Shown here piece after piece: positions 1 through 64,000 of a stretch of 64,000 nt of DNA. The translations under genes were made by a program, and so were the position numbers. The notes below the pieces were generated by a model. It was given only the letters and a program-made list of their open reading frames with translations, had not been told where the DNA came from and ran no database searches. The stretch comes from an uncultured Ignavibacteria bacterium (lineage in GTDB: Bacteria; Bacteroidota; Ignavibacteria; Kapaibacteriales; UBA2268): positions 1 through 64,000 of the forward strand of contig CAIOZA010000050.1 in the NCBI GenBank assembly GCA_903862655.1. Direction: 5' to 3'. The stretch's first letter is position 1; each line of letters starts with the position of its first letter.

Positions 1-141
1 AAGTATCTGCAAGGCTATTTGGCGTGGCTGCTGAATGAGAAGCGTTACTCCAAGCTAACTGTCAAGAGTTATGCGCACGACCTAAAAAATCTGTTTGAAT
101 TAAGTGCCGACACGCCGCTTAACGAACTTTATAGAATTTAA
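1..141 (+). pseudogene. Truncated tyrosine recombinase (XerC/D-like), N-terminal SAM-like domain fragment
   Basis: Frame 1 reads KYLQGYLAWLLNEKRYSKLTVKSYAHDLKNLFELSADTPLNELYRI*; matches the N-terminal core-binding domain pattern of Xer recombinases, then stops. 5' part lies outside the window. Confidence 0.6.
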
Positions 142-342
142 AATTTGAAGCTCTTTCTGATAAACTTCAAATCCTTTTAGAATTAAATACTCGGTTGCAC
201 CTGTGAGATTACGTTTTGATTCATTTGAAACTTGTAGAACTATTGATAGTGCCTCGGTTGTAATTCTGATGTTCTTGCTTTTAGTTTTGTCTTTCATATC
301 ATTTGCTTTTATTTTAACTTTATCTTTAAAGTATATATTCAT
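100..342 (-). CDS. Small hypothetical protein, possibly ribbon-helix-helix-like
   Basis: 80-aa ORF, KNIRITTEALSIVLQVSNESKRNLTGATEYLILKGFE resembles RHH-type regulators; overlaps the recombinase fragment. Confidence 0.4.
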   Translation of the reverse strand: MNIYFKDKVKIKANDMKDKTKSKNIRITTEALSIVLQVSNESKRNLTGATEYLILKGFEVYQKELQILNSIKFVKRRVGT

Positions 343-707
343 TTCATTTTTAAAAATCTTGTGATTTTTGTAGATTTTTTTAACTTTTATTCAAATAAAA
401 GAAAATTGTTGAAATCAGTTATTGAAGTAGTAAATGATATGGCACAGTTTTGAAGGGAATTACATAGTTTCAGAAACAAAACTTTTCACTGGAAGTAATT
501 GTAAATCAACATGATAGAAATATTTACATACTTTCACACTTTTTTTAGAAAAATTTAACGAGTAAATTCTTGAAGTAAATATTGACAAGGGGAAAAGTCA
601 AGATAAAGTGTGAAACTGTGTAAATTTCTGTATCATGTATATTTTAAATAAGATACGAAACAAAGTTTTATATCAACAAGTGTGTAAAATGTTAAAGTGA
701 AAGAAAA

Positions 708-735
708 CAGGTTTTTCCACTTTTGGAAAAACCTG
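708..735 (-). terminator. Rho-independent terminator of the 778-2523 gene
   Basis: Perfect 11-bp stem caggtttttcc/ggaaaaacctg followed on the minus strand by a T-rich tract. Confidence 0.6.
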
Positions 736-777
736 ACCGAATTTCAATTTCTATGATTACTATTTTTGAAAGAATCT

Positions 778-2523
778 TCAACTAATTTCTGATTCTTTAA
801 GCTTTTCAATTTTTTTAGCTTTTAAATAATCTAAATCTTCTCCAAGCATTGAAAGGAACTTACCCCAAGAACCGAAACGCCAAATATATGTTCCAACATG
901 AATATTGCTATGCTTACTCATAAATTCTTTAGAAATATATTCCTTTTTAAATTCATTTTTTATTCTTTGATATTCCTTAATTAGCTCTTCATCCGAGATA
1001 TGATTTTTAAATACTTCTATACCATTTTCCTTAATTAAAGTATTCCAGCTTCCAAAATGCCTTCTTATCAATTTTTGTGAGTATTGACCATAAACTTTGT
1101 AATCTTTTAAAGTTAATTTTTTCTTATCTAATCTTTGTCGGACTTTATTATAATCATTTATCAAATCTTGTTTTTTAATTTCATTGTAAAATGTCTTAAC
1201 ATCTCCAATTTTTTCATAAAATTGCTTTAAATTGCCAAATTTCAGCTTATAAAGATATGGTGGATATTTGCCATTTAATATAATATCTTGAACAGTTAAA
1301 GAATCCTTTTGCAATTCTCTTTTAACTCTCAAGTATTCATTTATTAGTTCTTCTTCTGTATATGTCTGACTTGTTATTTCGCCTCTCACTATTTTTAGGA
1401 AAGTCCCCCAATTGCCAAATAAGTAATTATATTTATTAGGTGGGAACTTACTATGACGCAACATATCATTCCAGGTAATTCTTTCTTTTTTAAGTTGTGT
1501 TTTAACTCTATAATATTCATCTATCAAATCTTGTTCATCTCTTCTTTCCCATTTACCTTGTCCTTCAGCTATTTTATTTAAAAATGCTGTCCAAGAACCA
1601 AAACGCCATGAAGCTACACCAGAAGAGAATTTAGCATGTTTATTCATATCAGTGCTGGTAATTACTTCTTTTCCTAATTTTTCTTTCACCCGATAGTATT
1701 CTTCAATAATATCATCATCGTTAAATGATGAATTTGAGTGATGACCCTCCATTTCATTTACAAAATTAATCCAACTGCCAAATATTCTTTTAATAGGATG
1801 TTCGCTATAATGGCTATTATCTTCCATATCTTGGAGAGTAATAGAATGTTTACCTAACTTATTTTTTATTTGATTATATGTGTCTTTCAAATCTTCAGCA
1901 GTTATTTCCTTGAACCTATCAGTATCTTCTCCAATTTCTTCTAAAAAATTCTTCCATGTTCCAAATCTATTTTTATAAAGCATCCAACTGAATTTGCTGT
2001 GTAAATTAATATCATTCCCTGAAACGTAGCCTTTTTTTAATTGATTTTTCAACTTGTAATATTCTTCAATAAGTTCTTTAGTTGTATGCTTTAAGTAAAT
2101 TCTGATTTCATGGTTATGCATATAATCAAGAAATTGAGTGCAATTGCTGAATTTTTCAGAAAGAATTGATTCAATTTCAATTTGTCCAAAAAGTGTAATT
2201 CCATTCTTTTTAGCAAAGTTCAGGACATTTTCATCAAGTTCAACTAAAGATATAATTACAATTTCATCAGCCTTGTAAAGCGGTAATATCTCGATAATTG
2301 AACTCAGCATTTGTTCATCACATTTTTCTTTTTTATTGAATAATCGAATTATAAAATTCTTATCCTCTCTTTTAGCAACAAAATCAATTCCTATTTTAGT
2401 TCTTCTCAAAATGGGATTTACCTCGATAAAGCCTTTCAACTTTAATAAGTAAGCAACAAATCTAAAAAGTTGATTTTTATTTAAGCTTTTAACAATGACT
2501 GATTTTGAAGCGTTCACATTCAC
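778..2523 (-). CDS. Mrr/restriction-endonuclease-like N-terminal domain fused to seven tandem modules resembling the homing-endonuclease-associated repeat
   Basis: N-term FVAYLLKLKGFIEVNPILRRTKIGIDFVAKREDKNFIIRLF...KADEIVIISLVELDENVLNFAKKNGITLFG fits the Mrr fold; then seven ~55-aa units of the form ELIxEYxRVKxxLxKxxIT..DM..HxKF....Y..RFGSWxxFL. Confidence 0.75.
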   Translation of the reverse strand: MNVNASKSVIVKSLNKNQLFRFVAYLLKLKGFIEVNPILRRTKIGIDFVAKREDKNFIIRLFNKKEKCDEQMLSSIIEILPLYKADEIVIISLVELDENVLNFAKKNGITLFGQIEIESILSEKFSNCTQFLDYMHNHEIRIYLKHTTKELIEEYYKLKNQLKKGYVSGNDINLHSKFSWMLYKNRFGTWKNFLEEIGEDTDRFKEITAEDLKDTYNQIKNKLGKHSITLQDMEDNSHYSEHPIKRIFGSWINFVNEMEGHHSNSSFNDDDIIEEYYRVKEKLGKEVITSTDMNKHAKFSSGVASWRFGSWTAFLNKIAEGQGKWERRDEQDLIDEYYRVKTQLKKERITWNDMLRHSKFPPNKYNYLFGNWGTFLKIVRGEITSQTYTEEELINEYLRVKRELQKDSLTVQDIILNGKYPPYLYKLKFGNLKQFYEKIGDVKTFYNEIKKQDLINDYNKVRQRLDKKKLTLKDYKVYGQYSQKLIRRHFGSWNTLIKENGIEVFKNHISDEELIKEYQRIKNEFKKEYISKEFMSKHSNIHVGTYIWRFGSWGKFLSMLGEDLDYLKAKKIEKLKESEIS

Positions 2524-2556
2524 TTTAATCCACCGTTACTATTCCAAGTAAATAGT

Positions 2557-2580
2557 TCCCCAAAAGGATATTTTTGGGGA
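2557..2580. promoter_or_regulatory. Hairpin upstream of the Mrr-repeat gene
   Basis: Inverted repeat tccccaaaa/ttttgggga just 5' of the minus-strand start at 2523. Confidence 0.35.
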
Positions 2581-2811
2581 CTGAAAAACATTATCGTCCC
2601 CGTTTTTTCTAATTCCATATATTTCAATTAATTATATCATTATTCAATTTTACAACATTCAATTTTGTAATTTTGAACGTCGCTTCTATTCTATGTTTTC
2701 AGCCATTCGACACGTTTTCGGCACAGACGACATTTTTTCTCTCTCAACCAGCATTCATAACTATTATATTTATAATGTATATACAGTATATATTGTATGA
2801 AATGTATAACT

Positions 2812-2851
2812 ATTCCCACTCAATAGTTCCCGGGGGTTTGCTCGTTATGTC
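2812..2851 (-). repeat. Displaced guaA 3'-end copy (att-like direct repeat, left)
   Basis: 40 bp attcccactcaatagttcccgggggtttgctcgttatgtc identical to 17039-17078; minus strand encodes DITSKPPGTIEWE followed by its own TAG stop. Confidence 0.9.
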
Positions 2852-3018
2852 GCAGGATAACCCTTTGGTAAAAATTTACTCAACAATGGATCTTCGCTGG
2901 CTCTCCGGATAATAAGCTTATTTTTATCAGATTCGGACATTCCGGCGAACTCCTTATTGAGCTTCTCCTGAATCTCTTGCTTCATCTTGACAGCGTCGAA
3001 TTTCTTTTCCTTTTTCAT
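2845..3018 (-). CDS. Putative antitoxin of PIN toxin-antitoxin pair (57 aa)
   Basis: MKKEKKFDAVKMKQEIQEKLNKEFAGMSESDKNKLIIRRASEDPLLSKFLPKGYPAT*; immediately downstream of the PIN ORF; stop codon lies inside the guaA repeat. Not in the ORF track. Confidence 0.6.
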   Translation of the reverse strand: MKKEKKFDAVKMKQEIQEKLNKEFAGMSESDKNKLIIRRASEDPLLSKFLPKGYPAT

Positions 3019-3020
3019 AA

Positions 3021-3473
3021 TTATACCATCTCCTTTGGGGAATAAATACTTATCAATTTATAAGAGTTCATTAAGTTTACTGAGTTGAATCCTGAAATTT
3101 TTTCGAAATGAACAATATGTTTAAAATTCCAACTTACTACAAAATCTGCATTATATATCGTTGCATATGCTATATGTTCAGCATCTGTTTTAGATTTATT
3201 TGTCAGCACTTTTGCATTAAGATATTTATCTCTAAGTTCTGACACCTCAGGAGTATAATAAACAAAATCAAATAAATCCTGAGTCATATCGGTAAGGATT
3301 TGTTTTACCACCTTTGGAGCTTCAGCTAATTCTGCTAATAAAATTGGAGAAATTATCAACTTGAAAGAACCATCCTTAACTAATTTGAAGAACATCTTGC
3401 TGGTTTCAGCAAATTCTTCATCGAAACAGCCACCGAAAACTGAAGTATCAGCATAAACTCTATATTGTTTCAC
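3021..3473 (-). CDS. PIN-domain toxin (VapC-like)
   Basis: RVYADTSVFGG, LLAELAEAP and DAEHIAYATIYNADFVVSWNFKHIV are PIN-domain signatures. Confidence 0.8.
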   Translation of the reverse strand: MKQYRVYADTSVFGGCFDEEFAETSKMFFKLVKDGSFKLIISPILLAELAEAPKVVKQILTDMTQDLFDFVYYTPEVSELRDKYLNAKVLTNKSKTDAEHIAYATIYNADFVVSWNFKHIVHFEKISGFNSVNLMNSYKLISIYSPKEMV

Positions 3474-3573
3474 AATACTTTTTCACTCCTGCTTGATTAA
3501 TTCATAAGCTTAATAAATCTATATACGATATTTAAAGAAAAATATTCTTTAATATTCTATCACAGTCTTTTTA

Positions 3574-3588
3574 CTCCCACTCAATAGT
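3574..3588 (-). repeat. Third, short guaA 3'-end copy
   Basis: ctcccactcaatagt, 14/15 to the guaA end; minus strand reads ..STIEWE* (GAG for GAA, TAA stop). Confidence 0.6.
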
Positions 3589-3939
3589 AGACATTACCAT
3601 CTTTTACCTACTTTTTTCTATTTATCTACATCCAAATACATTCATAAATAAGAACTTACAGTGTGCCGTTTTTGTTTTCATATTTTTAGATGTATTTGCT
3701 TATACTTAAAATTGTTACTATTTTGTTACTACGACTTAAAAAATTATAAATAATTCTACATTACAAAAATAAGGAAAAAACTCAAAGTTTTAATGATTGT
3801 TAACCAATAACTTTTCCTGACAACATAAACATATTAGTAAAGGTAAGTATTGATTATAAAATAAACTTTTTTCGATTTTTTCTGTCTAATACATTTATAG
3901 ATGAAACAAAAATAGGAATTTTTGATGGAAAATTTTTAA

Positions 3940-4509
3940 ATGGAAGATAAAGACTTAATCCTGATGCTGAAGGCAGGCGACACATCTGCTTTTAAGTTAT
4001 TAATTGAGCTTTACGGAAACAAAGTAATCAATACTTGTTACAGATTTTTATTGGTTAAAGAAGATGCTGAAGATATAGCACAAGAAGTTTTTATTGAAGT
4101 TTTTCAGTCTATCAAATCATTTCGTGAGGAATCAAAGCTTTCAACCTGGATTTACAGAATTGCTATTACCAGAAGTTTAGATGAAATAAAAAAACGAAAT
4201 CGGAAAAAAAGAATATCCTCAATAGGCAAAATTCTACATTTAGATGAAGTAGCTCATTGGATTGCGGGTGGTACAATGCCTGACAAGTATTTGCAAGAAG
4301 TAGAAAAGATGAATGAAATTATGCAAGCATTAAATACTTTACCGGAAAGCCAAAGAGTAGCTTTTACTTTGAGCAAAATTGATGGTTTTACTAATTCTGA
4401 AATTGCCGAAACAATGAACACTACCACCATAGCTATCGAATCACTTATTTACCGTGCCAAAAAGAAATTAAGTAATGAACTGAAAAATATTTTAAAAAAT
4501 AATTTGTAA
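3940..4509 (+). CDS. ECF-type RNA polymerase sigma factor
   Basis: Sigma70 r2 (YRFLLVKEDAEDIAQEVFIEVFQSIKSFREESKLSTWIYRIA) and r4 (LPESQRVAFTLSKIDGFTNSEIAETMNTT). Confidence 0.9.
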   Translation: MEDKDLILMLKAGDTSAFKLLIELYGNKVINTCYRFLLVKEDAEDIAQEVFIEVFQSIKSFREESKLSTWIYRIAITRSLDEIKKRNRKKRISSIGKILHLDEVAHWIAGGTMPDKYLQEVEKMNEIMQALNTLPESQRVAFTLSKIDGFTNSEIAETMNTTTIAIESLIYRAKKKLSNELKNILKNNL

Positions 4510-4556
4510 AAGTGCCAGAACACAAAAAAATAATCGTCTAAAATAATGGAGAGAAA

Positions 4557-4862
4557 ATGATAGAATCAGAATTAAATAAAAAAGTAATGCAAAAACTTAA
4601 CGAGTTTGAAGCAATTGAAGAAATCCAGCCAACATCTGACTGGAGTCTTTCGCTTATGAATAGACTTGATAATACTAAGCCTAATTCATCTTCAAGATAT
4701 ACTCCAATGAGATTTGCTGCTATAATCGTATTTTTTGTCCTAATAAATATAGTTTTTATTTTAAACATCAATCACAGCTCTCAGCAGAATTTAGGTAGGA
4801 ATTTGGAATTACAGATTATTTCAAAAGAGTTATTAGTTAATTCAAATATGATAAACAATTGA
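4557..4862 (+). CDS. Single-TM hypothetical protein, possible anti-sigma factor
   Basis: Follows the ECF sigma; one TM segment (MRFAAIIVFFVLINIVFIL). Confidence 0.5.
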   Translation: MIESELNKKVMQKLNEFEAIEEIQPTSDWSLSLMNRLDNTKPNSSSRYTPMRFAAIIVFFVLINIVFILNINHSSQQNLGRNLELQIISKELLVNSNMINN

Positions 4863-5422
4863 GAAATAATACAATGGATATTTTTACACAAAAAAAATTC
4901 TTGGTAATCACAATTATTGTGCTTGCTGTTCTGAATATTACTTTAATGGGATTCTTTTTGATAAGAGGCAATAGTAATAGACCTGAACAATCTAACAATT
5001 CTTTTTCAAAAGATAAAATAACTGATTTATCAGATGTTCTAAAAAAGGAACTTGCTTTATCAGCAGAACAAGTTGAACGAATAAAAAAAATTCGCTCTGA
5101 TTTTTTTGAAAAGGAGAAAGAATTATCAAAAGAAATCCGTGGAGTTAGAGATTCAATGAATTTTATCATGTTCAACAAAGATACTGATGAAGAAATTGTA
5201 AAAGATTTAGCAAAAAGAGTTTCTGAATATGAATATAAGATGGAACTATTAAGATATGAGCAGGCTCAACAATTTAAATCAATTTGCACTCCGGAACAAA
5301 GGGAAAAATTTGAAGCACTTGTTAAGGAAATAAGAGATTATTTCAAGCCAAATAATCAACCACCAAGAAAAGGTGATAGACCACCAAGAAGAGATGAAAA
5401 ACCTATCAAAAGGAATGATTAA
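4859..5422 (+). CDS. Spy/CpxP/CnrX-like periplasmic sensor
   Basis: N-terminal TM then helical LALSAEQVERIKKIRSDFFEKEKELSKEIR...CTPEQREKFEALVKEIRDYF, LTxxQ-like repeats. Confidence 0.65.
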   Translation: MRNNTMDIFTQKKFLVITIIVLAVLNITLMGFFLIRGNSNRPEQSNNSFSKDKITDLSDVLKKELALSAEQVERIKKIRSDFFEKEKELSKEIRGVRDSMNFIMFNKDTDEEIVKDLAKRVSEYEYKMELLRYEQAQQFKSICTPEQREKFEALVKEIRDYFKPNNQPPRKGDRPPRRDEKPIKRND

Positions 5423-5571
5423 CGCAAGGGATATTTAAAAAAAAATAATTTATTTCTAAAATTCTGCCAGTTAGTAAAAATTTTGTCGTCTAATATTTTG
5501 TTAAATAACCTTCTGAAGTTTTGATGACTTCAGAAGGTTAAAGAAGATTTGAAAATTATTTTAAGGAATTT

Positions 5572-7257
5572 ATGACATATATAAAACTAAATATACTACT
5601 TATCAGCTTAATCGTGCTAAGCAATCTGGCTTCAGCGCAGACTTTCTATGAAATATTAGGTAGACCAACGGAATCTGCTATAACCATAAATATCGTGTTT
5701 AACCAATCACAACAGGAAGAAGTCTATTGGGAATATGGAACAAGTCCTGGTTCTTATTCCTTGAAATCAAAAACACATACTACAGATGGTAATAGTGCAC
5801 CACTTGTGGCTGAATTAACAGATTTATTGCCTAATACAGAATATTATTATCGGACAAGGTATCGTCAAAGTGGCTCTTCATTCGAATTTCTGACTGGTGA
5901 GGAACATTCATTTTATACCCAAAGAGCTAAGGGAAGTACATTTACTTTTACCATACAAGCCGACCCTCATTTGTATGATAAAAAAGGGTGCGATAATATG
6001 ATAAAAGAAACTATGGAAAACATGCAAAAAGATAAACCTGATTTTTTATTAGATTTGGGCGATACATTTGGTGATGACCACAATCCTTTTACAATAACTG
6101 ACAATGAAATAAAGAAATTACATTCTGATTACTTACCATTTTTTAATATGGTTTGCAATTCGGCGGCACTATTTTTATGTTTAGGTAATCATGAAGGAGA
6201 AAGCGGTTATTATCTTCTCCAAACTCCTCCAAATAATCTCGCTACTATGGCTACAAAATGGAGAAAATATTATTATTCTAATCCCGAACCGAATGGATTT
6301 TACTCAGGCAATACCGAAGAAGAAGGCAATGGAATTGGAAAACCCCAAAACTATTACGCATTTGAATGGGGTGATGCTCTAATTGTAGTTATGGATGTTT
6401 ATCGCTATTATACTGCAAATGAGAAACCAAAAGGTTGGGACTGGACAATTGGAGATAAACAGTATTTTTGGTTAAAAAATACTCTTGAGAACAGCAAAGC
6501 CAAATATAAATTCGTTTTTGCTCATCATACTCTCGGGCAAGGTCGTGGGGCTATTTCAACAGCGATGCTTAATGAGTGGGGTGGTTGGAAAGATACAAAA
6601 AAAACAAGTTATGATTTTGATAAAAATCGCCCTGGATGGGGTAAACCAATACACCAATTAATGGTTGATAATGCTGTTAATATTTTCTTCCAAGGGCATG
6701 ACCATCTTTTTGCTCAAGAAGAATTAGATGGTTTAATATATCAAGAGTGTCCTATGCCGAGCGATTCCACTTATGAAATTGGTATGCTTGCCAATGCTGA
6801 TGCTTATGTATCAAATCAGTTAAACGGAACAGGTCATATTCGGGTAACTGTTAATCCTGACAATTCAAAAATTGATTTTGTTAGAGCATATCTTCCGAGT
6901 GATACCAACGATATACGTAAAAATGCAGAAATTGCATTTTCTTATACGGTGAACCCAAAAGTAACATCAGTTGAAAATTCAATCCCAGCAACTTTACAAT
7001 TAGAGCAGAATTATCCAAATCCGTTCAGTTCTGAAACTTTTATCAGATATTCTGTTGCTGAAGCAGGTAGTGTCCAGCTAAAAGTTTATGATATTTTTGG
7101 GAGGGAACTATCAACTCTTGTCAATGAATACCTACAGCCTGGGACTTATACAATTCCTTTTAAAGTTGATAATTTATCTGCACAGAATGGAATGTATTTT
7201 TATAAACTTACATCATCAAATTCTTCAGAAACAAGGTCAATGATATGCTGGGAGTAA
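5572..7257 (+). CDS. Secreted purple-acid-phosphatase-like metallophosphoesterase with T9SS-type C-terminus
   Basis: Signal peptide, FN3-like N-term, metallophosphoesterase motifs (DLGDTFGD, GNHEGE, FAHHT, GHDHLF), C-term LEQNYPNPFSSETFIRYSV. Confidence 0.85.
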   Translation: MTYIKLNILLISLIVLSNLASAQTFYEILGRPTESAITINIVFNQSQQEEVYWEYGTSPGSYSLKSKTHTTDGNSAPLVAELTDLLPNTEYYYRTRYRQSGSSFEFLTGEEHSFYTQRAKGSTFTFTIQADPHLYDKKGCDNMIKETMENMQKDKPDFLLDLGDTFGDDHNPFTITDNEIKKLHSDYLPFFNMVCNSAALFLCLGNHEGESGYYLLQTPPNNLATMATKWRKYYYSNPEPNGFYSGNTEEEGNGIGKPQNYYAFEWGDALIVVMDVYRYYTANEKPKGWDWTIGDKQYFWLKNTLENSKAKYKFVFAHHTLGQGRGAISTAMLNEWGGWKDTKKTSYDFDKNRPGWGKPIHQLMVDNAVNIFFQGHDHLFAQEELDGLIYQECPMPSDSTYEIGMLANADAYVSNQLNGTGHIRVTVNPDNSKIDFVRAYLPSDTNDIRKNAEIAFSYTVNPKVTSVENSIPATLQLEQNYPNPFSSETFIRYSVAEAGSVQLKVYDIFGRELSTLVNEYLQPGTYTIPFKVDNLSAQNGMYFYKLTSSNSSETRSMICWE

Positions 7258-8972
7258 AATTTAAAAAGGAAACAATGAGAACTCTTTATTTATTTGCAAT
7301 TGCGTTATTATCATTTATCCCTTTGTTTTCATACAGTTCTGTAGCAAAAGTTGAATCAGATTCATTGGTTTTCATTTGCAATGAATTATTAGGCAGACCA
7401 ACATCAAATTCAATAACCATTCATGCAAGTGCGAATAAATCATTAGATGTTTATTATGAATACGGAATTGATTCTTCGGCATATTCAAATCAGACAAGTA
7501 TGAAATCCAGCCAGGATTCAGTCCCTTTTATTTTTATTATTGATAATCTAAAGCCCAATACTCAATATTTTTACCGAATGAGATTCCGAGAAACAGGTAC
7601 AACCGAATATATTTGCAGAAGTAGTTATAAATTTGTAACACAACGTAAATCAGGTGAAACATTTAAGTTTGCAATCGAAGCAGACCCTCATCTTGATACT
7701 AATTCAAATCCTGCATCTTATGCTTTGACACTTCAAAACATACTTGCAGCTAATCCCGATTTTCTGCTGGATTTGGGTGATACTTTTATGTCTGAAAAGT
7801 TACCTCAAAAAAAACAAACTGAAATTACAAAACGTCATCTTCTTTTGCGTTCTTATTTCGATATTATTTGCCATTCAGTACCTCTATTCCTCATTATTGG
7901 TAATCATGAGGGTGAAGTAGGCTGGGAACTTGATGGCACAGCAAATAATCTTGCTGTCATGGCATCAAATACTCGAAAATATTATTACCCAAACCCTGAA
8001 CCAAATTCTTTCTATTCAGGAAATTCCAAAAGTGAAAATTTTGTTGGACTTAGACAAAACTATTATTCCTATGAATGGGGTAATGCTCTGATTGTTGTAC
8101 TTGACCCTTATTGGTACACTACAAGTAAAACCGGATGGGGCTGGACTCTCGGCATCGAACAATACAATTGGTTCAAATCAACTCTTGAGTCGAGCAAATC
8201 TAAGTTTAAATTTGTATTTTGTCATAATCTGGTAGGAGGCACTGAAAAGGATGCACGTGGAGGAATTGAAGAAGCTGATTATTATGAATGGGGTGGCAAA
8301 GATTCTAATAATACATATAGCTTTGACAAAAAACGTCCTGGTTGGAGCATGCCAATTCATCAGTTGATGGTTGAGAACAAAGTAAATATATTTTTTCATG
8401 GACACGACCATTTTTATGGTAAACAAGAAAAAGATGGTATAATTTACCAGGAATGTCCACAACCTTCTAATAGAAATATCCAAAATACTCAGGCAACCAA
8501 TTATGGTTATTTAAATGGGACTATTCTTCCTGGACGTGGTTATTTGCTTCTTACAATTACTGATTCGACTGCTAAGGTTGATTATATCAAAACATTTGTG
8601 CCTTCTGAAGAAAAGGGCGGTGTCCATAATGGAGATATTGGACATACCTATACATTGAAAATTTCAGGTACAACAGAGGTAATCGAAAATCAAAATATAC
8701 CTGAAGAATTTAGATTAGTACAGAATTATCCAAATCCATTTGCTAAGCAAACACAAATCAATTATACTCTACTGAATCCAAATAACGTAGAATTGAAAGT
8801 ATTTGATGAAAATGGTCAAGATGTAATAACTCTGGTAAATAAATTCCAGCAAGCAGGTCCATATTCAGTATCATTTGATGCTGAAAAGTTCTCTTTGCCC
8901 AGCGGAACTTATTATTATAGCATTACAATAGGTAATAATACATTAACTAAAAAAATGGTATTGATAAATTAA
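7245..8972 (+). CDS. Paralogous secreted metallophosphoesterase with T9SS-type C-terminus
   Basis: Same architecture as upstream ORF (DLGDTF, GNHEGE, GHDHFYGKQEKDGIIYQECP, LVQNYPNPFAKQTQINY). Confidence 0.85.
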   Translation: MLGVKFKKETMRTLYLFAIALLSFIPLFSYSSVAKVESDSLVFICNELLGRPTSNSITIHASANKSLDVYYEYGIDSSAYSNQTSMKSSQDSVPFIFIIDNLKPNTQYFYRMRFRETGTTEYICRSSYKFVTQRKSGETFKFAIEADPHLDTNSNPASYALTLQNILAANPDFLLDLGDTFMSEKLPQKKQTEITKRHLLLRSYFDIICHSVPLFLIIGNHEGEVGWELDGTANNLAVMASNTRKYYYPNPEPNSFYSGNSKSENFVGLRQNYYSYEWGNALIVVLDPYWYTTSKTGWGWTLGIEQYNWFKSTLESSKSKFKFVFCHNLVGGTEKDARGGIEEADYYEWGGKDSNNTYSFDKKRPGWSMPIHQLMVENKVNIFFHGHDHFYGKQEKDGIIYQECPQPSNRNIQNTQATNYGYLNGTILPGRGYLLLTITDSTAKVDYIKTFVPSEEKGGVHNGDIGHTYTLKISGTTEVIENQNIPEEFRLVQNYPNPFAKQTQINYTLLNPNNVELKVFDENGQDVITLVNKFQQAGPYSVSFDAEKFSLPSGTYYYSITIGNNTLTKKMVLIN

Positions 8973-8990
8973 GTAAATTTTAGGATTGAT

Positions 8991-10619
8991 ATGATAAGAA
9001 ATAGATTCTCGAAAGTTATAACTATTATACTAATGACATTGTTGGGTTATAATTTACAAGCTCAAAAGCTAATTCCTTATAAGCTACCAGATACGGGTCA
9101 AAATACTAAATATTCAGCTAATTCTGGAGAAGATGCTGATGTACTTTTGAACCCAATGGCATTTACTGATAATGGGAATGGTACTATTACTGATAATATC
9201 ACAGGTTTGATTTGGCAAAAAACAGATGGCGGAGAAATGACTTATGACCAAGCTATTTCTTGGGTAAATACTTTAAATTTAGATAATGTATCGGGCTGGA
9301 GATTACCAACAGCAATAGAATTGTTCTCAATAAATAATTTTGATAAACTCAATCCTGCTTTAAATACAACTTATTTTACAAAAACTGCCGCAGAATATTG
9401 GTGGACAAGTGATGTCCAAGTTGGTGATGCCACAAAAGTATGGGCTGTAAATGCCGGTGGTGGGATTGGTAATCATCCAAAATCTGAAACAATAAGTGCA
9501 GGCGGAACGAAAAAATTTCATGTCCGTGCTGTCAGAAACACTTTTTCAACAACCTTCAGTGTTAGCCATTTTACAGATAACGTAAATGGTACGATAACAG
9601 ATAATTTTACTGGATTAGTTTGGCAAAAAATTCAATCTACTAATACTTTGACTTGGGAAGAGGCTTTATCTTATGCCAATACTTTTACTTTGGCTGGTAA
9701 ATCTGATTGGAGATTGCCAAATATTAAAGAACTTCAATCACTCAATGATGTAAAATTATCTAAACCTTCATTTGATAAAAAGTATTTTTCTGATATTATT
9801 TCAGGTAATTATTGGTCTTCGACAACAATGTTTAATACAGCTACAAAAGCATGGGACATTAATCTTGATTTTGGCGTAGTATCTTATTCTGACAAAACCA
9901 CAAAAGAATATGTGTTACTTGTCCGTGGAGGTATGGATAATAAAGACTTAAACATATCTGAATCTAATATCCAAGGCGGAGAATATGATATGGGAGACCA
10001 TTTTGGATTTGTTGACCCAGGTCACCCCAGTGATGAAACACCTATACATAAAGTAAAAGTCAATAGTTTTAATATGGCAAAAACAGAAGCAACTAACCAA
10101 CAATTTTTATCATTTTTAAATTCATATTTTCAACAAGGATTAATTGAAGTAAAAAATAATATTGTATATTCCAAAGGAACTAATGATATTTATTTCTACA
10201 CACATGAATATGCATCATACTATAGTATTGGTTATGATGGTAAAGTATTTTCAATAGCTGATTTCAGGTCGAACCATCCGGTTGTTGGAGTAATGTGGGC
10301 TGGTTGTACTGCTTTTTGTAACTGGCTAAGCTTGCAGAATGGTTTAGATGAATGTTATAATCTAAAAACATATAATTATGATTTCACAAAAAACGGCTAT
10401 AGACTGCCAACAGAAGCTGAATGGGAATATGCTGGTCGTGGTGGTCATATTAACCCTTATTTTAATTATCCATTAGGGAATTCTATTGACATTACTGGAG
10501 TAAACCTTCCTGATTCCAAAGACCCTTACGAGAGTAAAACTGGAGCAGGGAACAATCCCCTGGCAAAAGACTTGGAAAACTTCATTGCCAAAGAATTTTG
10601 TTTCAGACGTTGCCTATAA
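8991..10619 (+). pseudogene. Two DUF1566/Lcl-type domains plus 3'-truncated formylglycine-generating-enzyme-like (SUMF1) domain
   Basis: FTDNGNGTITDNITGLIWQKT and NVNGTITDNFTGLVWQK repeats; FGE motifs GGEYDMGD, NGYRLPTEAEWEYAGRGG; expected FGE C-terminus absent, frame runs into ArdC-like sequence from ~10530. Confidence 0.7.
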
Positions 10620-11364
10620 AGGTATTAACCAGATATTGCTTGGTATGCAAGATTTTGAAAGTAATTATTGGCTCTCATACAAGCAAGTAAAAGACCTTTC
10701 AGGTTGGGTAAAAAAAGGCGAACATAGTTCAATGGTTGTTTTTTGGAAACCAATAGTAAACAACAGGCACCAAGAACTTGATGAAAGTTCTGCTGATGTT
10801 CACTTTTTGCTAAGATATTATAATGTTTTCAATATTGAACAAGTTGAATTACCTGATGAAATCAAATCTGAGAGAATAACAGATAGTTCAAACACAAAAC
10901 TTCTTTCAGCTGAAAACATTATTGATAATTACCCGAAACCGCCTGCAATAGTCATTAACAATACAATTCCAAATCCCAGATATTTGCCGAGAATTGACCG
11001 TGTTGAGATTCAATCAATTTCTAACTTTAACAGCTCTGATAGCTATTATTCAAGCCTATTCCATGAACTTGTTCATAGTACTGGACACAATGAAAGATTA
11101 GCTCGAAAAGGTATAACAGATAAAATTGAATTCGGCTCCGAAAGATATTCAAAAGAAGAACTAATTGCTGAAATTGGTGCAAGTTTTTTATCTTCTCTTT
11201 CTGGCATTGAAAATACTATCAACAACCAAACCAGTTATATCGGAAATTGGCTACAGGTATTACATAATGACAAACGAATGGTATTGATAGCAGCAAGTCA
11301 GGCACAGAAAGCTGTGGACTGGATTATTGGTAATTCTGATAACAATAACAATTCGGAATTATAA
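10504..11364 (+). CDS. ArdC-like antirestriction protein (N-terminal domain + zincin-like peptidase), 5' end truncated
   Basis: In-frame upstream of the listed TTG start reads KLEQGTIPWQKTWKTSLPKNFVSDVAYKGINQILL (ArdC N-term); FHELVHSTGH zincin motif. Open from TAA at 10501, no ATG; start uncertain. Confidence 0.8.
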   Translation, partial: TFLIPKTLTRVKLEQGTIPWQKTWKTSLPKNFVSDVAYKGINQILLGMQDFESNYWLSYKQVKDLSGWVKKGEHSSMVVFWKPIVNNRHQELDESSADVHFLLRYYNVFNIEQVELPDEIKSERITDSSNTKLLSAENIIDNYPKPPAIVINNTIPNPRYLPRIDRVEIQSISNFNSSDSYYSSLFHELVHSTGHNERLARKGITDKIEFGSERYSKEELIAEIGASFLSSLSGIENTINNQTSYIGNWLQVLHNDKRMVLIAASQAQKAVDWIIGNSDNNNNSEL

Positions 11365-11390
11365 GTGAAAACGTTCAATTTCACTTATAA
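11359..11390. promoter_or_regulatory. Perfect 12-bp inverted repeat between ArdC-like gene and serine recombinase
   Basis: ttataagtgaaa-acgttcaa-tttcacttataa; terminator or recombinase/operator site. Confidence 0.5.
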
Positions 11391-11449
11391 ACAAACCAAG
11401 TGAAATTGTCAAAAATGACAAATGTAAAATTATAATAATAATTCAAATA

Positions 11450-12091
11450 GTGAGGTTTTTACTTATGAATGAAAAAATTAGAGTAGTTGCCTATATTCGT
11501 GTTAGTACTGAGCAACAATCAACAGATAAGAACATCAACGATATTTTGAGATTTGTACATGACAAGGATCTCAATCAATTAGGGAAATTAGAAATTGTAG
11601 AAGAAAAGATTTCTGGTTCTGTCCATTGGAAAGAAAGAAAAATATTTGATGTTGTCAATGAACTCAAAGCAGGAGATTATCTTATCATTCCTGAAATTTC
11701 GAGGTTATCCAGAAAATCATACGAAATATTTGAAATACTCAGTATTCTTCTTCAGAAGAAAATAAATGTTTTTGCTTTGAAAGAAAATTGGCAACTTGAT
11801 GATTCATTGCAAAGCCAGATTTTAGCTTTTGCATTTAGTCTCTCAGCAACAATTGAAAAGAAATTGTTGCAGGACAGAACCCGTGAGGCTCTTAAAGCCA
11901 GAAAGCTAGCCGGTGTAAAATTGGGTCGCCCTATTGGTTCTGGGAAGAGTAAACTTGATGAATTCAAGATTGAGATTGAATCAATGATAAAAAATGGAGT
12001 AACTCAATCATTCATAGCCAAGAAATATGGCTTGTCTGCTCAAGCAGTTTACAACTGGACAAGAAAAAATATAATTCAGATAAAGAATTAA
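11450..12091 (+). CDS. Serine recombinase (resolvase/invertase family)
   Basis: VVAYIRVSTEQQ...IIPEISRLSRKSYEIFEIL...GVKLGRP, C-terminal HTH (SFIAKKYGLSAQAVYNWTRK). Confidence 0.9.
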   Translation: MRFLLMNEKIRVVAYIRVSTEQQSTDKNINDILRFVHDKDLNQLGKLEIVEEKISGSVHWKERKIFDVVNELKAGDYLIIPEISRLSRKSYEIFEILSILLQKKINVFALKENWQLDDSLQSQILAFAFSLSATIEKKLLQDRTREALKARKLAGVKLGRPIGSGKSKLDEFKIEIESMIKNGVTQSFIAKKYGLSAQAVYNWTRKNIIQIKN

Positions 12092-12112
12092 TCACAATTT
12101 TAGGGCAAAAAC

Positions 12113-12436
12113 ATGGAGACAATGGAATTTTATACCATTGATGAAATAAAAAAACTTGTCAGAGAGTTAGTCAAGGACGAAATGGAAAAGATCGGGTGCA
12201 GACAATTTATGGATTTGGATGAAGCCAGTAAATATCTGGGTATTAGCAAACCTACGGTATATACCTATATAAGCCGTAAAAAAATTTCATATTATAAACA
12301 AGGCGGTAAAGTTTATTTTAAAAGAGTTGACCTTGACGATTTTATATTGAATACAAAAAACAGATGCAAGTCTCACCAAGAAATTGAATCTGAAGTAATT
12401 ACAAGTTTGATTTTGAAAAAAGGTAAATGGGACTGA
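12113..12436 (+). CDS. Excisionase-family HTH DNA-binding protein
   Basis: MDLDEASKYLGISKPTVYTYISRKKISYYKQGGKVYFKRVDLDDFI, HTH_17-like. Confidence 0.85.
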   Translation: METMEFYTIDEIKKLVRELVKDEMEKIGCRQFMDLDEASKYLGISKPTVYTYISRKKISYYKQGGKVYFKRVDLDDFILNTKNRCKSHQEIESEVITSLILKKGKWD

Positions 12437-12449
12437 GTAAGCCCCTTGA

Positions 12450-12632
12450 TTAAAATACCTTTAAAATGGAATCTACGATAGCTTTACCACCAGTTATAAG
12501 TTTGAGCTGTTCTTCAGCAAGTTTTTTGAGTTTATCTCGATTGCTATCATTTGAGTAAACCGTTAGAACTTTTTTCTCCTGCTTCATATATTTATCAGGG
12601 CGGAATGCTACTTCAATTTTAATTTCTGCCAT
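12450..12632 (-). CDS. Hypothetical protein (60 aa)
   Basis: Small ORF in tandem with 12647-13447; no recognised domain. Confidence 0.4.
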   Translation of the reverse strand: MAEIKIEVAFRPDKYMKQEKKVLTVYSNDSNRDKLKKLAEEQLKLITGGKAIVDSILKVF

Positions 12633-12646
12633 AATTAACTCCAGTG

Positions 12647-13447
12647 TTAAGATGCTTCTTCAGCAATTATTTCAAGTTCTAAGGCTCTCTTTTCTGAAAT
12701 ATTCAAACTTTTTCTGAGCTTTTCCAAAAGCCTTCTAGCATTATCTGTGATTTCTCCCTCTTCTTCAAAGCAATTAGCGATTTCATCAAAGTACTCTTTT
12801 TCTTCAGCCTTATATGGTTTGCCTAAAGCTATAAGTTCTAATTCAACAGCCTTCTCTTGAGAAATGCTCAATTTATCCCTTAATTTATTTAATAATCTTC
12901 TTTCAGCATCAGTTATATCGTTATCTTCATCTAAACAACTTTTATATTCCTCGATATATTCCTTTTCTCCGTCAGTTAAAATAATTTCTTCTTGCTCATT
13001 TTCAATGTTAAAAAATTTACTAATTGGTTCTCCCTCAGCAATTGATTCAATTATTTTTATCCTTTCTTTGGGTATATCAAGTTTTGATAGAAATTTATCC
13101 AACAATCTTCTTTCAGCGTCTGTTATACACTCATCTTCTGCAAAACAAGATAAGTATTCATTGTAATATTCTATCTCATTCTCCGAAAAACCAAGAACTT
13201 TTAATTCTGTGGGAACATCTTTCTTTGGGGATGAAATTTGAATTTCATTATTTGATTCATTTACTGATTCATTCTTTGAACCTTGAAACACATTAGAAGC
13301 CATTTCCTTCCCTTTTTGACCGAGTTTCTTCCAGTCATCAGAGTTCATGTTTTTCAATTTATTCTTAGCTTCTTCTTTTAACTCTTGACCCAAGTCTTTA
13401 GCTACATCTTTAGCCAAGTCTTTAAATACGGAAAATAATCCACCCAT
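12647..13447 (-). CDS. Hypothetical protein with three ~55-aa acidic helical repeats (TerB/EF-hand-reminiscent)
   Basis: Repeats EYYNEYLSCFAEDECITDAERRLLDKFLSKLDIPKERIKIIESIA / EYIEEYKSCLDEDNDITDAERRLLNKLRDKLSISQEKAVELELIA / EYFDEIANCFEEEGEITDNARRLLEKLRKSLNISEKRALELEIIA. Confidence 0.7.
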   Translation of the reverse strand: MGGLFSVFKDLAKDVAKDLGQELKEEAKNKLKNMNSDDWKKLGQKGKEMASNVFQGSKNESVNESNNEIQISSPKKDVPTELKVLGFSENEIEYYNEYLSCFAEDECITDAERRLLDKFLSKLDIPKERIKIIESIAEGEPISKFFNIENEQEEIILTDGEKEYIEEYKSCLDEDNDITDAERRLLNKLRDKLSISQEKAVELELIALGKPYKAEEKEYFDEIANCFEEEGEITDNARRLLEKLRKSLNISEKRALELEIIAEEAS

Positions 13448-13464
13448 AAATCCTCCTAATTATC

Positions 13465-13779
13465 TTATATTGATTCTTTTACTTCTTTTTCAATTTGAAT
13501 TTTAATATTAACTATTTCTTCCTTCTTATAATGCCTATACCAGAAGAAGTAAACAATAATTGAGAGTATGCAGAATAGAAAACAGAAATCAAAAAACTTA
13601 GGTGCTCTACCATAATAAAAACTACCACCAACTAAAAATATTAGCCCAGTTGAAATGAGAAATAAAAGTAGATACAATGCAGGGGGCTTTAATATTCTTT
13701 GAATAGCCTTCTTTTTCGCTTTATGTTTAATTTCGAGTTCAGTTATCATTTTCTCTCCAACTGTTTTACATTTATTCAA
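13465..13779 (-). CDS. Small membrane protein (two TM)
   Basis: ALYLLLFLISTGLIFLVGG and FFDFCFLFCILSIIVYFFWY hydrophobic stretches. Confidence 0.45.
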   Translation of the reverse strand: MNKCKTVGEKMITELEIKHKAKKKAIQRILKPPALYLLLFLISTGLIFLVGGSFYYGRAPKFFDFCFLFCILSIIVYFFWYRHYKKEEIVNIKIQIEKEVKESI

Positions 13780-13891
13780 AATACAAAATTACAAAAGCTG
13801 TAAGTCATTAAATTTTGAACTTAGTAAAGTAAGTATATGACTTTCTAATTGAAGTAAAATACAATGTAATCAATGCTATTTTTGGAAGGGT

Positions 13892-14653
13892 TTATACCGA
13901 TTTTACATACTTTTTCAATTTGTCAGCAAAATCACTTTTCTGGTGTTGAGAAATTTGGAGGTCTGTGCCGTCCGTAAGAATAAGATGTGGTATTCTACCA
14001 GCCACATATTTTTTAACATATTTCAAATTTACAAGATGTTTGCTATGAATTCTGGCAAAATCGAGTTCGACAAGAATTTTATGTAAATGTTGAAGTGGTT
14101 TGGCTATGAGTAGCTTATTTCCGTTGTTAAAAAATACAGTTGAATAACTGCTGTCTGCTTCACAACGGATAATTTCTGATATATTAAATATGTTCTGTCC
14201 ATCTGATGTTGGTAGTAAAATTTTCTGTGGTCTATCTTGTAAACTTTCCTTAAGTATTCTTAATTTTTCATCGAATTTATCGTTGTCTGTTTTTAAGTTG
14301 AATCTATTTATTGCTTCTTTCAACTTAACTTGGTCAATTGGTTTCAACAAGTAGTGGATTGCCGAAACTTCAAAAGCTCGTACAGCATACTCACTGAATG
14401 AGGTAGTAAAAATAACTTCATACCTTGTAAATTTTGTAGATTCAATTATCTCAAAGCCATTTCCTTCTGGAAAATTAATATCAAGAAAAACAAGGTCGGG
14501 CATGGTTCTATTTATAAGTTGAATTCCTTCTTTAATCGTTTTAGCTGTTCCTACCACTATTAGATTAGGAAATTGCTTTCTAATCTGAATTTCTAATGCA
14601 GAGCTAAAATTCTCTTCATCATCAATTATAACTGCTTTTATTTGTTCGCTCAT
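13892..14653 (-). CDS. LytTR-family response regulator
   Basis: MSEQIKAVIIDDEENFSS...DLVFLDINFPEGNGFEI...IHYLLKPID plus LytTR domain (IIRCEADSSYSTVFF...FARIHSKHLVNLKYVKKY). Start trimmed to MSEQIK from ORF 14743. Confidence 0.9.
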   Translation of the reverse strand: MSEQIKAVIIDDEENFSSALEIQIRKQFPNLIVVGTAKTIKEGIQLINRTMPDLVFLDINFPEGNGFEIIESTKFTRYEVIFTTSFSEYAVRAFEVSAIHYLLKPIDQVKLKEAINRFNLKTDNDKFDEKLRILKESLQDRPQKILLPTSDGQNIFNISEIIRCEADSSYSTVFFNNGNKLLIAKPLQHLHKILVELDFARIHSKHLVNLKYVKKYVAGRIPHLILTDGTDLQISQHQKSDFADKLKKYVKSV

Positions 14654-14666
14654 ATGATTTCCTGAA

Positions 14667-16505
14667 TTAATTACTTTCAATTGGTAGTGTAAAGAAAAAA
14701 TTGGTGCCAACATTTGCTTCGCTTTCAAACCAAATTTTGCCATTATTTTTTTCGATAAACTCTTTACACAGACACAAACCTAAACCTGTTCCTTTTTCAT
14801 TCTTTGTTCCAAGAGTTGAATATTTTGATTCTAACTTGAAGATGTTTTGTTTGACTTCATCACTTATACCAACACCAGTGTCCGAGAAGGAAACTTCGAC
14901 ATATCCATTTTCACTCTGTCCATCTATATTTACTTTACTTCCAGTTTTTGAGAACTTTATTGAATTTGAAATCAAATTTCTTATTACTACACTAACCATA
15001 TCCTTATCAGCAGAGGCTAACTGATTCGAATTAACTCTATTGACAATCTGAATTTCTTTGAAATTAGCAAATTCACTTAAGTTATTAATTTCTTTATCAA
15101 TTATTTCTGAAAGAACAATATTTTCTTGAATTGGTTCCATTCCTTTAGACTGTAGACTAGCCCAGAGCAAAAGATTTTCCAAAAGCAATGATAAGTTATC
15201 AGAAGACTTTTTCAAGGTGCCAATATATTTCTTTATTTCATCAACTGTGAAATCGTCATAATAATTATTCAGAGATGAAATAAGATCATTGAAAGAGTTC
15301 AATGGTGTCCTTAAATCATGAGAAATGATTGAAAAGAACTTATCTTTTGTGGAGTTGAGTTGAGCTAATTCGCTATTTATTGCTTGAATCTTTTTATTAT
15401 TTCTAATCTTAATAAAAAGCCAAAGTGCTATACTAAAAATTATAAGAAGTGCTATCAGAATCAGAAAAAAGTAAAATTGACTTTTAGAAGCTTGTTCTTT
15501 AATCAGGTTATTCTTTTCATTCTGAAACTTTTCTTCTTGAATTTTAAGCTCAAACTTCTTTTCAGTTTTCCTTGTGTTATACTTTGCTAATGTATCCTTC
15601 CATGCTGAAAGCTTTTCGGAATACATTAGTGCAGTATTCAAATCTTTTTTACTTTTAAAATACGAAATCAATTCAGTCAAAAATTCTGGTTTCCCATCAA
15701 GTGAATTAAATCTACTTACAATATCAAGTCCAGTATTTATAAAGTCTTCAGCCAGTTTGACTTTATTTAGTTTTTGATATGTCAGACCAATACTGATATA
15801 GGTCAAACAAACATGATGACTATCCCCAGTCATACTGTATAAATCAAAACTTTTCTTGAAATATTCAAGAGCGTTAATAAAATCATTTCTTGTATAGTAG
15901 GCTTGAGCAATAAAAGAATAATTATCAGCCATACCCATCTTGTCTCTTGTTTGGGTATAAATGCTAATTGCTTTTTGTGCATTGAATAAAGTTTTGTCAA
16001 AATTACCTGCCAAACTGTTATATTCGGCTCGATTACCATAAATTATAGCTTCAGATTTGATATTCTTTGTTCGTTTAAATATACTGACTGCTTTATCGAA
16101 ATATTCTTCTGCTTTGATAGTATCATTACATTCAAAGTAAATGTTGCCAAGTATGATGCAAGTATTTCCTATGCTATTCTCATCATTTAATTGGGAATAG
16201 CTTTCAATAGCAAGTCGTGAATATTCAAGCGCCTCGCTATAATAACCATTTAGCCAAGAAAATTTTGTAAATTCATAATAAGCCTTAGCTACTTTTTCTG
16301 GAAGTTTGTTTTCTTTTGCAATCTTCAAATATTCATTTAAGTATTTATAAAGTTCTGTATTTGTTCTTGAAGAATGAGCTTTGAGTAGTATTGAATCTAA
16401 TTCCTTGTTGATGTCTGCTCTGAGTTGATTGATTGAAAAGATAAATGAAATAACGAAAACAAAGATAAAACAATAGATGAGCTTAATTTTACTTTGAATA
16501 GTCAT
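14667..16505 (-). CDS. TPR-containing sensor histidine kinase (HisKA/HATPase_c)
   Basis: N-term signal/TPR units, TM, DKFFSIISHDLRTPLNSF H-box, N box VVIRNLISNSIKFS, GTGLGLCLCKEFIEKNNGKIWFES. Confidence 0.92.
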   Translation of the reverse strand: MTIQSKIKLIYCFIFVFVISFIFSINQLRADINKELDSILLKAHSSRTNTELYKYLNEYLKIAKENKLPEKVAKAYYEFTKFSWLNGYYSEALEYSRLAIESYSQLNDENSIGNTCIILGNIYFECNDTIKAEEYFDKAVSIFKRTKNIKSEAIIYGNRAEYNSLAGNFDKTLFNAQKAISIYTQTRDKMGMADNYSFIAQAYYTRNDFINALEYFKKSFDLYSMTGDSHHVCLTYISIGLTYQKLNKVKLAEDFINTGLDIVSRFNSLDGKPEFLTELISYFKSKKDLNTALMYSEKLSAWKDTLAKYNTRKTEKKFELKIQEEKFQNEKNNLIKEQASKSQFYFFLILIALLIIFSIALWLFIKIRNNKKIQAINSELAQLNSTKDKFFSIISHDLRTPLNSFNDLISSLNNYYDDFTVDEIKKYIGTLKKSSDNLSLLLENLLLWASLQSKGMEPIQENIVLSEIIDKEINNLSEFANFKEIQIVNRVNSNQLASADKDMVSVVIRNLISNSIKFSKTGSKVNIDGQSENGYVEVSFSDTGVGISDEVKQNIFKLESKYSTLGTKNEKGTGLGLCLCKEFIEKNNGKIWFESEANVGTNFFFTLPIESN

Positions 16506-16511
16506 AATTAC

Positions 16512-16877
16512 CTAATTCAATATTTGAATAACCTGCTCATACAAAATTTCTTCTCTTTTAACCTCAATTTTCTGACCTTTTTTTAAAGGAAACCCTTCAG
16601 GCAATAAAGTCAAAACTTCAGCTAGAAAACCTTTCGTTACTTTTTTGAGAATTTTCACATCTATTAAACCGCTATCAATTGTTTTCGCAAATCCATTTTC
16701 AATTTTTACAAATAATCTTAGAGTATATCTTTTACCAATTTTAATTTCTTTAGGCGTATTTTCAACAATAAATGAATTGGGATAATCTTCGACTGGTAGG
16801 GCATAGCTATAAATATGATACCCTTTAGTCATTATCTCATTTTCTATTTCTTGACTAAAATTTACTTTGCTAGTCAA
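16512..16877 (-). CDS. Hypothetical protein
   Basis: 121-aa ORF in line with the two-component genes. Confidence 0.45.
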   Translation of the reverse strand: MTSKVNFSQEIENEIMTKGYHIYSYALPVEDYPNSFIVENTPKEIKIGKRYTLRLFVKIENGFAKTIDSGLIDVKILKKVTKGFLAEVLTLLPEGFPLKKGQKIEVKREEILYEQVIQILN

Positions 16878-17036
16878 TTTTTTGCCTTTTGAAAATTATT
16901 TAATTAAGTTCCATTTATTTCTATTTCTATACAAACTTTCTTCTCCTGCACAGTTTTCATCTATTTGTCAATATATTTAAAGTTATATAAAAACGTTATA
17001 AAATTACATAACTCTTTATATATCAATGACTTACGC

Positions 17037-18575
17037 TCATTCCCACTCAATAGTTCCCGGGGGTTTGCTCGTTATGTCATAGACTACTCGGTTGATGCCG
17101 CGAACCTCGTTGATGATGCGGTTGCTCATCGAAGCGAGTACCTCGTAGGGCATCTGGTACCAATCGGCGGTCATTCCGTCGGTGGAGGTGACGGCACGCA
17201 GGGCGCATACGTTCTCATAGGTGCGTTCGTCGCCCATGACGCCGACGCTGTTGATCGGCAGCAGGACTGCGAATGCCTGCCAGATCTCGTCGTAGAGTCC
17301 GGCGTTGCGGATTTCCTCGAGGTAGATGTCGTCAGCCTTGCGGAGTAAGCCCAGTCTGTCCTTCGATACGGCACCGAGGATGCGGATAGCAAGTCCCGGT
17401 CCGGGGAATGGATGCCTTGCGACGAACCATTCGGGCACTCCGAGCTCGCGTCCCACTGCGCGGACTTCGTCTTTGAAGAGTTCGCGGAACGGTTCGAGGA
17501 TTTTGAGGTTCATCTTGTCGGGCAGTCCGCCTACGTTGTGGTGCGATTTGATGACAACGGACGGTCCTTTTACGGATACAGACTCGATTACATCGGGATA
17601 GAGTGTCCCTTGTGCGAGCCATTTAACACCGTTCAGATTTTTGGCATATTCTTCGAAAAGGTCAATGAATGCGGTGCCGATGATCTTGCGCTTCTTTTCG
17701 GGATCTTCCACTCCGGCTAATCTGCCCAGGAATAGTTCGGTACCGTCGATGACTTCTATCGGGATTTTGAATGATTCTTTGAATAATTTGTAGATTGTGT
17801 CGCTTTCGGTTGTGCGCATCAGTCCGTTGTCGATGTGGACGCAGTGCAGACGGTCGCCGAGAGCCTGATGGAGCAGAACTGCCGCCACGGTCGAATCGAC
17901 ACCGCCGCTGAGAGCCAGTAGAACCGAGTCATCGCCAACTTTTTCCTGTATGGTTTTGATCATTGTTTCGATGAATGAGTGTGCGTTCCATTGCTCGGTG
18001 CAGCCGCAGACCTTGCGGACGAAGTTATTAAGTATGATCTTGCCCTCGATTGTGTGGTGAACCTCGGGATGGAACTGAATCCCGATGATTTTGCGGTCGG
18101 CGGAGCTGACAGCGCAGAAATCGGTGTTGCCCGAGTGGCCTATCGTTTCGAATCCGGCAGGAGGTGACGTAAGATGGTCGCCGTGGCTCATCCAGACCGA
18201 TGTGGGACTGGAGACACCCTCGAAGATATCATCGCCGGAGTCGATTACGAGTTCGGCGCGTCCGAATTCGCGATGGGCAGCTTTATCGACCGATCCGCCC
18301 TTTGTGTATGCCAGGAGCTGAAGTCCATAGCAGATGCCGAGAACGGGGAATCCCAGCGAGAAAACGTCAAACGAGGGTATTGGTGCACCCTCTGCGTAAA
18401 CGCTGGATGGACCGCCCGAAAGGATGATACCCTTGGGGTTCAGCTCGATGAGTTTTTCCTGCGAGATTGTGAACGGATAAATCTCTGCATAGACGCCGCA
18501 TTCGCGGACTTTGCGGGCGATCAGCTGTGTATATTGAGAGCCGAAATCGAGAATAATTATTTTTTCTGTTTTCAT
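17037..18575 (-). CDS. guaA: GMP synthase (glutamine-hydrolysing)
   Basis: IILDFGSQYTQLIARKVRE, GICYGLQLL, LSGGVDSTVAAVLLHQA, C-term VYDITSKPPGTIEWE; GC clearly higher than flanks. Confidence 0.98.
   Translation of the reverse strand: MKTEKIIILDFGSQYTQLIARKVRECGVYAEIYPFTISQEKLIELNPKGIILSGGPSSVYAEGAPIPSFDVFSLGFPVLGICYGLQLLAYTKGGSVDKAAHREFGRAELVIDSGDDIFEGVSSPTSVWMSHGDHLTSPPAGFETIGHSGNTDFCAVSSADRKIIGIQFHPEVHHTIEGKIILNNFVRKVCGCTEQWNAHSFIETMIKTIQEKVGDDSVLLALSGGVDSTVAAVLLHQALGDRLHCVHIDNGLMRTTESDTIYKLFKESFKIPIEVIDGTELFLGRLAGVEDPEKKRKIIGTAFIDLFEEYAKNLNGVKWLAQGTLYPDVIESVSVKGPSVVIKSHHNVGGLPDKMNLKILEPFRELFKDEVRAVGRELGVPEWFVARHPFPGPGLAIRILGAVSKDRLGLLRKADDIYLEEIRNAGLYDEIWQAFAVLLPINSVGVMGDERTYENVCALRAVTSTDGMTADWYQMPYEVLASMSNRIINEVRGINRVVYDITSKPPGTIEWE
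17039..17078 (-). repeat. guaA 3'-end att-like direct repeat (right)
   Basis: Identical 40 bp to 2812-2851. Confidence 0.9.
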
Positions 18576-18615
18576 GGGAATCGTTATTATAATAATAAGT
18601 TTAAAAATTTTTGTA

Positions 18616-19640
18616 AATTAATAAATAGACGAATGAATATCAAAAGGGATGGCTGAATTTATTAAACTTTACTATTTCTATTAAGATATCACCCCTACCG
18701 GGGTTCTAAATTTAATAAATTCATTTACTGGGAGTAAAGATTACTTTCTTCAAAAAATTGGAAGCTTTCCCCGTAGGGGTTTAATCCTAATAGAAAACGT
18801 TATCCCACAAAATAAAAAGCTCCGTAGGAGCGATATAGAGATTGAAACAACTTAGATGTCGCCCCTACGGTGCTTTGAGTCCCTTTTGTAGGATATTTTC
18901 TATTAATATATCACCCCTTCCGGGGTTTTGTAATTTCTACTAATATCCCGCATCTACGAGGCTTTTAGCATAATTATAAAAAATATAATTTGTATCATTC
19001 TTCTAATATATATAGATTTGCTTTTTCCCGTAGGGAAAAGATATTAATAGAAAAACGTATCTCACTACTTTAAAAACTCCGTAGGAGTGACATATTATGG
19101 CTCACACTTACTCTCAAATGTATATTCACTGTGTATTTTCTGTAAAGGGAAGAGAAAATATTATCAGTAAAAAGTGGAATGAGGAACTGTATAAATACAT
19201 TTGCGGAATTGTGAATAACAATCAACAAAAAATCTATTCAATCAATGGAATGCCTGACCATTTGCATATTCTAATTAGCATTAGACCGGATGTTTCATTT
19301 TCTCATTTAATTAGAGAGATAAAAGCTAGTTCTTCAAAATGGATCAATACGAATAAATTAGTCAAAGGAAAATTCACTTGGCAGGAAGGATTCAGTGCAT
19401 TCTCAGTATCTCATTCTCAGTTGGATAAGGTTATAGCATATATCAATAATCAGGAAATCCATCACCAAACAAAAACATTTCAGCAGGAATATATTGAATT
19501 TTTAAAATCGCATAAAATTGAATATGATGAGAGATATGTTTTTGATTTACAAGAGGGAGATGTCGCCCCTACGGGGCTTTGATGTTCTTTTTTTGGGATT
19601 TTACTATTAAGATATCACCCCTGCCGGGGTTTGTAATTTA
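18616..19640. repeat. REP-like palindrome cluster around IS200-type transposase
   Basis: Many variants of (t)cgcccctacggggc / cacccctaccggggt / ctccgtaggag spaced irregularly at ~18690-19100 and 19558-19635; also 21719-21790. Confidence 0.75.
19097..19582 (+). CDS. IS200/REP-associated tyrosine transposase (Y1 HUH family)
   Basis: MAHTYSQMYIHCVFSVKGR, NGMPDHLHILISI (HUH motif HLHI), C-term ends EGDVAPTGL* encoded by a REP palindrome. Confidence 0.88.
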   Translation: MAHTYSQMYIHCVFSVKGRENIISKKWNEELYKYICGIVNNNQQKIYSINGMPDHLHILISIRPDVSFSHLIREIKASSSKWINTNKLVKGKFTWQEGFSAFSVSHSQLDKVIAYINNQEIHHQTKTFQQEYIEFLKSHKIEYDERYVFDLQEGDVAPTGL

Positions 19641-19752
19641 TTAAGGAGCACATGCAATGAAACAATGGTACGAGACACTTTTTGAGGATTATGCCGAAAG
19701 TTATGATAACGAGGTTTTTACTCAGGGGACTATCGGCGAATGTGACTTTATC
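19563..19752 (+). repeat. Direct repeat copy 1: promoter + first codons of the 21815 methyltransferase
   Basis: Gapless 190-bp match with 7 visible differences to 21721-21910. Confidence 0.9.
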
Positions 19753-19757
19753 TATTT

Positions 19758-20456
19758 ATGACTGAAATTGAGAAATTATACCAAGAAGCTGAGATGCTTG
19801 AATATCCTGATTCAATGATAAAAGTGAGAGGAGAAATTCCTAGAAGAGCATTTTTTCCTGGAGGAAAGGGAACATTTGATAATTCAGATCAAATATCGGA
19901 CAAATCAATAATGATTCTTGGTCAAGACTTCGATAGTGAAAGAGGTTTCAAAAAATCATTGCATCAGGGTGAAGAGGATATACAAAAGAACAGTACTTGG
20001 CGTAATCTATTGATTTATTTAAATGAAGCAGGCATTAACCCTTGTATTTGTTTCTTTACTAATGCAATTATGGGAATTAGAAAAGGTGAAAGTTCAATAG
20101 GAAAATCACCAGCTTTCAAAGACAAATCGTTTATAAATTCTTGTCAAGATTTATTTTTATTTCAATTAGCACTACAACAGCCCAAAGTTATTTTAGTTCT
20201 TGGATTAAGAGTAGCTGAATTCTTATCTGCTTCATCTACAGAACTTAATGTGTGGTCCAAGATCAAGAATTTTACATCAATTGACAATCTAAACCATCAA
20301 AAAATTGGTAATGTTACTTTTAAGAATAATGTATCATCTAGTCTAGTTCTTCTAAATCATCCTTCTTGTAGACCTTGGGATTTAGATAGAAGAACTTATT
20401 CAGGATACAAAGGCAAAGATGCAATAATTCATTTATTAAGGAGCACCTGCAATTAA
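19758..20456 (+). CDS. Uracil-DNA-glycosylase-superfamily-like protein
   Basis: IMILGQDF, CFFTNAIMGIRKG, VILVLGLRVAEFL, VLLNHPSCRPWDLDRR; C-term HLLRSTCN* is encoded by a short repeat. Confidence 0.65.
   Translation: MTEIEKLYQEAEMLEYPDSMIKVRGEIPRRAFFPGGKGTFDNSDQISDKSIMILGQDFDSERGFKKSLHQGEEDIQKNSTWRNLLIYLNEAGINPCICFFTNAIMGIRKGESSIGKSPAFKDKSFINSCQDLFLFQLALQQPKVILVLGLRVAEFLSASSTELNVWSKIKNFTSIDNLNHQKIGNVTFKNNVSSSLVLLNHPSCRPWDLDRRTYSGYKGKDAIIHLLRSTCN
20431..20453 (+). repeat. Third short copy of methyltransferase leader
   Basis: atttattaaggagcacctgcaat identical to the 21.79-21.82 kb leader and one mismatch from the 19.64-kb copy. Confidence 0.75.
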
Positions 20457-20659
20457 ACATTGCTTTCTTCTCTAAAATATAAATTTCAAAATTGCGTTTT
20501 GATGCATATAAACTTATTATTAAACAGCTGGTAGAATGTGACTTATACTGAAATTGCAGAAGAGATACAGATGAACTACTAAAAATGCTGGGGTAATAAT
20601 GATCGAGATAGCTTTCTATCGTGCTTTTATCAAAGCATAAGCCTGTAATTCCCGGTATA

Positions 20660-21610
20660 TCAATAAACTCCTAAATCAGAGCCGCATTCAACATTTCCAT
20701 TATAAGAATTCTTAATTTCTTGCAGTAAATTTTCGGGAGTTGAACCCCAGGATAATACATGATATAATACTAATTTCTTGGGTTTTACTTTATTTGCGAG
20801 AACTGCCAGTTCATAAGTTGATGTATGCGAAAGTTTGTGATATTTTTGCCATTCCGGTTTTTTTGTCAAAAATCCCTTATATGAGTAAACTTCATGAATC
20901 AACAAGTCACATCCCTTACTAGCAGCTAAAATTCCTTCACATGGTTTGCAGTCCCCCGAAATGGTAATTACTCTGTCATGTGTTACAAATTTAAGTGCAT
21001 AAGCAGATTTCCAGGTACCATGCTCTACACGGTAAGCATAAACAATAACGTTAGAATCCCTGTAAACTAAGCCTTCATCAAATTCCAAGGCTTCGATCTT
21101 ATAACCTTCTTTATCTATAGGTTCGAGACCATCAAGCCTGTTGTCAATGTCGTCTTTATATGCTTCGAGAATTTTAGAAGTCAGGTTTTTCGTTCCTTTC
21201 GGCCCATAAACAAAGAAAGGCTTATCTCTGCCCAATACCCAGCTGTTTAATAACAAGTCGGGCAAACCTGTTGTATGATCAGAATGTAAGTGAGTTAGAA
21301 ATAAAGTTCTGACTTTATCAATCTTGAGTGCTTTGATACCATTATTATATGAAGCACTAATCCTTCGGACAATTCCAGGACCTGCATCGACTAAATAAGC
21401 TTGCCCATTTACTATAACGGCAACAGCAGGACCTGACCTCTCAGGAGTCGGATTTGGCGTACCTGTCCCTAACAATACAACTCTTGTTTTAGTTGAATCA
21501 ATTATTTCTTTATTATTGATATTATCATTTTTGATTTTATCATGTTCTTTTGTACATGAAACAAATACCAGTAAAATAGAAAGAAGAAATATAATTTTTT
21601 TTATAATCAT
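20660..21610 (-). CDS. MBL-fold metallo-hydrolase (RNase Z/AtsA-like), putative lipoprotein
   Basis: Lipobox LLVFVSC; LFLTHLHSDHTTGLPDLL, ISGDCKPCEG, HTSTYELAVLANK. Confidence 0.85.
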   Translation of the reverse strand: MIIKKIIFLLSILLVFVSCTKEHDKIKNDNINNKEIIDSTKTRVVLLGTGTPNPTPERSGPAVAVIVNGQAYLVDAGPGIVRRISASYNNGIKALKIDKVRTLFLTHLHSDHTTGLPDLLLNSWVLGRDKPFFVYGPKGTKNLTSKILEAYKDDIDNRLDGLEPIDKEGYKIEALEFDEGLVYRDSNVIVYAYRVEHGTWKSAYALKFVTHDRVITISGDCKPCEGILAASKGCDLLIHEVYSYKGFLTKKPEWQKYHKLSHTSTYELAVLANKVKPKKLVLYHVLSWGSTPENLLQEIKNSYNGNVECGSDLGVY

Positions 21611-21720
21611 TTTTTGATTTATATTTAAAATTCTATTAATTTAATAAATAGACGAATGAATATCAAAAGGGTTGGCTGATTTTATTGAATTTTACTATTT
21701 CTATTAATATAATTAATATC

Positions 21721-21910
21721 TCGCCCCTACGGGGCTTTGATGTTCTTTATTTGGGATTTTACTATTAATATATCACCCCTGCCGGGGTTTGTAATTTATT
21801 AAGGAGCACCTGCAATGAAACAATGGTACGAGACACTTTTTGAGGATTATGCCGAAAGCTACGATAATGAGGTTTTTACTCAGGGGACTATCGGCGAATG
21901 TGATTTTATC
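21721..21910 (+). repeat. Direct repeat copy 2: promoter + first codons of methyltransferase
   Basis: See 19563-19752. Confidence 0.9.
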
Positions 21911-22576
21911 GAAGCGGAAATCGGGCGGAACAAGGCTTTGAGGATACTCGATGTGGGATGCGGCACGGGCAGACATTCTATCGAATTGACAAAGCGGGGT
22001 TACAGCATGACGGGCATTGATCTCTCGGACTCACAGCTTGCTAATGCTCAGCAAAAGGCAGAGGCTCAGGGACTAAATATTGCCTTTCAGAAACATGATG
22101 CACGGAACCTGCCGTTCCGCGAGGAATTCGATCTGGCAATCATGCTATGCGAGGGTGGATTCCCGCTGATGGAAACCGACGAGATGAATTTCGAAATTCT
22201 GAACAGTGTTAGCCGTTCGCTCAAAAGTAAGGGAAAGATGATCTTTACTACTCTCAACGGATTGTTCCCGCTGTATCATTCGGTGGAGCAATTCCTCGAC
22301 ACAGCAAAGGGAGAGGGTAACGCCACATACAGAAGTAACACGTTCGATCTGATGACATTCCGCGACCACAACATCACGTCGATTGAAGATGACCACGGCA
22401 ACACAAGGGAACTGGTCTGCAACGAGAGATATTATGTACCGTCCGAGATAACGTGGCTGCTGAAATCACTGGGATTCAGGCAGGTGGATATATTCGGAGC
22501 CAAGCTGGGAGCTTTCTCGCGGAATGACAAGCTCACAACCGAAGATTTTGAAATGCTGGTGATAGCTGATAAATGA
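21815..22576 (+). CDS. Class I SAM-dependent methyltransferase
   Basis: LRILDVGCGTGRHSIELTKRGYSMTGIDLSDSQLANA. Confidence 0.9.
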   Translation: MKQWYETLFEDYAESYDNEVFTQGTIGECDFIEAEIGRNKALRILDVGCGTGRHSIELTKRGYSMTGIDLSDSQLANAQQKAEAQGLNIAFQKHDARNLPFREEFDLAIMLCEGGFPLMETDEMNFEILNSVSRSLKSKGKMIFTTLNGLFPLYHSVEQFLDTAKGEGNATYRSNTFDLMTFRDHNITSIEDDHGNTRELVCNERYYVPSEITWLLKSLGFRQVDIFGAKLGAFSRNDKLTTEDFEMLVIADK

Positions 22577-22833
22577 AGAAAATTATTATTTGTATAAGAT
22601 TTTCATTTAATAGAGCTCTCTAGATTCTAAGAAAATTCTGAACTTCCAATACCAAGTTTCTATCTTCTATAAAAGATTTGATATTTTTCTTATTCCGGGA
22701 TTGTCCAAGTAAAACATCTAATTCTACAAGATTCCTGCATTTTCAGGAATGGCAGCATAATTTTTTATTATATGTTTGAATGAAACTTGGAATAAACAAT
22801 TAGAAATCAAATCTCCAATTTCAAAAACTACCT

Positions 22834-23319
22834 TTATTCCTTAACAAACTCCAACGAGATTGAATTGACACAGTGCCGAGTGTCCTTTTTGGTGAAGCCT
22901 TCGCCCTTGAAAACATGACCTAGGTGAGCTCCGCAGTTGGCGCACTGGATCTCTGTTCTCATTCCGTCGGCATCGGGAATTTTCTTGACGGCTCCGGAGA
23001 TCTCGTCATCGAAGCTGGGCCAGCCACAGCCTGAGTCGAACTTGTCCGATGATCTGTAGAGCGGAGCATTGCATCTGCGGCAGATGTAAGTGCCCTTTTC
23101 CTTGTTCTGGTAGTACTTACCCGTGAATGGCTGTTCTGTGCCTTTATTGACAATGACGCGGGTTTCCTCTGGAGAGAGTTTGTTGAATTGAGCAGGATCT
23201 TTTACGAATTCCTTTTTGGTTGTGTCTTCTTGTGAGCAAGCATTTATAATATTCATTGAAATTATCACCATTAAAAATAACAGAAAATTTTGCATATTTG
23301 GATTCCTAATTGTTTGCAA
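22834..23319 (-). CDS. msrB: Peptide-methionine (R)-S-oxide reductase, lipoprotein form
   Basis: [30 protein letters not shown]...[16 protein letters not shown]...[11 protein letters not shown]. Confidence 0.95.
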
Positions 23320-23475
23320 AACGATTTTATTCTTGAAATATATTGACTATTCCCTCAAGAAAGTATTTGAACTGTCGATATTAAAGAGTTAATGCGATAA
23401 TAGAGAAGATTTCTTAATTTTTCAAAAAGTTTTTAACATTGTATTAAGATTGTGTTAAAATACGTGTTAGTAAAT

Positions 23476-23784
23476 TATGGATAACATTGATTGTCAAAAA
23501 CAGATGAGATGAAGAAAAATATAACAAAATCACCATGTTGATAACCCAGTAGATTTCCAACTTTTGTCAACATCAGAAATCTCAAAAATCCCGTTCATAA
23601 CTAATTGAAAAGTAAGGTAATAGCACGATCCGACAATGCCGTTTTCCACATATCCACACCGCCATACTATTATTAATATATTTAATAATAAAAAATAAAA
23701 GATAATAATATGTAAGAAGAAGAACTTTTTTTCGATTGGTATTATCCACATTAATATTAACATACAATTCATTATTGTGAATAA
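23476..23784. other. Candidate oriC / DnaA-box cluster
   Basis: TTATCCACA (23742), TGTGAATAA (23776) exact to TTATNCACA; near-matches at 23476, 23536, 23642, 23650; AT-rich tract 23667-23715. Confidence 0.45.
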
Positions 23785-24160
23785 ACTTTTAGATTAGGTT
23801 TAGTATTTTATTGAATTTAATTTTATTTATAATTGAAATTTTAGTAAACGACATAAAAGTTGTATAAATTCATTCAGGTATGGTCTTAAATTTTTATAAT
23901 GATTTTATACCGATTTATAGAGGAACGAATAATGTTGATATCGTTTTGTGACAATGAAAGGTAGATTGTTTAAATATCATCAGGTATATTTGTAATGGAC
24001 AAAAGAATGAAAAGATTCAGCTCAAATTCCAATTCTTTTAAATATGAAAATGAAAAACTACAAATGCATTAAAAGCGTAGAAAAAGTAAAAAAATGGGGA
24101 TAATAAAAAAAATATTAGGAAAAAATAGAATATTCTCTTAAATTTGTAATCCTATTTGAC

Positions 24161-24233
24161 GCCACTTTAGCTCAGCTGGTAGAGCAGCTGATTTGTAATC
24201 AGCAGGTCGACGGTTCGAGTCCGCCAAGTGGCT
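24161..24233 (+). tRNA. tRNA-Thr (anticodon TGT)
   Basis: GCCACTT...AAGTGGC acceptor, D-loop AGCTGGT, anticodon arm CTGATTTGTAATCAG, T-arm CGGTTCGAGTCCG. Confidence 0.97.
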
Positions 24234-24239
24234 CTATAG

Positions 24240-24273
24240 AAAAGCCCTTATAATGAGAATTATAGGGGCTTTT
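24240..24273 (+). terminator. Rho-independent terminator after tRNA-Thr
   Basis: aaaagcccttataa-tgagaa-ttataggggctttt stem-loop. Confidence 0.8.
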
Positions 24274-24441
24274 GCTATTTTAGTACATTTCGTATCCTCC
24301 TGAGCTCACCTGATATTCGATATACAGAGACTATTCCTAAGAAAAATACCGATACTTTCCAAAAGATGATATATACTATGTATGCAGAAAATTACAAGTT
24401 TTATGAGGATATATTCGAAGTGTAATAATAAATTTATTTGA

Positions 24442-25590
24442 TTATTCGAATAAATCAAGATATTCCTTAAAGATAAATATTCTGTTTCTCTTGTAACCTG
24501 TAACTTCCTTTAAAATATTAAGATTTACAAATTGATCGACTAATCTGTTAACAGTTGAGTTATTCAATTTTAAGATAACCGGTAAATCAGTTGTCTCAAT
24601 TAATGGTTCGCTAAAAAGGTAATTTAATAATTCAAGTGCAGATTTCGATCTTTTGCCTAAAGTTACAATTCTAGTTGATTCTATATCTGACTTTAAAGCA
24701 ATTATCTTTCTAAATGTATCAATTGCATTTTGCGATGTTTGGAAAACACCTTCCAGGAAGAACATCAACCATTGTCTTAAATCATTGTTAATTCTAGCTC
24801 TGGATAAGTTGTCGTAATATAGAAGCCTGTTCTTAGCAAAGAAATCAGATAGGTATAAGCAGGGCTTTGATAGTAAATTATTATTGATTAAATAAAGTGT
24901 GATTAATAATCTGCCAATTCTGCCATTACCATCAAGAAAAGGATGAATAGTCTCAAACTGATAATGAGAAATTCCTGCTTTAAGAAGAACTGGCAATTTA
25001 TTATTTTCATTATTGAAGAATTTTTCTAAATCACTCATCAAATCATTAACTTCGTCATTATGAGGTGGGATAAATGAGGCATCGTTTATCGAAGCACCAC
25101 CAATCCAATTTTGACTTTTTCGATATTCACCGGGTTGTTTGTTTTTACCTCTACAACCGGATAAAAGTATCTTATGCGTATTTTTAATCAATCTGGTGGA
25201 TATAGGCAGGCTGTTAAGTTCTGATATTGCAAAATTCATGGCAGAAATATAATTTTGTACCTCACTCCAGTCATCTCTCTTTTCGGGACTTATATTATCG
25301 GCTTTTTGCAGAATGTCTTCTATATTTGTCTGTGTTCCTTCTATCTTACTGCTCTGGCTGGCTTCCTTGCGAATGTGCATTTTAATAAAAAAGTCAACAT
25401 CCGGTATTAACTGAGAGTATGCATTAAGCTCGCCGAGTTTGATATCGGCTTTACTCAATAAACTTATCAAATTTAGATCACTGACCTCCCATTCAATATC
25501 AATCTTTTGGGGTAGAAAGGATTTGTACTTATATCTTTGCTGATATGAACCGGATTGAAAATTAGTTATATCCATTTCTGTTTCCTGCAA
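24442..25590 (-). CDS. Fic family protein
   Basis: Fic_N-like region and motif HPFLDGNGRIGRLLITLYL; C-terminal winged-helix-like region. Confidence 0.95.
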   Translation of the reverse strand: MQETEMDITNFQSGSYQQRYKYKSFLPQKIDIEWEVSDLNLISLLSKADIKLGELNAYSQLIPDVDFFIKMHIRKEASQSSKIEGTQTNIEDILQKADNISPEKRDDWSEVQNYISAMNFAISELNSLPISTRLIKNTHKILLSGCRGKNKQPGEYRKSQNWIGGASINDASFIPPHNDEVNDLMSDLEKFFNNENNKLPVLLKAGISHYQFETIHPFLDGNGRIGRLLITLYLINNNLLSKPCLYLSDFFAKNRLLYYDNLSRARINNDLRQWLMFFLEGVFQTSQNAIDTFRKIIALKSDIESTRIVTLGKRSKSALELLNYLFSEPLIETTDLPVILKLNNSTVNRLVDQFVNLNILKEVTGYKRNRIFIFKEYLDLFE

Positions 25591-25837
25591 TTATGAAAAT
25601 TTATATTTGCACTTAATGCCTTAACTGCAAATATAAGAAATTATAATTGCAGAAAAGCACCTAAATGCAATTATAAATCAAAAAAGAGAAAAATATAACA
25701 ATCTCCTATATCTGTAATCCTGTTTGACACTTATTTCGCTAACTAATAGACTAGCTAATTATACCTCAGATTATAAGTACATTCGACGAAAATGTAATCT
25801 GGTTTACAATTCATTTTTTCCAGAGTATTATTATTTT

Positions 25838-26494
25838 TTGAATATATTACTGAAATATATATTTGTTTTGATTTTTCTCACAATGATGTATTCATGTAAC
25901 AACATGAACGTATCAGTGTGTATTCCCAATATCAATCCCGATTCTATCAGAACGCAGATGCTTCCTCTGTCTGTTGGCAATTACTGGGTTTATGAGGATA
26001 GCAATATCTCCGGAGGCAAGGATACCGTTAAGTTCGAAATTACCGGCTTGCAGAATATCTACTATTACAAATTGGGTAATAAGAGAAAAATGATGGGTTA
26101 CAGAATTAAGCAATCATCATCCAAACCCAATCTCAGCAGAATTGATTTTTACTATGTCAAATGCGAATCTCAGACACAGCTGGTCTATTCGGAGGAGGAC
26201 GATCCTAATAATATAACCGGCTTCTCCGACGTTTTATCCGAGAATCCCGAAACAGCTCAGATAGATACATCGAACCAGTACATCCGGTTTGAAGGAACAG
26301 AAAATATTGACACCAGGTTTGGCAATCTGCAATGCTACGTGATGGAGAAAATCCCTCATTCCAAGAAGGAGCTTATCACATCCCACAATAGATCATACTA
26401 TCACAAAGGAATAGGTCTTGTAAAAGTTCATTTCTTATCTCAGGACAAAATCTTCAGCGAACGCAATCTGATAAAATACGTGGTGAAGAAATAG
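25838..26494 (+). CDS. Putative lipoprotein
   Basis: Lipobox LTMMYSC from a TTG start; paralogous to 26621 (PDSIRTQMLPLSVGNYWVYE). Longer ORF starts at 25724. Confidence 0.6.
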   Translation: MNILLKYIFVLIFLTMMYSCNNMNVSVCIPNINPDSIRTQMLPLSVGNYWVYEDSNISGGKDTVKFEITGLQNIYYYKLGNKRKMMGYRIKQSSSKPNLSRIDFYYVKCESQTQLVYSEEDDPNNITGFSDVLSENPETAQIDTSNQYIRFEGTENIDTRFGNLQCYVMEKIPHSKKELITSHNRSYYHKGIGLVKVHFLSQDKIFSERNLIKYVVKK

Positions 26495-26620
26495 GGATAT
26501 CTGACTCCAAGTTTCTATCATCACTAAATAATCTTCTAAATTTATTTTCTTTATATTTCTAATATTTCCTTATATTGTCGGATTACAATATTATATATTT
26601 AATATTTATTCGGGGCATCT

Positions 26621-27292
26621 ATGAAGTATTTTCTAATATCTCTATCTTTGCTTCTTTGTTACTCATGCTCTAATCCTATAAACTGGTACACTGCAAAGAT
26701 ACCAACAATACATCCTGATTCAATCCGAACACAAATGCTCCCTGTTTCGGTGGGGAATTACTGGACTTACGAAATCAATTATATTCAAGAAGGGATTAAA
26801 GACACTTTCGAAGTTAAGGTTCTGTCATTAGATACCGTTCACGTATATGTAAACAATAGAGACACAACTACATTAGCTTATAAGCTTAATTGGAATAAGA
26901 ATCTTAGCTCGGAAAAAAATACTAAGTACTTTTATTATTTTAAATCCGAAACACAGACACAAGTTACACAGTCAAGAGAACCTGAACCCAAGACAATTAA
27001 ATGGTATTATGAGATAATTTATGAAGAACCAGGTATAAATATGATTGATCCGGATAATCCAGACAGAAAATGGGTTGGAAAGAGATTTATTAATACAAAA
27101 TATGGGAAAAAATATTGCTATTATATGGAGAGCACTATTAATGATTATATTTCTAAAAGGCGGGAAGATGACTTGGTTTATCAGATTTGTACTTACTATT
27201 TAAAAGGTGTTGGCGAAATAAGAGAGGAATGTTATAATTCAAAAGGAAAAGTAATTATTGAAAAAGATTTGATTGATTATAAAGTAAAGTAG
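26621..27292 (+). CDS. Putative lipoprotein, paralog of upstream ORF
   Basis: Lipobox LLLCYSC; HPDSIRTQMLPVSVGNYWTYE. Confidence 0.7.
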   Translation: MKYFLISLSLLLCYSCSNPINWYTAKIPTIHPDSIRTQMLPVSVGNYWTYEINYIQEGIKDTFEVKVLSLDTVHVYVNNRDTTTLAYKLNWNKNLSSEKNTKYFYYFKSETQTQVTQSREPEPKTIKWYYEIIYEEPGINMIDPDNPDRKWVGKRFINTKYGKKYCYYMESTINDYISKRREDDLVYQICTYYLKGVGEIREECYNSKGKVIIEKDLIDYKVK

Positions 27293-27321
27293 GGAATAAT
27301 CATCTTCATTTGTAAAATTAT

Positions 27322-28140
27322 TTGAAAGCAATTCTAATGGCTCTTTTTCTTTTATTAATGCTTACATATTATACTGAGACCACATTTGGGGATTATGATT
27401 CACTTTATGGAATGATGACTGTATATGGAGACTATCGTCAATGTCAGGTATTTCAGACAAACTTTAAATCAGACACTTTGGACATTAAATCCAGAAAATT
27501 AAAAGCCTCAATTAAATATGATTCTAGTGGAAAAAAAGTTGAGCTTATTATTTTTGATATTGATGGGTCTAATCATGAATCAAGAGACATATATATCTAT
27601 AATAAAAATAAATTAACGAAAATTATAAATTATTATGTTGACCAAAGCAAACCAGGTACAGTCAGGAAATTTGAGTATGATAGTCTTGGTCAACAAACCA
27701 GAGAAATAATTCTTTGGCGTGATAGTACGATACTCGATGATAAAATAATAACTTATGTTCGAACAGAAAATCAACTTGAAAAAACAACGACTGGGTCCAG
27801 CTATGATGATGGTACCGAAATAATAAAGTATGATAAATTTGGGAAAAAAATAGAATCTTCATTTAACACTTCACTTTCACACGGGAAATTTGTGTGTGAA
27901 TATAACGATAAAAACAAGCTAATAAAAGAAGTTCTTTATTCATGGGGAACAGACATTACCGGTACACACAGTCTACAATATGATAATAATGGTAACTGCA
28001 TATTTGAGAGTTATATCACACCCAATGAATACTACATTCATAAATTATGGTATGATGAAGCAGGAAACGTAACGAAAATTTTAAATTTAAACAAAGATTC
28101 AAAGCCTAGGTTTATTCTGGAATTTGTCTATAGCAAGTAA
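27322..28140 (+). CDS. RHS/YD-repeat-like secreted protein
   Basis: Repeated Y(D/N)xxG(K/Q/N)xx..x units (IKYDSSGKKVE, FEYDSLGQQTRE, IKYDKFGKKIE, LQYDNNGNCIFE, WYDEAGNVTKI). Confidence 0.6.
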   Translation: MKAILMALFLLLMLTYYTETTFGDYDSLYGMMTVYGDYRQCQVFQTNFKSDTLDIKSRKLKASIKYDSSGKKVELIIFDIDGSNHESRDIYIYNKNKLTKIINYYVDQSKPGTVRKFEYDSLGQQTREIILWRDSTILDDKIITYVRTENQLEKTTTGSSYDDGTEIIKYDKFGKKIESSFNTSLSHGKFVCEYNDKNKLIKEVLYSWGTDITGTHSLQYDNNGNCIFESYITPNEYYIHKLWYDEAGNVTKILNLNKDSKPRFILEFVYSK

Positions 28141-28141
28141 A

Positions 28142-28208
28142 TTATTTTCCTTCTCCCATCCTCACCAGCTCCAGCACAGTTTTCCAGTTTCGTGTGGTGG
28201 CGTGGGTT
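28142..28208 (-). repeat. Displaced DUF1697-gene 3' end, copy 1
   Basis: Minus strand encodes THATTRNWKTVLELVRMGEGK*. Confidence 0.85.
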
Positions 28209-29192
28209 TTAATATGTACCAAGGAACTTATGTCCATTGAAATGGATTAAATGGTCAGGATTATCAGCTATCCAGACTTCAGTTTCCCATGCAATTTCCA
28301 TTATCCATTTTTTAAAAATTACTTTGGTGAGAAAAGCTGTCACAAAAATTAATTCTGCTTTACAATCCTTTAAAAGTTTTTTTAATTCTAAAACTCTAAT
28401 TTCACTCATTGGTCCAGAGCTATGAACAGCTTCGATCAAAAATAACCAATTATTATTTTTGCTAAATGCTATAATATCTGGCAACTCATCATGTGAAAGC
28501 TCAAAAAAGCCAATATTCTGTAATTCATTTAACTCAATATGTAGCATTTTATTTGAAGTATCACCTATGTACAAAACTTCACAATCACTACCAAACCGAG
28601 GTAAAAAATGTTCGATTATTTGTTTTTGTAGGAGATTGTGTTCCCCATAAGAAAATATAAGTGGTTTACCATTAGGTAGTTTTACAGGTATTTTATCAAT
28701 ATCTCGTTTCCTAGCTAATTGTTCAGAAAGCGAAGGTCTATTTTCATTGAATTTGTTCAATTCTATCTGCCAATTTTTGGTATTATAATGAATGATTAAA
28801 TTTTTAAAATCAGGATGGATTGAATATCCACGTGTTGGATTATTTGTAGCAGATTTTTTATTGTCGCCACTATTGATTACAATATCTGATAACACAAGTG
28901 TTTTTAAATCTTTACGTCTGATATCATCATAAGATCCAGATGAAATATTTTCTTTGAAATTTAAATTTAGAAAATTTATTATATCCCTTGTTTTTAAATT
29001 CTTATCAGAAATAGCATTTTTCCAACTACCAGTTACTCCAGCAACAGCTAAAAAGCACATTGCTGTGCGTTCTAATCTTCTTTCTGTTGTTTGATCTAAA
29101 GGAATTCCCACACTGAACAAAATGTCAAGTGCCTCATCAATTAATATTTTTATATTATTTGGCTTCTTACTATTTGAAATGTAGTTTTTCAT
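28209..29192 (-). CDS. BsuBI/PstI-family type II restriction endonuclease
   Basis: VLYIGDTSNK, HDELPDIIAF, NWLFLIEAVHSSGPMSEIRVLELKKLL, IAWETEVWIADNPDHLIHFNGHKFLG. Confidence 0.92.
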   Translation of the reverse strand: MKNYISNSKKPNNIKILIDEALDILFSVGIPLDQTTERRLERTAMCFLAVAGVTGSWKNAISDKNLKTRDIINFLNLNFKENISSGSYDDIRRKDLKTLVLSDIVINSGDNKKSATNNPTRGYSIHPDFKNLIIHYNTKNWQIELNKFNENRPSLSEQLARKRDIDKIPVKLPNGKPLIFSYGEHNLLQKQIIEHFLPRFGSDCEVLYIGDTSNKMLHIELNELQNIGFFELSHDELPDIIAFSKNNNWLFLIEAVHSSGPMSEIRVLELKKLLKDCKAELIFVTAFLTKVIFKKWIMEIAWETEVWIADNPDHLIHFNGHKFLGTY

Positions 29193-29194
29193 AA

Positions 29195-30232
29195 TTAAAA
29201 CAAAGTAAATTCTTTATTAGCAATCATTTTGTTATCAAGAACTGTTTCAATTGAAAAGATTTCATCCATTTTGTAACAATCTTTTAATGCTAATGCCAGA
29301 TTATAAGCTAAAAGAGGAGGCACTGCATTTCCAATTTGATAAAACTGTTGTGTTTCAGTACCAGAAAATTCGAACCAATCAGGGAAACTTTGCAATCTTG
29401 CTGCCTCTCTTACTAAGATACGTCTTCTTCTTCCATCATGTAATCTTATTCTCTGCATATCACCGGTTGCACCTGCAAGATTTCTACAAGTCAATGTCCG
29501 AGCTGGTCTATTAGGGTATAAGTCTCTAGGATTAATGCAAGATGAAGCGATTTCATAATTTGAAATATATTTATCCATAGATTCAGTGAGGAACTTGCTT
29601 TCAGGTGGAGTTGTATACATTAGATCTCCTATTGCTTCTAAAACTGAAACCTTATTTACCTTTTGTTTGGGGAAAGTAAATTTAGTTCGATGCCCAATTA
29701 CAAATAAACGTTCTCTATTTTGAGGTACACCAAAATTTACGGCATTTATTAGTTTAAAATCAATTACATATCCGAGCTTATGTAGTTCATTAATTATTAA
29801 CTCAAAATACCATTTATTGGAATATAAAAGACCTCTTACATTTTCAAACAAGAAAACTTTTGGTTGAAGTTTTTTAACAGCATCAATAAAGACAGGAAAA
29901 CCATCCCTAGAATCTTTGATTCCTTTTTGATAACCTCCAACACTGAAGGGTTGGCATGGAGGACCTCCGATAATGATTTCAGCTTGAGGATAATCAAAAT
30001 CAAGATCAAGTTTTACAGCATGACAATTACTTCCCAAATTATTGGTATATGTATTCGCTGCAACTTTGTCCATCTCAAAACCAATGGTTTTGTATCCAGC
30101 TGCTTCAAATCCTAAAGATAATCCACCACAACCAGCAAATAAATCAAGTACTAGTTCCTTTTCAGTTGTATTTGGTCTTAAAAAACTATTTATCTGTGTT
30201 ATATAGTCCATAGATTGATTTTTATTATTCAT
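29195..30232 (-). CDS. C5-cytosine-type DNA methyltransferase
   Basis: LDLFAGCGGLSLGFEAAG, GGPPCQPFSVGG, FLFENVRGL, QNRERLFVIG, QIGNAVPPLLA. Confidence 0.96.
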   Translation of the reverse strand: MNNKNQSMDYITQINSFLRPNTTEKELVLDLFAGCGGLSLGFEAAGYKTIGFEMDKVAANTYTNNLGSNCHAVKLDLDFDYPQAEIIIGGPPCQPFSVGGYQKGIKDSRDGFPVFIDAVKKLQPKVFLFENVRGLLYSNKWYFELIINELHKLGYVIDFKLINAVNFGVPQNRERLFVIGHRTKFTFPKQKVNKVSVLEAIGDLMYTTPPESKFLTESMDKYISNYEIASSCINPRDLYPNRPARTLTCRNLAGATGDMQRIRLHDGRRRRILVREAARLQSFPDWFEFSGTETQQFYQIGNAVPPLLAYNLALALKDCYKMDEIFSIETVLDNKMIANKEFTLF

Positions 30233-30338
30233 TTTATTATTTATACTAAATACAATATATCAAAACAAACACAAACTTCTTATCTTTACATCGTGTACAT
30301 CTTAATAATATTGGGATTAGGTTATGCATATTTCTCAT

Positions 30339-30428
30339 TTATTTTCCTTCTCCCATCCTCACCAGCTCCAGTACTGTTTTCCAGTTGCGGGTGGTGGCGC
30401 GGGTTTTGAGATTCCTGCAAAATTTTCC
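30339..30428 (-). repeat. Displaced DUF1697-gene 3' end, copy 2
   Basis: Minus strand encodes (FCRNLK)TRATTRNWKTVLELVRMGEGK*. Confidence 0.85.
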
Positions 30429-30526
30429 ACCAAGGCTTTTAATATATAACTTGTACAATTATATGGACACAGTTTTTATTCACTATTCAAAATTAGATGA
30501 ATACTCACTTAAAATTTCAATTCCCC

Positions 30527-30973
30527 CTAATAATTGTTATTGATTTCATTTATAATAAAAACTTCAAATTCTTTTACAAAATCAGTAATTTTATTTAATA
30601 TATTATTATAAATGGCTTCATCAATCTCATTAATGATATAATGCATTTCTTCCATATCAAACCATAATCCTGGCCTACCATAATCAGCTCTAATTATCAT
30701 TTTTGTTGTATCCCATTCCATATCTCGTATTTCTGGATAATTAAAATCAATGGACAATACTGGTCCTTCATCATCATTATTTTGATAAGGTTCTAGTAAA
30801 AATACTTCCAACACAAAACCAAGAAATTTGAAATTATATTTATTATTCACTGTATTGATAAAAGAAATATTCTTTTTTATCATATCTTCTGTGTTGGCTT
30901 TAACATCATTAAGCGAAGTTAAAATATCGAATTCTATTCTTTCTTTTAACATAATTATTTTATTATTATTCAT
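30527..30973 (-). CDS. Hypothetical protein (148 aa)
   Basis: ORF lying between DUF1697-end copies 2 and 3; no recognised domain. Confidence 0.5.
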   Translation of the reverse strand: MNNNKIIMLKERIEFDILTSLNDVKANTEDMIKKNISFINTVNNKYNFKFLGFVLEVFLLEPYQNNDDEGPVLSIDFNYPEIRDMEWDTTKMIIRADYGRPGLWFDMEEMHYIINEIDEAIYNNILNKITDFVKEFEVFIINEINNNY

Positions 30974-31028
30974 TAATTCTCCCTATTAATAATCAGTATC
31001 ATATTAACTCAAACCACATTCATATTAG

Positions 31029-31583
31029 CTATCCAATGCTTCCCATTCTCACCAGCTCCAGCACTGTTTTCCAGTTGCGGGTAGTGGCGGGGGTATTAAG
31101 TTTCGATTCGAAGAAGTTGTTGTTGAGTTTACTATTACCGTAGTTTTTGGGACAGAACAGATATATTGCTTTTTCTATCACCTCGAATTCATCATCGGTT
31201 TTTACTTCATTGCGTATCTTGTCAATCAGTGCTTGTTCCGGCACATCAGCCAGGAATGTTACATAGAGGAAGTTGATGTCTTCATGTCTGTCGTTTACGA
31301 AAGGATTATTCCCGGAGACAGTCTTCATTTCCTCCAGACTCAGCACCAGTACAGGTACATCGAAGCCAAACACATCTGAGATTTTTGAAGTGATAGTTTT
31401 TTCAAGTTCAGAATTTGGAGTTTCCTTGGTTTGGAATATCACATTGCCGCTCTGTATATAGCTTTGCACTGATTGGAAACCGAGATCCTCGTACATTTCC
31501 CGCAGGGCATCCATCTTTATCAGCTTCTGACCACTGACGTTGATTCCACGCAGGATTGAGATATATGTTTGTAGTTTAGGCAA
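31029..31583 (-). CDS. DUF1697 family protein
   Basis: YISILRGINVSGQKLIKMDALREMYEDLGFQSVQSYIQSGNVIF ... ATTRNWKTVLELVRMG. Confidence 0.93.
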   Translation of the reverse strand: MPKLQTYISILRGINVSGQKLIKMDALREMYEDLGFQSVQSYIQSGNVIFQTKETPNSELEKTITSKISDVFGFDVPVLVLSLEEMKTVSGNNPFVNDRHEDINFLYVTFLADVPEQALIDKIRNEVKTDDEFEVIEKAIYLFCPKNYGNSKLNNNFFESKLNTPATTRNWKTVLELVRMGSIG

Positions 31584-31595
31584 GATCTTACCTCG

Positions 31596-32090
31596 TCAGC
31601 AATTTGTCTGCATCTTGTTGATAGTGGCGGTTGTGGACTTGCCGTCAACAAGAGGGATAACAACGACATTACCGCCTCGTGCTTCTACGATGTCAGCTCC
31701 TACAATCGTATCGCGGCTGTAGTCGCCGCCTTTGGCTAATATATCGGGTTGAATAAGCTTTATCAGATTGAAAGGTGTGTCTTCGGGGAAAATTACAACA
31801 TGGTCTATCGAACGCAGAGCAAGGAGTACAGCGGCTCTGTCGACTTCATTGTTTATCGGACGTGATTCACCTTTCAGTCTGCGGACGGACGCATCGCTGT
31901 TCAGACCGAGAATCAGAACATCGCCCAGATCCTTAGCTTTCTGCAGATATGTCGTATGTCCCACATGGAGAATATCGAAGCATCCGTTAGTGAAGACAAT
32001 GCTTTTGCCCTCATTGCGAAGTTGATTGCTGAACTGCTCTATTTCTTCGATTGGTATCAGCATCTTAGTATTCCGTTGAATTGCGCACAA
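31596..32090 (-). CDS. rfaE2: D-glycero-beta-D-manno-heptose 1-phosphate adenylyltransferase (RfaE2)
   Basis: [43 protein letters not shown]...ILAKGGDY. Confidence 0.95.
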
Positions 32091-33096
32091 CTGAATCGAA
32101 TATCTCGTTCGGAGTAATCGATACTATGCCGGGCTTTTCACAGACCGCACCAGCCGCGAGATTTGCCATTGTTGCAGATTCCTTGATAGTTGATCCTGCG
32201 GCGATTGAGGCAGCCATTGTTGCAATAGCAGTATCTCCTGCACCTGAAACATCAGCAACCATGCGTGCTCTTGTTTCGACAGATGAAACATCGCCATTAC
32301 TCTCGAAGAGCATCATTCCATCAGCTCCGAGAGTAAGCATAACGTTTTTAGCATCAAGCTTTTCCAAAAGCAATTTCCCACCGATGATAACTTCTTCTCT
32401 AGTCGAAAGAGGTAGTCCAAGAGCCATAGAAGCCTCTTTGCGGTTAGGCTTGAAGACAGTTGCCTGCTTGAAATTATAGAAATTCTCAAACTTTGGATCC
32501 ACGAAGACTGGTATGTTATTCATTTTAGCAAAAGCCATAACTTCGAGTATCAGAAACTCGGTAACAGTGCCCTTGTTGTAATCTTCGAATATAATTCCAG
32601 ATAAATTGTTTGCACCTTGGAGGGCTTTCAAAATATGTTGCTCTATATCAATCGGAATGGCATCGCGAACTTCACGGTCCAGCCGTGCGATCTGCTGATT
32701 ATTACCGATGATGCGGGTTTTGACTGTAGTAGGTCTTCCGGGATGAAGATACAAGCCAGAAGCGTCGATACCGGATTCATGAGCAATATTGGCAAACATT
32801 TTACCAGAATTGTCATCACCGAGAATCCCGCAGAGCAGGGGACTAATGCCGAGCGACTTCAGATTGTTTGCTACGTTAGCAGCACCGCCAAGATGGAAAG
32901 TTTCTTTTTCTATATCTATAACGGGAACTGGTGCTTCAGGTGAAATACGTGAAACACTGCCCCAGAAGTAACGATCGAGCATGACGTCGCCAATAACGGC
33001 GATGGTCTTGCCTTTTGTTGCAGATAGGATTTCCTTAACTCTTGATACTGTGAGATTGAGCATACTATTTATCATAAAGTGTAATAAAGAATACAA
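32065..33096 (-). CDS. rfaE1: D-glycero-beta-D-manno-heptose-7-phosphate kinase (RfaE1)
   Basis: PfkB-type: [56 protein letters not shown]. Confidence 0.95.
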
Positions 33097-33110
33097 AAAT
33101 ACTAAATGTT

Positions 33111-33818
33111 CTATTCATTACCATACATTGCGTCACGAAGGAAGTCATTGTATGGGGCAAGTGTCTCTGCTTTTTGTAAAAGAGTATCGATAATTTTCCT
33201 GGATTGAATGTCTTTATCTTTAATAGCTTGATAGACAGTGAATTCCTTCTGCCTGAGCCAATCAATTGAAGGATGGTCAGCGGGGAAACCGGCTGGAGCT
33301 TTCTTTAGCTTTTCCCCTTCCCACTTACCGGGGAATTCTTTCAGGAATTGTTTATCGGTAACGATTTCTTCAAATTCATCCCAATCCTTATGTATTTTTG
33401 TACGAATACTCTTCAACTGCTGTGGCTCTGGCATGTGGATTCCACCGGCAATGAAGAACTCCGTTGGTTCAATGTGCAGATAAATTCCACAAGACTCAAC
33501 AGGTTTTTTAGGACCTGCTTCTACTTTGAACGGGAAATATATGCCGAGATTCGTTTTGTATGGATCTTTGTTCTTACTGAACCGAATGTCACGGTTGATG
33601 CGGAAGAGTGATCTCTTTATATCTGCCATATAAGGAAGTCCAGTCTGAGCAAATGCAGAAGCCATCTCGAGAACAAAACTCTGGGTTGGAAATTTTACTG
33701 TATTTTCATAAACAGAACGGTTGGCATCGAACCATTCTTTGCTGTTATTGTTTTTCAATTGAGTGAAGAATTCAAGTACATCCGGTTTGAATCCATCGAA
33801 AGCAGGAAGAGACTTCAT
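33111..33818 (-). CDS. DUF2461 family protein
   Basis: FFTQLKNNNSKEWFDANRSVYE...DIKRSLFRINRDIRFSKNKDPYKTNLGIYF. Confidence 0.9.
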   Translation of the reverse strand: MKSLPAFDGFKPDVLEFFTQLKNNNSKEWFDANRSVYENTVKFPTQSFVLEMASAFAQTGLPYMADIKRSLFRINRDIRFSKNKDPYKTNLGIYFPFKVEAGPKKPVESCGIYLHIEPTEFFIAGGIHMPEPQQLKSIRTKIHKDWDEFEEIVTDKQFLKEFPGKWEGEKLKKAPAGFPADHPSIDWLRQKEFTVYQAIKDKDIQSRKIIDTLLQKAETLAPYNDFLRDAMYGNE

Positions 33819-33829
33819 ATTTAATCCGA

Positions 33830-34759
33830 TTATATTAATAATTTTATAGGCTTATTTCCCATTGATAGGGTTTTATATGTTACAATACTGCTTTCATAAG
33901 AGGGCATTTTCACTCCGAGATCTGTTTCGGTCTTTAGAGTGATCAAGCCATAGTTAGTGCCCTTTGTCTTTTTCTCATCCGAGCAGCTAATTATATTTTC
34001 ATCAAGGTTATAGACTTTAGCAATAGTCTTTGCAGCAGTGTAATCCGTAACAAGATCTGACGATCCGGCATTATAAATACCCAATTTACCTTTGCCGGCA
34101 ATTTTATTTATAACAAGAGCGAGATCCAGAGCGTTGGTAGGAGTATATTTAGTATTATTGTCAAGAACTATAGGCTTTTCAATTAGAATCGATTCAAGTA
34201 TCTCATTCACAAAATCAGGTTTATTAATCGAAGATAAGCCATAGATTTCAGATACGCGGATAATTGAAATTTTATCAGCTCCGGAAATAGCGAAATTCTC
34301 AGCAGCAAGTTTGTTCTTACCAAAGTTTGATACTGGAAGTGGTTTGTCTGTTTCGGAATAAGGTCCTTTTACGCCATCAAAAACCCTATCAGTAGAAATC
34401 ATTATGAAATGAGCATCGATGATTCGAGCCACCTTGACTAGATTCTCAACAACACCTACATTATGATTCCACGCGCTTTTTTTATCAGAAGCATTTGTCT
34501 GCTTAAGATTTAATCCAGCTGTATTAATGATGACGTCAGGCTTTAGATATATCAGGGCTTCTCTTGTTTCTTTTGGCTGAAGGCTGCCGTAATTGAAAAA
34601 CTCAGTTATTGGAAACCGATCATTGATTGTTACGTCCGATGAAAAGCTGTAGATTTTATATCTTTGTTCAAGTGTGATGAATCGCAGCAAAGCCTCAGCA
34701 GTTCTCGATGAACTACCGATGATAGCGATTGTTTTATTGTATTGTGGTGTAGTTGCCAT
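33830..34759 (-). CDS. RmlD/dTDP-4-dehydrorhamnose reductase-like SDR protein
   Basis: VIINTAGLN, FIMISTDRVFDGVKGPYSETDKPLPVSNFGKNKLAAE. Confidence 0.8.
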   Translation of the reverse strand: MATTPQYNKTIAIIGSSSRTAEALLRFITLEQRYKIYSFSSDVTINDRFPITEFFNYGSLQPKETREALIYLKPDVIINTAGLNLKQTNASDKKSAWNHNVGVVENLVKVARIIDAHFIMISTDRVFDGVKGPYSETDKPLPVSNFGKNKLAAENFAISGADKISIIRVSEIYGLSSINKPDFVNEILESILIEKPIVLDNNTKYTPTNALDLALVINKIAGKGKLGIYNAGSSDLVTDYTAAKTIAKVYNLDENIISCSDEKKTKGTNYGLITLKTETDLGVKMPSYESSIVTYKTLSMGNKPIKLLI

Positions 34760-34773
34760 AATAAATATAGAGA

Positions 34774-34789
34774 TGTTCCACGTGGAACA
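34774..34789. promoter_or_regulatory. parS-type ParB-binding palindrome
   Basis: TGTTCCACGTGGAACA, perfect 16-bp palindrome adjacent to the mnmG stop. Confidence 0.8.
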
Positions 34790-36655
34790 TTATTTTAAAT
34801 AAATAGCCAGTATAGATACATCGGAAGCGGAAACACCGGAAATTCTAGAAGCTTGACCTAAAGATGTAGGTTTAATCTTGGAAAGCTTTTCTCGTGCTTC
34901 TTTTGATAACGATGTAATCTCGTTATAATTAATACTGGACGGTATCTTCTTGTCCTCATTATCGAGGAAATAATTCAATTCTTTTAGTTGTCTCTGAATG
35001 TATCCTTCATACTTAACTTCTGTCTGAAGCTGAGTTAGTAGTTTTGTATCCTGAATGAATCCCAGAATTTCCTCAGGATGTTCATCTGTCAATCTCAAAA
35101 GCTTATCAAGTTGAACGGTTGAGCGTTTGGTAAGCGAATAATAATCAGTGGAATCCTTAACCGAAGATTCACCGATTGATTCAAGATACTCATTTGCAAA
35201 ATCTGATTTAATCTTGGTGCTCCTTATATAGATGTTTGCTCTCTCTCTTAGTTCAAGCTTCTTAGTTAACTTTTCAAAAACGTTATCGGGTATCAGTCCA
35301 TACTTGTTTCCATACTTCATTAGTCTTTCGTCGGCATTATCCTGACGAAGAAGGAGCCTGTATTCAGCCAGAGATGTGAAGATACGGTAAGGTTCTTCGG
35401 TACTTTTGTTTACCAAATCATCAATAAGAACTCCAATATAAGCCTCAGAGCGTTTTAGTATAAATTCATTCTGCTCTTTCAACTTCAATGCCGCATTAAT
35501 ACCCGCAATCAGACCCTGGCCTGCGGCTTCTTCATAGCCCGAAGTTCCATTAATCTGTCCTGCAAAGTAAAGCCCTTTGATTGCTTTCGTCTCAAGCGTG
35601 TAATTAAGTTGATATGGAAAAAAGAAATCGTATTCCACAGCATAACCAGGACGCAACATCTCGGCTTTTTCTAGGCCTGGAATAGCGCGAAGGCCTGCAA
35701 TCTGAATATCTACAGGTAAACTAGTAGAGAAACCGTTTACATAAACCGAGTTTGTGTTCATTCCCTCAGGTTCGAGCAGGATTTTGTGAGAATCTCTGTC
35801 TGCGAATCTGTTAACTTTGTCTTCAATCGAGGGACAGTAGCGGGGACCAGCTCCTTTTATACTGCCTGTAAACATAGGAGAACGGCTGAAACCAGTTCGA
35901 AGAATCTCATGAGTCTCCAGATTAGTATCTGTTGAATAGCACATCAGTGAATTCTTAACAGATACCGTTCTGTATGAGAATGGCTCCGGTACATCATCGC
36001 CACCACTAAGACCGACTTTAGAATAATCAATTGAAGAATTAAGTATTCTAGGTGGTGTGCCCGTCTTAAGTCTGCCCATATCGAATCCATATTTAACAAG
36101 TACATCCGATATAAACTTTGAGCTGGGTTCATCAACTCTACCGCCTTCTGTTACTACTTCACCTGTGAAGAGCAGTCCATTGAGAAAGGTACCAGCACAA
36201 AAGATAACGGCTTTTGATTTCAGTTTAGTGCCTGATCCTGTGCGGATACCCACAACTTCATTGTGTTCAATAAGTATCTCGGAAACAGTATCTTCAATAA
36301 TTGTTAGATTCTCTGTATTCTTTAAAAGATTCTGCGCTAAAATTGGATAATTATCTTTATCAATCTGAGCACGTGGAGACCATATAGCCGGACCTTTGGA
36401 ACGATTAAGCATTTTGAATTGAAGTCCGCCAATATCAGCCAGATAGCCCATCACTCCTCCCAGAGCATCAATCTCTTTTACAAGATGACCTTTGGCAGAT
36501 CCGCCTATAGAAGGATTGCACGACGGCCTTCCGATTGAATTGATAGACATTGTAACCAAAGCAACGGTACATCCCATGCGTGCAGCTATGTGGGAAGCTT
36601 CGATGCCGGCATGACCTCCGCCGATTACAATTATATTATATTGGTCTGAATACAT
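34790..36655 (-). CDS. mnmG: tRNA uridine-5-carboxymethylaminomethyl synthesis enzyme MnmG (GidA)
   Basis: [66 protein letters not shown]. Confidence 0.97.
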
Positions 36656-36783
36656 TTCAAATACGCTTAATTACTAGAGTTACAATTATTTAGAAGGGAA
36701 ACGACGATTTGAGTATATCTAAATTTGATTTCGGGTAATAGAATATACATTTTTTAATCTTTATCAATATATGGTTTTTATCA

Positions 36784-36856
36784 TGTCATTCCTATGCATA
36801 CAGGAATCTATGATTTTCATAGTGAAAAAAAGATTCCTGCATTCGCAGGAATGACA
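36784..36856. repeat. Small palindromic/MITE-like repeat
   Basis: Perfect ends tgtcattcct...aggaatgaca; internal gattcctgcattcgcaggaatg; related sequence near 22730-22755. Confidence 0.6.
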
Positions 36857-37007
36857 GACTAGGGGGTAATTTTACAAACTTTTGGCTAATGATATTTAAT
36901 TATTCAGGTTTAATATTTGAGGACAAGAAGAGCTGCTTGTCATACGTGTTTTTTGGTAGGTCAAACATCCTTGTTTGACTAAAAAAGATTAATAGTGTTA
37001 ATAAAAG

Positions 37008-37023
37008 TGTTCCACGTGGAACA
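37008..37023. promoter_or_regulatory. parS-type ParB-binding palindrome
   Basis: TGTTCCACGTGGAACA inside perfect 26-bp palindrome aaaagtgttccacgtggaacactttt (37003-37028). Confidence 0.8.
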
Positions 37024-37041
37024 CTTTTACAGATTCTGAGT

Positions 37042-38391
37042 TTATTTGCCGATGCAGAAACGGGAGAAAATGTTATTCAGGACGTCCTCACTCCAGATTT
37101 CTCCGGTAATTTCTCCTAACGCTTTTGTTGCTCTTCGGATATCTATGGAAACAGCAGTGTTGTCAAGCCCGGAATTTATAGCAAAAACAGCACTGTTGAG
37201 TTCCTCCACAACCTGATTGAGAAGAGTAACATGTCGCTGATTTATCAAAATATCCTTTACTCTTTCTGTACTGAGTTTAGCTTTTTCTGTAATAAAAAGT
37301 TTTAATTCATCTATACCCATTGCTTTTTTGGCTGAGATAAAGAAAATATTATCAGTATTTTGGGATTCGCAATTTGCTGAATCAATCTTATTATGCACAA
37401 TTACAACTTCACTTTCTGGATATTTCAGACTAATCTGGTTCTTTAGATTGTCAGAATTATCCTGAGAAATTGAAATATCATTCAGAATAATAATCATATT
37501 AGATTGACCAAGTACGGATTCTACAAGCCGAATTCCTTCTATTTCTATAACGTCGTCAGTTTCTCTGATTCCTGCAGTATCGATTATCTTCACAGACATT
37601 CCATCGAGGTAGAGAGTTTCTTCGATATAGTCACGGGTTGTGCCTGGGATATGACTGACGATTGCTCTTGTTTTTTGAAGCAGTGCATTGAATAAAGTAG
37701 ATTTTCCTGAGTTTGGATAGCCGGCAATTCCTATGAAATAGCCTGAACGCAATATCTCCGATGATTTGTAGGAGGCTGAAAGATCTTTACAATAGGCGAT
37801 GGATTCTTCTACCTGTTTAATTATTCTATCTCTTTCAATCAGATCGATATCTTCATCAGCGAAATCAAGCTCAAGTTCCAGAAGGCTGGCTATATCCAGA
37901 AGTTTCTGCCTAAGCTCGCTAAGTCTTTGGATGAAGTTTCCCGCTAACTGTCTAGCCGCTGTCAGTGCACCTTTAATAGAATTTGAGTGAATAATATCAG
38001 CGACAGATTCAACCTGCATCAGATTCAATTTGCCATTGAGAAAAGCTCTTTTAGTGAATTCGCCGGGTTGCGCAGAACGTGCACCATGGCGTATCAACAA
38101 GGATATAATTTCCTGGATTACTATCGGAGATCCATGACAGGAAATTTCTACTGAGTTCTCACCTGTATAGGAATGAGGTTCTCTGAATACAGAAGCCGTT
38201 ACTGTATCAATAATTTCCTCATGATTTATCAAATTGCCATAATGTATTGTATGGGAGGCAACATCGGTTAATTTCTTTTTCCCAAGAAATGAAGAGTCAA
38301 CGATTGAAATTGATTCTGAACCGGATAATCTGATAACAGACAATCCTGAAATTCCGGGTGGAGTAGCAAGTGCAATAATCGTATCAGTCAA
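37042..38391 (-). CDS. mnmE: tRNA modification GTPase MnmE (TrmE)
   Basis: TDTIIALATPPGISGLSVIRLSG, GYPNSGKSTLFNALLQKTRAIVSHIPGTTRDYIEE, C-term FSRFCIGK. Confidence 0.97.
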   Translation of the reverse strand: MTDTIIALATPPGISGLSVIRLSGSESISIVDSSFLGKKKLTDVASHTIHYGNLINHEEIIDTVTASVFREPHSYTGENSVEISCHGSPIVIQEIISLLIRHGARSAQPGEFTKRAFLNGKLNLMQVESVADIIHSNSIKGALTAARQLAGNFIQRLSELRQKLLDIASLLELELDFADEDIDLIERDRIIKQVEESIAYCKDLSASYKSSEILRSGYFIGIAGYPNSGKSTLFNALLQKTRAIVSHIPGTTRDYIEETLYLDGMSVKIIDTAGIRETDDVIEIEGIRLVESVLGQSNMIIILNDISISQDNSDNLKNQISLKYPESEVVIVHNKIDSANCESQNTDNIFFISAKKAMGIDELKLFITEKAKLSTERVKDILINQRHVTLLNQVVEELNSAVFAINSGLDNTAVSIDIRRATKALGEITGEIWSEDVLNNIFSRFCIGK

Positions 38392-38533
38392 TTTTTTTTC
38401 TCTCTGTAATATTTATTTCTTAATTTACGAATTAATGTTTTATTATATGATGAAAATTTGTTCTTTATAATTTAAAATTTGCGACATAAACATTACCGTC
38501 TGTCGGGTTGTTTATATGTTTAACAGCGTCAAT

Positions 38534-38557
38534 TTTTTAGAGATTTTTCTCTAAAAA
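38534..38557. other. Perfect hairpin in divergent intergenic region
   Basis: tttttagaga-tttt-tctctaaaaa; flanked by partial inverted repeats (aaaccgac/gtcggttt; agcgtcaatt/aattggcgtt). Confidence 0.55.
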
Positions 38558-38697
38558 CCGACCTTCATAAATTGGCGTTACGGGGAGTTTGGGGTAACTT
38601 TAATAGTACGAGGTGGCTTTTGGGTTGCATTGGGCAGCGTCGGTTTAAATAGGCTAAATTAAGATGCTATATTGTAATTATTTTTTAACAGTGTTAA

Positions 38698-39816
38698 ATG
38701 GACTATGATTTTGTAATAATCGGAGCCGGTGTTATTGGCTTAGCTTGCGCAGAAAAAATTTCTAAACTTGGACATTCTTGTTTGGTAATAGAAAGAAATC
38801 CGGGTTTTGGATGGGAAACAAGTTCAAGAAATTCAGAAGTTATTCATGCAGGAATATATTATCCTCAGAATTCCTTAAAAGCTAAATTATGTGTTTCGGG
38901 AAATAGGAGTATATATGAATGGTGCGTTAAGTATGATATTCCTCATAGAAGAATTGGAAAGTTTATTATTGCTGTTGACGAAAATGAAGAATTTGAAGTT
39001 GAGCAAATTTTTGAAAATGCAAAGCGAAATGGAGTTGACGGAATTCGGAAGGTCAGTCTATTTGATTTTGAAAAGGCAGAACCAAATATAAAAGCAAAAT
39101 CAGCAATATTTTCGAAGGACACAGGCATAATCGATTCGCATAAATTTATGGCATCATTAGAAGAATTAGCCAAAAAAAGCGGAACAGACTTCGCATATAA
39201 GCATAAAGTAGTAAATATTGAAAAAAGTAATCAAGGATACGAATTAGAGATAATTGACCCATTTGGAGAAAACTGTCGAATATCAGCCAATTATATAATT
39301 AACGCAGCAGGTTTGGATTGCGACACAATTTCAGAGCTGGCAGGTATTAATGTAGATAAAGCTTGCTACAGGCTTCAGTACTGTCGCGGGCATTATTTCA
39401 AGTTAAACTCAGCAAAACGAAATATGGTCAATCATCTGATTTATCCGGTTCCAAATAAGAGTTTATCCGGTTTAGGAATACATGTTACTATCGACATGGC
39501 TGGAGACCTTAAGCTTGGTCCCGACACAGAATTCCTAACCGAAAGAACACAGGACTACACAGTAAATGAGCATTTGAAGCAAAAATTTTACGATGCTGCT
39601 CAAAGATATATCCCAACCTTGGATCTAGAGGACATTCAACCTGATCAGGCAGGGATCAGACCCAAGTTGAAAGCTGAAAAGGGAGAATTCAGGGACTTTA
39701 TCATCAAAGAAGAAAGCGACAAAGGATTACCACGATTAATTAACCTCATTGGCATCGAATCGCCTGGACTGACCGCAAGTTTGGCAATAGCAGAAGAAGT
39801 CAGAACACTTATATAA
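38698..39816 (+). CDS. FAD-dependent oxidoreductase, L-2-hydroxyglutarate oxidase-like (LhgO)
   Basis: DFVIIGAGVIGLACAEKISKLGHSCLVIERNPGFGWETSSRNSEVIHAGIYYP. Confidence 0.88.
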   Translation: MDYDFVIIGAGVIGLACAEKISKLGHSCLVIERNPGFGWETSSRNSEVIHAGIYYPQNSLKAKLCVSGNRSIYEWCVKYDIPHRRIGKFIIAVDENEEFEVEQIFENAKRNGVDGIRKVSLFDFEKAEPNIKAKSAIFSKDTGIIDSHKFMASLEELAKKSGTDFAYKHKVVNIEKSNQGYELEIIDPFGENCRISANYIINAAGLDCDTISELAGINVDKACYRLQYCRGHYFKLNSAKRNMVNHLIYPVPNKSLSGLGIHVTIDMAGDLKLGPDTEFLTERTQDYTVNEHLKQKFYDAAQRYIPTLDLEDIQPDQAGIRPKLKAEKGEFRDFIIKEESDKGLPRLINLIGIESPGLTASLAIAEEVRTLI

Positions 39817-39890
39817 TAATTTAAATGGCATAAAAATTGTTATAATCTGATAAATTGATATAATTATGTTTTATATTATTTTGAGTTGCT

Positions 39891-40844
39891 ATGAATATTC
39901 TTGTAGTTGGCGGTTCCGGATATATAGGTGGTGCTATCACCGATTTATTACTAGAAACAAATCATAAGGTTCTGGTTTACGATTCACTGTTGTACGAAGA
40001 TAGCTATAGAAAAGTAGTTGACTTCATATATGGTGATATGAGAGATACAGCAAAGTTAAAAAAATATCTTGATTGGTCTGATGTTGTAATCTGGCTGGGT
40101 GCCTTAGTAGGTGATGGTGCTTGTGCACTAAATCCCGATGTAAGTGTTCAGATAAATCAAAATACAGTGAAATGGTTATCAGAAAATTATGATAAACGAA
40201 TTATATTTATGTCAACATGTTCTGTTTATGGTGCTCAGGACGGAGAGCTTAATGAAGACTCACCTCTAAATCCGCTATCTGTTTATGCTGTTACTAAAGC
40301 TAATGCTGAACGGCACTTGAAAGATAATAATGCGATAATTTTCCGACTAGGAACTATTTTCGGTGTTTCCGATTTATTCTCAAGAATTAGAATGGATCTT
40401 GTTGTCAACTTATTAACTCTAAAAGCTTTCATGGATAATAAACTTTCAGTATTTGGCGGAGATCAGTTCAGGCCATTACTGCATGTTAAAGATGTTGCCA
40501 GAGCCGTTGTTGCGAATGTTGATACTGATTTTACAGGAGTTTACAATTTACACAGACAGAATGTTAGAATCATTGATTTAGCATATCAAATAAGAAATCA
40601 TTTTCCTGATGTTGAAATGCAGGTTTCAGAGATGCAGTTCCAGGATACGAGAAATTACAGAGTAAGCAGTGATAAGGCTAAAAATATTCTTAAATGGAAA
40701 TCGATTTACTCTATTGATGATGGAATTGATGAAGTTAAGGAATTGCTTGAAAATCGCAGAATAAAAGATGTAATGAACCCCAGATATACTAATCAAACAT
40801 TTTTGAAGCAATTTGTTCCGGAATTAGAAAAAATAGTTTATTGA
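39891..40844 (+). CDS. NAD-dependent sugar epimerase/dehydratase (SDR)
   Basis: MNILVVGGSGYIGGAITDLLLE, FMSTCSVYGAQDG...NPLSVYAVTKANAE. Confidence 0.9.
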   Translation: MNILVVGGSGYIGGAITDLLLETNHKVLVYDSLLYEDSYRKVVDFIYGDMRDTAKLKKYLDWSDVVIWLGALVGDGACALNPDVSVQINQNTVKWLSENYDKRIIFMSTCSVYGAQDGELNEDSPLNPLSVYAVTKANAERHLKDNNAIIFRLGTIFGVSDLFSRIRMDLVVNLLTLKAFMDNKLSVFGGDQFRPLLHVKDVARAVVANVDTDFTGVYNLHRQNVRIIDLAYQIRNHFPDVEMQVSEMQFQDTRNYRVSSDKAKNILKWKSIYSIDDGIDEVKELLENRRIKDVMNPRYTNQTFLKQFVPELEKIVY

Positions 40845-40851
40845 GGTTATA

Positions 40852-41295
40852 ATGGAAGATAATATAATTTTACTAAATGGTGGATTAGCAGTTGACGACA
40901 GAGGTCAGGTCTCTTTTGTAAATGATTTTCATTTCGAAAATGTCAAAAGATTCTATATGGTCTCTAATCATAAGCAAGGATTTATCCGAGCCTGGCATGG
41001 TCACAAGAACGAATCTAAGTATGTAAGTGTTGTTAGTGGAAGTGCTTTAGTTGGTGCAGTTCAAATTGATAGTTGGGATAATCCATCAAAAGATATTAAG
41101 CCGGAAAAATACATACTATCTGAAAATAAACCACAGATTTTGTATATTCCAAAAGGCTATGCTAATGGATTTATGTCCCTGACTAAAGATACTAAGATAA
41201 TGTTTTATTCTACCTCAGCTTTAGAAGATAGTCTTAACGACGATTTTAGATTTGATTCGAGGCATTGGGATATCTGGAATATAATTGAAAGGTAA
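40852..41295 (+). CDS. dTDP-4-dehydrorhamnose 3,5-epimerase-like cupin
   Basis: QGFIRAWHGHKNESKYVSVVSGSALVGAVQI...LYIPKGYANGFMSL. Confidence 0.85.
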   Translation: MEDNIILLNGGLAVDDRGQVSFVNDFHFENVKRFYMVSNHKQGFIRAWHGHKNESKYVSVVSGSALVGAVQIDSWDNPSKDIKPEKYILSENKPQILYIPKGYANGFMSLTKDTKIMFYSTSALEDSLNDDFRFDSRHWDIWNIIER

Positions 41296-41297
41296 TA

Positions 41298-42218
41298 ATG
41301 AGCGAGAAAATATTAATAATGGGTGGTTCAGGTATGTTAGGTAGTATGGTTGCTTCACATCTTGTGAATTTGTTCGATTATATGACCTGTACAGTCCGTT
41401 CTGAGGATCTTATTGATAAATGCAGCAAAAAACTAGATAATTCAAATTGGATAAAGTTTGATGTTAACGATTACTTATCTTCAGTTGAAGACTATTCCTT
41501 TCTTAGTGATTATGACTGGATTGTGAATTGTATAGGTATTACAAAACCTTTCTGCAAGGATGACAATCCTGCACAAATACAAAATGCTATCAACGTTAAT
41601 TCATTATTCCCTAATTTACTTTCTAAGAATCTTTTGGATAGTAAAACAAAGATTATTCAAATCGCTACTGACTGCGTATATTCTGGTTTTAAGGGAGATT
41701 ATGCCGAAACTGACAAACACGATGCTTTGGATGTTTACGGTAAGACAAAAAGCTTAGGAGAAACAAAGTATCAGAATACTTATAATCTGCGCTGCTCAAT
41801 CATTGGACCTGAATTCGACAGAAATACATTTCTAATAGAGTGGTTCATGAATCAGCCAAAAGGTACTTCGGTAAATGGATTTGATAATCATGACTGGAAC
41901 GGAGTAACAACTCTGCAATTTGCAAAAATTGCAGGTGGAATTATTCAGAATCAATTATCACCCAGTAATCTCCAACATATTATTCCTTCAGGTAAAGTTA
42001 CCAAATATGATATGTTGAACGTGTTTGCTAAATATTATAATAGAGAAGACATCAAAATAAGTAAACAAAATGCTGCTGATAGAATCGACAGAACCTTAAC
42101 TACCAATGATCATGAAATGAATAAAAAATTATGGACTGCTGCCGGATATAGCGATACACCTACTTTTGAGAAAATGATAAAAGAACTTTCTGAATTTGAT
42201 TATAAATTTAAAAATTGA
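41298..42218 (+). CDS. SDR-family sugar reductase (RmlD-like)
   Basis: ILIMGGSGMLGSMVASHL, IQIATDCVYSGFKGDYAETDKHDALDVYGKTKSLGE. Confidence 0.87.
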   Translation: MSEKILIMGGSGMLGSMVASHLVNLFDYMTCTVRSEDLIDKCSKKLDNSNWIKFDVNDYLSSVEDYSFLSDYDWIVNCIGITKPFCKDDNPAQIQNAINVNSLFPNLLSKNLLDSKTKIIQIATDCVYSGFKGDYAETDKHDALDVYGKTKSLGETKYQNTYNLRCSIIGPEFDRNTFLIEWFMNQPKGTSVNGFDNHDWNGVTTLQFAKIAGGIIQNQLSPSNLQHIIPSGKVTKYDMLNVFAKYYNREDIKISKQNAADRIDRTLTTNDHEMNKKLWTAAGYSDTPTFEKMIKELSEFDYKFKN

Positions 42219-43306
42219 TTATGAAAATACTAACAATTTTAGGAACAAGACCTGAAATAATTCGACTAAGCAAAATTATTCCCAAAATAGATAATTTGGC
42301 TGAACAGATAATTGTTCATACCGGTCAGAACTATGATTACAATCTAAATGAGCTGTTCTTCAAACAATTGGGACTTAGAAAACCAGATTTCTTCCTAAAT
42401 GCCACTGGGACTTTTACTGAACAAATTGGTACAATATTAATCAAACTAGAACAAATAATAAAAAAAACTAAACCAGACAAATTTCTGGTTCTTGGCGATA
42501 CTAACAGCAGTATGGGAGCTATTGTTGCAAAGAGACTTTCTATACCTGTTTATCACATGGAGGCTGGGAATAGATGTTATGATGATCGAGTTCCGGAAGA
42601 AGTCAACAGAAGAATCATTGATCATTCAAGCGATATCTTAATGCCATATACGGAAAGAAGCAGAAAGAATTTGCTTAACGAAGGTTTAAAAGGGCAAAAG
42701 ATTTTTGTTACCGGTAATCCAATCTATGAAGTAATCGAGTCATATAGGGATGACATTGAAAAGAATAAAATTCTTTCAGAATTAAAACTAAAGGCTCAGG
42801 GCTATTTTTTGGTTACTCTGCATAGAGAGGAAAATGTAGACAATTTACAACGTTTAACAAGTATTATTAAAGGATTAGATCTAATCCAAAAAGAATACAA
42901 AAAACCTGTAATTATCAGTACTCATCCTCGCACTAAAAAAAGACTTAAAGAATTTAAAATGAAAATTATCAATAAAAATCTTAAATTTATGGAACCTTTT
43001 GGTTTCTTTGAATTTTTAAAGCTTGAGCTTAATGCTTTTTGTGTGTTGAGCGATAGCGGCACTGTTCAAGAAGAATGTTCGATTTATGGAATCCCCAATG
43101 TAACTATGAGAGACGTAACCGAAAGACCGGAAACAATTGAATGCGGATCGAACATATTGAGCGGAGCAGATTCTGAAACGATATTTAACTGTACAAAAAC
43201 CGTACTATCGTCACAATATAATTGGGTTCCGCCTCCGGAATATCTTGTCAATAATGTGAGTGATACTGTAATCAAGATTTTAATGGGATACCATCATAAA
43301 TATTAA
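42215..43306 (+). CDS. wecB: UDP-N-acetylglucosamine 2-epimerase (non-hydrolysing)
   Basis: ILTILGTRPEIIRLSKIIPK, HTGQNYDYNLNELFF, HREENVDN, LSDSGTVQEE. Confidence 0.92.
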   Translation: MIMKILTILGTRPEIIRLSKIIPKIDNLAEQIIVHTGQNYDYNLNELFFKQLGLRKPDFFLNATGTFTEQIGTILIKLEQIIKKTKPDKFLVLGDTNSSMGAIVAKRLSIPVYHMEAGNRCYDDRVPEEVNRRIIDHSSDILMPYTERSRKNLLNEGLKGQKIFVTGNPIYEVIESYRDDIEKNKILSELKLKAQGYFLVTLHREENVDNLQRLTSIIKGLDLIQKEYKKPVIISTHPRTKKRLKEFKMKIINKNLKFMEPFGFFEFLKLELNAFCVLSDSGTVQEECSIYGIPNVTMRDVTERPETIECGSNILSGADSETIFNCTKTVLSSQYNWVPPPEYLVNNVSDTVIKILMGYHHKY

Positions 43307-43339
43307 TATTTTTTTTCTATAATCGAATTAATATAAATA

Positions 43340-44902
43340 ATGAGCCAAAACGAAAATATAATAAATGATATTTTAATTGCATTCGAGCAAAAAAAATATA
43401 ATTATGCTATATTGCTTATAGAGAAGTACGAAAATGAATTCAGTACTTATGAAGGATACCCAAATCTTTTAAATTTAAAAGGATATGCTTTCTTGTTCCT
43501 AAATGACCATGAAAGTGCCTTTTATGCTTTCGAAAATTCTATCAAGATTTTTCCAGATTTTTCGCCAGCTTATATAGGCATTTCACAAATACATTTAATT
43601 AGAGGGGAAGAAGAACAAGCATTAATTTATTTTCAAAAAGCTCAATTTCTAAACACAAATATTTCTGAAACTGGCATTAAATTGAAACAGTTTGAGATAG
43701 GATTAATACAAAATTTAACAGAAAGTTTATATATTTCGAAACAAATAGCTTTAGTTGAAAGTTATTTAAACTTAAACCAAATAATAGAAGCCCAAAAAGT
43801 AGTTGAAGAAACACTATTTCATAATAAAATTAATATTCTTCTGCTTAATAATTTTTCCATAATCTTTGCAAAACATTATAAATTAACAGAAGCAACTAAT
43901 TATATCCAAAAAGTTTTACTAATTGAACCTACAAATGAGATAGCTATATCAAATTTGAAGATTATTAATAATCAAAATCTTACTCCACCTGTTGAGAAAA
44001 GAGAAAAAATTGATATTTACTTAGAGCTTAATACTTATTGTAATTATCTATGTATCTTTTGTGAGAATGATAAAATCATCGAAAAAAAGATGATTTCTTT
44101 ATCTGAGATAAAAGGATTAGATGAAATGGTAAAAATTGCTAAGATGGTTGATATTACTGGAGTAGGTGAAATTACATTGCATAAAGAATTTAAGGATATT
44201 CTGGAATATTTTACTGATAGATCAATCCCAGTTCGTTTTGTTACAAATGGTTATAATTTAACAGAGAGTATTGTAGATTTAATAGTAGAATCATCAGTGA
44301 ATGAGTTAGTTATATCCGTCAATTCTTTAGATAAAGAAAATTACAAATATCTTATGGGAAAAGATGGCTTAGAAAAAGTCTTAAAGAATATCGACTATTT
44401 AACAAAGCACTATAAAGGAGTTTTAGAATTCTCTTTTGTTATCAATAAAATTAATTTAGATGAAATTGGAAGTTTTATCGATTTTGGTGCTAAATACAAA
44501 AAGCATGTGGCTTTACTTGGACTTACTCCAACTTCAAATTATCCAGCAGAATTAGAATTAGATTATAATGAAGAAACATCGCAAAAATTAAAACATTTTA
44601 AAGAATATGCCAAAGAAAAAGGAATCAGCTTTTGGATGTTCAATTTTGAAAATCAAATAGATAGCACAGATAGAGGAAAGAATCTGACTGATGTAATAAA
44701 GAGTTGTGACTGGGTGTACAAAAAATTCTTTGTTAATGCGAACGGTGATGTATCTCCATGTTGTTGGAGTAAGAGAATTATGGGTAATATTTATAAAGAA
44801 TCTTTTAATGAAGTCTGGCTGGGAGAAAAGTACAATGAATTAAGATCTCTTGTGGCACGCGGTGACCCTAAATATTGTTTAAAATGCAGAAGAGCCGGAT
44901 AA
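43340..44902 (+). CDS. TPR-radical SAM/SPASM fusion protein
   Basis: N-terminal TPR units; CNYLCIFC (CxxxCxxC); C-terminal CDWVYKKFFVNANGDVSPCCWS...CLKCRR. Confidence 0.88.
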   Translation: MSQNENIINDILIAFEQKKYNYAILLIEKYENEFSTYEGYPNLLNLKGYAFLFLNDHESAFYAFENSIKIFPDFSPAYIGISQIHLIRGEEEQALIYFQKAQFLNTNISETGIKLKQFEIGLIQNLTESLYISKQIALVESYLNLNQIIEAQKVVEETLFHNKINILLLNNFSIIFAKHYKLTEATNYIQKVLLIEPTNEIAISNLKIINNQNLTPPVEKREKIDIYLELNTYCNYLCIFCENDKIIEKKMISLSEIKGLDEMVKIAKMVDITGVGEITLHKEFKDILEYFTDRSIPVRFVTNGYNLTESIVDLIVESSVNELVISVNSLDKENYKYLMGKDGLEKVLKNIDYLTKHYKGVLEFSFVINKINLDEIGSFIDFGAKYKKHVALLGLTPTSNYPAELELDYNEETSQKLKHFKEYAKEKGISFWMFNFENQIDSTDRGKNLTDVIKSCDWVYKKFFVNANGDVSPCCWSKRIMGNIYKESFNEVWLGEKYNELRSLVARGDPKYCLKCRRAG

Positions 44903-44989
44903 ATAAAAATTATAAATTTTAATTTACTAGTAGAATTATTGTGATACTTATCAGTAAAATGTTCATTTAAATTGATCTAAGGAATAAAC

Positions 44990-46240
44990 ATGAAAATGAT
45001 CTCAAAATCAAACCAAATAGGAAATTTTCGGATTCCTAAAGAAAATAATGAAGATAGAACAAGATCTGAATACATATCTTTTGGACGTCCAAACTTTAGT
45101 GAAGAAGAAATCGAAGCTGTAGTGAATACAATGAGTTCAGGTTGGGTAGGAATGGGTAGTGAAACGCTAAAATTTGAAGAGGAATTAGCCCAATTCATGA
45201 AAGCACCATTTGTATCAACTGTTAACTCTTGTACCTCTGCCCTATTTTTAGCACTAAAAGTTCTTGGAATAAGGAAAAATGATGAAGTCATTTGTCCTAG
45301 TTTAACATGGTGTAGTGATGTAAATTCGATTTTATATAATGATGCCAATCCGATTTTTTGTGATATAGATCCACAAACATTAAATGTTTCTACTAAAACA
45401 ATTCTAGAAAAAGTAACTAACAGAACTAAAGCTGTTATTGTTGTTCATTATGCTGGTTTAGCTGTAGATGTCAAAGAGTTGAGAAGTAATTTACCAGGAA
45501 GAATTAAAATTGTTGAAGATGCTGCTCATGCGCTTGGATCATTTTACGAAGACAATACACCTGTTGGCTCATCGAGCAATATGACATGTTTTTCATTTTA
45601 TGCGAATAAAAATCTTTCAACAGGCGAAGGTGGCGCAATAGCAACAAATGAAGAAACAAAAAATGAAATAATAAAGTCACTACGACAAAATTCAATGAAT
45701 GTTAATGCATGGAATAGATTTGTAAACCCTAAATCAATTTTATATTCTGAGATAATTACTTTAGGCTATAAAATGAACTATACAGATCTCCAAGCTTCTA
45801 TTGGCAGAGTACAGTTAAAAAGACAGATCGAATTTAGTGAAACGAGAACAATTATAGGAGATTATTATTATAATGAATTACAGAAATTACAACCACAAGT
45901 GAAGTTTCAAAAAAATGTTACTGACCATAAACATTCAAAACATCTTTTTGTAATAATACTTCCAAATGATAAACTTAATATCAGTAGAGATGAGTTTGTG
46001 TTGAAATTAAGAGAACAGAATATAGGAGCCAGTATACATTACTATCCGCTTCATTACATGCCACTGTATAGTCAATATGGAACAAATCTAATTCAAACAG
46101 AAAAAATTGCTTCGTCAATAATAACCTTGCCAATTAGTGCAAGCATGACAATTGAAGATGCAGAATATGTTGTAGAAAAATTTAAAAATATCTATTTGAA
46201 TCATTTAATAAACAAAATTACTAAAGGCAATCGAAAATGA
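44990..46240 (+). CDS. DegT/DnrJ/EryC1/StrS sugar aminotransferase
   Basis: FGRPNFSEEEIEAVVNTMSSGWVGMG, VEDAAHALGS, FSFYANKNLSTGEGGAI. Confidence 0.95.
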   Translation: MKMISKSNQIGNFRIPKENNEDRTRSEYISFGRPNFSEEEIEAVVNTMSSGWVGMGSETLKFEEELAQFMKAPFVSTVNSCTSALFLALKVLGIRKNDEVICPSLTWCSDVNSILYNDANPIFCDIDPQTLNVSTKTILEKVTNRTKAVIVVHYAGLAVDVKELRSNLPGRIKIVEDAAHALGSFYEDNTPVGSSSNMTCFSFYANKNLSTGEGGAIATNEETKNEIIKSLRQNSMNVNAWNRFVNPKSILYSEIITLGYKMNYTDLQASIGRVQLKRQIEFSETRTIIGDYYYNELQKLQPQVKFQKNVTDHKHSKHLFVIILPNDKLNISRDEFVLKLREQNIGASIHYYPLHYMPLYSQYGTNLIQTEKIASSIITLPISASMTIEDAEYVVEKFKNIYLNHLINKITKGNRK

Positions 46241-47226
46241 AATCAGTATCTGATTCTGAAAAGAAATATGGCTTTTACGATCGCTTAACTGAAAGCTTTC
46301 CATCACAACTCTTGGTGGATGTAGCAGAATTTTGCAATTTAGCTTGCATCCATTGTCCTCATAGCGAATTTAAGAAATCCGAACATTATAGTGGTGCCAA
46401 GCTTGATCCGGATTTAAATAAAAAATTAGTAAATGAAGTGAAATTGCATGGTAAGGGAACAAGTCAATATATCCGTTATACAAGCAATGGAGAGCCACTA
46501 ATCCATCCTGAGATTTATAATATGCTCAAATATGCTGTCGATAATTCGGGGACCAAGGTTACATTGACTACAAACGGAACATTTTTGAATGCAGAAAAGG
46601 CCGATAAGCTTCTTGATACCGGAATATCTGTCGTTGATATTAGTATAGACGCATTTACAAAAGACACTTATTCCAGAATAAGGATCAATGGTAATCTTGA
46701 CGTTACAGCATCAAATGTAATTCATCTAATAAATATGGTTAAAGTAAACAAGCTTAGAACCAAAATTGTTGTAAGTTTTGTAGAAATGCCAGAAAACATG
46801 CACGAAACTAATAAGTTTGAAGAATATTGGAAAGAACAAGGTGCTGATTATGTAGTAATTCGTCGGCAGCATTCATGTTCAGGTGCAAAAGAAGAGCTTG
46901 CTGACGATAGAAGAAATAATAATAAGAAAATTGATAGAAAACCATGTCTCTATCCATGGGAAAGAATTGTATTAGGACCAAAAGGATGGTTAAGTTTTTG
47001 TCCTTCTGATTGGGTTGAAGGATCACATATAATTGATTATAATAAAACCACAATAAAAGAAGTGTGGACGGGTGGGTTTTATAAATTATTAAGACAAGCA
47101 CACTTGAGTAATGATTTCACTAATCATAAATTTTGTGGGCAATGTCCTGATTGGGTTGCAACTCGATGGCCAAACGAAGGCAGAAGTTATGCTAATATGG
47201 TTGAAGAATTTGAGGAAAAAATATGA
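46237..47226 (+). CDS. Radical SAM/SPASM protein
   Basis: CNLACIHCPHSEF; GPKGWLSFCPSDW...FCGQCPDW. Confidence 0.9.
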   Translation: MKSVSDSEKKYGFYDRLTESFPSQLLVDVAEFCNLACIHCPHSEFKKSEHYSGAKLDPDLNKKLVNEVKLHGKGTSQYIRYTSNGEPLIHPEIYNMLKYAVDNSGTKVTLTTNGTFLNAEKADKLLDTGISVVDISIDAFTKDTYSRIRINGNLDVTASNVIHLINMVKVNKLRTKIVVSFVEMPENMHETNKFEEYWKEQGADYVVIRRQHSCSGAKEELADDRRNNNKKIDRKPCLYPWERIVLGPKGWLSFCPSDWVEGSHIIDYNKTTIKEVWTGGFYKLLRQAHLSNDFTNHKFCGQCPDWVATRWPNEGRSYANMVEEFEEKI

Positions 47227-47951
47227 ATATTAAGAAATACAAAGAAGAGAATGTATGGAATTCCATCACTGAAGATGTTAAAGATATTTATGGCTGGTCA
47301 CCTATTGAGCAGCTATATTCTTTAAATATGCTTGGTCTGTTAACGCAAGATCTTGAAGGTGATATTTTGGAAATCGGTTCCTGGGGAGGACGATCTGCGG
47401 TTGCTTTAGGATTATCGGCTAAAGAATCAGGTAAATCTCAAGTTCATTGTATTGATTATTTTCCTGATGCATCTGATTGGAGTGTTAATGAAGATGGCAC
47501 TTACTCATTTACAGTTGATCTTGAGAACCACATTTTACCTGGTCATAAACAACAAACAGTTTGGAAAGAACCCTTTGAGGAGTCTATAAAACCATTTTAT
47601 GATGAACATCCAAATCTACTCGAATATTTTAATGAAAATATAAATAAATGCGGACTTAGTGAGTTTATTAAACCTTTTCGAGGAAATATTCAAATGTTTT
47701 TAAATACAGTTTCTGAAGATTTTAAATGCAGATTAGCATTTATTGATGGAGAGCATAGTTATAATGCAGTGAAATCTGATATTGCTAACATTCAGAATCA
47801 TTTAGTACATAATGGTATAATTAGTTTTGATGATGCCTTTACTAGTTACGATGGAGTAGATACTGCGATAAATGAGATGATAATAGAATCAGGAAATTTT
47901 TATAATTTTAGAAAACTAACAAGAAAACTTTTTATTGCGTTTAAAAAATAG
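47223..47951 (+). CDS. Class I SAM-dependent methyltransferase
   Basis: GDILEIGSWGGRSAVALGLSAKESGKSQVHCIDYF, AFIDGEHSYNAVKSDI. Confidence 0.88.
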   Translation: MNIKKYKEENVWNSITEDVKDIYGWSPIEQLYSLNMLGLLTQDLEGDILEIGSWGGRSAVALGLSAKESGKSQVHCIDYFPDASDWSVNEDGTYSFTVDLENHILPGHKQQTVWKEPFEESIKPFYDEHPNLLEYFNENINKCGLSEFIKPFRGNIQMFLNTVSEDFKCRLAFIDGEHSYNAVKSDIANIQNHLVHNGIISFDDAFTSYDGVDTAINEMIIESGNFYNFRKLTRKLFIAFKK

Positions 47952-47962
47952 GATATTTATAA

Positions 47963-48721
47963 ATGACTGTCGGAATAATTCAATCAAGCTATATCCCCTG
48001 GAAAGGTTATTTCGATTTTATTGATGACGTCGATGTATTTGTAATGTATGATGATGTGCAGTACTCAAAAAACACATGGAGGAACAGGAATAAAATTAAA
48101 ACAGCTTTAGGTACAACATGGCTAACAGTTCCAGTTAAGTATAATTCATTATCAAAAATAATTTCAGAGACTGAGATTGATTATAATCAAGACTGGCAGT
48201 CTAAGCATCTTAGATTAATTAAAGAAAATTATTACAAATCGGATTTCTTCGAACAAATATATGATGAATTTTCAGAACTTATTTTAAATAAATATAATAA
48301 TATTTCCCAACTTAATGTTGCGTTAATAAAATGGATTATGAATAAACTGGGAATAAACACTCCGTTAGTTATGTCCGCTGAGTTAAATCCAATGGGTTCA
48401 AAGACTGAAAGAGTCATAGACATTCTAAAAAAACTCAAAGCCACAGAGTATCTTTCCGGACCATCTGCGGAAAATTATCTTGATTATAAAATGTTTGAAG
48501 AAGTAGGAATTGGACTAAATTACAAATCTTATATTTACAAAGAATACCCCCAGCAAAATTCTCCTTTCGAAGGTGAAGTAACCATATTGGATTTACTCCT
48601 TAATATTGGTTTAAACTCTAGAGAATTTTTTAAAAGTAAAATATCTAACAAAATTATAATTCCTCATTCCTATCAGGTCAAAATAATATCTGCTATGAGT
48701 GGATTAACAACTGGAGCATAA
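47963..48721 (+). CDS. WbqC family protein
   Basis: VGIIQSSYIPWKGYFDFIDDVDVFVMYDDVQYSKNTWRNRNKIKTALGTTWLTVPV. Confidence 0.93.
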   Translation: MTVGIIQSSYIPWKGYFDFIDDVDVFVMYDDVQYSKNTWRNRNKIKTALGTTWLTVPVKYNSLSKIISETEIDYNQDWQSKHLRLIKENYYKSDFFEQIYDEFSELILNKYNNISQLNVALIKWIMNKLGINTPLVMSAELNPMGSKTERVIDILKKLKATEYLSGPSAENYLDYKMFEEVGIGLNYKSYIYKEYPQQNSPFEGEVTILDLLLNIGLNSREFFKSKISNKIIIPHSYQVKIISAMSGLTTGA

Positions 48722-51700
48722 ATGACTGATTTGGATAAAATCATATCTGATATATCAAATAATGAAGAATTTGAATATAGTGAATTATTTAAATTTTTAA
48801 CTTCAGAGAATAACGAAGAAAGAGCCAGTATTTTGGCTAGATTTTCCAAAGCTTTCTATAATCGGAAGGGAAGGCATTTAGACCAAGCAGAGATCTTTGC
48901 AAAACGAGCTTATTCTATTTCAAATGATAAGATTTATTATTCAAATCAATTGGTAGATATTTTGATCGAACAACAAAAAGTAGAAGATGTCAAACAAATA
49001 TATAAAAGAGTTGGTCTGGAGTATCTAAAAATACACCAAATTAAAGAAGCTCTTTTTTATTTTGACAAATGGCTCTATGCTTATCCGGATATTTTAAAAA
49101 TTGATAAGTATGAATATGATTTGGATATTCTGGACGCTATTAATGCTTATGTTGCAAATAAAGGATTTGAATCAAATTCTATGAGCCATTGCTTAGACAG
49201 CAAATTAAAGATCGGATTTCTTGTTAAAGGTATTACAGAATCAAATTCTGTTTTAATTAAAATTAATTATCTTATTGCAAAATATCTTGATAAAATGATA
49301 TTTAAGTTGAGCTTCTTTTTTCCTGAGACTGAAAGTGAAATCTTAAATTCAAAACAAGGAAAGTCACTTTTAGAATCTTTCCACAAACTTGATGTCAAAT
49401 GTTTTTATGCTGAAGACATTTCGGATTATGAAAAACAATTATTTAGTGTTGTAGAAAAAATTAAATCTGAAAGAATAATTTTATTGGTAATGAGTGATTC
49501 TCTTGGTACATTTAGTCATTACTTTATTAGCTCATTTAAGCCTGCACCCATAATGCTTGGGCTCTTACAGGGGCCACCACCGCAATTTATTTCATCTTTG
49601 CTTGACTGGGCTATCTCTTGGAGTTATCACCCTTTAATTGATTCGCCAGTTCCAACTAAATATGTAAAATTACAGATGGAACTACCAAACAAAAATGATA
49701 TAGTACTAAGAACAAAGCAATTTTTTGGGTTGCCAGAGAAATCTCAAATTATTTTGTCAGGTGGCAGGTATGTAAAATTCCAGGATATTCAATATGTCGA
49801 GTCTTTATTGAATATACTAATAAAAGATTCTAATAGATACCTTGTAATTATAGGTCCAAGTATAGAACAAATCCCTTTTATTGTAAACCTAGCAGAAGAA
49901 GAAATTCTAAATAGAGTAAGAATATTTCCATGGATGGAAAATTATCTTGAATTAGCCCGGCATGCAGATGTGATGATTGATACATATCCATCAGGAGGTG
50001 GTGTTCTGCCTTTCGACATTGCATCATTGGGGATTCCCATTATTTCCTTTCAAAATGATTACCTTAATGAATTTGACCAAACACAATGGTCACCTTTGCA
50101 GGAGTTTATTAGTAATGATGAATTGACGCTAAAAAGAGGTGACTATAAATCTATAACAGAATTGGCTGATAGATTGCTTGGAGATGATGAAATGAAAACA
50201 AGGTTAGGAAACAAATGTAAAGAAGAAATCTATGAGAAAGTTAGTCACCCAGAAGTAACAGTTAGGAAATGTGAAGAAGTATTTTTTAAGCTTATTCAGG
50301 ATCGGTTAGGTTCGGAATACATTCCATATAGTGAAAAGGAAAACAATATGATTAGCGAAGATTCAAGATCAAAAAATATAGAACCTTCTGTAAAACCTAT
50401 CTTTTCTGCCGGTGTTTCTGCGAATAATCAGGACAACTATCTAGCTAAAACAGGAGTATCTGAGCCTGCACCATCAGAAGATAATGGAAATCTGGAATAC
50501 TGGAAAGAAATGCAAAATGATGAGTATTTCGAAAAACATGATTGGTATGGAAAAAAATATGGAGGATTAAAGCTTTTTGGCGATGATATGGGTATTATTA
50601 ATAACTATACCAATCTTTCCAAATCAATGAATACAGTTGTAATCGGTTGTGGGTACGGTAGGGAATCTGTTAATATTGGGCCACATGTAAATCATATTTA
50701 TGGTATTGATGTTAGTGAGACTATTCTCAATAAAGCCGTCGAATTCACGAAACAAAATGGAGTTTATAACTTCACACCGGTTTTGGCAGACAACTGGGAG
50801 GAATCAATACCTGAAAACATAGACTTTGTTTATACATTTGTCGTATTCCAGCATCTTTCAAAAAGTTTGGTCAGAAATTATATTTCAGGTTTAAGAAAAA
50901 AATTGAATGCAGGTGGCCGGTTCTTATGCCAATTCTGTGAATCCGACTATGGTTCTGAGGATGCTGAATTGAAAGTTTACGAGCCTAATGTAAAATGGAC
51001 CAGACAGGAAATTATCGATCTTATTAGAGAAAATAATCTAAATGAAATTACGATTCAGACTACCCAGGTAACAGAAAGTGCACGGTTTCATTGGGCATTG
51101 TTTGAGAAGGCTGAGAATGGCGAAAATACAGAATCTGATTTATCGAAAAAATTTGATAGACATTCATTAAAACCCTTATTCTCAATAATAGTACCATCCT
51201 ACAACCAGGCTGATTACTTGCCCGCTGCTTTAGATTCCATACTTGCCCAGACATTTACAGACTGGGAAACTATTATTGTTAATGATGGATCAACAGATAA
51301 TACCAAATCTGTAATGGAGGAATATACAAGGAAAGATTCAAGATTTAAATTATATCATAAAGATAATGGTGGCGTTGCAACAGCCCTGAATATAGGCATC
51401 AAACAATCAAAAGGCGAATGGATCTGCTGGCTATCCAGTGATGACCTGTTTGAACCCGATAAACTTGAAATTCATTATAAAGCAATCCGAGAGCATCAGA
51501 ATATAAAATTCTTCTGTACTCATTGGTATATCTTAATGCATGAGACACAGCAAAAGATAGCTCCTGGCCTTTGGCTTCCTGTTCCTCCAAAGGAATTTCA
51601 GGTAACTCGATTCTTCTGGGCTAACTATATACACGGCAATTCAATAGCAATTCACAAAACCGTTTTTGATAAAGTAGGTTTATTCGATGAAACTTTGCGA

Positions 51701-54700
51701 CAGGGACAGGACTTCGATATGTGGTTGCGAATATCAGCCTGTTATGAATCGCATTTTATAGATAAAAGAACTTGTGTTACCAGAATCCATCCTGATCAGA
51801 CTACAAATTCGTTTCTTGAAGGAGGGGTGCTTGACTCCACAAGAGCGTTATTTAAATATTTAGATAATAATTCATTCGAAGCACTTTTCCCGTTCTTCGA
51901 TTTTAATAATACAAATGATATAATGCTTGCTTTAGGTGAAGTTTTTTTTGTTTCTACCAAGATAGATGCTTTTTTATATAGATGTGGATATACAAAAGCA
52001 CTAGTTGAAAGGACTTTGGAATGGGTTTCAAACAAACTAGAATTAAATATAAGAAATCAAGTATATGAAATAATTGAAAGAGTAGTAAATGAGCACCTTA
52101 AGGATAAAAAACCTGAAGGTCTTGTTCAGGTATTAAAATCGTTTTTAAATAAGGATAATGTTCATTATAAAGAATTGGATTTTATAAATGTGGTTGTTGA
52201 TTATATAAAATTAAATATTGATGAAGGCTTACAACAAAAAACAATTGCTCTTGAGAAATATTTAGAAAAATTGCTATCTCAGAATGCGGTTGAATATCAT
52301 AATATTAAGTATAATCCTGTACTTTTGGGTTTTCCAAAGGTCAATGAATATTCACCAATAAAATCCACTAATATTATTAATTGGGGTGTTGAACCTGTTG
52401 GAATGCATAGTAATTGCATAAGACAGAAAATAATATTAAAGTGCGATTCCTGTGGATCTGATATCTCAATCCAATTTGAATACGAGATGAACGAAGAGCA
52501 TTCTGAGTATAAATTTATTTGTACCCATTGCAAAAAAGGATTTTTATTCGATGATAAAGATTTTGATATAAATTTTATGGAGTTCCATAATAATTCTGTC
52601 ATCCATGAACCAAAACATATAACAACCAGGAATATTGCCTATTTGATTCCTGATATGTCGTCAATTGGTGGTGGGACTAAAATAGCTTTAAAACATATAC
52701 AATGGCTTTTCAATTTAGGTTATGATGTTACATCCTATTCCTATTCAGTTAAACCTGATTGGCTAGATACTAATATACATTTTATACAGATCAAGGACGC
52801 TACTGAATTAGATGAGCGAACATCAGATTTATTTATAATTTCTAGCATTTTTGATATACCCAAAATACTAAATAAGATTCCCATCCATAAAGTAGTACTA
52901 CTTTGTCAGGGTTATGAAGGCTATCATTTTGGTAGCGATTTCATAAAATTGAGATCTGATAAACATATTTTAACAAAACTTCATTCTATCCCTGTTAAGG
53001 TTATAACGGTATCTAAACATCTTGTTGAACTTTTTAAAACCAAATTTAATCGTGAAGTAGAATACATTCCGAATTGCATAGATCATAATGTTTTTACATA
53101 TTCGGGTTATACTCCCGACAGGGAGAAATCAATATTATTTATTGGCAATCCATTTCATACTTTAAAAGGATTTCCTTTCATTGCAGGTGCTTTGAAAATA
53201 ATTCAGGATTCACAAGTAAAAATTTCTTCTTTGAAACTATATATTGTCATGGGTTTTGAATTTGATAACCATGAAACAATTCGGATGAATCTTGAAAGGG
53301 ATATAGGATGCAGAGTTGAATTTCTTTTCAAATTGAGCTCATTCGAAATTGGTGCACTTATGAAAAGAGTAAGTATTGTTGTTTGTACATCATGGTATGA
53401 AGGATTCTCTCTGCCTCTCATTGAGGCTATGGCATGCGGAACTCCTGTAATAACAACTAATAATATGGGTGCTGAGAGTTTCTGTAAGAATAAGACTAAT
53501 TCATTTGTAGTGAGATTTGGTGATAATATAGGTTTGGCTCAAGGTATAATAGATATTTTATATAACCGCTTTGATATGAGTTTGATTTTACAGAATGCAT
53601 ATCAAACTTCCCTAGAATATTCGGAACTTAACTCAGAAAAAGCACATAAAATAGCTTTTAAGCATTTAATTGCATCATCAATTAAGCAATTTGATATTGA
53701 TTCTAATAGTGACGCATATAGTTCAAAGAATATTTATTCTACCAGAAATACCTTTACAAGAACTATTGATAATGACAAAGAAGATAATTCAATACAATTA
53801 AAAGTAAAATCTGATGTTTTTGAAATTAAAAAATATTCTGAAAGAATTCTTTTTGTAGTTCATAACTTCCCAATGAATTGGGCTGGAGGAACCGAACTAT
53901 ATACTTATAATTTAGCGTTAGATCTAATTAATTCAGGCAAGGATGTCCATGTCTTATTCCCAAGTCCTGATAGTTATACAAATAGAACCATAATAACAGA
54001 AAGTAATTATAATGGTATTAAAATCTTCGAGGTAAAATATAAGCATAATTGCTATTCAAAGGAAGAATTTTCGAGTCTATTCGAGGAGCTAATAGTTAAA
54101 GAACAATACGATGTTGTACATTTTCATCATACTAAAGGCTTACATCAAGAGATATTCGATATTCCAATAAAATTAAAGATTAAATCGGTTCTAACTATTC
54201 ACGATTTTCACTTAGTTTGCACCAGGCTTCATCTTTACATTCCTGATACAAATCTTGTTTGCACCGGACCTGAGACTCCTCAAAAATGTGTTGAATGTTT
54301 GATTTCAGATGCTCCTGATACAGAAAAATATAAACTAATCACAAAGGAACTAAGCAATCAGTTATCACATTTAAAAAGCATATTTCCTTATTTCGACTTA
54401 GTTACAGCGCCATCAAGATATGTCAAAAATGTATTTGAGTCAAATAATCTTTTGAATAAAAATTTTATAATCAAGGAATTAGGCATAAAAAAAATAGTCA
54501 GTCAAAGAGTAAAAAGAGAAGGAAAAGATCTAGTCTTTGGATTTGTTGGTGCTTTACACAAATTAAAGAATATTGAACTATTACTAAATGTGTTTGAATC
54601 GATTACTTCAGATAATGTAAAATTAGAAATATGGGGAAATGGTCATCCAATAACAATTGAAGGGCTAAAACAAAGAACTGCGGATAGTAAAAATATTCAA

Positions 54701-57700
54701 TATTTTAGAGACTATTCCTATGAAGAAATAGGAGATATCCTCTCAAGATTTGATGTACTTATTGTGCCGTCGTTCAATGAAAGCTATTGTTTAACTGTAA
54801 GAGAAGCATTGTCGGTTAACTTACCCGTTATAGCTTCAAGTAGAGGCGGTATACCCGAGGTTGTCATTGACAATGTTAATGGGATACTGTTTGATCCGTC
54901 AAATAAAATAGAATTAGTTAATATCATCAATAAAATCATTGATGAGCCTGATATTTTGGGTAGATTAAGAAAGTCAGAAATTGAAATAAGAGATCTCAAA
55001 AAAGATATTGATGATTGGGCAGATATTTATTCTAATCTCATAAAATCAAATTTGGAATATAAACCCAGATTACTTGAAGAAATTGATTTCTCAATAATTA
55101 TTCCTGTTCATAATAAATGGCAATTCACAAAAGCTTGTATAGAATCAATTGAAAGCACAAATGGTAATAATAAATTAGAAATAATAATTATTGATAATGC
55201 ATCCAATGACAACACTGGAGAATATTTGAAATCCTTAGGCAGAGATATAAAGGTAATTTCACACACTACTAATGAAACTTATGCTAAGTCAAATAATGAA
55301 GGTGCCAAAATATCTAAGGGAAAATATCTTGTTTTCTTAAACAATGATACTCAAGTTCTGTCAGGGTGGTTAGAAGCTATTAAAATTGAATTTGATAATA
55401 ACCCTTCTACCGGGATTCAGGGAGCTAAGTTACTATATCAAAACGGGAAAATTCAGCATGCTGGTATGGTGTTTGGTTCAAGACCTGGTAGAGATGCTGA
55501 GCCATATCACGCCTATTTAATGGCTGATCCTAATGCTTCGTTCGTCAATAAACGCAGAGAAGTTCATTTCGTAACTGGTGCATTATTATCAATCAGAAAG
55601 GATGATTTTAATAAAGCAGGTGGTTTTGATGAGCAATATAACTTTGGTTGGGAAGATACTGATCTTTGCATGAAGGTTTCTACATTAGGAAAAAGAATAA
55701 TATATAATCCATTGATTTCAGCTTTCCATTTTGAATCAGCAACAAAACTTCTGAGACAAAGCATTGGCGACGATATGGTTAGCGATAATACTCCTAAAGA
55801 AAAAAGGAACAGAGAGATATTCTTTAATAAATGGTCAAGTATGCTAACAGATAACTCATACGAGTTCTATGCTGAGGATGGATTGAAAATTCAGGAGAAC
55901 TCCATTATTCCTATGAATGACAATGAATTGGCTCTATATGCAAGTAAAAGAGAGGAAATGAAATCTATTCACTCAAATTATATCTCATCCTTCGCCAAAT
56001 ATTTCTGGCAGACCAATTATGACTCAATATCATCTCTCCTAATCATTCCTACTTCAGCAGTTGGGGATAATCTGATGCTTACGGCTTTGGTGGCGGCTTT
56101 GAAGGCTCAGTTCCCTCATCTTTCTATCTATATTAAACGGAACAGGATGGCTGATCTGATTTTTAAGGGTCATGGAGGAATTGCAGGATATGTTACGAGT
56201 GAAGATGAGAGTAAGTTTGACAAGACAATTGATTTTAATAATATTATTGCGAAATTGCCTGAGTATTACAATGGAATTGCCTTTATGGATATTCTTGGCA
56301 ATCTAGCCGGATTTAAGTTCGTTAAGCGTGACATAGTTTATCAGATAAGCGACATTGAAAGAGGGAGAGCAAAGAAGGCGTTAAAGAATTTTGATGGGCA
56401 TGAAATCGTTGGTGTTCATTTTTCGACTTCAAAGGATGTTAAGAGATCCTATCCTCATGGAAGGGAATTGCTAAAAATTCTTGAGCATAAGAATCCAAAT
56501 CTGAGGTTTGTTCATTTCGGTAATGAAAGTATCGGGAAACTTAATGATAGTTATGTGTTTGATTGTGCCGAAAATTCTGTAGATTTACGATCACAGATTG
56601 CAATTGCTGAACAGTGTTCAAAGTTCATCACGATTGACAGTGCATTCTTCCACATCGGGCATAATTTATTTAGAAAGCCAACTCTTGCAATTCTTGGATT
56701 GACAAATCCGGCGCTAATTGGGTATCACGAAGCCTCTTTTGCTTATATAAATCATGAACTTATGAATTGCCTGAATTGTTATTGGCAGAGACAATGCAAG
56801 ATAGAATGTATGAATGACCTACTTCCAACAGTCATTGCTGAGGCATTTATGGACATTAAGAACCGGATAAAATATTCACCTGAACAACAAGTCTTCGAAG
56901 TCAATGTTGCTGCTGATTTTTATGCAGATAAATTTATATTTGAACATTACGCATCCAGACGTGATGGCACAAAGTTAGTACTGAATGATTATGATGACCT
57001 ACTTCCGGATTACTCAAAATATTGGAATGGAATAGCTATTAAAAAATCTAAGGTTAATAAAACAGAAATGAACAATTACAATTCCCCCGCAGATTATCAG
57101 GAAGAAAGCTATTTCGAGGCTCTTTCCGATAGAAAAATTAAGGTTGGATCGGACAGAACTCAAGCTGAGTCGTTAAAGCTAAATTTGGGTTGCGGCGATA
57201 CGATCGAAGCCGGTTTTATTAATATTGATCTTTATAGTGAAGGTCCTGATATTGTTAATATGGATGCAAGAAGTCTGGAATATGATGATTCAAGTGTCGA
57301 TACTATTCTTGCTGCCGATTTGCTTCAGTGTTTCTCGCATAATGAGATTGGTGATGTTCTTACTGAATGGGTAAGAGTTTTGAAGCCCGAAGGAAAACTC
57401 ATTATTTCCTGCACATCCATGAAACAGATTTCAAGATTACTTCTTAATGGTTTAATAAATTCCGAGATAGCTTCAAAGCTTCTTTTTGGTAACCAAGAAG
57501 ATAATGCTCATATTTATTTCTCGGCATTTGATGAGGATTTTTTAACTAAGGAACTTGTTTCGGCTGGTTTTACTATTGAGTCATACGACGAATCTAACGA
57601 GGCAGAATCATTAGAGGACATTAATATTAGTATTGTTGTTGGTGCAGTAAAATCTAAAAACCATAGTATGCCCGAACTTACAAATGAGAATTCTACTGCC

Positions 57701-59716
57701 AATCAGGTATCGAACTTGAGTTTTAATTTTGGTGACTCGAATGAAGATATAAAGAATGTGAAAGCCGAAGAAACATTTGATAATAGCTTACTGTCAGGTT
57801 TGAGCTTTAATTTTGATAATAAGGGAGAAGAAGCCGAATACGAGGTAATGGAACCGGAACAGGAATTTGATAATCAGGATTATTTTGAAGCCCTATCGGA
57901 TAGGAAGCCGGTAGTTATGCAGTCTCCAACAATCAGCAAAGATGGGCCTCAAATCAATATAGTCTGGGAGGGATCTCAGTTTGTATGGCATTCTCTGGCT
58001 CTGATTAATCGGGAAATATGTTATAATATTATCAAAAGCGGAGTAGCCGAAGTAACAATTGTTCCTTACGAGCCTGATACTTTTCTGCCGGAAGGTAATC
58101 CAAAATATGAAATACTAAAACAGCATGATATAAGATATAAACTTGAGGCTGACAGCAGGACAAAACAACTTCCTTACTCCTGGATAAGGCATCAGTGGCC
58201 GCCCAAAGCAGAAGAACCAAAAGGTTCAAAATGGTTTATTATTCAGCCATGGGAATTCTCAACATTGAGAACAGATTTTGTAAGCATCTTCCAGAATGCC
58301 GACGAAGTCTGGACGCCATCGAATTATTCACGTAATTCATTCATTAATTCAGGAATTGAATTTGATCATGCTCAGGTTATTCCTAATGGATGCGATCCTG
58401 AACTATGGTCGCCAATGGGTAAGCGATTTAAATTTAATACAGATAAGAAGCTGAAGTTTCTGTTTGTTGGTGGAACAATCTACCGAAAAGGGATAGACAC
58501 TCTGCTTCAGGCTTACGTGCGGTCTTTTACCGGATCGGACAATGTAAGCCTTATCATCAAGGATATGGGAGGCGATTCGTTTTACGCGGGACAGACAGCT
58601 AAAGATCAGATAGATATTATTCAAAAATCTGAAAATGCACCCGAAATAATCTATATTGACGATTACTTCACAGAAGAGCAGATGGTTGAGCTGTACAAGG
58701 CTTGCGATGTGTTTGTTTGCCCTTATCGTGGCGAAGGCTTTTCTTTGCCAACACTAGAGGCTATGGCAAGCGGATTGCCCGTTATTGTTACTAAAGGTGG
58801 CTCAACCGATGATTTCGTGGATGAATCAATAGGATGGCTGATTTCATCGGAAAAGAAATCAATTGGGCGCGAGATTGGCGGATTACCACTCACAGGCGAA
58901 GCCTATCTGCTGGAGCCTAATCAGGATGAATTAGTTGAAACTTTGAAGAATATTTATGGTGATCCTTCTCAGATCTTCTCGAAAGGTCTGCTTGCTTCAT
59001 TAAGGGCAAGAACAGAATGGACATGGAAGAAAGCAACAGTTAAGCTGCTTTCGAGATTGGATTTGCACAATGGCACAACTATGGCAAAGACAGCAGAGGT
59101 GAATTTGGTTGATTATACCGATGATGCTATTGTTCTCGGGGAAATTGAAAAGAAGATAATTGCCAAAGATTCAGAAACTGCTTATGATGAATTGAAGAGA
59201 TTACTAAGGAATACAAAGCTGACCGGCAGAATGCTTCATCACGCGTATTGCAGAATGGCAGAGCTCTGCGTTAATCTTATGAAGCTGGACGAAGTGGATC
59301 AGTATTTGCAAAAAGCCGGGGAAATCTATCATTCGGTAGATGAGCTTTATCTGGAAGCTAACAAGCATTTTGCAGAAGAAAAATACTCGGATGCTCTGGA
59401 TAGCGCAACAATAGCTATGCAAAGCTGGAAGGACGATAAATACGATTCTACAATTGGGATCAACATACAAGAACTTCTATCGTTTACAGCGGATTCACTG
59501 CTCAATGATGAAGATCCGAACGGGGCATTGCAAATTTATCTTGAAGTGTTGAAGTTAAATAACAATAATGCAAACGCGTACTTCGGAGCCGGAGTCTGCC
59601 ATCTTGAAATTGGTTCCAGGGATGATGCCCGGAGGATGTTCGAATGGGCTTTGAGAATAAATCCTGACTATGAAATGGCAAAAAAATTGATAGAAGGGCT
59701 AAAAATAACACAATAA
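48722..59716 (+). CDS. Giant multi-domain glycosyltransferase/methyltransferase (3,664 aa)
   Basis: In order: TPR-like; GT41-like (~49.2-50.3 kb); MTase (VIGCGYGRES, ~50.6); GT2 (FSIIVPSYNQADYLPAALDSILAQ, ~51.2); CxxC/CxxC zinc ribbon (~52.4); GT4 (~52.6); GT4 (~53.8); GT2 (FSIIIPVHNKWQF, ~55.1); GT9-like (IPTSAVGDNLMLTALVAALKAQFP, ~56.0); MTase (LNLGCGDTIEAGFINIDL, ~57.2); GT4 (~58.0-59.0); TPR (~59.1-59.7). Confidence 0.9.
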   Translation: MTDLDKIISDISNNEEFEYSELFKFLTSENNEERASILARFSKAFYNRKGRHLDQAEIFAKRAYSISNDKIYYSNQLVDILIEQQKVEDVKQIYKRVGLEYLKIHQIKEALFYFDKWLYAYPDILKIDKYEYDLDILDAINAYVANKGFESNSMSHCLDSKLKIGFLVKGITESNSVLIKINYLIAKYLDKMIFKLSFFFPETESEILNSKQGKSLLESFHKLDVKCFYAEDISDYEKQLFSVVEKIKSERIILLVMSDSLGTFSHYFISSFKPAPIMLGLLQGPPPQFISSLLDWAISWSYHPLIDSPVPTKYVKLQMELPNKNDIVLRTKQFFGLPEKSQIILSGGRYVKFQDIQYVESLLNILIKDSNRYLVIIGPSIEQIPFIVNLAEEEILNRVRIFPWMENYLELARHADVMIDTYPSGGGVLPFDIASLGIPIISFQNDYLNEFDQTQWSPLQEFISNDELTLKRGDYKSITELADRLLGDDEMKTRLGNKCKEEIYEKVSHPEVTVRKCEEVFFKLIQDRLGSEYIPYSEKENNMISEDSRSKNIEPSVKPIFSAGVSANNQDNYLAKTGVSEPAPSEDNGNLEYWKEMQNDEYFEKHDWYGKKYGGLKLFGDDMGIINNYTNLSKSMNTVVIGCGYGRESVNIGPHVNHIYGIDVSETILNKAVEFTKQNGVYNFTPVLADNWEESIPENIDFVYTFVVFQHLSKSLVRNYISGLRKKLNAGGRFLCQFCESDYGSEDAELKVYEPNVKWTRQEIIDLIRENNLNEITIQTTQVTESARFHWALFEKAENGENTESDLSKKFDRHSLKPLFSIIVPSYNQADYLPAALDSILAQTFTDWETIIVNDGSTDNTKSVMEEYTRKDSRFKLYHKDNGGVATALNIGIKQSKGEWICWLSSDDLFEPDKLEIHYKAIREHQNIKFFCTHWYILMHETQQKIAPGLWLPVPPKEFQVTRFFWANYIHGNSIAIHKTVFDKVGLFDETLRQGQDFDMWLRISACYESHFIDKRTCVTRIHPDQTTNSFLEGGVLDSTRALFKYLDNNSFEALFPFFDFNNTNDIMLALGEVFFVSTKIDAFLYRCGYTKALVERTLEWVSNKLELNIRNQVYEIIERVVNEHLKDKKPEGLVQVLKSFLNKDNVHYKELDFINVVVDYIKLNIDEGLQQKTIALEKYLEKLLSQNAVEYHNIKYNPVLLGFPKVNEYSPIKSTNIINWGVEPVGMHSNCIRQKIILKCDSCGSDISIQFEYEMNEEHSEYKFICTHCKKGFLFDDKDFDINFMEFHNNSVIHEPKHITTRNIAYLIPDMSSIGGGTKIALKHIQWLFNLGYDVTSYSYSVKPDWLDTNIHFIQIKDATELDERTSDLFIISSIFDIPKILNKIPIHKVVLLCQGYEGYHFGSDFIKLRSDKHILTKLHSIPVKVITVSKHLVELFKTKFNREVEYIPNCIDHNVFTYSGYTPDREKSILFIGNPFHTLKGFPFIAGALKIIQDSQVKISSLKLYIVMGFEFDNHETIRMNLERDIGCRVEFLFKLSSFEIGALMKRVSIVVCTSWYEGFSLPLIEAMACGTPVITTNNMGAESFCKNKTNSFVVRFGDNIGLAQGIIDILYNRFDMSLILQNAYQTSLEYSELNSEKAHKIAFKHLIASSIKQFDIDSNSDAYSSKNIYSTRNTFTRTIDNDKEDNSIQLKVKSDVFEIKKYSERILFVVHNFPMNWAGGTELYTYNLALDLINSGKDVHVLFPSPDSYTNRTIITESNYNGIKIFEVKYKHNCYSKEEFSSLFEELIVKEQYDVVHFHHTKGLHQEIFDIPIKLKIKSVLTIHDFHLVCTRLHLYIPDTNLVCTGPETPQKCVECLISDAPDTEKYKLITKELSNQLSHLKSIFPYFDLVTAPSRYVKNVFESNNLLNKNFIIKELGIKKIVSQRVKREGKDLVFGFVGALHKLKNIELLLNVFESITSDNVKLEIWGNGHPITIEGLKQRTADSKNIQYFRDYSYEEIGDILSRFDVLIVPSFNESYCLTVREALSVNLPVIASSRGGIPEVVIDNVNGILFDPSNKIELVNIINKIIDEPDILGRLRKSEIEIRDLKKDIDDWADIYSNLIKSNLEYKPRLLEEIDFSIIIPVHNKWQFTKACIESIESTNGNNKLEIIIIDNASNDNTGEYLKSLGRDIKVISHTTNETYAKSNNEGAKISKGKYLVFLNNDTQVLSGWLEAIKIEFDNNPSTGIQGAKLLYQNGKIQHAGMVFGSRPGRDAEPYHAYLMADPNASFVNKRREVHFVTGALLSIRKDDFNKAGGFDEQYNFGWEDTDLCMKVSTLGKRIIYNPLISAFHFESATKLLRQSIGDDMVSDNTPKEKRNREIFFNKWSSMLTDNSYEFYAEDGLKIQENSIIPMNDNELALYASKREEMKSIHSNYISSFAKYFWQTNYDSISSLLIIPTSAVGDNLMLTALVAALKAQFPHLSIYIKRNRMADLIFKGHGGIAGYVTSEDESKFDKTIDFNNIIAKLPEYYNGIAFMDILGNLAGFKFVKRDIVYQISDIERGRAKKALKNFDGHEIVGVHFSTSKDVKRSYPHGRELLKILEHKNPNLRFVHFGNESIGKLNDSYVFDCAENSVDLRSQIAIAEQCSKFITIDSAFFHIGHNLFRKPTLAILGLTNPALIGYHEASFAYINHELMNCLNCYWQRQCKIECMNDLLPTVIAEAFMDIKNRIKYSPEQQVFEVNVAADFYADKFIFEHYASRRDGTKLVLNDYDDLLPDYSKYWNGIAIKKSKVNKTEMNNYNSPADYQEESYFEALSDRKIKVGSDRTQAESLKLNLGCGDTIEAGFINIDLYSEGPDIVNMDARSLEYDDSSVDTILAADLLQCFSHNEIGDVLTEWVRVLKPEGKLIISCTSMKQISRLLLNGLINSEIASKLLFGNQEDNAHIYFSAFDEDFLTKELVSAGFTIESYDESNEAESLEDINISIVVGAVKSKNHSMPELTNENSTANQVSNLSFNFGDSNEDIKNVKAEETFDNSLLSGLSFNFDNKGEEAEYEVMEPEQEFDNQDYFEALSDRKPVVMQSPTISKDGPQINIVWEGSQFVWHSLALINREICYNIIKSGVAEVTIVPYEPDTFLPEGNPKYEILKQHDIRYKLEADSRTKQLPYSWIRHQWPPKAEEPKGSKWFIIQPWEFSTLRTDFVSIFQNADEVWTPSNYSRNSFINSGIEFDHAQVIPNGCDPELWSPMGKRFKFNTDKKLKFLFVGGTIYRKGIDTLLQAYVRSFTGSDNVSLIIKDMGGDSFYAGQTAKDQIDIIQKSENAPEIIYIDDYFTEEQMVELYKACDVFVCPYRGEGFSLPTLEAMASGLPVIVTKGGSTDDFVDESIGWLISSEKKSIGREIGGLPLTGEAYLLEPNQDELVETLKNIYGDPSQIFSKGLLASLRARTEWTWKKATVKLLSRLDLHNGTTMAKTAEVNLVDYTDDAIVLGEIEKKIIAKDSETAYDELKRLLRNTKLTGRMLHHAYCRMAELCVNLMKLDEVDQYLQKAGEIYHSVDELYLEANKHFAEEKYSDALDSATIAMQSWKDDKYDSTIGINIQELLSFTADSLLNDEDPNGALQIYLEVLKLNNNNANAYFGAGVCHLEIGSRDDARRMFEWALRINPDYEMAKKLIEGLKITQ

Positions 59717-59863
59717 TTTAAAATAGAAACAGACTAATTTCGATTAATGAAAAAAATAGAAAATATATTTTGATTAATAATGAAATTTTGATTATCTTTG
59801 CAAACTTTAATTTAGCGAATTTTGATAAAAGCAATAATGTAGTATATCTCAAGGAGAGTAGAA

Positions 59864-60103
59864 ATGTTTTGGACGCCTGAATTAGCCAAATTTATGGAAG
59901 ACGTGCCGTTCCCAGCAACAAAGGAAGAACTGCTCGATTATGTTAATCGCTCCGGTTGCCCAATGCAGGTAATAGAGAACCTTTATGAGCTAGACGATTC
60001 TGACGAGCTGATTGAAGGAATCGAAGATCTTTGGCCCGAATATGAAGATTCAGCCAATGAAGAGTACTTTTACAACGACAACGAAGAAGAGCAGTATATC
60101 TAG
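59864..60103 (+). CDS. DUF2795-like small acidic protein
   Basis: ELAKFMEDVPFPATKEELLDYVNRSGCPMQVIENLYELDDSDEL. Confidence 0.75.
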   Translation: MFWTPELAKFMEDVPFPATKEELLDYVNRSGCPMQVIENLYELDDSDELIEGIEDLWPEYEDSANEEYFYNDNEEEQYI

Positions 60104-60124
60104 AATAGCTTTCTGTTTTTTGAC

Positions 60125-60162
60125 AAAGAGGCTGTCCCACTTGTGAGATCAGCCTCTTTTTT
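60125..60162. terminator. Bidirectional terminator between convergent genes
   Basis: aaagaggctg...cagcctctttttt perfect 10-bp stem. Confidence 0.8.
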
Positions 60163-60181
60163 AATTTCAGCTAGATAATTC

Positions 60182-60493
60182 TTAAAAATCAAATAAATCA
60201 GCAAGGAAACCCTTCTTCCTGCCGCGATTTTGATTATTATATTCATAGCCACGGTTACCGTTCTCGTATCTGTCATTATCATCATCATGACCATGATGGC
60301 TGTCGAATGACCTTTTGTATGGGTCGCCTCCATCTAGGTCGTCATTTCTGTTCATAGTCTGAGTAGTTTTTTCAATAAGAACATCTAGTTCACCTCTGTC
60401 GAGCCAAATTCCGCGGCACTGTGGACAGTGGTCAATTTCAACTCCCTGCCTGTCGGCAATTATAAGCGAAACATTACATCTTGGACAAGTCAT
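60182..60493 (-). CDS. zf-TFIIB-type zinc-ribbon protein
   Basis: MTCPRCNVSLIIADRQGVEIDHCPQCRGIWLDRGELDVLIE. Confidence 0.9.
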   Translation of the reverse strand: MTCPRCNVSLIIADRQGVEIDHCPQCRGIWLDRGELDVLIEKTTQTMNRNDDLDGGDPYKRSFDSHHGHDDDNDRYENGNRGYEYNNQNRGRKKGFLADLFDF

Positions 60494-60804
60494 AAATTTT
60501 TCCTTCTAAGTTATTAATATATTTTTTTCAATTCAAACCTGCATTTTACAGATTTGATTAATAATTTTTACTAATTAATATGAGCATAAAATTATTACAT
60601 TCCTAACCCTATCAACGATTGAGAATAATAAGAATTTTATGAAATTTTTGCTTAATTATTTTTGTTTATTGCCGATTATGACAATGTGGACTTACATATT
60701 CTTAATACTTGATTATTTATTTGTTAAATATTCAATAGAGAATGATATGTGTATAGTTAACATAGATTATTTAAATAAATATTATCAATATATTTTAAAT
60801 TCCG

Positions 60805-63378
60805 ATGAAAAGAAAATATTTTTATACAATTATTATTGTTTGGATTACTCTGGTTTTAACTTCTATATATTGGAACATATTCACCGCAAAGACAAATTTA
60901 ATTGAAGAAGCAAAGTACACTTTGCATACCTATAATTTTTTGCTTGATATTACCCGCCATTGGAATTTAAAACATAATGGACTTTATGCTGAAATTAATG
61001 ATAATTCAAAAGCAAATACATTCTTAAATTCAGAATATTCAACTATAGAAACCAAGGATGGAAAAAAACTGTCTTATATAAATATGCATGTGATGACAAA
61101 AGAGCTTTCTACACTACTTACAAAGAATAGTGAAATTCGTTTTGATATTACCAGTTTGAACCCAATTGACTCTGCAAATACTCCGGATCAATGGGAATCG
61201 AAAGTGCTTAAAGAGCTCGACAAGTCTTCGAGTGAATATTTTGAATTCATAGAAAGTGACAGCGCACCTAAGTTCAGATATATGGCAACACTATTAGCAG
61301 AAGAATCTTGCTTTACCTGCCATGATAAGGGTGGATTAAAAAGTGGAGATATATTGGGGGGAATTAGTTATAGTTTATCTGCAAAATCATACTATGTTGC
61401 CTATAAAAATCATATAATTAATGAGTCAAAGATTCATCTGATAATTTTCATTGTTGTTTTAATCGGAATATTTCATTTCAATAGACTTGTGAACAGATAT
61501 AGTGATAGATTGAAGAATTCTCTTCAAGAAGAAAGAGAACTCTATGATAATGCACCGTTTGGTTATCATACTTTGGATGCTAACGGGTATATTATCCGGA
61601 TGAATAGAAAAGAATTGAATTGGTTGGGATACTCCGAAGAGGAAATAATAGGAAAGAAGAAGTACACTGATATGATTTCTCCGGATACGTGCGATGAATA
61701 TAATCAAAAGTGCCTTTGCAATGCTACTAACAAACAAAAGCTCACACTAGACGACACAGAGTTCTATATTATGAGAAAAAATGGCACATCATTTCCGATT
61801 TTACTTAGTTCGGTAGCAGTTAGAGATAAATCAGGAGAAGTTAAATCATATCTTAACAGTGTATTGGATATTACAGAAAGAAAGAGTGCAGACTTAATCA
61901 TCCAGGAAAGTGAAAGAAAATTCAAAAATATATTTAACAATGCTCAGGATGTTTTCTATCAAACAGATATGTCTGGGGTGCTAATTGAAATTAGTCCCTC
62001 AATTGAAAAATATTCAGGTTACAACCGAGATGATTTGATAGGAAAGCCAGTCGAAACATTTTATAATGATCCTGAGGATAGAGCGAAATTATTTACCATT
62101 CTTTCCCAGAAAGGTGAAGTTAATGATTTTGAACTAATCCTGAAACGTAAGGATGGGAATAAAGTGTTGGTTTCAGCTAATATTCATATCATATTCAATA
62201 AAAAAGGTATGCCTATCGGTATTGAGGGATCTTTGAGGGATATAAGTGAACGTAAAATACATGAGGAAGCTCTCAAAACCAGTGAAGAACTTCTTAGAAC
62301 TACATTTGAATCTACATCTTCTGGAATTCTGGTTGTTGATAAAAACAGACGGTTTACTCATTACAATTCAAGATTGCTTGAAATGTGGGGCGTACCAAGG
62401 GACAAGTTTGTTTCGCATGGTCCTAACTTGTCGGAATTAATTCTTGATCAGCTAGCTGATCCAGAAGGATACATAGCAAATATTGAAAGAATATATAAGA
62501 GTTCTGCTCCATCTAAGGATATTATAGAATTAAAAGATGGCAGATTTTTTGAATTAGTTGGTATTCCAATTATTACAAATGAAGAGGCAATAGGGCGTGT
62601 TTGGAACTTTTATGACATAAGTGAACAGAAGAAGGCAGAATTAGTACTAATAGAAGCAAATGATTCAAAGGATAAGTTCTTTTCGATTCTTGCTCATGAT
62701 CTAAGAAGTCCGATTTCCGGCTTCCTTGGTGTATCTGAGATTTTGAGTAAAGAACTTGATGAATTGTCTGTACGGGAAGTCAAGGAAATGTCATCGGCAA
62801 TTTACAACTCTGCGAACTCCATCTTCAATCTATTGAACTATCTGTTGAAGTGGGCTCAAAGCCAGTCGGATGAATTGAGAATGAAAATAGAAGAACAAGA
62901 TTTAACAGCGTTAATAAAAGAAACTACAATTCTACTAAAGACAAGTGCTGAATCTAAAAACATTAGTATTAGATCTGCTTTTGATAGTGAACTGATTATA
63001 AATTGCGATAAAAACATGATCACAACAGTTGTGAGAAATCTAATAACAAATGCAATCAAGTTCACACCTAATAATGGAACTATTGAAGTGTCGGCTTTGA
63101 AAGAAAGCAACCAACAGGGTAGCTTTATCAAAGTAATGGTGAAAGATTCTGGAATTGGTATCGAATCTAATCTTATCAAGAAGTTGTTTAAAGTTGGCGA
63201 AATGAGATCTTCGCCTGGTACCGCCGGTGAAAAAGGTACGGGGTTGGGACTAATACTTTGCAAGGAATTTGTGGAAAAGCATGGTGGAAGAATTTCTGTT
63301 GAAAGTAATATAAATGAAGGATCTACATTCTCGTTTACTTTACCCATTGCTTCTACAGATGAAGAAGTATTGTTTTAA
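60805..63378 (+). CDS. DUF3365-type (CxxCH) sensor, multi-PAS histidine kinase
   Basis: TM, FRYMATLLAEESCFTCHDKGGLKSGDILGGISYSL, TM, three PAS domains, DKFFSILAHDLRSPISGFLG H-box, GTGLGLILCKEFVEKHGG. Confidence 0.93.
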   Translation: MKRKYFYTIIIVWITLVLTSIYWNIFTAKTNLIEEAKYTLHTYNFLLDITRHWNLKHNGLYAEINDNSKANTFLNSEYSTIETKDGKKLSYINMHVMTKELSTLLTKNSEIRFDITSLNPIDSANTPDQWESKVLKELDKSSSEYFEFIESDSAPKFRYMATLLAEESCFTCHDKGGLKSGDILGGISYSLSAKSYYVAYKNHIINESKIHLIIFIVVLIGIFHFNRLVNRYSDRLKNSLQEERELYDNAPFGYHTLDANGYIIRMNRKELNWLGYSEEEIIGKKKYTDMISPDTCDEYNQKCLCNATNKQKLTLDDTEFYIMRKNGTSFPILLSSVAVRDKSGEVKSYLNSVLDITERKSADLIIQESERKFKNIFNNAQDVFYQTDMSGVLIEISPSIEKYSGYNRDDLIGKPVETFYNDPEDRAKLFTILSQKGEVNDFELILKRKDGNKVLVSANIHIIFNKKGMPIGIEGSLRDISERKIHEEALKTSEELLRTTFESTSSGILVVDKNRRFTHYNSRLLEMWGVPRDKFVSHGPNLSELILDQLADPEGYIANIERIYKSSAPSKDIIELKDGRFFELVGIPIITNEEAIGRVWNFYDISEQKKAELVLIEANDSKDKFFSILAHDLRSPISGFLGVSEILSKELDELSVREVKEMSSAIYNSANSIFNLLNYLLKWAQSQSDELRMKIEEQDLTALIKETTILLKTSAESKNISIRSAFDSELIINCDKNMITTVVRNLITNAIKFTPNNGTIEVSALKESNQQGSFIKVMVKDSGIGIESNLIKKLFKVGEMRSSPGTAGEKGTGLGLILCKEFVEKHGGRISVESNINEGSTFSFTLPIASTDEEVLF

Positions 63379-63452
63379 TTAAGGTGGGTTCTAAAAATTC
63401 AATTTTTGCTGTTATACTTGCGAATGAGACTGTGTAAAAAGTCATTTCTAGA

Positions 63453-63662
63453 TGTCATTCCGAACGAAGTGAGGAATCCATGTATTTATATATTCCTGTA
63501 ATAAAAACAGCCTGGATTCTTCAGTCGCTACGCTCCTTCTGAATGACATGATCGCAGTTTTCGCACAGCCACGTATGCAGGTATCTGTAAACTAACATCA
63601 ATACTGGATGCGCTTCGCAGTCCTTCGGAACTAACGGTCGCTTCGCTCCCTCAGAATGACAA
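63453..63662. repeat. Imperfect inverted repeat, MITE/REP-like
   Basis: gtcattccgaacgaagtgaggaatcc ... tcgctacgctccttctgaatgacat ... gcttcgctccctcagaatgacaagatc. Confidence 0.6.
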
Positions 63663-63764
63663 GATCCTTAGTTTCACACTGTATAATTCACGGGCATGAC
63701 AAAAAGTAAAGTATTTTCCATAAATTGAAAAAGTTCTTTTGCACAATTTGGGATAATTATATTT

Positions 63765-64000
63765 ATGAAAACTTATATACTTCGAATTATATTGATTTCG
63801 GCATTAGCTATAATCTCAACAATTGCTCTAATGGCTTCTGATCGTATCAGCTGTTCTTCCGGGGCATTTATCAAGAATGAAAAAGTAGAATTAGTAGAAT
63901 CAACGTCTAATAGTTTTTCGGATTACAGCTATCTGTCCTTTGATTTGGAGGAAGATGTTCTGGCAAGCCTAATGTCAACTGCTAAGGCGCTTACTATCAG
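63765..64000 (+). CDS. Secreted/hypothetical protein, truncated by window end
   Basis: ATG then MKTYILRIILISALAIISTIALMASDRISCSSGAFIKNEKVELVES..., signal-peptide-like N-term. Confidence 0.5.
   Translation, partial: MKTYILRIILISALAIISTIALMASDRISCSSGAFIKNEKVELVESTSNSFSDYSYLSFDLEEDVLASLMSTAKALTI

Follow-up and report, generated by a model that had tools for sequence, protein, structure and literature searches.

A 3,664-residue multi-glycosyltransferase protein of an Ignavibacteria bacterium as a probable modular glycan synthase of the flagellar system

A single open reading frame (ORF) at 48722..59716 of the window (the whole 64,000-nucleotide stretch of DNA from an uncultured Ignavibacteria bacterium that was analysed) was found to be intact over 3,664 codons on the forward strand, with an ATG start and without an internal stop, just as the earlier note had read it. 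This ORF, hereafter the giant, begins right behind the stop of a WbqC gene with GGAG ~8 nt upstream as a plausible ribosome site, and it is the last gene of a nine-gene sugar cassette placed next to MnmG, MnmE and an FAD oxidoreductase (DAO):

38698..39816, + strand: FAD oxidoreductase (DAO), marking the putative ancestral site; in genome G041 directly before an 837-aa MT-GT4c-TPR gene
39891..40844, + strand: SDR (GalE/RmlB-like), 65% identical to an SDR of flagellar islands (L016)
41298..42218, + strand: RmlD-like reductase (domain match, homologues)
42215..43306, + strand: non-hydrolysing UDP-GlcNAc 2-epimerase (WecB-like; TIGR00236 above cut-off)
43340..44902, + strand: TPR and radical SAM/SPASM protein (Pfam)
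44990..46240, + strand: DegT/PseC-like sugar aminotransferase (profile matches)
46237..47226, + strand: radical SAM/SPASM protein (Pfam)
47223..47951, + strand: methyltransferase (Methyltransf_24; Pfam)
47963..48721, + strand: WbqC-like protein (Pfam)
48722..59716, + strand: the giant multi-glycosyltransferase/methyltransferase ORF, 3,664 aa (Pfam and translation)

The adjacent SDR, RmlD-like, WecB-like and DegT genes agree with the proposal that sugar-nucleotide genes lie upstream. The cassette also contains two radical SAM/SPASM proteins (43340-44902 and 46237-47226), and a related radical SAM protein is present in the G130 locus (L072). By sequence match, the N-terminal TPR of the protein at 43340 resembles the C-terminal repeats of the giants, which weakly suggests a common client. 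Elsewhere in the window (28209-30232), a BsuBI/PstI-type restriction endonuclease and a C5 cytosine methylase form a type II restriction-modification pair.

Along the giant the domains run in the order TPR/GT41-like, MT, GT2, 4-Cys ribbon, GT4, GT4, GT2, GT9, MT, GT4, TPR:

48722..49171, + strand: N-terminal helical TPR-like region, residues 1-150 (model helices, pLDDT mostly 65-85; aligns with L070 and L072 homologues)
49199..50302, + strand: GT41-like (OGT/SPINDLY-like) GT-B domain, residues 160-527 (fold match, homologues; its own ORF in G174 and G130)
50507..51001, + strand: SAM methyltransferase MT1, residues 596-760 (PF13649)
51173..51751, + strand: GT2a, residues 818-1010, first part of the block common with flagellar-locus giants (PF00535; ~50-55% identity to most relatives)
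52427..52546, + strand: 4-Cys ribbon, C1241/C1244...C1267/C1270 (cysteines kept in 14/15 sequences)
52808..53686, + strand: GT4a, residues 1363-1655, last part of the shared block (PF00534, EX7E)
53864..55066, + strand: GT4b, residues 1715-2115 (PF13439/PF00534)
55085..55921, + strand: GT2b, residues 2122-2400 (Pfam; 41-59% identity in own-order giants)
56009..56887, + strand: GT9 domain, residues 2430-2722, with a conserved four-cysteine motif (PF01075 and fold match)
57107..57601, + strand: SAM methyltransferase MT2, residues 2796-2960 (PF08241; homologues)
57869..59131, + strand: GT4c anchor, residues 3050-3470 (36-66% identity in 68 genomes of the order)
59189..59713, + strand: C-terminal TPR, residues 3490-3664 (PF14559; GT4c plus TPR make up minimal relatives of ~600 aa)

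A Pfam scan of the giant returned three GT1/4 domains, two GT2 domains, two SAM methyltransferases and the C-terminal TPR. With a scan of the GT9 domain alone and predicted models, this bears out the claim of about seven glycosyltransferases and two SAM methyltransferases in one polypeptide, the GT41-like domain being recognized by a low-confidence fold only. The terminal TPRs, the domain order and the CxxC/CxxC ribbon had also been read correctly from the letters. In the alignment of relatives, the GT2 and GT4 catalytic motifs of the core block (SSDD, QDFDMW, EX7E) were intact and conserved, and the translation, read by eye, also shows the motifs of GT2b, the glycine-rich SAM motifs and an EX7E in each of GT4b and GT4c. 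Internal repeats of the giant gene were confined to short AT-rich matches, and recent duplication was not seen. A linker peptide, YFEALSDRK, occurs twice, at residues 2797-2805 (57110-57136, + strand, before MT2) and 3054-3062 (57881-57907, at the start of GT4c); two LSFNF motifs also occur, and both peptides are absent from the relatives examined. GC3 is ~0.22 over much of the N-terminal two thirds and reaches ~0.40 in the GT4c anchor.

For two modules predicted structures were used. Pfam GT41 models did not match the N-terminal domain, and phmmer against the PDB produced weak GT4 matches only (residues 311-528); the top 50 Foldseek matches to its predicted model (pLDDT 63.5, low confidence) were all OGT, SPINDLY or XcOGT. 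On this low-confidence model the N-terminus would combine helical repeats with an OGT-like GT-B fold, possibly a FlmG-type layout. For the GT9 domain phmmer against the PDB found no match. Scanned alone, this domain scored 22.8 bits with PF01075 (cut-off 22), a profile that matched 7/11 homologues, and its model (pLDDT 84) matched GT9 heptosyltransferase structures including that of TibC. The profile and the predicted heptosyltransferase fold together place the module in GT9. Four cysteines of the module (window 55994-56896) are invariant in 11 homologues and, by analogy, could possibly form a metal finger as in TibC.

Homologues were searched domain by domain rather than with the whole 3,664-aa protein. 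The genome scan identified 14 relatives, confined to Ignavibacteria or Bacteroidetes-labelled MAGs. Residues 818-1655 (GT2, helical stretch, ribbon, GT4) are shared, in part or in full, by nearly all of them at ~38-71% identity. Searching with this block recovered 17 other genomes across the class at E<=1e-60 and a single other genome within the window's own order, where the GT2 part alone was covered. The core (residues 812-1638) is collinear with L063 at 55% identity. The C-terminal half showed a different affinity: residues 2123-3657 align as a single block to a giant of at least 2,105 aa from the window's own order (L149 of G047; 47% identity), and GT2b, GT9, MT2 and GT4c all have their closest relatives in that order. 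Of the 123 genomes examined in the order, 68 have GT4c, at 36-66% identity; elsewhere in the order, ORFs with a complete GT4c run from 593 to 3,011 aa and cluster at 800-900 aa. Because the core is nearest to giants of other orders and the C-terminal half to those of its own, the alignments indicate that the protein combines two kinds of giant in a natural hybrid. Strict orthology to the Ignavibacteriales giants was considered and dropped, given the own-order affinity of the C-terminal half. Relatives of 2,000-3,000 aa are present in many independent genomes, and since an ORF of 4,531 aa, with one MT domain and nine or more GT domains, exists in another order (L144:1568-15163, G207:C79; flagellin was not found in the stretch read), the window giant is not the longest. 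At L119:1853-9969 (G059) the GT4c domain is broken across two ORFs (2,284 and 338 aa), a possible frameshift or decaying copy.

Comparison of these relatives indicated that modules are gained, lost, fused and split. L104 (2,753 aa, five GT2) and L105 (2,136 aa, three GT2) differ in frame by GT2 modules, and an FkbM module present in L067 is missing from L066. Residues 1-412 of L067 (MT24-FkbM) correspond at 67% identity to a free-standing 415-aa ORF of L069, where the giant starts at the position of L067 residue 474. TPR-GT41 is encoded by an ORF of its own in G174 and G130, the protein is split at GT9|MT2 in G060, and in G045 the GT4c-TPR part is on another contig (C25 vs C113). The earlier note had held that its reading would fall if the product were split and non-collinear elsewhere; splits were indeed found (L069, G174, G130, G060, G045), but split versions mostly keep a gene order equal to the domain order. 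One permutation was seen, L059 having GT2b before the GT4b-like domain whereas the window has it after.

The occurrence of the GT4c-TPR anchor was compared with that of flagellin (PF00669) across the 123 genomes of the order. All 68 GT4c genomes were flagellin-positive, whereas GT4c was found in 0/45 flagellin-negative genomes (Fisher p = 3e-24, a value that overstates independence because the flagellin-negative genomes cluster in a few clades, family f4 above all). Ten flagellin-positive genomes lacked GT4c. Paired absence was observed within genera: G048, G055, G083 and G003 lack both flagellin and GT4c while their congeners have both, and flagellin-less genomes of genera g8, g10, g24 and g28 are also without GT4c. 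A control GT4 from the window genome showed no such link (23/78 flagellin-positive vs 20/45 flagellin-negative genomes, p = 0.12). This flagellar association, absent from the earlier note, is accompanied by synteny. Core-block giants lie directly upstream of GT2-flagellin-FliD in 12/14 searched genomes with enough downstream sequence, as they do in L010, L011 and L014; the usual order in related genomes is WecB-like, SDR, RmlD-like, giant, 501-aa GT2, flagellin, FliD. GT4c-type giants occupy the slot upstream of GT2, flagellins and FliD in G212, G143 and G215. Flagellin was not found in the stretches read near the core-type loci of G243 and G130 or the GT4c-type loci of G128 and G207. At L075:12949-17856, five tandem flagellin genes adjoin a multi-GT giant.

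On the window's 75-kb contig neither flagellin nor FliD was found; the three flagellins of the genome are on contigs C24, C93 and C44, for which reason flagellin is only the presumed acceptor. Flagellin glycosylation islands have GT and sugar genes next to flagellin, an arrangement seen at homologous loci in other orders and not at the window locus; with no flagellin on the contig, the giant works like such an island but is not filed as one. It does belong to a family of modular GTs linked to the flagellum, for which we take the GT4c-TPR anchor as the defining part: its GT4c is followed by a C-terminal TPR, and within the order the anchor was confined to genomes with flagellin.

The site itself suggests how the giant may have arisen. 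G041 has MnmG, MnmE and DAO followed by the 837-aa MT-GT4c-TPR gene, and in G085 an 846-aa version adjoins MnmE-MnmG. The window has MnmG, MnmE and DAO in the same place as G041, then the eight sugar-cassette genes and then the giant, so that an ancestral enzyme of ~850 aa seems to have gained the cassette and, at its N-terminus, ~2,800 residues.

Could the locus instead build a lipid-linked polysaccharide of the cell surface, be it O-antigen, capsule or S-layer glycan? O-antigen clusters typically contain genes such as the local WecB-, RmlD-, DegT- and WbqC-like ones, and flagellin was not found near the giant in the window. However, the cassette genes scanned include no initiating transferase, flippase or polymerase, and the 68/68 co-occurrence of GT4c with flagellin, their paired loss and the synteny of both homologous halves with flagellin in other orders also speak against this reading, which is unlikely. 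Less probable still is an assembly chimera or frameshift product joining unrelated genes. The genome is a MAG of 148 contigs, base composition shifts along the ORF, and no relative examined showed the MT1|GT2a or the GT4a|GT4b junction; on the other side, all 3,664 codons remain in frame, the composition shift is gradual with no single break, long stretches align as blocks with L149 and L063, and relatives of 2,000-3,000 aa recur in many independent genomes, with one of 4,531 aa besides.

The earlier note had also proposed that the order and number of transferases specify a defined oligosaccharide, in the manner of a modular synthase. Whole domains are gained and lost between collinear flanks (L104/L105, L066/L067) and gene order in split versions usually follows domain order, so the analogy holds for modules that come, go and fuse. 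It finds no support for order and number setting the product: no carrier-protein domain is among the Pfam matches at E<=0.001, the same parts can be encoded apart in ORFs or loci of their own, the order of GT4b and GT2b varies, and the giants of flagellar loci come with one more GT2 that stands alone. Moreover, the acceptor specificity of each GT would suffice to set the order. A polyketide-synthase-like line with one transfer per module is consequently very doubtful, and a flagellin version of it, in which each module acts once and passes the growing O-glycan on such that module gain or loss rewrites the glycan predictably, we regard as quite improbable too. A carrier-based megasynthase (PKS/NRPS-like) was rejected as a class, there being no carrier domain among the giant's Pfam matches and, given the split and permuted relatives, no obligate cis order. 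On these sequence comparisons, the module variation fits ordinary operon and protein fusion with channelling or client-tethering, for which a PKS-like readout is not required.

We consider it likely that the giant works in the cytoplasm as a modular protein-glycan synthase for the flagellar system and arose by module fusion; its acceptor, sugars and order of action we infer. Here, the cassette genes would produce at least one unusual amino/deoxy nucleotide sugar, and the C-terminal TPR, perhaps with the N-terminal one, would capture unfolded flagellin before export. The conserved GT4c, or else the OGT-like GT41 module, may add the first sugar to Ser/Thr, the remaining GT modules may extend the glycan, and the two MTs may cap or methylate sugars, with the one-chain architecture keeping all modules near the client. 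Because ~600-aa forms carry GT4c-TPR without other fused GTs, we propose by analogy that this constant part is the flagellin-binding, and perhaps priming, unit. At the MnmG-MnmE-DAO site, an ancestral MT-GT4-TPR enzyme of ~850 aa would have given rise to the giant by in-frame fusion with variable modules, among them a GT2-ribbon-GT4 block of the type adjoining flagellin in Ignavibacteriales.

Several GT or MT domains in one chain making one glycan are familiar from WsaE, WbdA and chlorovirus A064R, two- or three-domain GTs with far fewer catalytic domains than the giant and other acceptors. The predicted fold of the GT9 module is that of TibC and GT9 heptosyltransferases (PDB 4rap, 3tov, 1psw), although identity is only 11-15%; the annotation of TibC is that of a glycosyltransferase containing iron, and in the giant's module four cysteines are invariant. 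FlmG of Caulobacter is a soluble glycosyltransferase that pairs a flagellin-binding TPR with a GT-B domain and glycosylates flagellin in the cytoplasm (PMC7591256), as is proposed for the giant. However, FlmG has 596 aa and one GT and adds pseudaminic acid (PMC7591256), compared with seven GTs and two MTs in the giant, whose conserved TPR sits C-terminal to the anchor GT. Flagellin islands of Enterobacteriaceae also combine GT2 and GT41 enzymes, GT41 usually fused to MT domains, with DegT, FkbM, other MTs and high variability (PMC4875605). Each of these islands has one to three separate GTs, which belong to a single family (PMC4875605); in contrast, the giant joins GT2, GT4, GT9 and GT41-like domains in one chain and does not adjoin flagellin in the window genome. 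In C. difficile type B, sequential GTs, including a flagellin GT2 carrying an MT domain, extend the flagellin O-glycan, but as separate proteins and with GT2 only (PMC5207246). In the literature searched, whose coverage was incomplete, no paper described this family, and giant or multidomain flagellar GTs had no direct match there.

What stands out in the giant is its unusual size, a strong link to the flagellum that can be tested, and its chimeric origin as read from the alignments. Far from standing alone, it is most likely an unusually long member of a module-swapping, flagellum-tied enzyme family, with flagellin decoration its most likely role. Flagellin glycan diversity is usually ascribed to separate genes whose set varies; in this family it is protein modules that vary, joined into single chains 600 to 4,500 residues long. 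The natural fused/split and plus/minus-module pairs provide ready comparisons for asking whether GT fusion changes or orders a glycan.
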